DNA of 34,096 bases, taken from the NCBI RefSeq assembly GCF_000003605.2, contig NW_003119461.1, positions 22,874-56,969 of the forward strand, written 5' to 3'. The position numbers and the translations under genes were made by a program. Each line of letters begins with the position of its first letter. Position 1 is the stretch's first letter. The notes below the pieces were generated by a model. The model worked only from the letters and a program-made list of their open reading frames with translations. It searched no databases and was not told where the DNA came from. Origin of the DNA: Saccoglossus kowalevskii. Its lineage: Eukaryota; Hemichordata; Enteropneusta; Harrimaniidae. Shown one piece after another: positions 1 through 34,096 of the stretch.

Positions 1-1797
1 CAATTTTCTGACCAGACAATTGAAGAAACACTTATGAGGAAAGCCAAGTCAAATGGAGGTTTGACACGTGGAAGAATGCGCAACGAAAACTCTGTTAAAA
101 TATGGGCTGGAACATTTTCACATCTGAAGCTTCTAAGCGACCTGATGGAAGATCTGATTGGTGGTAAACGGAGTAAGAGGACTCACAAAGACATTGGAGC
201 AAAGCGTCTAGAAAAAGACAGCCAGTGCGTCAAGATGATATCTGTGTGGTTTTCAGCTCACAACCCATTTATAGAGGTTAGTATAGATCTGTATCATCTA
301 CTTATAGTGTCAGATAAATCATTCCATAGTCCACATTTGAGTAACAATTTTTGAAATATTTTCTTATCATCTAAAGGGATTTTTCATTTCAGGTAAACGA
401 TGTCAACATCATTGCTTCACTGTCTAATGGGATAATAACCATCGACAAGTCAGTTGTCAATTGTGATGATGCAGTGAGAATAGAATATGAAATGCAGAAG
501 GATCTTGATGATGAGTCACATGTTACAATCATGAAAACATCGAAGAAATGCAAAAATTTAGTTGACCTCCAGAAGAAAGTAAAGGTAGGGGACAAGAAAA
601 TATACATCGAGAAGACTAAAAAAAGAGAAAGCTACAAAACTCAACGTAGACATGAACAGCAAGGTGCATGTGGTTGATGGAGGATGGCTTCTTCATCAGG
701 TAAAATGGGCCAGAGCAACTGTCAAGACTATAGTTCATTCTTATGTCAGGTATGTTGACAACAAATTCAAGAATGCTACTGTCGTGTTTGATGGCTACAG
801 GGAGGAATCATCAACAAAAGACCATGAGCATATACGCCGGATGGATGGAAAGAAGGTTTCTCCAGACTGTGTCATGTGATAGAGAAGTATTCCTGGCAAA
901 TGAGAAGAACAAAGGAGCCTTAATCATGATGATATCTACAGAGATGGCAAGACAGCATATCACTGTACGCCAAGCAAAGGATGATGGTGACACACTGATT
1001 GTTAGATCTACAATGGATTTGGTCGTAAGTGTTAATTCCCCATTCGCCCAGGACACTGATATTTTGATTTTGCTCTGCTATCATAGACCTATCGACTGTA
1101 CTAACTTGTATCTTCAAGCAGACTTTGGTGGTCTTTACGACATCTCTACCAAAGACATCGGTGACCGTGAGGAGTTCCTCTTCAAGTATGGATGGTCTGG
1201 AAATGACACTGTTTCATGCATTCATGGACATACCAAATGTGCTCTCTACAAATGCAAATTTCTAGCCAGTGTCATCACAACATTCACAAGTAACACTTCA
1301 CCCGTCTCCACAATTCAAACAGCCGTATTAAAAGCAATGCAGATCACATATGGCTGTGGGGATACTCCTCTCGAAAAGTCTCGCTATCTTAAGTTCAAGA
1401 AGCAAGCAGCCAAGGGAAAGATCGAACATGACCATCTACCACCAACGGAAAATGCAACTGCTCAACATTCCCTGCGTGTTCATCTTCAAGTTGTGATATG
1501 GAAGTATCTGAACACCTCCATTCTTGAACCCAAAGGAAGAGGATAGGAATTAGATTCCAACAGAAAATTCAAACAAAAGATGATCTCTGGAGGTATTGCG
1601 CCAGACAACCTTCTCAAAGGAATCTGCTGCAGCTGCAAGGATGGCGAAAGGCAATGTCAAACCATGAGATGCAGCTGCATGAAAGCTGGCATGTCATGTG
1701 TATGTGCAGTGAAGTGTGCTGTGGACATTGCGACAATGGAACAGATAGCACAGATGCAGAAGAACTAATTGGCAGCGATGAAGAGGAAGCACTATAA
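1..1797 (+). pseudogene. PIN/FEN-like protein with C-terminal CXC cysteine region, disrupted, 5' partial
   Basis: The coding frame is open at the left window edge. It contains a GGLTRGR motif and reads to base 276. A 116-nt intron follows (277-392, GTTAGT...TTTCATTTCAG), and exon 2 starts at 393 in frame. Downstream are HVVDGGWLLH, ATVVFDGY, AQDTDILILL and WSGNDTVSCIHGH. The acidic D, D, DTD and GND motifs are spaced as in PIN/FEN-type nucleases. A cysteine-rich end (CCSCK..., RCSCMKAGMSC) resembles a tesmin/TSO1 CXC domain, and the coding ends at TAA 1795-1797. I recall this architecture as a multi-copy family of unknown role in invertebrate genomes. The copy is broken: a 1-base shift at the A-run 618-624, another near 868-870, an in-frame TAG at 1544-1546 where a TGG (Trp) codon would fit, and a shift near 1703-1705. 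Homopolymer sequencing error could explain the first shift but hardly all four. The nuclease assignment is inference from motifs. Confidence 0.72.
277..392 (+). other. intron of the PIN-like gene
   Basis: The donor GTTAGT follows codons for ...NPFIE, and the acceptor TTTTCATTTCAG is followed by GTA AAC GAT (VND). The coding frame continues across the junction in phase 0, while unspliced reading stops within the intron. An intact intron argues against a recent processed (reverse-transcribed) copy. Confidence 0.65.
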
Positions 1798-1859
1798 TCA
1801 TTCATTTATTTTGTGTTGGCGATAGTTACTGTAAGTTTCAAGTTATTATCAGCATCATT

Positions 1860-2500
1860 TTGACCTTGTATTTGGTGGTCAAGACTTGATATAAGAGTCA
1901 TTGTCAAATTTAGTTTGACCCATTCATTCTGTGCGTTTTGACACCATGTATGAACATCAATTTACAACATGTTGTAACTTAGGTCCTACCATTGTGATAA
2001 ATAATAACCCCTTACCGCCTCAATAATTCAAAATTAAAATCTTAAATATTTTGGGGATTGTTGGTCATTTATAAAAAATCAAAAAAATCATGAATTTAGC
2101 ATGTTCACGATAGAATGAGTATTTTTGACCTTTGACCTCATTTTCTAAGGTCAAGAATCAGTCCAAAGTTGTTTTTTTATATCCTTTTTATTTTATTTTT
2201 ATTTATTATTTTATTCCCTTTTTAATTCTGCACATTTTAACATCAACATCATCTATATACCATAGTATGTTGTTGAAATATCAATAATATGCCATTTTAT
2301 GTGGAAAAATTAACTTTTTTGACATTTGACCTCATTTTTAGAGGTTAAAATTTGATCCACAAATTTGACTTCTATTTTAAGTCATCTTCCTTTTTTAATT
2401 CTACACATTTCGACACCAATGTTATCTATATGCCATATTCTGGTGATGAAATATGACTAATACAAGAATCTTAGCTATTTGGACAAAGGTCAATGAACTT
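1860..2500. repeat. Degenerate tandem repeat, roughly 175-195 bp period, TTTGACCTCA-rich
   Basis: Two clear units follow one another. TTTGACCTCATTTT occurs at 2131 and again at 2325. TTTAATTCTRCACATTT followed by a conserved ATCTATAT(A/G)CCATA stretch occurs at 2221 and again at 2394. A partial earlier unit (CATTCTGTGCGTTTTGACACCATGTATG, split across 1923-1951) and a later one (AAAGGTCAATGAACTTTGACC, about 2485) suggest at least three or four diverged copies. They sit directly 3' of the broken PIN-like gene. No coding frame is evident from 1798 to 2760. Confidence 0.55.
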
Positions 2501-2764
2501 TGACCCCGATAAAAATGTTTCCCCAACCCTTATCTCTCCTTCCTTTTTTTTTTGGTAGTTGTCCATACCCATACCTACCAAAATCAGTTTAAATTAGCTT
2601 CTTTTAAATTTTTTCACAGATAAACCTTTAGTTAGGGATACTATTAGGGGGTATTGTAAACACTACTTCCCGTCTCGATCACGTCAAAGTGCTCAGAACT
2701 TATCTCGTCGGCGAGGACGAGCAACCGTACTTATTCTCCTTTTTACCTATAATTAGTTTTCGTC

Positions 2765-4083
2765 ATGAGTGATAGAAATCGCCGGTCGTTGCGATTTAGC
2801 ACCGATAGCGTAATGGACCAGTGTGTAAATGAAGACTTTTTGCCTGGACTGCCCGACACACCTCAACAAGAGACCACAGCTTGTTCTTCGCGTAAGTTTA
2901 GCCGGACGCCCAGTGACCCCAGTCATGGAAACTATGCAACACCAGCGTTCCCCACACCACATACGACGGGGAGGAATCCATCATTTCACATGCCGCCAGT
3001 ACCTGGCAGGTCAGCACCAGCGTCGCAACAAGGTACGTGATTATACTCAACTTTCATACCGACTTGCATGATGTTTTTACTGGTTGATAAATGAACATAC
3101 TGTGTACTATGGCCAGTGTTTACGTAATCTCACGTGATACATTTTTTAAAAAGCAAGATTAAGCAACATGACTATTTTGATTATACAAATGATATTGATA
3201 TGAAAAAAACAAACAAACAAAAAACTAAAATTCCTCTGCAGGAAACTGTTTTCTTTTCTTGAAGGGCGCCGAGTGCGGGCGTTGGTGTTGTTTTGTTCAT
3301 AAGAACAGGAAATGTTACATACTGGTACATTGTACGTGTATTGTTTGCCCAGTAAACAACTTGAACAGAGTGTGTTACTGAAAGTGATTTTAGACAATGA
3401 ATTAGACGATACAATGGAGGGAGTGTGAAAAATGTATTACATTTGTATTATTTCCGAATAGAAATCAATGATAAATGCCTACAAAATGTTTTTATTATTA
3501 TTTTTGCAGCATTCTTTTCAGGAAAAAAATTGTATGTTGATCCTTCATGCCAATTGTGCTACTAAATATTTAAATATGTATATGTAGTATAAAACATGTT
3601 ATATGTCAACAGTTATTTGCTTCTAAGTGGGAATGCTGAATAAATTTGATGATTTTTCTTTTTCAATCATAGAGATGGGAGAACACCTGATGACGTACAC
3701 AGTGGAATACAAAGTGTGATGACTGCTGTGGAGCTGTTAAGAGATGAACAACATATGATGTCTGATCATCTGGAGAAGAAAATAGACGCATTTTTAGAAA
3801 AGCATGATCAACCCATATCAAGCCGACCATTGCCAATAGAGCTAAATACAAATGGTATAAGGACACCAACAGTGTGAGTGTCTTCCTTGTTGTAAATTCT
3901 TACAAGTGTTTTTTTTATATTTGTGTGCCAGACAACAGTTTTTTTTATTTCTGTCCTGATTAACTGTATACTGGTATAGTAAAAACTACATTAATTTATC
4001 AATTACATCAATTGTTATTTTTTTTAGATAACACTGAAAAATATATGCCAACATCCAGAAAACATGTTCAAACCACAGGAAAG
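2765..4083 (+). CDS. Unrecognised multi-exon gene, 5' exons
   Basis: I do not recognise this protein. Exon 1 (2765-3032) starts MSDRNRRSLRFSTD and is rich in Ser, Pro, Thr and Arg, so it looks disordered. It ends at the strong donor GTACGTGA, phase 1. Exon 2 (3675-3871) uses the acceptor TTTTTCAATCATAGAG and reads DGRTPDDVHSGIQSVMTAVE, then a charged helical stretch with heptad-like Leu/Met spacing (LLRDEQHMMSDHLEKKIDAF), suggesting a short coiled coil. Exon 3 (4028-4083) follows TTTTTTAG, reads ITLKNICQHPENMFKPQE and ends at GTATGT. Phases are compatible at every junction (1, 0, then 2). A possible last exon at 4189-4240 would close the frame at TGA 4238 but has a weak pyrimidine tract. The upstream 2640-2760 is GC-richer than its surroundings, as near a transcription start. 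The ATG is chosen because it opens the longest continuous frame into the donor. Confidence 0.5.
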
Positions 4084-4638
4084 GTATGTAGAAACATTTT
4101 TTGTGAGGTCTCTTGTTAAAAAACATGGTGTTCATTTCTTCGAATGACAAAGTGTTTGACTACCATCCAATATGGTACATATACGCAGTGACGGAATTTA
4201 CAGCAGGACGCGAACAAAAAAGATACAAGCAAAATATTGACGTCATTATCAAATTTAATCATTTTGGAGGGTTTCCAAAACATACCTCATAATATCATTA
4301 AAAATGCGTCACATTATTTATAAAATCAGAGTTAACGTTTAATTACATATAAAATAAAATAAGGTAAAAAGTAAAGTAAAACAAAATAGTAACCTAAATC
4401 AATCAGGTTTTTCATAATTGTTCGAACAAAACAGTGCACTAACAGTGGGCTTTGTTTACAATCTCTAATTCCTGAACCACACGCAATGATGGAACAAATT
4501 TCCCGTGAGTCAATAGTTCCGGAAGAAGGCTGTCATAGTTGATTAATAATTAGAACTCGCCCACGATACGAGTTAACCAAAGGGGTCCAGCCCTAATATA
4601 TTCCATATGCGTTACATATTTAAAAAAAAAAAAACTAT
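4084..4638. other. Intergenic/intronic AT-rich DNA between two convergent genes
   Basis: No supported coding exon other than the weak candidate at 4189-4240 (+). The interval separates the plus-strand gene at 2765 from the 3' end of minus-strand Ig gene A. It contains A/T-rich tracts and a poly-A run at 4622-4633, but no diagnostic element. Confidence 0.4.
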
Positions 4639-5022
4639 TCAAACTTTGTCAGTCACACTAGAATCTTTGTCAGTCACACTAGAATCTTTGTCAGTCACAC
4701 TAGAATCGGTACCATTTAGTCTATTGTTTACACACATATACAATGTTATAATAGCTATTACTAACAACAGCGTTATTATCACTAGTATCGTTATTATACT
4801 CAGCACATATATCCTGTTTGATTTTGCGCCTACGTAAACAACATCTTTTACAATTGTTGTGTCCTGTGAGATAGAAGAGATTTCGGTTGTCACCATCACT
4901 GGTTCTGGTGGTTTCAGATAAACTTTCTGTGATTGAAAACGTCTACCACACGTGGTAACAATTTCACAGTGATATTCACCAAAGTCATTATTGCTCACAA
5001 TCATGTTCAATGTCACATAATC
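4639..5022 (-). CDS. Gene A last exon: Ig second half, transmembrane helix, repeat tail
   Basis: The exon starts after TTTCTTAG in phase 0. It reads DYVTLNMIVSNNDFGEYHCE, the canonical E-F strand D.G.Y.C signature of an I-set/V-set Ig domain, followed by a G strand (SQKVYLKPPEP) and a Thr/Ser-rich stalk. A hydrophobic helix (IYVLSIITILVIITLLLVIA and onward) is followed by a tail of about 30 residues containing DSSVTDK three times before the stop at 4639-4641. It pairs with exon 5313-5452. Membrane orientation is type I, by analogy with the upstream signal peptide. Confidence 0.82.
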   Translation of the reverse strand, partial: DYVTLNMIVSNNDFGEYHCEIVTTCGRRFQSQKVYLKPPEPVMVTTEISSISQDTTIVKDVVYVGAKSNRIYVLSIITILVIITLLLVIAIITLYMCVNNRLNGTDSSVTDKDSSVTDKDSSVTDKV

Positions 5023-8000
5023 CTAAGAAATTAAGAATATATTGGTTAAACAGTCTCGCATACACTCCAACGATTTATTGCCGATATTGAGCAATAATTG
5101 TATGGCACCCATTAATAATTTACAGTGATGATATTTGGTGTCCAACAGGTATACATTATTTTGTTTCATTCGTATTAAATATAGGCATATAGATATGATA
5201 CAAAACTGGTTAAAGTAACAACAACTTGCAGAAATTCGTTTCACCTGCAAATACATAATGACGATGCAATCAAATATTTATATAAAAATGCAACATGACA
5301 CAATGTACTTACTTTTCTAATCAAAGTGGTGTTATTGTGGAACCAGTTCGTTTCGTACGGCTTCTCTGACGATACAGCACATTTCATTTCTATAATATCA
5401 CCAACAGCGACATTTTCATGACCTTTCTTTATAATCGATGGTTGTAATGTATCTGAAAATAGATACCACATCAACAGAAATGTAATGGTTTCCTACATTA
5501 TCAGTTCATACCTTCCGCAATAATACTGATCAGATATAAAACAGCATGTCAATATTTGCTAGAAATGGGCATGATTATCCGGTTAAAATGCAAAAGTTGA
5601 AATTCAAAAGAATTAAGACAAATAAGTTAAACTATGAGATACAAAGTTCCAATATATATGCTTGATATATCATATATAGAGTACTCTGTGAACAGTGAAT
5701 TTCGACTGTGGCGCAGAGGTCGTATGAACTTGTGATCTGTATTTGTATTGTGGCATTGTGAGGACAAGCCTAGCCAGAGCATATAGTACAATGGTTGTCC
5801 CTGGGCGCTGGCCAAACGGCCAAGTCCAGAGAGAAAACAAGTGGACCAGTTCCGGTGTATATGTCTGAATCTATGTCTGCCTGTCTGAGTCTCTCTGAGT
5901 TTCTATATAAAGTAACATGTCTTTTTATAAGGTAAATCACGTGATTCAAATTTATAGATCACCTGACTCAAAACACCTTTTATGATAGGACGGTGATTCA
6001 ATACACCCGCATAAGTTTCCCGAAAATACATTGAATAAAAATACAAAAGTGATTTTAGCACCTTCACATCGTAGTGAAATACTATATGTGCTGATTTGCC
6101 GCAGGTGATAATGTTCTTGGAATTATATTATTACACGTGATGTCATACACTGTCAGCTGCCCATATACCACATACTTGCTATAAGCAACACGGATATTGT
6201 TTTAAAACCACGCCTGTTTAGAGCGTGTGAATATATGCTTGATATTGTTTCAATTCAAGCGTCACCCGTGGGAAACCTGTCAACGTTCATGATGGGTGCC
6301 AATACGAGCGATATGACAATTCCATCATTTTGGTTTTAGATACGTAAATAAAAATATGAGAAGCTGACCAATAAGCAATACAAGTAGTACCTTTACCTAA
6401 CATATATTTTAGAACGCGCATTTGTGGGTGCCATATTTTCGGATGGATAATCACTGTATAATCAAAACTAAACCATTGAACTGAGAATCCACGGGTGGTC
6501 AGCCGTATAAAACATATCTTACATTTATTGTCAAAATTGTTGAACTTAGTCAACGCTAGAAGGGCTTTAACAATGTAATAGTACGAGAAATATATCACTT
6601 CTGGTAGACAACAAAATACAAAATGCTGTTCAATGCAGTCTATTGTATATTACAGAAGCCTAGCTGATTTCAAAACATTAGGTTCTCAATTGAGACTAAA
6701 TTCTAAGTATTTCTTACTAACCCTCGATGCAACAGCGCCTCTTCAGTGCACTCTATACATACTACACAAACAAATTTGTCTGAAATGAATATCTAGATTT
6801 GATCATAGCCCAGAAGTGGAACCATTTTGGCCATGCATTAATGAGCAGAGATAAGAAATAAAATCGTATATTCAAACCTAGAAACAATAAACAATTGTTT
6901 GTACACAACCTCAAGCAATATATTGGCCATCTCGCCAAAAAAATTCAAAGTGTGCGCCACATAGTATATTTTTTCAAAAACAAGTTATAAGACATCATAG
7001 TACACCAGACAGCTGTCAATACCGGTCAATCAGTAACCATGAATTTCGTATTCACGTCCTCTGCCTCAAAAGCGTTAGTTGGTGAAGACACTAATTCGAC
7101 GGTATCTGAGCCATTGCTCGCAATCTGATAAAACAGACACGTGTATGTTAATTGTTTGGATGGCAACGCCCAGTGTGCATGTTATGCAATATTGCAGTGT
7201 GCATTATGCAATAGACAGTGACTTAAAATTTGATGTTTCACGTAGATAATTTTAATTTGCCTGTGTAATGTACGTGTATGTTTACCCAAGTCTCTTGGAT
7301 ACACATGCACACACCACCAGGTATCCCAGTTCAAGGTAGGTTTATTGTAATGAATTGTACTGTATTGTTATCCTCGTGTATAATAAATGTTTTTATAATC
7401 TATTTGAACATTGTAATTATGTATAAACTGGCATGCACCCCTTGTAAAACGCATGTGTATCTTGTGAGTCACCCCTGAATATATTGAATCTATTGTTGTG
7501 GGTTTTGTCGATGATTTACATTTTAGAACGTTTGGAAGCAAATATTACTTACTGTCACCAGTCATTTTCAATTGAGGAAAACATTAACAAATGAATAAAA
7601 ATTCATTGCTAATTCATTCGCACTAACTAACAGTAGGGGGGTAGCAGGCTATCTATGTATAACAATTGTTAACTAACCATGTAACTTTCCCCAAAATGTA
7701 TGTGTTTTACTGATTCGTGACTTGTATACCGCTTCCTTCAGAAGAAACGTTTCATGTTCAAATTGGCACGTGATTGGATCAAAGTTGATTGATATTATGC
7801 CCTCCTTTAGAAAGGGTTCGACACCATGCGGATGAACTGTGCACGAAATTGGTCCTCTAAACTGTTCACCGTGATCATGAGGGAATGAAAATAAATCTAT
7901 TGCAGTTCCGTTCTTTTTTTTTGTGAAGGATACATCAGGAGATTTGTTCGTCTGCAGTCGAATGTGTAGAGACATCGCATATCCAAGTCTTCCATACAAT

Positions 8001-9839
8001 TTACTACCTGCATAAATAGATCTTATTACATTCAGAGTGTATTACATATTTAGTAAATCTAACAATTATATCAGTTTACCATTCCCAGAAACGAACGTGT
8101 CAGTTAGGATTGTATATAAAATAAATATAAACATCTACATTATATCTTTTGTTTTTAGGTAATTTTATATATCCCGAAAATATTTGAATTAAATATTTTA
8201 GTTGTAGTTATTTATACAAACGTATATTACTACCTGTAATTGTTAGCACGTGTTCACTCAGTAATCTGTTTTTCGTGTCGAAAAATGTGTACAGTCCACT
8301 ATGATGGTAAGACACATTTTCCAAACTGAGTGATGGCCTTGTAACTTTTCTCGTCTCAGCTTTGCCTGTTAATTATTCAGAATAGAGGATAAGTTTGAGC
8401 AAGCGGGTCACAAGTTTTCTTTACTAATAAATATCGATCGATAGTCAGTTTGTCAATGACAACTAAACCACATACCTGTCACACTAAAGAACTCATAGCG
8501 TTCAGTAAATACAGGAATGTCAAATTCTACAGTGAGACCTGAGTCTACATAGGCATCAGTGTTCATTGGAATAAGAACAACATGGTTACCAGTATGTCTG
8601 GAAGCTATTTACACAGAGTAACATACCGAGATTTTTACTTTTAATTTGTAGGTTTTCAATGTACAATGTATAATTGTATTCAACATGCAGGTTGTATAAC
8701 TTGTTATGGTGGTATGAGTGGATCAGCGGACGTAATGTAGTCATGTGTACATAATAAGTTACAACAGCATTGCGTAAGAACACATACAAATGGTATGTTA
8801 AATTGCTGTAGTATGTATATGTATGTAAGACTTCATGGTTTTTAATTGAATACTAATTGATTTGAAATGTTTTTTTTTATGTTTTTTTACAGTATTGCCT
8901 TTGTGGGAAATGCATGAACGAGTGAAATAATACTGTCATCATTTTACAAATTATTATATACAGTTTGATGGATACCAAATTCAAGCAATTCTATCTGTTA
9001 TAAACATTGTATAGACGGGAATTATAATGCCAATGATTAATGAATTTATTGCCAGAGGCATTGACGTTTAGGCGAAACTAAATGCTGTAAGATGCTTTAT
9101 CTCATAATATTATAAGAATAATAATATAAGATAAGAATATAATAAGAATAAATCCAGACGTAAAAGAGCCCAGCATTAATGTGATGCTGGAAGTAACTGT
9201 AACTTTATTTCTGCAGTTTTATTCCAGGTGAATTATGATTTTTCCATAATGTTGTGCACAACACCTTGAACACATGTTGCACGATGTATTCATCAACACT
9301 AGGAATGTTGATAAACTTTACCGAGTAGCGTTAGTGTATTGAAATTATACACATATGTCATGTAGGTTTTGCAGTACTACATATGAGGGTTTCGTGTTGT
9401 TATATAATTATATGTGATAAAATTATGTGATGGCAGATATGATATTTTATGGTTTTTAAGGGTATGGTTGAACCTGATAGTATGTTTGAGGCAGGAATAT
9501 TCATAAATATGTATTAAGCTATGGTTGAATAAATACTCCAAGTATTTGGTAAGCATACTTACGTACAGTTTCAAGACACTGTCTGCTAAGAACCATATAT
9601 ACTATGGGAAAAGAGGGAGAGATAGAGACAGACAGACAGAGAAGTGACAAAATAGAGAAACGAAAGATTACCTCTATAATTATAATTATAATTACAGTAC
9701 TATTAAAAATGATTGAATAACGTTCTGTTATGTATTCTGTGGCGGTTTGTTATATCAAGCTTTAATAATTCCTTGAAAGCTACTTACAGTGATTCCAAAA
9801 AAAGAATACGATGACATATTTTAGTTTGATGTGTACCAT
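4639..9839 (-). CDS. Ig-superfamily single-pass membrane receptor (gene A)
   Basis: Assembled by hand from exons whose phases agree, 5' to 3' on the minus strand: signal peptide 9788-9839; optional 39-nt exon 9563-9601; V-like domain in two halves, 8476-8604 and 8234-8365; a 110-codon Ig-like exon 7678-8007; a half-Ig exon 6397-6555; membrane-proximal Ig domain 5313-5452 plus 4639-5022. The last exon also carries the transmembrane helix, tail and stop. All upstream junctions are phase 1; the split of the last Ig domain is phase 0. The product should be a cell-surface receptor with about three to four Ig-like domains. The cytoplasmic tail is short and shows no ITAM or ITIM tyrosine motif. Ligand and role cannot be read from sequence. 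Uncertain points are whether 9563-9601 and 6397-6555 are used, and whether other exons are missed. Confidence 0.6.
4644..4706. repeat. Three exact 21-bp tandem repeats inside gene A coding sequence
   Basis: CTTTGTCAGTCACACTAGAAT occurs three times head to tail without a mismatch. On the minus strand it encodes three DSSVTDK heptapeptides, the end of the receptor tail. Perfect identity implies recent expansion. A length of 21 keeps the frame. Confidence 0.9.
5313..5452 (-). CDS. Gene A exon: first half of membrane-proximal Ig domain
   Basis: The acceptor CTATTTTCAG precedes the exon and the donor GTAAGTAC follows it. Entry is phase 1 and exit phase 0, matching 4639-5022. The frame reads ...HENVAVGDIIEMKCAVSSEK and then ETNWFHNNTTLIRK. 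The B-strand Cys and C-strand Trp are spaced as in an Ig fold, and NNT is a possible N-glycosylation site. Joined to the next exon it gives one complete Ig domain with C, W and D.G.Y.C. Confidence 0.8.
6397..6555 (-). CDS. Candidate half-Ig exon of gene A (B and C strands)
   Basis: The acceptor CCCTTCTAG opens the exon in phase 1 and GTAAAG closes it in phase 1; 159 nt is 53 codons. The frame reads ...NKCKICFIRLTTRGFSVQWF, with a B-strand Cys and a C-strand Trp at Ig spacing. I found no matching second half (D.G.Y.C) between 5453 and 6396, so it may be an orphan, a skipped exon or a relic. Inclusion would not shift the reading frame of gene A. Confidence 0.45.
7044..7122 (-). other. Possible exon or exon relic within a gene A intron
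   Basis: After the acceptor-like CTGTTTTATCAG the minus strand reads IASNGSDTVELVSSPTNAFE, then AEDVNTKFM, in phase 0. Neither entry nor available donors (GTGAAT, GTTACT) fit the phase-1 pattern of gene A. It could be a decayed Ig-exon start or chance open frame. Confidence 0.2.
7678..8007 (-). CDS. Gene A exon: 110-codon Ig-like domain
   Basis: The exon is exactly 330 nt, phase 1 in (TTTATGCAG acceptor) and phase 1 out (GTTAGT donor). That is the same length and phase as the V2 exon of gene C. It reads GSKLYGRLGYAMSLHIRL, PDVSFTKKKNGTAI, ISCTVHPHGVEPF, then EGIISINFDPITCQFEHETF. The alternating beta-strand pattern suits an Ig-like fold, but the canonical B and F strand cysteines are not at their usual places; the two Cys lie in the loop and E-F regions. 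Domain class (Ig C2/I-like versus FN3-like) is uncertain. Confidence 0.6.
8234..8365 (-). CDS. Gene A exon: second half of V-like domain
   Basis: Acceptor TTAATTAACAG, donor GTAGTA, 132 nt, phase 1 to phase 1. It reads RPSLSLENVSYHHSGLYTFF, the E-F strands of a V-type Ig domain (L.L..V...SG.Y), then RLLSEHVLTIT as the G strand. The residue normally Cys after Y.x is Phe here. Confidence 0.68.
8476..8604 (-). CDS. Gene A exon: first half of V-like domain
   Basis: The acceptor TGTAAATAG is weak and the donor GTATGT is good; 129 nt, phase 1 to phase 1. It reads ASRHTGNHVVLIPMNTDAYV, then SGLTVEFDIPVFTERYEFF. The position of the B-strand Cys (after HVVL) is Ile. It is followed after a 110-nt intron by the second half of the domain. 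Confidence 0.55.
9563..9601 (-). CDS. Candidate 39-nt linker exon of gene A
   Basis: CTTTTCCCATAG precedes and GTAAGTATG follows it; phase 1 to phase 1, 13 codons, without a stop. Both splice sites are good, but the peptide is too short to recognise, so this rests on splice-site quality and phase only. Confidence 0.25.
9600..9700. repeat. Simple-sequence tract
   Basis: GAGA/GACAGACAGACAGA imperfect purine tract at about 9611-9646 and ATAATTATAATTATAATTA at about 9677-9696. Non-coding. Confidence 0.6.
9788..9839 (-). CDS. Gene A first exon: signal peptide
   Basis: ATG at 9839 opens MVHIKLKYVIVFFFWNH: a basic start followed by a hydrophobic core, typical of a signal peptide. It then meets the donor GTAAGTAGC in phase 1, the phase needed by every following exon. 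The alternative, that gene A starts further upstream, cannot be excluded. Confidence 0.5.
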
Positions 9840-9844
9840 GCTTA

Positions 9845-11560
9845 TATATTTTCAATATATTTTAATTCACAGCTGGATTACTAATACTCTTAATGATGAC
9901 TGTATCTCGAATCTTTTAAACGCCTCCTATTACAAAGTACAAGTGAAGTGAATAATATATTCATCCCTGGATAGCCATCATGTAGTGTTTCAGTGTGTTA
10001 GATTGTTTGTTTGTGTTTTTGTGTATTATTTGACGATATGCACAAGGATTTCAATTAGCAGGTTGCATTTGGTTGTCGTTGTCCAATAATGCTACACAAA
10101 AAGACAAGATGCCCCTTATAACATGGTGAATTATTTGCTATTTTTTAAATTCAAAAGGATACAAAAATCATGTGTCCGCTAATGTTATTATTCACGATTA
10201 ATTGCATTAGCTTGTGATTGTACAAAAAAGGATCAAAATTCGTATACTTGTAGAACATAGTAAACATGGTCACATCATGGTTTCTGGAAAATCGCAGATA
10301 GCGGACAAAGTAATTGACCAATCAGAGAGTTGGAAGCTTATTCTAGTTATTTAGATAAGCACTTAAGCATATACCAATTTTCAGAACTGTATCGGCAACT
10401 CTTATACAAAATTACCTGCAACGCAGCATAACTTGATCTCCAATTGACTTTTTCTCTCGAGAACGGTTAGACGAAATATACCGCAATTTTGCATGTTGAT
10501 GATCTCAAGCAGTTTGAAATAAAAATGTCCGAGTGAGAAGCATTAGACAATTTCAAAACAAAATGGTTGCTAAACCATGTCACTTGTCAACACCATTTTA
10601 TTTCTCGTAAAAACAGTGATCATACATGCAACATGCAATATATGGAGTTTATCAGTTGCAGCGTTCATTGGAAACAAATGCCCACAATTTTATCAACTTG
10701 CGATTGATTGGAATATACTTTCTGTTGCCCGAGGGAGATCAGTGGAGAGATGCAATGTGGATAATTCAAGTCAATGGGACAAATGTGCTGACAGTATGAA
10801 GCTATTCCTTGATGGCGGCCAAACCATGTGACCAATCACAATCGCTTCTGATACTTTGATGCACTTCATGCATGGATGTCTTTTCATTAAATTGAGAGCA
10901 GTGTGTTCAGTAGTTTTGTAGAAATGGATTTTCAATCATTGTTTGTCAAACATTGTGGCCAAGGTCACGTGACCACTGCATATTTTATTCCGAATTACTG
11001 TAGCCCATAAAATCAGCTTTTTTGGAAAAATGAATTCGCCCCTCCAGACCCTCAGAAAGGGTAAAAAATCGTATCTTGAGGTTTTGATTAAATCCAAAGC
11101 GGCGCCCAATGTTTCTGACAATCAATAAGTGAATGAACTTCAAGACTGTCACAGCCTATAAAATGAACATTTAGGTTAATTTTGTATGGGGATGGCGGGT
11201 GGACACTATCTAAATAACCCAAGAGGACATTTGACATTGGGTCAAGAACTCACTGTGAGAAAAAAAAAGTTCAAACACGTACAGTAGTGTAATAAAGCTG
11301 ATCAATTTGGGTTATGCTGCACATTGTTTTACTTTACCTCTGTACTAGTTTATATTGTATTATTGAATCAACGGTAGATTGTTGCATGTAATGCGCTATA
11401 ATTTCAATAGGAATATTATACAAATGTTCACCCCAAATGTTCTTTGAATTGCATGTTCACCGTTATTAGGATACACATTTATATTAAGGTATATATGCAG
11501 GTCCGTGGATACTTGGAAGTGATATCATGTTTGATTTTCATATAACAAAGTTGTCAAGCA
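9845..11560. other. Non-coding AT-rich region
   Basis: Short open frames occur (for example 10577-10831) but show no homology, domain pattern or splice context. CCAATCA-type motifs recur near 10317 and 10831 and GGTCACGTGACC at about 10963; they are consistent with old repeats, which I cannot name. Confidence 0.4.
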
Positions 11561-11579
11561 GTATATTTGGCGTTTTTTC

Positions 11580-12130
11580 AATCCCGGTCAATATTTCCAA
11601 CTTCGAAAGTCATTGTCCGAGAAAGCCCCGACGTCCTTGTGTTCGTAAAGGCGTGTTCAAAATAGTGTCAACCTGACAAAAACTATGATAACTAATTAAG
11701 TTTCAATCTCTCAACCAGAAAACACAAACGAAGATAATGCCCCTTTTATGAAAGCGACGTTTATAGTTATCGCCTCACGACCAAATGCCGAAATATACCA
11801 TAAACCGACGCTTGCTGATGTTGAATCGTCAGGTAATATTTTGCTACACAACGGCTTTTCACAGTTTTACTACTCAGTCGCTCAGACGGGTCGATACAAA
11901 TTAAACGAACCTTGACCTCTGAAAATACCTCATTCATAGAGTACCTTAGTACCAGAGGTCGACGAACACGGCCATACAACGTACTTTGCGACATTGCTAC
12001 CGGTGCATGCTAGCTCACAGGGGGTTCAGATTAAGGTAACCATCAGCATTGGTGTTTATTCATTGCATCACAACGCTATCAGCAGGGTGATCGTTTCAAC
12101 GAAACGAAAAATATTCACTTCAGTGTTAAC
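11580..12130. other. Locally GC/CpG-richer block of unknown nature
   Basis: CG dinucleotides are much denser here than in the surrounding AT-rich DNA. A minus frame at 11767-11928 after GGTATTTTCAG reads EVKVRLICID and could be an exon, but no second anchor supports it. The block could be a promoter-like region, an exon-bearing block or an old repeat. Confidence 0.3.
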
Positions 12131-13032
12131 ATGCCTTTCGAGTAAAAAATGCGAGGAAACAATGCAAACAAGCTTGAAATATATGCACCAATGGACCAAG
12201 AAATTAAAGAAATATGTTGCCTTGTTTTGCGTACGAATTAAATCGCGCTATCGGGCCTTCCACCTACATGAACATAAATAAAAAAACAAATTATTCAACA
12301 GTATACCACTGGAAGCTGTCAGTCTATAGGTTATCGACATGTTGCGAGATAAGGGTGAAACAGTTTACTCATCATTTACAACTGTATGTTTTTTTTTCAT
12401 TCCGCTTGCATGCTGAAAGCGTCTACGTCTTGTCTGTTTTTGTAGCTTGCTTGAGGTAAGTAAACAGGGAACCAGGACAGGAAGTCACACACCGCTGCAT
12501 CGTAACTATGGCTAGCATATAACTAAAACAGTCAATCAAAGAGTAATGTAAACACATTTTTGGGACTTTTAGTCACATGCGCGTGCATCGGTTTCCTATA
12601 TTTTAAAACCGAGTTTTGAGTATGTTTCATCATTGACAAAGCTCCGAAATTTTAACACTACCCAGGCAAGACTGTTTGGGTTAGACCAAAAAAATCACTC
12701 TGAGTGCCAACGAATCTGCATGTATACCTTAATATACCGAATAAATTTTAAAACAGAGATTATGACACTCAAACATGACAGACGTTCGCTCGTTGATCTG
12801 AATTGCATATATGAACACAAAAATACGTTTATGAGCAGTGAATTTAATTGAGTTTTATCATGAACGTCTTGTTTATCTTATAGCTGTGTAGCCCTGCATA
12901 CAGTGCTGTGTGTACGGGACGCGTTCAGTTGATAGATGTCCCCACCACAGCCCTGCGTACCTCCATAGACAAAGTACGGGACTTTGAAAAATATAATTTT
13001 TTTAATGAAATAGCATGCCCAGGTACCAAAAA

Positions 13033-13048
13033 TGGTGATCGATCACCA
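13033..13048. repeat. Perfect 16-bp palindrome at the gap edge
   Basis: TGGTGATCGATCACCA is its own reverse complement and ends 3 bases before the N run. It may be the centre of a larger palindrome whose other half is missing. Confidence 0.8.
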
Positions 13049-13051
13049 GAT

Positions 13052-13712
13052 NNNNNNNNNNNNNNNNNNNNNNNNNNNNNNNNNNNNNNNNNNNNNNNNN
13101 NNNNNNNNNNNNNNNNNNNNNNNNNNNNNNNNNNNNNNNNNNNNNNNNNNNNNNNNNNNNNNNNNNNNNNNNNNNNNNNNNNNNNNNNNNNNNNNNNNNN
13201 NNNNNNNNNNNNNNNNNNNNNNNNNNNNNNNNNNNNNNNNNNNNNNNNNNNNNNNNNNNNNNNNNNNNNNNNNNNNNNNNNNNNNNNNNNNNNNNNNNNN
13301 NNNNNNNNNNNNNNNNNNNNNNNNNNNNNNNNNNNNNNNNNNNNNNNNNNNNNNNNNNNNNNNNNNNNNNNNNNNNNNNNNNNNNNNNNNNNNNNNNNNN
13401 NNNNNNNNNNNNNNNNNNNNNNNNNNNNNNNNNNNNNNNNNNNNNNNNNNNNNNNNNNNNNNNNNNNNNNNNNNNNNNNNNNNNNNNNNNNNNNNNNNNN
13501 NNNNNNNNNNNNNNNNNNNNNNNNNNNNNNNNNNNNNNNNNNNNNNNNNNNNNNNNNNNNNNNNNNNNNNNNNNNNNNNNNNNNNNNNNNNNNNNNNNNN
13601 NNNNNNNNNNNNNNNNNNNNNNNNNNNNNNNNNNNNNNNNNNNNNNNNNNNNNNNNNNNNNNNNNNNNNNNNNNNNNNNNNNNNNNNNNNNNNNNNNNNN
13701 NNNNNNNNNNNN
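13052..13712. other. Assembly gap (661 N)
   Basis: Unknown bases. All open frames crossing this interval are artefacts of N translation. The flanks are inverted repeats, which probably caused the assembly to fail here. Confidence 0.99.
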
Positions 13713-14129
13713 GCGTCCGTACACACAGCACTGTACGCAGGGCTAATAGCTGTGTTGATAAAACTAGTTTCAGCTGCTTCATCCTGATGAAGAATTTTTT
13801 TTTTATAAATTCGCCCGCTGCCAGCCTGTGCGCAACTATACGCCACACATTCCATTCCAGAACACTGAATTAATTGCACACGGTGCTGCACATTGCTTTA
13901 GTATATGCTTATATCAACAGATTCCCTTTCAACAAATACAATGTACATGGTACATAATATGTAGATATACAAAATAGCTAAAATAGGCAAAGAAATCAAA
14001 CAAACCTGTGCTGTTCCACTGCAAAATCCACGACTCTCAAATTCGTTAAAAAAAAAAAATGCGCAATCGAATGTCGAACATCAGTACATTTTTCTTTTCT
14101 TACTGGGTGAAATCTGCGTTAACACATAA

Positions 14130-14580
14130 AACTTACTTTTATATTTGTACACAGTGATGTGAAATGTTAAAATACGTTTTACAATGGTGTGATTAAAACC
14201 TAATTTTATAAAAAATCTAAATAAATATATCTAAACTCACCAATTACGTTTACTGTTGAAATCAGGAGGTACGACGTCGACACACCATCTGCGTTTGCTA
14301 CTTGGCAAGTTGTGACTAAGCTATCAGACTGCTTGTTTAAAGTACTTATTGTTTAAACAGATTAAAACATTCCGTTTTTTTTGTATAACAATAGCAGATT
14401 TGTCGATTGTTTAGAAAATAAATTATTAATAATCAAATATAATTGTCTATCATACCAGGGTGGGGGTCGTTCAATAACATGCTGACATTGTACATTGGAC
14501 TATTAAACAATGCTCCACAAATATCAATACCAGTGATAATTATAAATTGAGAACAATGAGTGCAGATTATTTCAACATTA
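14130..14580 (-). pseudogene. Ig-type receptor exons, minus strand (gene B remnant or partial gene)
   Basis: Three neighbouring pieces read as Ig gene parts. 14456-14580 reads NVEIICTHCSQF, then GIDICGALFNSPMYNVSMLL, and meets the donor GTATGA in phase 1 (B-C strands). 14241 to about 14345 reads ISTLNKQSDSLVTTCQVANA, then DGVSTSYLLISTVNVI, ending at GTGAGT in phase 1 (E-F-G strands with the F-strand Cys). 14130-14192 after AAAATTAG reads GFNHTIVKRILTFHITVYKY, phase 1 to phase 1, ending at GTAAGT, like a stalk exon. The first two pieces do not join cleanly in phase and I found no signal or transmembrane exon, so this is either a decayed gene or one whose remaining exons lie in or beyond the gap. 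Confidence 0.38.
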
Positions 14581-15866
14581 AATTAATTGGACTTTGAAAC
14601 ACCTGATATCATTTATTTGTATACCTTCAGGGTCTAATTGATCATGTTTTTTCTTCAGAATTGGGTTCTTAATTTAAGCCACAAATAGCATCGTCGTAGT
14701 TTTAGTGATCAGTGACATACTGTCGAAATGCAGTTGGTGCATATATGCTCCTGGTTTGAGACATGCTTTTCTTACTGAAAAATGAGCAATGTGGTTATGA
14801 GGTCATGAGGTTACATGATCATACAGTTGTATCTGTACAATACCTTCATTATATCATTGATTGCATGCTTCAACAGTGTTTCAGATACCACATGACCTAC
14901 TGATGTGATATTCCAATGAACGAACCAATCTCCAGTGTGAATTACACTAGCAGAACTTTAGATCAATCCTACCAATACACCACATATGAATATACAATTT
15001 TCGTTCCCCCCCCACAAAATGAAAGTTGACGATTATTATTTCTCATAGAAGGTATGACCATATACGTTTATTACAAAATATTAGTTAATTGATTGAAGCA
15101 TTCAAGAGAAACAAGTCCCTCAAATTTGGTATGTTTTGCCTAAAATCAAAGATAGTGGCTAAAGTACATAGCTTAACAAAATGTTATTTTTCTCGATATG
15201 TCATGCATGTTATATTCAAAATCAGAATACCATGTTGGTTGAACGAGTTCTCACTGGTCCGCATAAGCATACAAAGAAGAAGAAAAAACGAACAATATTA
15301 ATAGGAGCCAAGCCATTCAGGTTTGAGCCCTTAAAATCCCGAACAATAAGCTATAGGCTATTAACATTTATAACACAATAAAATCATGCGTGGATCTCAC
15401 TCCTGCAAAAAATTAGTAGTGCCAAACAATTTTAGCGCCATTTAATTTCTATGTAATGTCTCTGGATTTCCTTGAAGATTATTCTATAAAGAAGTGAGTG
15501 AAAGATTTCATCTATTTTATGCGATGTCTGAATTCGAAACGTTCTATCAAGATTGGATGGCGTCCTCTGGTGTCAACCCCCAGTACATCTGTCAACTAAC
15601 GCTTGTTGTTTGTGACATGTAAATAGTTGCTGAAAAAAGTGCTGACAAATCGTTAAGCTTGTATTCAACCGAATTTTTTATCAAGATTGGGTAATAATAA
15701 TATACATCGTCATGATCATTAACATATGCTGTTGCTAGTGGGAGTGCGTCATGGGTTAAATATTAATAATGAGACAGTTGGTCGTGGGTAATAGTTGCTA
15801 CACGAAACAGTGTCTATTAAAACGGAGTTGTACGTCTTCAGTTTGAGAAAAAATCCAATTATTTGA

Positions 15867-15915
15867 ATGTACTATCACACGTTTCTCCTACTGATTCAGT
15901 TGGCTGTATGGAAAG
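15867..15915 (+). CDS. Gene C first exon: signal peptide
   Basis: ATG at 15867 opens MYYHTFLLLIQLAVWK, a compact hydrophobic signal sequence, ending at GTAGAT in phase 1. The intron to V1 is 240 nt (acceptor TCAAGTACAG). The matched phase and short distance to a complete V domain make this start convincing. Confidence 0.72.
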
Positions 15916-18900
15916 GTAGATGTATTTTTTTTATCAAAGGCATTTTTGAGACGTCGTTAATACTATGCCCTAAAGTTATTTACTAACGAAAACAACTACA
16001 CTTATTTCGTTATATATTCTATATATGTTATGTTCATAAACCTTTCAAAACACTACAAACCCTATATTAGTCAATCAGTTTTAGGCAACTATTGTTATAA
16101 AGCCACCAAATAACCCTCACCCTGAAACAAATATCATCTTTACTGTCAAGTACAGGTAATGATGGAATACAGGGATATACTGGTAGTTCGGTGCAATTGG
16201 AATGCCCACTTCAGTTGACAGCTAACGTCAGTACAATAAGGTGGGAATCGACAACATTTTTAGCGGTGAAGGGTCTAAAAAATAGTGTTGATCGGAATAT
16301 TTATAGACAGAAATATTTTATCAATACGACAACTGGTAACCTTGATATTCGTAAATTACATCTGGAAGACGGAGGCAATTATTTTTGTATTTTGTCTTAT
16401 AATGACTCGGACGAACAAAAGAAGCGTAACGAATTACTTAATGGTGAGTGTGAAAACAATATATTATTACTAATAGTTTTGCAATAGGCACCCATGAATC
16501 TGACCCGTAATAACATTCATAAGAATGACAGTACTATTTTAGTGACGATCGGCAGTTATATGGTATGCCACAAAAATACGGGTGAACGCCCAGAGGAATA
16601 AACAAAGCTATTTTTTTTGTCATTTCATATCGAGTATATGTTTTTTATTTTGGTCAGGTTTTCTTAACTGTATTTAGCAGGCCCGAACGACTAACACTGT
16701 CTAATTAAGCTTCGTAAATAATAATTTGTACATTTGGTGCTACACAGCATACATTTATTACAAAAAATAACAAATCTCAAAGAAAGACAAAACTGAATAA
16801 AACGAGACAAACGCTATATATGCTTTATAAATAACCAATAATGCTTGGAATGCTAGTCAACTATTGTTCATGGCCATCATCATACATACATGTATTCACA
16901 GCACCATGATACAGGGTTAATTGGTAGGTAAGAGTTATTTGCAGAAAACCAATAAAGTATCTTAAATAATCTCTGTATTAACATGTTAATATTAATTCCG
17001 TTGATCAGAAAAGAAATATTTCACATTATTTGTGTTTTTCGTTTATAATTAGGGAATCTGCAATAACGATTCTTTATTTAGGGGTCTTGAGCATTCAATG
17101 TGGGGGCATAGGTTCTGAAAGTACTTAGTATTCCCGACTTTGCATTATTCCAGACACAAAGGAACACTTTATCATTAGGAGACGCAAATACATGTAACTG
17201 AACCTCAATAATATATTGCACAATTTACGACATATATGCATATATGGAGTGAATTGTGCTATATCAAGTGGTATACCCAACTTCAGCAGGAGGGGGGAGG
17301 GTTATTGCAATTGTATTATACCAGTATATTGACAATTCGAGAAAACTAGTAAAAATAAGAGTTTACTTGCATCTACTATAAGATAATCATTATGGCCCTT
17401 GAACATGAATATTTATAAGAATAGTATGTAGCTGTACACTGAATGCATATAAAAATACATACGCAACAAATTGACTAACAAATAAAACGAAACGTATATT
17501 CAGTGAATAGAGCAGCGTAAATTAGCATAACAAAAGTTGACTTTTATGACCTTTTACTGACCGCGTCAATGTATCATTAAAACAACGGATTTTCTACGTT
17601 TTCATTCCGTTTTTTGTACAATTTGAACTGTAATTTGCCTATTGAAAGTACAGTTGTGAAAACAACGGTTTTGTGATTCATCATACTATTTGTATCTGTG
17701 AATATTTAACGTTCAGCGGTACATTATTCGACCGAAGTTTGAGACATGCGGGACGCGGTAGTGTAACTTGCACGGTGACTGGCACGGCGACCTCAGTACC
17801 AACATCTGACCTGGATACATCTTTGGTATAACCAAAGTTTTGTAAGTTTGTTGGTGTAAAATCGGATTCTCGCATCGTTTTTGTGACACGTACATGATAT
17901 GCCTTGCCGCAACTTCGGAATGAAAGAATTTGCACGCCGGCGCTGTGTACTGTGGTTGGTGTACACTCGGTCTAAATCTGCAGATTACCTTCATCATCTC
18001 CTGTAATTTATTAACCCATAGTGGAGAATTACAATACCATATATCGTCGTCGAATTCTGAGTTAACCCTTGTTCATTGGATGGCAGTTACCCGGGTGCAA
18101 TTTGACTGCAATTTTGTCTGCTAGTCGAACGCCGCTACAGGACACCGGTTGTTTCTAGTGGCAAACATTTTTGCCTGTGACTCGTTTTTTTGCATTTTTT
18201 TTTGTCCATCAATCCCCCAAGCTCATCTAGTTAGTCTTCAGTTAAAATTAAAGACTATGTTTTCTTTGTTCGAGATTCACAATTCTGTCAAAGTAACAAC
18301 ACGGAGAACACAGCGTTCTGGCGTTCGTGTAGGCACCTCACGGTGTTAAGGGACGGTGGTTTAGGTTTATGTGGCGAACGACGATCACCCAATGACTGAC
18401 GCTCATAAATTGGATCCCACCATTAACAAAAAGCAATATGGTTATATCATTTTTCAGATGTTTTTAATTCGGTATTTTTTCCAATATTTGTCCAAAATTC
18501 AACCACTATATTTCCGAATGTAGTCAATTCATGTTCCAGGGCCATTAGGTTTAGCCGTGTATTAGTATCAGCCAATATACCATTCATTGCATATGCAAAA
18601 TTTGTGTTTCGACCAATCAAATCGTTGGATTATCACCATCAATATACTGGTATAATATAATTAATTGATAAATTTGTATGTTGCTCTCACAGGATTCCTT
18701 CCCAAGTTATGCCGGTTTATGCTATATGATTCATCCTGCTCCAAATATTCATAATAAATATTTCCGTTGTAGATTCAGCTGTTAAAATCCCTAATCACTA
18801 ATCTGGCTTGGCGTCGTTTCTAAACCTGTGTTATTGTCACGTTTATGCGCAATGTATGTTTCCATAGTCTTTAGTTCGGTTGGGATTAGCTCGACCTCTC

Positions 18901-19607
18901 CAAACTTGAACGGAAAAATGATAATAGATTAAACAAACTTCAGTGTTAATTGCTCATTAAAGACATTTAATTAGCCAGCCTCTGATTAAACCCAATAAAC
19001 TATTAAATTCTACATGGTATTCAAACATCGCACCAGTACTATCGACGTATCAAAATGCACAAACTAACCTACTAACACGAAATATGTAAATTATGTAGTT
19101 CTCTAAAGTAATTCTAAGCAAAGCGTCAGTGCATAGAGTTTTAAAATCCGGTAGTCCATCCGCTCGTCTGTCACCACTTTAAGTAGGGGAAACGCACTGC
19201 CTTCTGTCGATATACATGTAAACTGACAATAAAACTGTTCACGCCTACAATACAATGACAATGTTATTAAAGATGAAAGAAACAAATTTGATAACTTCTA
19301 GCAACTGAATAACGAAGAGTTATTATGTTTCCTTCTGGGAGATACAACTCAAGGTTATAACATAGAAATATGTTACACCATAGACAAACTTATGAAAGGA
19401 TGTTTGGTTTATGCCATGGACGTTAGAAAACATTTTAACTCTAATAAGTAGATTGTAATGTTATTTTTATTGTACTATTATTAATTTTGTTATATGATAT
19501 TTTTTCTTGATCTATAACTGTATTTCCTTTACTTATTTTAAGAAATGTATCTTTAATTTTGCAGCTTCTGTAAAAGTGAGCCCCTGCTTTAAAAGGGTAG
19601 CAACAAA

Positions 19608-19682
<75 letters not shown>

Positions 19683-22600
19683 ATACATAGCTGCACATAT
19701 GCATTACTTTTCCTGTGTAATCCCGGAAGTATTTTCGTACATGTTGAGTAAATATCACTATATATATCACTATTACACCACGTCTATTACTCTGTTACAA
19801 GATTGTAACCAACTTGCCATGTATTCATCAAAAGGCTTTGTTAGTACATTAATCGGGTATTACATTTCACTCAAACTCAATATTGCTGCCTTAAACACAA
19901 ATAAATTGTGACTGGCTTTGACTTTTGTAGGCTGACAGGCACTGTATGTATGCCTGCCTTTAGACTCAGGTGGAAAGATGACGTCATAGTGGTATGTAAA
20001 ATTACACATAAATGTAAGTTGATGCATTTCAACAAAAAATTGTAACGCCAAACGTGCAGACTAAAGTTTTGATAATGTAAGCATAACTCTAAATATTTTC
20101 TGAAAAAATACATTCACAATATCGAAATATAATCATCCCTTGATTAAAGAACCGAAATTATTAAAAAATGAAATAACGTTTAAAACAATTGTCTTGTTAC
20201 CTCATTATTTTACTATACTACATCAACTCTATAATAATTAAAATGTACTAGTGTGACAAACAATATTACATTTTACTCTAAACGCTAGGCCTAATTTCAA
20301 TGGCCTATTTGGCTCCTGTGTTATTTCTAACAACTTTATTTTGTTTTTCAGTTGAACCGTTTACGCAGTATGGAGCCATCGGCCAATTCATATCTCTTCA
20401 TTGTACGGCTGAATCTGATTCGGAAGAATGTTCTATCACGCGTGTTAGATGGAATGCAGGCACTTCTTTTGAAAAAGAATTTCTTGCGCAACGTATTTTT
20501 GGAAATTATACTGATTCAAAAAGTACCTTTAAAAAATATGTTATTGAAGATTCCACAAACTTGTCTATACATGAACTTGATGAATCACATTCTGGCCTGT
20601 ACACGTGCACTGTATATTACACAGAAGAGCAGACGACAGAAGAGCAACATGACGTCAATGTTGTCAAGCTCATTGTTCAAGGTATATCACAAAAAATATA
20701 CACTGACATTTTAACCTGATGAATGCATATTAATTAAGAAATAAAAAAAAAACACTGCCAGCAACGAACGATGTCGAAAGACGATATTCATAGAATTATG
20801 AGCATCTATATTTGCCTGTTTATTCGTAGCCCAAAACGAAAATTATTTACACTATTGTCCTTTTATTCGCATGTCTACAACAAATTAATACGCATGGAAT
20901 ATCACACACAACTGATTTATTTAACACATTTTGTTGAATGTTTATAACAAGGTGATTGTGGTTTTATAAAAATAATTATCGTCACATGCTCAATTCTGGT
21001 ATTGGTATCACATATTGTGATACTAAGTTGTTGTATTTTTGAAGAATAATTTTTTGATTTTATATGCAATCAATATAATTCTGGGCAACCTATCATTGAT
21101 TCAACACACATGCCTGATCATGAAGAATTTGAAGTTTCCAAAGAAATCATTCTATTTCCCATGGGTGACTAAGGCACTAAACGTAAGATTTAACCTAAAT
21201 GTAACTAAGGAGTTTAAACACTGATTCAGATATACACCAGCCACTGTAATCCACTGTTATTTGAATGGGTAAATATTTTGATTAAAAGGTGAGGTTTAAC
21301 ACAACAATGGTCCAAACAATTCATAATAATAATAAAAAAAATGGATATCGTCTGAGTGGCTAATGTAATGATTGTCATTCATGCACATCTTCTTTAGATA
21401 TTTCCAAAATAGGAGAAAGTGCTACAGTTTTGTAAATCTGCATCTTGTACGGGTGTTATGCTCAGTTAATATGCATTTTGGTGGAATGTCAGGTTTGGAT
21501 GGAAGGGGATGGCATGATCTAGTTGCCAGGTTGTTAAAACAGATCCCTTTTTTAACACAGCTTTTATATTATCCAAATGGCATTGTTAACACTATAATCA
21601 TTCCACGAACCCGTATAAGCATTATTATTTATAGGAACTTTAGATCAAAAAGTGCCCTATATTTGGAAAGTTTACCGAGGTTAAATTGTGTGATCGGTTT
21701 AAAAGCGTGTGTACATGCGATTAGCCTAAATTTCAGGTCAAAACGTAGTTCTTGCAAAATTATTATAAAAATCCCGTAAACGGGAGATGTCATCTGGTTA
21801 GGAAATCAGAACGATTTGAAGCAATTGATGCGTTCTTTTTTGAAAACGCAATCGTACAATTTAAGGTAAATTTACTTTTCGAAACGACATGTTAAACACA
21901 TCTTCAACGATACGTCGTTCATTCACAACTTCATTCAACAGCACACCGTTCATCAAATTATCGTAAACAAAACCAGTAAAGCAACGGGGGATTTTTTAAT
22001 AAAAAATAAAAAAAAAACTTTGTTTCATCGTCGTGGCAATATTATGCTTCCATGATTAGTGGGATCTTCAAGAATGAGCGTTTATGGTCAACATCTCATT
22101 AATCATATACGCAACGTAATCTTTTGGGAATCGATTGTGTAAATATCCGCTTCCGTAATATGTTGAGTACTTTCACAAATATATTTCGCTATGACTTTGC
22201 TTCTTAAAATACCCTTTTACTCTGTGACAATAATTTTAATTTCTAATTATTATAATTATATTTAGTGAATATTTTCTCCTACATTTTGGGTAAATTGTTT
22301 TTACTTCTTCAGCAAAATGATAAAGGATTACTTGCAACCGGAATTTAGATTTTATTCACATCACATCGAAACACAACGAAATCTTAGGAAAAGTTAGGAA
22401 ATACTTATCTATATTATCACCACTGAACTGGCTATAAAACTATTAGTAGATTTAAATTAATCTAATTTGACTACATGTATTATGATCCCCCAATATGGTC
22501 GTGTTTAGCCTCTGTAGAAAATCACATGTCAATTAATCTATATTTTACAATGTTTTAATTTCACTACTTCAACAGCTAAGTAATACCACTAAATTGCAAA

Positions 22601-25401
22601 TTATATTAATTATAATTATATAATATTATTATAGTATCCTTACTTTAATAAATTAAAATGATATCTCCCAAAACAAGATGTGTAATATAATAATTTGCGT
22701 GGTGCTAGGGAGATATTTGGTCATGTTGCAAAAATGATATAGGCATTTGTAATGATTTAATAGTAATAGAATATTGTTGAAATAGTCTTAAAATGACCAA
22801 ATAATGAACAAATTATGAACAAAGAATTGAAATAATGACATAGCCATTTACACATGGTAACTGACAGACATGATGGAAGACATGATTTTTTTTTACTTAA
22901 GGTTTTACGCCGATCATGAAAGTTGGTATCTCCACAAAGAAAACAATGTTCACTGAAGCAGATGATAAGCCCGGTAAATCAACAATAGCATACCATAAGC
23001 AAATAGGTAGGTAAATATTAAATATTTTTGCTATTTTAACTACTGTTATGGTTATTATCTTCATTTACCATGGGTAACTAGCAAAATGACGGCCAGACTT
23101 TCACAATGGCCAACTTAATAATTTAAAGTGGGAATCACAATTATGTACGTCATATACATGATTATTATCAATTGTGTAATAATTCTTCACATAGTTTATT
23201 GAGTACTGTTCCGTTGTACTTAGATAAACAATAGTATATTCAAAACTTACACAGACACCCTTAATAACAGACATGTTATATTTTAGCAGGCACCCTATCT
23301 CAATGTGCTATCACAGTATATTTGTTGTTACGTCTGTCTCTATAAAGTCAACAACAGTAACCTTTAATATGACATTTTGCGCCTTACTTAAGTAAATCGT
23401 ATATTTATTTTCATTCGTACGTAACTCCTTTGTTTCTTCTTTGATTTTTTTTCTTTCTTTCTATCTCCTTAACATTTATTTATAGATTTTACTACGACGA
23501 CGATGGAAATTGATAGCACCAAAGCACACTCAAAATTGATCACTGATACATTAGTAGACGTTAAGCTGAGTAATGCAACAGAAAAATACAAAGAACAAGG
23601 AGGTAAATATTTTATATAAATATTTTTTTTAACACTGGCATTGTAATTTTAAATTATTGTACACAAATAGAATGGAAAGTGAGTCAGAGAACAAGAGCGG
23701 CTTATACCCTAGTTTGTGGCAAGCACATCTCAGACCATGGCAACTACATGCTTTGAGCTGCTGCAATAGACTTCACATACTAGCTGTTCTGTACACCAGG
23801 CATCATAATGTCATGCTTGTAATTACTTATCTCTGCATGCTAATTGCCCCGTGTCCCAGTCGGCAACAGGGCTTGATATAGTACATTTAATCATATTAGT
23901 GATGTCACATGACCCCTCAAGCCGCGCCGGCGAGACCACCATTATTTATGCTTACTGTTTGTCTCAAGACGAAAATTTCAATTTAAATCTGAAATCCCTA
24001 CTACTTAAATTTTACAAGCATGTGACCCACAAGGCATTATTGTACTTTCATGACATAAGTTCAAAGGTGGACATGCATGTAAGTTTACATAACATATCGA
24101 TAATTAGAAAATACTATCTGCCTTTAAACTTGCACAAATTGTATTTATGTAATCCCACTATATTCACTGAAGGTCAAAGTCACTGTAGGTATGCACATTT
24201 CGAAGGATGTATGCAAATATGTTAACAGTATATATTTAAGGGAACAATGAATTCCATCTTTACCAACAGCTTATCTTTGCTACTTGCAAGGCTTGTTTAA
24301 ATTTAAATTTTTAGGGCACAGGGAAATGTTCCAGAGTCACCAAATACATTTCCATCTATAACATAAAAACATAAGGCCTAAATTGTGGCTTTGAGTTTTG
24401 ATATTTGATATATTTTCTTCTTTCATTCATGCATTCATTTATCTGTTTATATATTTGTTTTAATTTTGCAGGAATTACTACAAATAAAACAGACACAGGT
24501 AATGTTACCAAAATTTGTCAACTTTTTATGTAGAACAAATAATAACTGTACAACATGTGCGACTACTACTCAATGCTAACGTTACTTTGCTCATCACATT
24601 TTGCTATCTAACTACTGATTGGATAAGATATACAAGATACTATCAAGGATAATTGGTAATATATTCAACATAGAATCAATAATTTAACAATTAGAAACAA
24701 AAATATAAAAATGTTATTTGAGGATGGTGACAATAGCAGAATACCTGATGTCTGGTGTGTGACAATTTCATCTATTTGAGTATTTTTTATTTACATTTTA
24801 CTGCAATTAGTAGGCTGTATTCTTATGTTGTATCAGTGTTTTGAATATTGTCACAGAGTTTACTTACCGTACACATTTTCATTCAGGGCCGGATAATCCA
24901 GAAAAATATGTCATAATAATCGTGGTAGTGGTAATCATAGTAATAATCTTTGTTGTAAGTATGTTTTTGTTTATATTGCATATCATAAAGACGCACTCTA
25001 TGAAAACAGTAGCTTTCATTCATATTTCATGAAAAGTTTTTGTATTTTATATATTTTTAATTTGTATTTTTACAGTGCGTATACATATATACAAAAGTAC
25101 ACAAAAGTAATAGTGCTCAGGAAACAAGAAATACTGTGAGCTGGTTTCATATTTACTTTTATCGTTCTCATTTGTATACAAATTATTTATCCGTGTATAA
25201 TTGACTATAAATTAGATATTTTGTAACCCAATTCATCAAAAAAAAATTCAATTTGAGAAACCCAAATAAATGCATTCAATAACTACAATATAGTCATAAA
25301 TTTAAATAACCTACACTGGTTAATATATGTTCTTTTCTGTATGTGGCGGGTTTATGGTTCATATGCAAAAAATCTGGCACAGAAACTGAATGAAACTACA
25401 G
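15867..25401 (+). CDS. Ig-superfamily receptor with two V-type domains and long stalk (gene C)
   Basis: Exons in order, all extracellular junctions phase 1: signal peptide 15867-15915; V1 16156-16443; V2 20352-20681; stalk 22902-23006 (or ending at 22973); stalk 23486-23602; 27-nt stalk exon 24472-24498; transmembrane exon 24887-24954 (phase 1 to 0); tail exon 25076-25135 (phase 0); and a 19-nt tail exon 25383-25401 (phase 0 to 1). Each extracellular exon is an exact multiple of three, so any can be skipped. The stalk is Thr/Ser/Lys-rich. The 3' end of the gene was not found: the last junction leaves phase 1 and no terminal exon is clear up to 26350. It is also possible that V1 and V2 belong to separate genes, since 3.9 kb separates them and V2 has its own signal-like leader (see 20300). 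Confidence 0.6.
16156..16443 (+). CDS. Gene C exon: V-type Ig domain 1
   Basis: A whole V domain in one 96-codon exon, phase 1 to phase 1, donor GTGAGT. It reads GYTGSSVQLECPLQ (B strand with Cys), NVSTIRWES (C strand with Trp), then GNLDIRKLHLEDGGNYFCIL (E-F strands with D.G.Y.C). NVS, NTT and NDS are potential N-glycosylation sites. The G strand is weak (KKRNELLN). Confidence 0.85.
18458..18649 (+). other. Candidate phase-1 exon within gene C intron
   Basis: TATCATTTTTCAG precedes a 192-nt open stretch that ends at a GTATAA donor, phase 1 to phase 1. It reads DVFNSVFFPIFVQNSTTIF, then FIAYAKFVFRPIKSLDYHHQ. The strand-like alternation and DYHHQYT faintly recall the SYHHSGLYT stretch of gene A, but there is no Cys-Trp-Cys set. 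Chance open frame or diverged Ig exon. Confidence 0.25.
19171..19244 (-). pseudogene. Possible decayed Ig exon fragment
   Basis: After TTGTATTGTAG the minus strand reads, from phase 1, GVNSFIVSLHVYRQKAVRFP then YLKW and a TGA. The pattern resembles Ig B-C strands, but the stop follows directly. No partner half was found. Confidence 0.22.
19605..19684. repeat. (AAAT)20 microsatellite
   Basis: Twenty uninterrupted AAAT units. Just before it is AGCCCCTGCTTTAAAAGGGT then AGCAAC. Such a tract after a retroposon-like 3' segment is a common arrangement for non-LTR retroelement tails, but I cannot identify an element body. Confidence 0.95.
20300..20351 (+). other. Branch point/pyrimidine tract that also reads as a signal peptide
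   Basis: ATG at 20300 opens MAYLAPVLFLTTLFCFS in frame with the V2 exon, so an unspliced transcript starting nearby would encode a secreted V2 protein. The same bases contain TTTCTAAC and a pyrimidine tract ending in CAG, an excellent 3' splice site. Both readings are possible; pyrimidine tracts translate to hydrophobic peptides by chance, so splicing is the simpler explanation. Confidence 0.5.
20352..20681 (+). CDS. Gene C exon: V-type Ig domain 2
   Basis: 330 nt, phase 1 in and out (acceptor TTTGTTTTTCAG, donor GTATAT). It reads QYGAIGQFISLHCTA (B strand with Cys), SITRVRWNAG (C strand, Trp), NLSIHELDESHSGLYTCTVY (E-F strands, with SGLYTC), then VVKLIVQ (G strand). Extra Cys in SEECSI may pair locally. 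Same length as the 7678-8007 exon of gene A. Confidence 0.88.
21398..21780 (+). pseudogene. Decayed V-type Ig exon in gene C intron
   Basis: After the acceptor CATCTTCTTTAG, phase 1 reading gives DISKIGESATVL, an Ig A'-B strand start, and then a TAA where the B-strand Cys would lie. Further on, another frame gives FWWNVRFGW, and a third gives SALYLESLPRLNCVIGLKAC followed by VHAISLNF, resembling E-F strands ending in G.x.x.C. Three frames across one domain-length interval imply at least two indels. This looks like a dead third V exon between V2 and the stalk. Confidence 0.4.
22902..23006 (+). CDS. Gene C stalk exon 1
   Basis: Acceptor TTTTTTACTTAAG; reads GFTPIMKVGISTKKTMFTEA then DDKP. Two donors are available, GTAAAT at 22974 and GTAGGT at 23007, both leaving phase 1, so alternative stalk lengths of 24 or 35 codons are possible. 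Hydrophilic, Lys/Thr-rich linker with no domain. Confidence 0.5.
23486..23602 (+). CDS. Gene C stalk exon 2
   Basis: Acceptor TTATTTATAG, donor GTAAAT, 117 nt, phase 1 to phase 1. Reads DFTTTTMEIDSTKAHSKLIT then DTLVDVKLSNATEKYKEQG. Thr/Ser/Lys-rich linker with one NAT glycosylation site. Confidence 0.55.
24472..24498 (+). CDS. Gene C stalk micro-exon
   Basis: A 27-nt exon after TTTTAATTTTGCAG, ending at GTAATG, phase 1 to phase 1, reading GITTNKTDT with an NKT site. Short, but the acceptor is strong and the content matches the neighbouring stalk. Confidence 0.45.
24887..24954 (+). CDS. Gene C transmembrane exon
   Basis: The acceptor TTTCATTCAG precedes GPDNPEKYVIIIVVVVIIVI then IFV, a single helix of about 18 Ile/Val/Phe residues, ending at the donor GTAAGT in phase 0. 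Reading through the donor would add a further hydrophobic stretch and stop at 25029-25031, a possible alternative end. Confidence 0.72.
25076..25135 (+). CDS. Gene C cytoplasmic tail exon
   Basis: Acceptor TTTGTATTTTTACAG, donor GTGAGC, 60 nt, phase 0 in and out. Reads CVYIYTKVHKSNSAQETRNT. A basic juxtamembrane segment follows the helix, consistent with type I topology. A YTKV sequence is present but lacks the usual residue at -2 for an ITIM. Confidence 0.6.
25383..25401 (+). CDS. Gene C candidate 19-nt tail exon
   Basis: CTGGCACAG precedes KLNETT and the donor GTAATT follows, phase 0 to phase 1. The pyrimidine tract is about 45 nt upstream (GTTCTTTTCTG). It is weak by itself. Confidence 0.25.
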
Positions 25402-26350
25402 GTAATTATCAGTTGCATACACAAATATTGTATATATTGTTATGTATTATGATGAAAAAAAGGACGTGTTTGTCAGATAATTTACCTCTGTCATATGAGA
25501 TCAATGTTGTAGGCGTGTAGGCACATTTTATATTATTTTAATTTATTTTTTTACTCACAAAGTAATGCGATGCAAAATAGCATAAATAGATCTTTGGGCG
25601 ACCAAAACATGTACTTTATGACACAGATAAACTTTGATATAGTATGTACACTAATACATTATCCCATTCATTTCAAGAGCAAATGTTGTCACAAAGCTAG
25701 TTATAAACATTTCACTAACAGTTCAAAATAAAAGAAACATGAAAACTAAAACTATCACATGGTTATTATGACTTGTGAACAATGTACTTTTCATCGAAAA
25801 ACTAATTTGTCATGTCTTATGTTTTTTGTTGAATTAATAAGTGTAATTTAGCATTTTAGGTTATTGCTCAGACTACTTAGGAGTACCAATATAGGGTCAA
25901 TATTTAAAGAATTATATTTTTCAAAATATGAGAAATTCGAGGTTAGACAGTGAAACAATATTTTATATAATTTTGCATTATATCGCACTTCCTGTAACTT
26001 TATTATTTAATTATGCTTATTAATACTGAGTCCCGTATTATAATTCAAATACAGAATCTAAAATACATAAGTTAAATTAATTGGTATCCGGAGAGTTTAG
26101 TATATTAAAATCATTTGTATAAAAAATACACAAGCCATCGACGTTGCCATATTGCAATATTCGGGTTGCTTTTGACATAAGACGACCATCTCCCACAGGG
26201 CTACTGGCATTTCCTTCCAAGTCCAACTCACTGAGATAGCTTGTTTGCCAGGTCGAGTAACAAAAAAAACAGCACTGTTTATTGAGTTGTAGTTGGGTAT
26301 TTCAATTCAACACACATAATTTGATTTGGGTAACAGTGACTACGAAAGTT
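25402..26350. other. AT-rich region without supported exons
   Basis: I looked for the 3' end of gene C here and saw no convincing terminal exon. No repeats or open frames of note. Confidence 0.4.
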
Positions 26351-26612
26351 TTACCTGGGCTGTAGGCACTACAAATAAATTTTACTAGGGCTGTAGATAC
26401 TACAAGTAAATTGTGATTGGGCTGCATGCGCTACAAATACATGTTACCTGGGCTGTAAATTGCAGCTAGTTGTTAAGTACTACAAATAAATTGTAGTTGG
26501 GTTGCAGGGACTGCATGTGAATTGAAACTGGTTTACTGTTTATTACAACTAAGTTCAAATAGTGCAGCTGGTCACTACAACTAAATTGGACTACAGGTAC
26601 TACAACTAAATT
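26351..26612. repeat. Degenerate minisatellite, about 31-bp unit
   Basis: The unit resembles TTACCTGGGCTGTAGGCACT then ACAAATAAATT. Successive copies begin near 26351, 26382, 26413 and 26443, becoming more diverged toward 26612, where ACTACAACTAAATT variants remain. Non-coding. Confidence 0.85.
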
Positions 26613-27009
26613 CATTCATGGTGGACATGGTGACCCCAAGGAACGGTAACTAAACCTAGGGTGGCTTAAGACTTTGCTACCTGTAATCAAAACTCTTCTA
26701 ATGATAACAACATGTACAAATTTCTTCTATCTTTTATTCTGTAATACACAATGATACAATAATGTAATTTCAATTGAATTACAAATATCATATATCATAC
26801 ATAATATACTAACTCCCCCATCCCTGGAGCCCAGCCTATAAGTGTCATAATTAGTGTTCTTATTTTCTGCTGTTTGCTGTTCCTCTACCATGTCCTCTCC
26901 CTCTGCCTTGGACAGCTACATGGGCTCTTCTGTGTTGCTGTCTCTCATCTCTAGCTTTTTAATGCTACTGTGCCTTGCCTTTTACCTTGCCTCTGCCTGA
27001 TTCGCAACT
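26613..27009. other. Segment between minisatellite and transposase, no gene seen
   Basis: Probably includes the 3' flank of the piggyBac element. TTAA occurs at 26665-26668 and elsewhere, but I could not match a terminal repeat to the other side. Confidence 0.3.
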
Positions 27010-27122
27010 TTAAGTCTGTGTCATTTTTCCATGCTTACTGGTACTGCAGGTTGCCTCATGATGGTAGGGAAAAACGCAATCTTTGCAAAAATATACATTG
27101 CACTCATTAAATTTGTAGATGC

Positions 27123-27135
27123 TATATATATATAA
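27123..27135. repeat. TA dinucleotide run at a transposase frameshift
   Basis: A short ATATATATATA run lies exactly where the reading frame changes between SCRMC...GRKTPKGH and the CNVYFCKDC end of the zinc finger, so slippage here probably caused that frameshift. Confidence 0.6.
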
Positions 27136-28779
27136 TGGCCTTTTGGTGTTTTCCGTCCCATCTTAATGCACATTCGACAGCTAGCTCCTCCGTGATCTAC
27201 TTTCACAAAGCGATAATTTACTCAAGACAGATTCATCAGGTGATCACCTTTGATTTCTGGAGGTAAACCCACCAATTAGTGCATAAACATCTTGTGTTTT
27301 TTTGAATCGATCAGTTCCTTACAGATAATTCAACTGTTGGCGCTGTGATGAAAAACATGATCGCAGCTGACTGGCAAGATCAACACCTCCAATGTGTTTG
27401 TTATAAACTCCAACAATATCTGGTGCTGGAAGGCTGTAAATCGTCTTTCGGCGTGTCACCGGGTTCTTTATATACCTGCTAATTCTTGTTTTGTCATCTC
27501 TAAACTCTTCTGAGCAATTTGACAGCAGGTTCAGTGTACTGGAATTCCTGTATGTTACGACAACTATATCTCCTTTCTGTCTTGATGCAAACTGGTCTCT
27601 GCAGATATTTTTCATGGTATCGCTTGCAGGGTTTCTACAGGGTTTTGTGCACAGTGAATTAGGGAAGGTTTTTGGTCCTGTCTCACTAAGTATGTGTGGT
27701 GGTGATCCAGTAGATGATTTGTCAATTTTATGCTGGTGTAGTAACTGTCAGTGTAAACTACATGGTGCAGTCCCCTGAATGGCGCAATCAAACCCTCATT
27801 CATAGCAGTTGTTCTGGGTGCATCCACCATGACTTCCTGTGCTAGTCATGAATTTAAGACTTGCCACATAATTTAAATCATTTGGTCCTTGGTTTTCCCT
27901 GGACGAACACTGTTGGTATACCATTATACCTGCCCTTGTAACCTACAATGGCCTCATCTATTGCAACCTCACGATGAAGATGATAGAACTGTTTGACAGA
28001 GTTACCACATTGTGGAGAACGGGGGCGACTTTGTATATTGGCTGTAATCGTCTCTCTCTCTCTGGGTCTTTCATTCTGATTGGTAATATTAGCTAGGTCA
28101 GCTCTGGTATAATTTGCATGAAAATATTGCAGAATTTTTTGAAATCGATTATGACTCAAATGGCATTTTTTTTTATTTTGCATTGCACTGTCACCTGACC
28201 AATAGTCTGATGTGTCACCTTTTATGTTAACACTCATAATTATTAAAATGCCAAGAAAAGCTACCATGTCCCCATCAGTCTCTATTTTTGACAAATATTT
28301 ATCAGCATCCTTCTTATGTTTAATCCATTTGGCATAAGTATCGTCTCTGTTCTTAGTCTTGTGACTAATGTTTTAGGGAATAATTTGTGGAATGCACTAA
28401 TTGGTGTTGGTATATATTCTGCCTTCAAATTTGGGCCAGGTCTTTCACCTGTAAATTCTTCCACTGTGTGTCTGTGTAGGATATCATCCCAACCATCATC
28501 ATCTACAGGCATGTCATGGTAGTTATCACGATCACCTTCATCTATATAACACACCGGTTCAGTATACAGTGTATTCCTGACCCCAAGTTGTCTTTATCCT
28601 TGTCTGTAAGTCCATGTGGAGAAGTGGACTACGTCTTTCATGCTCTGGTTCATGCAGTTCCTTGCCTGATGAAGTATCCATGTCACTGTCAAGATTAGGA
28701 GGAGGTACACTAACATTGTTATCAATATCATCATCACTGCTATACAGGTCACTCATCATTCTGCGTCTGAGTCAGCTGT

Positions 28780-29330
28780 ATACCATCATCACCTCCCTCA
28801 AAATGCCATTGTCTTGCTGTATACCATCATCATCACCCTCAATGTTACCATCATCTTGCTGTATACCATCATCACCACCCTCAATGTTACCATCATGCTG
28901 CAGTATACCATCATCACCACCCTCAACATTTCCATCATCCCGCTGTTTATCATCATCATCACTATCAACCATGTCATCATCCTGCTGTATACCATCATCA
29001 CCCTCAACGTTGCCATCATCCAGCTGTTTATCGCCATCATCACCCTCAACCATGTCATCATCCTGCCGTATACCATCATCACTCTCAATATTGCCATCCT
29101 CCCACTGTTTACCATGATCATCACCCTCAACCATGTCATCATCCTGCTTGTATACCATCACCACCACCCCTCAACGTTGCAATCCTATTGTTGTTTATCA
29201 TCTTCATCACCCTCAACCGTGTCATCGTCATGCTGTATACTATCACCACCACCCTAAACGTTGCCATCCTCCTGATGTATACCATCATCACAACCCTCAA
29301 CCTTGCCATCATCCTCATCTTTTTTGCCCT
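28780..29330. repeat. Minisatellite inside the transposase N-terminal region
   Basis: Imperfect units of about 40-45 bp built from CCATCATCACCCTCAACNTT then GCCATCATCCTGCTGTATAC alternate with variants containing ACCATGTCATCATCCTGC. On the minus strand one frame gives acidic repeats such as DDDMVEGDDGDKQ and LDDGNVEGDDGIQ. The plus-strand frames over the same bases (Ser/Pro-rich or Ile/Thr-rich) are shadows of the repeat. Confidence 0.85.
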
Positions 29331-29651
29331 CACCAACTTTTTTTTATCAATGCCAGCACCATGGTTTGAATTAGTGGTTTTAGTGCCATTGCCACTACTT
29401 CTTCTCTGTTGTTGTCTTCTCCTTTTTCTTCTGTGTTTAGAAGTATGTGAAGAGTGAGGCTCATCACTATCCCTTGTATCATCGTGACTATGTTTCTGTT
29501 CCAATTGCCTTCTACGATAACTGTGCTTTTTTTGTTTAATGCTACCACTAGTACTAGGATGGGAACTATGTGGCGCAAAACTATCACTTGTATCCACACA
29601 GGTATATGCAGATATATTACATAAATTTGGCTTAATATGACCTTGAGCCAT

Positions 29652-29685
29652 GTCATTTTGATATTTAGGTCGCTCTCAAAATGAC
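29652..29685. repeat. Perfect 10-bp inverted repeat just upstream of the transposase ATG
   Basis: GTCATTTTGA (29652-29661) and TCAAAATGAC (29676-29685) are separated by 14 bases and could form a hairpin. They abut the first transposase codon on the minus strand, so they could be subterminal repeats or a control site. Confidence 0.6.
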
Positions 29686-29738
29686 TGACTGGCGGTCATT
29701 GTGATTTATTAAGTGTAGTTATAGTGCCATATCACTGA

Positions 29739-30115
29739 CATGATTGCCATGATGATGTTCAAATTGTATATACTCATTGTACGTCATGTCATAGATACAG
29801 ATGTATTGGATTGATGATCCGAATCATAATGACCAAACATGGTCATTTTTGTGCTAACATTTTTTCAACATATAAAGAGTTTCTGGCATTTCAGAACCAG
29901 ATCTCGATCTTTTATGAATGTAATTCGTTCATACTTGTTAAATACATTTTGGGTCCCTGGTGCACTTGTTTTTCAGATTGGATTCAAAATTGCTAACCAT
30001 TTTGTTTTGATGATTGTGGTGTGATTACGTTTAAAATGTATACATTCATTATACATCATGTCATAGATACGCAGATGTATTGATTTGACTATTCGAATCT
30101 AGTCGGTCATTTTGT
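29739..30115. repeat. Two diverged direct copies, spacing about 273 bp
   Basis: TCATGTCATAGATACAGATG then TATTG (about 29783) recurs as TCATGTCATAGATACGCAGA then TGTATTG (about 30056). Similar bases extend on both sides: GTATAYWYTCATTRTACRTC before, CGAATC...GGTCATTTT after. Each copy is about 110 bp. It may be the flank of the piggyBac element or an older tandem element. Confidence 0.65.
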
Positions 30116-33100
30116 TTTCATTCATGATGTTCCAGAGCACCAATGCAGCAGTTTAACATACCAATATTACAGTAGAAGTGTCGCCTATCAAGCATTATAA
30201 ATAAGCCTGGGGAATGACATATCTACCCTCTGAATGAGAAGCAGACGAATAAGTCGCAACTATTCGATGTTATCAATGAGTTGCAAGTAGCAATGGCCAA
30301 CTTACACTTAATATAATTGAAACGTATGACTCTAAATACACAAACCAGAAGTTATTCAATACATTTACTAAGATTGTTGACGATTTAGGTCAAGACATTT
30401 CAGAAATCAATTCTTCAATTAAATCATGAATGGGCAGGACTTTTCTTGAAATTATGTCCTAATATCTTTTCTTCAAATTGTTCATGCTCACATTTTCACG
30501 CTAAAGGTAAAATGTTTCAACAAAGTATGCAAAAAGTAAGGTTGTTGTAATTGAAATAGATCAAAAATATATCAAATAGTATTGTTGGTAATGTGAATAT
30601 ATTGTGAGTTTAACCAAATGGTGAAATGTGTTAATACTGTAGTACCAATCTACCGGGAAGCATTTTTCAATAATAGATTTTGTCAGTCACCATCATTTCG
30701 TAATAGGTTTTAATATTATTCCATGGATAGAAACATTCTATCTACTATCACCTAAATATTACCATCCAAATTACTATAACATTAAATGACAATTACATCT
30801 TATATTGTATTATATTGTAATATAACTATGATGTCATCATCTGCTAAACAACATTTCACTGCGTAAGTATCAAGGATGAATTTTTGAGATGTCATACTTC
30901 AGCTCATGAACGTTTTATCTATGCCCGGTAACTTCAATATAGTTTCTGTGCTGATTAATTGCACAGATTGTAGCTAATGACATATCACCATCCAAGAAAA
31001 TACTAGTATGCTATGGAGTTTATGAACAAAATGTTGATTTTGCAACTCTGCTGAATAATTTATTACGTCACTATTATTTTTTCAAAGCGACAATGATGTT
31101 GTTCATTAGCAATTCATGCAGCTAATATAAAAATTGATTCTAATAACATCATGGTGTGAATCACTTCTAGTACCCAGTCTCTTCTACAATATAGTCAATG
31201 TGGTAGATCATATGGTCATACATAATAGCATGTTTCAGACATTTGTCACATTCTAAGAATAATATATTTGACAATGGCCACATTTCTGCTTAAAAAAAGT
31301 TTGATTTTGTATTTTGTATTCTACGACTAAATAAATTATTATCTAAATAATTATTTTATCACTAGTAAATTGTCACTGGTCGACGCAAAAGTAACAATCG
31401 CGCGGCAAAGTACAGGCTACCTGCTACCAGCCTGCCTGTTATATTGTAACTCGTGAAATTTACCATTGTTAATGCATAACTGCATAATGAACAATCCTGG
31501 TCCATAACTTAAATAACTGGCTTAAATATCGCTTTTATATCGCTATATAGCTTTTGCAATTCGCGATGTTTAACGTTTAACGTCTATTTCGTATTTTGAT
31601 ATATTGCATCCTTACACTGAACATATTTTGACTTTAGAAAAGTAATTCAGATCAGTCACACGGTATGATGGCAGGTCTTGAATTTTTGAAAAAAAAATAG
31701 CACCAACATTAGCGTATTTTTTCATGAGATCTTTAATCGCTAGTCATATGTTTAGTTAAGGTCAGATGTATATGTAAGCAAGATAAAATAATATAATTTG
31801 GATTAGTCACGTAGCCTCAACGTTCAGTTCAACCGTCATAACCATTCATACATTTGTTTGAAAGTAATGTTTGATCGATTGATAAATTATAATTAACCAT
31901 GTGGTTCGAACATCATTTTCGATTTTCTACAAAATTTGAACATTTGTTCAAACTTATCTGAATTGAGCTGAGCTGACGACATTTTGAATGGAACAATAAT
32001 GGCCAGAATATATTGTGGAGAAATAAAAAAAAAACTACTGTGATTAATTGGTTCTGCTCAAATAACATTACTCAACATACCTGTAACGTGAGCCGTTGAT
32101 TTTGTATTGGAATATGACATTTTTGTGTGTGAATGTGTGTGAATAAGCTCCAACATTTTAACACTAGGAACATCATGGTTAAGAAAAAATAATTGGAAAT
32201 ATTCAACAGTTACTCTGAATAATAACATAATTACACTTTAATATTTTAGCAGACAAAGTTGAATTCATCAGGAGGTGTTTTGGTTTTATTTTGATATTGT
32301 GATTTGGTTTGATTTAACACTTAACACACACTTAATTCTAGTCTAGTTATCTAATTAATGTTAATCAGCATTTCCATTTCAATTTTTCATTTGCTAATTA
32401 AAACTGGCATTTAAACATATAAAAGTGATTTAATCATGCCAGATAAATGCAATACCCACACAACTTGAGTCTTGATTTTTCAACATGCGGTTAATGACTG
32501 AATGTGCTCGAGCTATTAAAATGAACACACTGTAGTGTTACTGTAACACATATTTTTAGTTTAGTTAAATATTGAACAGAATAAGACAAGATGATAGCTG
32601 TTTTTGAGTATTATGTTACAACTTGCTCAGTAATATATGAGCTTGAAGCGTGAGATAGAAAAAAAAACATACGTAATTTAATTTAAGCATTGTTTTTTAT
32701 TCAGAGCAATTCGCGAATACAACGGTTCTAGCGTGTCTACATTTGGAGAGTTGTGCATATTTATTTAGACGTTGCTAAGACAAATATTCCATTGGTTTTA
32801 ATACAGATTAAAGTTAACACGTAACCCGTCCGTAAAGCGACCTACTTAACAAACACAAACCAGGCCAAAAGCAATGTACTAATATCATAGGCGTTTAATG
32901 GCATTCACTGTCAAGCAAAAAATTCAAAATAAATGCGTTGTGGCGTGTGTAGTGGGTGGAATGATTAATATTGCTTTTAATTCGGTAACAGCATCCTGAA
33001 TTAAATTAAAATTAAATTGCCATTGCAGATAACTGACATTTTATAATTTTAATAGTTTATATTTATGACAAAGCTGCTGGTGAAAATAGAGTTTATTTTT

Positions 33101-33791
33101 GTTTAAAGGCCCAAGTAGATTATATAAACTGATAAACAATAGGCACGTCTGTAGTAAACAGCGCCTGTCAAGCCTGTGTTTTAACAACATAGGTGTAGAT
33201 GATTATGACATTGTGTTTATTATTGTTCACTGTTCTCGGTGCATGCATGTGGTGATATTCAGCTTACTCAGAAAATAGCACGGGGTACAACTGTGACTTG
33301 AACTCGATCACACTAGTACTCCATGATCACACGATTCCCAGAATTAACTATTGCAGCAATTCCGACCGACTTTGTTACACGTGAATTCATTCGACGGGCG
33401 TCTTTGCATTTTGATTGATACAAAAAAATGTTCTTGTCAAAATTAACATTTTGTTCAAGCTTGATGTTTTCTAATGTAGCAGACAAATGTTTTTTTTTTA
33501 TTTTTATATTTCAATAAATGTAGGGGTTTCAGTCATAATTTAAGTGGCTGTGTATGAGCTGAAAAAAATAAACGCACAGTAAGGTGACATCACGTCATAT
33601 TTTGGAAAGGTCTAGAATGTACAATGGCGTATTTGATAAAAAAATGTAGATAAGTTAAACGAACCTATATGACAAGAACAATGTGTTTGAAAGGTATAAA
33701 GTGCATGATAATACAGCCATGGTAACACAACACTAACAATAACTGCTAATAATAATTGTTGTTGTTTTCGTTGGCGATAACGATACACACT
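30116..33791. other. AT-rich region without supported features
   Basis: I scanned both strands and found no domain-like frame, RNA gene or strong repeat. Short TG-rich (about 32123) and A-rich tracts occur. Confidence 0.45.
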
Positions 33792-34096
33792 TCAAATAGT
33801 TGCCGATAGCGGCAGCAAGTGCAACTCTGCGTTACCTTTGGTATGTTTCTTAGTCTTGCATACTACTGCAAAATGTCCTGTTAGATGACATTTGTTACAG
33901 CTCGCAGATCTTGCTGGGCATTCCCTATCCCTGGCGAAATGTCCCTCTTTATCACAACGATAACATTTCTTTTTTTCTCTCTCTCTTCCTGGCTTCTTTT
34001 GTGACCTTTGACCTTTATGGACTTGGTTGACTTCACGTTTAAATTCACCTCCCATAGTCTTTAATTGAACATCAACTACTTCTAAGGCCCGTGCTG
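33792..34096 (-). CDS. Gag nucleocapsid fragment of a Gypsy/Ty3-type LTR retrotransposon, 5' partial
   Basis: The frame is open at the right window edge (ARALEVVDVQLKTMGGEFKR). It passes a basic stretch (REREKKK) and contains two CCHC-type zinc knuckles: CYRCDKEGHFARDREC and CNKCHLTGHFAVVC. The first has one extra residue before its last Cys; the second is canonical CX2CX4HX4C. Such knuckles bind RNA in Gag particles. The frame stops at 33792-33794, 22 codons after the second knuckle, and no protease or reverse transcriptase motif was seen downstream to about 30 kb, so this is a truncated element or an isolated gag copy. Confidence 0.75.
   Translation of the reverse strand, partial: ARALEVVDVQLKTMGGEFKREVNQVHKGQRSQKKPGREREKKKCYRCDKEGHFARDRECPARSASCNKCHLTGHFAVVCKTKKHTKGNAELHLLPLSATI

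Follow-up and report, generated by a model that had tools for sequence, protein, structure and literature searches.

Two Divergently Oriented Immunoglobulin-Superfamily Receptor Genes of Ordinary Appearance in a 34-kb Stretch of the Saccoglossus kowalevskii Genome

Overall Organization of the Window

The window, i.e., the whole stretch of 34,096 nucleotides analyzed here, contains two receptor genes of the Ig superfamily (IgSF), gene A on the minus strand and gene C on the plus strand, which lie back to back with approximately 6 kb between them. They probably encode two type I membrane proteins that are divergently oriented and not recognizably copies of each other. For both genes, the domain content, the splice frames, and the hydrophobic transmembrane stretches can be read directly, and both are real but ordinary-looking genes for IgSF cell-surface receptors. 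A sequence-only reading of this DNA had described Ig receptor genes on two strands, and the Pfam matches above cut-off on each strand support that description. The remaining content of the window is animal-like, with spliced genes, transposons, and one gap of 661 N.

ORF length alone is poor evidence here, since the longest run without a stop spans 145 codons, against a null mean of 125. A C..W..GxYxC pattern written for this analysis occurs once in the real region, in the V1 domain of gene C, whereas none of 300 first-order Markov sequences contains it; the V2 domain of the same gene fails it narrowly.

Structure of Gene C

Gene C is laid out as a signal peptide, two V-set domains, a threonine-rich stalk, and a transmembrane helix. 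Exon 1 (15867–15915, +) encodes the signal peptide MYYHTFLLLIQLAVWK and ends in a phase-1 donor; an equally good candidate was found in 0.2% of 1500 random 300-nt sequences, with the observed value as the threshold. The V1 exon (16156–16443, +; 288 nt) and the V2 exon (20352–20681, +; 330 nt) are both phase 1–1 and are defined by splice sites and by Pfam V-set matches. As ORFs they score 26.6 and 38.1 bits, respectively, above the cut-off of 26, and the whole chain reaches 52.2 bits over two stretches, which places gene C among the V-set members of the IgSF. The two domains are approximately 27% identical. In the PDB, gene C gives weak, fold-level matches to contactin, JAML, nectin, and myelin P0 (E 0.0008 to 0.02). 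The structure model of V2, for which V1 was the sole other alignment row, was too poor for a fold search (pLDDT 37.9). A reading in which V2 opens an independent gene and has its own signal peptide was rejected by reasoning, since MAYLAPVLFLTTLFCF, which lies upstream in frame, comes from translation of the pyrimidine tract at the V2 acceptor.

The stalk is composed of three phase 1–1 exons, namely 22902–23006 (+; 105 nt), the Thr-rich 23486–23602 (+; 117 nt), and a micro-exon at 24472–24498 (+; 27 nt), the weakest of the three. They are followed by the transmembrane exon (24887–24954, +; phase 1 to 0), which was assigned from the hydrophobic stretch YVIIIVVVVIIVIIFV and its splice sites, and by a cytoplasmic exon (25076–25204, +) that is either spliced at 25135 or continues to a stop at 25202–25204. 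The stalk exons are modeled from open frame and splice sites only, and for the stalk and the 3′ end the basis is splice consensus alone. The right end of the region had been placed at 25401. This requires an exon of 19 nt whose pyrimidine tract is poor, and a terminal exon with the stop at 25202–25204 is judged at least as likely; an AATAAA lies at 25265, beyond this candidate stop. The modeled chain carries seven N-glycosylation sequons. The alternative, read-through tail contains one TNYLSV; by chance, this would be met in 2.3% of 4000 random open tails.

Structure of Gene A

Membership of gene A in the IgSF is indicated by its third domain, D3. The first half of D3 (5313–5452, −; phase 1 to 0) is I-set-like, and the second half shares an exon with the transmembrane helix, the cytoplasmic tail, and the stop (4639–5022, −). 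In the 347-aa assembled chain, D3 scores 33.8 bits against Pfam Ig_3 (cut-off 30), and in a 173-aa piece it scores 27.0 bits, below the cut-off. Its PDB matches, to CD22 and Fc gamma receptors, are weak and at fold level. The tail is short, with three identical DSSVTDK repeats, and no tyrosine signaling motif was found in it on reading. The left end of the region as first described, 4639, is exactly the last base of the gene A stop codon.

The outermost domain, D1, is V-like and without cysteines and is encoded by two phase 1–1 exons, one of 129 nt (8476–8604, −) for its first half and one of 132 nt (8234–8365, −) for its second. Against Pfam V-set it scores 22.0 bits as part of the assembled chain and 13.1 bits when taken by itself, in both cases below the cut-off of 26. 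The residues that replace its cysteines are hydrophobic or aromatic and look like those of an old disulfide-free Ig domain. The D2 exon (7678–8007, −; 330 nt, phase 1–1) has no Pfam match, and its one PDB match (E 4.3) is to an unrelated protein, inactive rhomboid protein 2. The single-sequence AlphaFold model of D2 was too poor for a fold search (pLDDT 40.6); this poor model says nothing about the fold of D2, because V2, a clear V-set domain, was modeled equally uninformatively.

For the 5′ end, we propose a candidate exon 1 at 9839–9788 (−), which would encode the signal peptide MVHIKLKYVIVFFFWNH and ends in the phase-1 donor ACT|GTAAGT. As good a candidate occurred in 2.8% of 1500 random 1235-nt sequences, again with the observed value as the threshold, and in a looser screen the start sites 10494 and 10668 pass too.

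Intron Phases and Exon Lengths

The extracellular exons had been described as almost uniformly of phase 1, and this holds. All six gene C introns from the signal peptide to the transmembrane exon are phase 1, followed by one phase-0 intron. Among the five modeled exons of gene A, three of four introns are phase 1, the phase-0 intron being located inside D3; the intron after the candidate signal-peptide exon would also be phase 1. Class 1–1 exons are the general rule among shuffled extracellular modules of animals (PMC8001218). The two 330-nt exons, 7678–8007 (−) and 20352–20681 (+), do have the same length, but this is a weak coincidence, with a probability of 0.094 by simple simulation.

Relationship between the Genes

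The sequence-only reading had further proposed that live, skipped, and dead copies lie side by side and that genes A, B, and C together with exon relics form one immune or allorecognition family with fast turnover by birth and death. We consider this unlikely. In its favor, two Ig receptors and a possible third fragment are found within approximately 21 kb, with inverted-repeat elements close by. It is opposed by the differing architectures of the genes and by the comparisons of their sequences. Self-BLASTN of the 34-kb window yielded 17 pairs, none of which joins A, B, and C, and at the protein level the similarity between the genes ranges from noise to fold level. In BLASTP with A-D1, A-D2, and the stalk (to E 2), nothing below E 0.13 was obtained outside their own exons. 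Six-frame Pfam scans of 4.6–25.4 kb recognized no further Ig exon, so the proposed skipped and dead copies were not borne out; the scans miss A-D1 and A-D2 as well, and split or diverged Ig relics may therefore still be present. Minus-strand ORFs at 17.7–18.1 kb, considered as Ig relics, were rejected; they have no Pfam match and lie inside a stretch bounded by inverted repeats.

The Alr proteins of Hydractinia are reported to be single-pass IgSF proteins encoded by linked genes, in clusters that likewise combine low mutual identity with many pseudogenes (PMC11067881). Because the overall mutual identity of Alr proteins is also low in that account (PMC11067881), an old cluster remains compatible with the low similarity seen here. 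The likeness is one of description, not of sequence, and the window differs in having only two genes and no related pseudogenes found. As judged from sequence, recent duplication or a fast-evolving recognition cluster is thus not supported in this window.

Searches of other collections for relatives gave no confirmed match. Of 35 pattern matches to V2 in viral contigs, 0 were confirmed, and V2 did not match phage records as DNA or as protein; for the ORF at 734–1543, 1 pattern match in viral contigs and 28 in genome contigs were likewise not confirmed. Because the collections are viral, bacterial, and archaeal, the lack of a match there says little about a gene of an animal.

Gene Integrity and the 14.2-kb Stretch

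Gene A, gene C, or both might instead be decaying pseudogenes whose frames are still open. The lack of cysteines in D1, the lack of any match for D2, and the ambiguous 3′ end of gene C would fit such decay, but the internal exons of both genes keep open frames, are bounded by AG/GT, and agree in phase, and the D1 substitutions, by reading, resemble an old disulfide-free domain. We regard decay as unlikely.

A gene B remnant had also been reported on the minus strand. The candidate, a possible Ig second half-domain with a good phase-1 donor (14241–14343, −), is unproven: it amounts to a single 35-residue stretch without a Pfam match at E ≤ 10, and its best match to the pieces of A or C in an eight-sequence BLASTP has E 0.41. 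The remnant is thus not substantiated. Alternatively, the stretch could belong to gene A as an Ig half-domain further upstream, in which case the gene would start beyond 14.3 kb; it is on the gene A strand, and its phase-1 donor matches the phase with which D1 begins. However, the signal-peptide candidate at 9839 is nearer, Pfam finds no match around 14.2 kb, and the translation contains no convincing Ig first half by eye, which is not a test. Such an extension of gene A is improbable.

A larger recognition locus, polymorphic and lineage-specific, with A and C at its ends is highly improbable; in it, the V-V receptor, with TNYLSV as a switch-like tyrosine motif in its read-through tail, and the cysteine-less V receptor would form a linked receptor–ligand pair. 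The preferred reading is that of two ordinary-looking IgSF genes, whose closeness is either chance or the remnant of an old IgSF neighborhood.

Comparison with Known Receptors

Gene C resembles JAM-like proteins, nectins, and myelin P0 in its signal peptide, V-set domains, single transmembrane helix, and short tail. It differs from them by its pair of V-set domains, beside which no C2 domain was recognized, and by a long, Thr-rich stalk of three small exons. Members of the CD2/SLAM family have a disulfide-free D1 and a TxYxx[VI] tail motif. Gene A resembles them in that its outer V-like domain lacks the canonical disulfide, its D1 having no Cys, but a PDB search with this D1 gave no match at E ≤ 10 and the tail contains no tyrosine motif on reading. 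In gene C, the TNYLSV of the alternative tail has the form of this motif. Botryllus fuhc-tm has a signal sequence, three Ig domains, a transmembrane domain, and a tail without a known signaling domain (PMC3691228). The architecture of gene A is similar, a generic resemblance drawn from that description and not from sequence; fuhc differs in its 15 exons and in the secreted gene linked to it (PMC3691228).

Proposed Roles and Significance

The signal peptide of gene C would bring its product to the cell surface, where the two V-set domains would be held on the Thr-rich stalk. By analogy with V-set adhesion and co-receptor molecules, the outer V domain may bind a partner protein. The product of gene A would present, in order, a cysteine-less V-like domain, D2 of unassigned fold, a membrane-proximal I-set-like domain, a helix, and a short tail. 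Because no tyrosine signaling motif was read in this tail, we propose that gene A acts by binding or via a partner rather than by signaling of its own.

On the present evidence from the window, A and C are ordinary IgSF genes. Symmetrical phase-1 exons and closeness of genes are by themselves not enough to indicate an immune cluster, a point useful for reading other windows. If confirmed, A and C would offer two animal Ig receptors for studies of their partners and role.

Structure of Genes A and C

Gene C, on the plus strand, consists of eight exons with AG/GT ends throughout and one open frame across them. Exon 1 (15867–15915) encodes a signal peptide, MYYHTFLLLIQLAVWK, whose quality is equalled in 0.2% of 1500 random 300-nt sequences. 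It is followed by the V-set exons V1 (16156–16443) and V2 (20352–20681) and by five further exons with open frames (22902–23006, 23486–23602, 24472–24498, 24887–24954, and 25076–25135), which include the stalk, i.e., three small exons before the transmembrane exon. The seven intron phases are 1,1,1,1,1,1,0. Both V1 and V2 pass the Pfam V-set cut-off, and the entire chain scores 52.2 bits in two stretches. Since the two domains are 25–27% identical, the pair suggests an old internal duplication within gene C.

The strand assigned to gene C by the sequence-only reading holds; its end at 25401 would require a 19-nt exon whose pyrimidine tract is poor. Alternatively, read-through would lead to a stop at 25202–25204, with AATAAA at 25265. 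The read-through tail contains TNYLSV, which fits TxYxx[VI], a motif known as ITSM. This motif is expected in 2.3% of random open tails and a broader ITIM-like pattern in 21% (n = 4000).

Gene A, on the minus strand, has three successive domains, A-D1 (8604–8476 and 8365–8234), A-D2 (8007–7678), and A-D3 (5452–5313 and 5022–4639, the latter including the tail); its five exons can be spliced into one frame, the introns between them having phases 1,1,1,0. A candidate first exon (9839–9788, minus strand; MVHIKLKYVIVFFFWNH, donor ACT|GTAAGT) was newly added, as good a candidate being found in 2.8% of 1500 random 1235-nt sequences when thresholds were fixed at its own values. This choice is not certain, because a looser screen also gave minus-strand start sites at 10494, with one better donor, and at 10668. 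A-D3 is I-set-like, with an Ig_3 score of 33.8 bits in the 347-aa chain (cut-off 30) and 27.0 bits, below the cut-off, in a 173-aa piece. A-D1 is V-like though below the profile cut-off of 26 (22.0 bits in the chain and 13.1 alone); it contains no cysteine and has no PDB match at E ≤ 10. A-D2 matched no Pfam family and nothing credible in the PDB. In the tail, no tyrosine motif was found by reading. Three perfect 21-bp repeats (4644–4707) encode DSSVTDK at its end, and their copy number could differ among individuals.

Relationship between the Genes

The sequence-only reading proposed live and dead copies in a birth-and-death cluster, which the window supports in part: Ig receptors on two strands are indeed present, and the copies were not borne out. 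Self-BLASTN of the window (E 1e-2) gave 17 non-self pairs; none connects genes A, B, and C with one another or overlaps any of their exons. All are satellite, microsatellite, AT-rich, or inverted repeats, four with arms inside gene C introns. In a comparison of eight sequences, V1–V2 was the only clear inter-domain match (E ~6e-8), followed by A-D1/V2 (E 0.01, 16 residues), A-D1/V1 (0.03), and A-D2/V2 (0.05). A translated window search with A-D1, A-D2, and the stalk found nothing below E 0.13 outside their own exons. The equal 330-nt exon lengths were confirmed, with a chance of ~0.09 under a simple uniform model with three domain exons. Judged by sequence, genes A and C are neighbouring receptors rather than live and dead copies, because they have no sequence in common.

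"Gene B", a stretch of 35 residues on the minus strand at ~14.2 kb (TLNKQSDSLVTTCQVANADGVSTSYLLISTVNVIG), looks Ig-like and ends in a good donor; it has no Pfam match at E ≤ 10, and its best match among gene A and C pieces in the eight-sequence comparison has E 0.41. Six-frame Pfam scans covered 4.6–19.6 kb as whole frames and, in pieces of at most ~1000 residues, 9.9–13.05 and 13.7–25.5 kb (minus) and 13.7–16.1 and 16.5–25.5 kb (plus). Ig matches arose at just three places, namely V1 at 19.0 bits, V2 at 33.3 bits, and the first half of A-D3 at 14.5 bits. Since the same scans missed A-D1 and A-D2, split or diverged Ig relics could escape them.

An old, diverged cluster could still fit this window taken alone, because Hydractinia Alr proteins are low in overall identity and their neighbours include presumed pseudogene models (PMC11067881).

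Mobile Elements and Other Features

The window is animal-like, with spliced genes and transposon pieces, and has 34.6% G+C over 34,096 bases, excluding 661 N (13052–13712). This gap is flanked by a 29-bp inverted repeat (12889–13745, 97% complementary), perhaps a terminal-inverted-repeat element with an interior that resisted assembly. In the V1–V2 intron, a 1.35-kb stretch (17309–18662) bounded by inverted repeats nested in one another, of 24 bp (96%) and 27 bp (85%), is a possible DNA transposon; the minus-strand ORFs that it encloses at 17.7–18.1 kb matched no Pfam family. A broken piggyBac-type transposase (27319–29675, minus) gives two DDE_Tnp_1_7 matches in different frames; a 42/84-bp tandem repeat upstream of them (28775–29315) lies perhaps within its acidic N-terminal part. 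At the window end, a gag-like stretch (33828–34088, minus) matches zf-CCHC with one CCHC zinc knuckle (24.7 bits), and a second knuckle was recognised by eye. The ORFs at 375–1797 (plus) are broken up over several frames, one with a Cys-rich end, CSCMKAGMSCVCAVKC, and are perhaps a decayed mobile element; the three ranges scanned there, in frames other than the Cys-rich one, gave no Pfam family above the cut-off. A possible first exon at 2765–3037 (plus), starting MSDRNRRSLRFSTDSV and with GT sites at its end, matched no Pfam family.

Proposed Role

From their domain order, hydrophobic helices, and open frames, genes A and C would encode surface proteins that bind a partner via their outer domains, gene C while on a flexible stalk and gene A lacking any signalling motif itself. 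The PDB gave remote matches: for gene C, 83 sequences at E ≤ 1, with contactin-2 as the best (4.2e-5), and for gene A, 48 at E ≤ 10, led by CD22 (8.7e-4). These fall on adhesion as well as immune receptors and favour neither class. That either gene serves in recognition is a guess; genes A and C are two new members of a known receptor kind.
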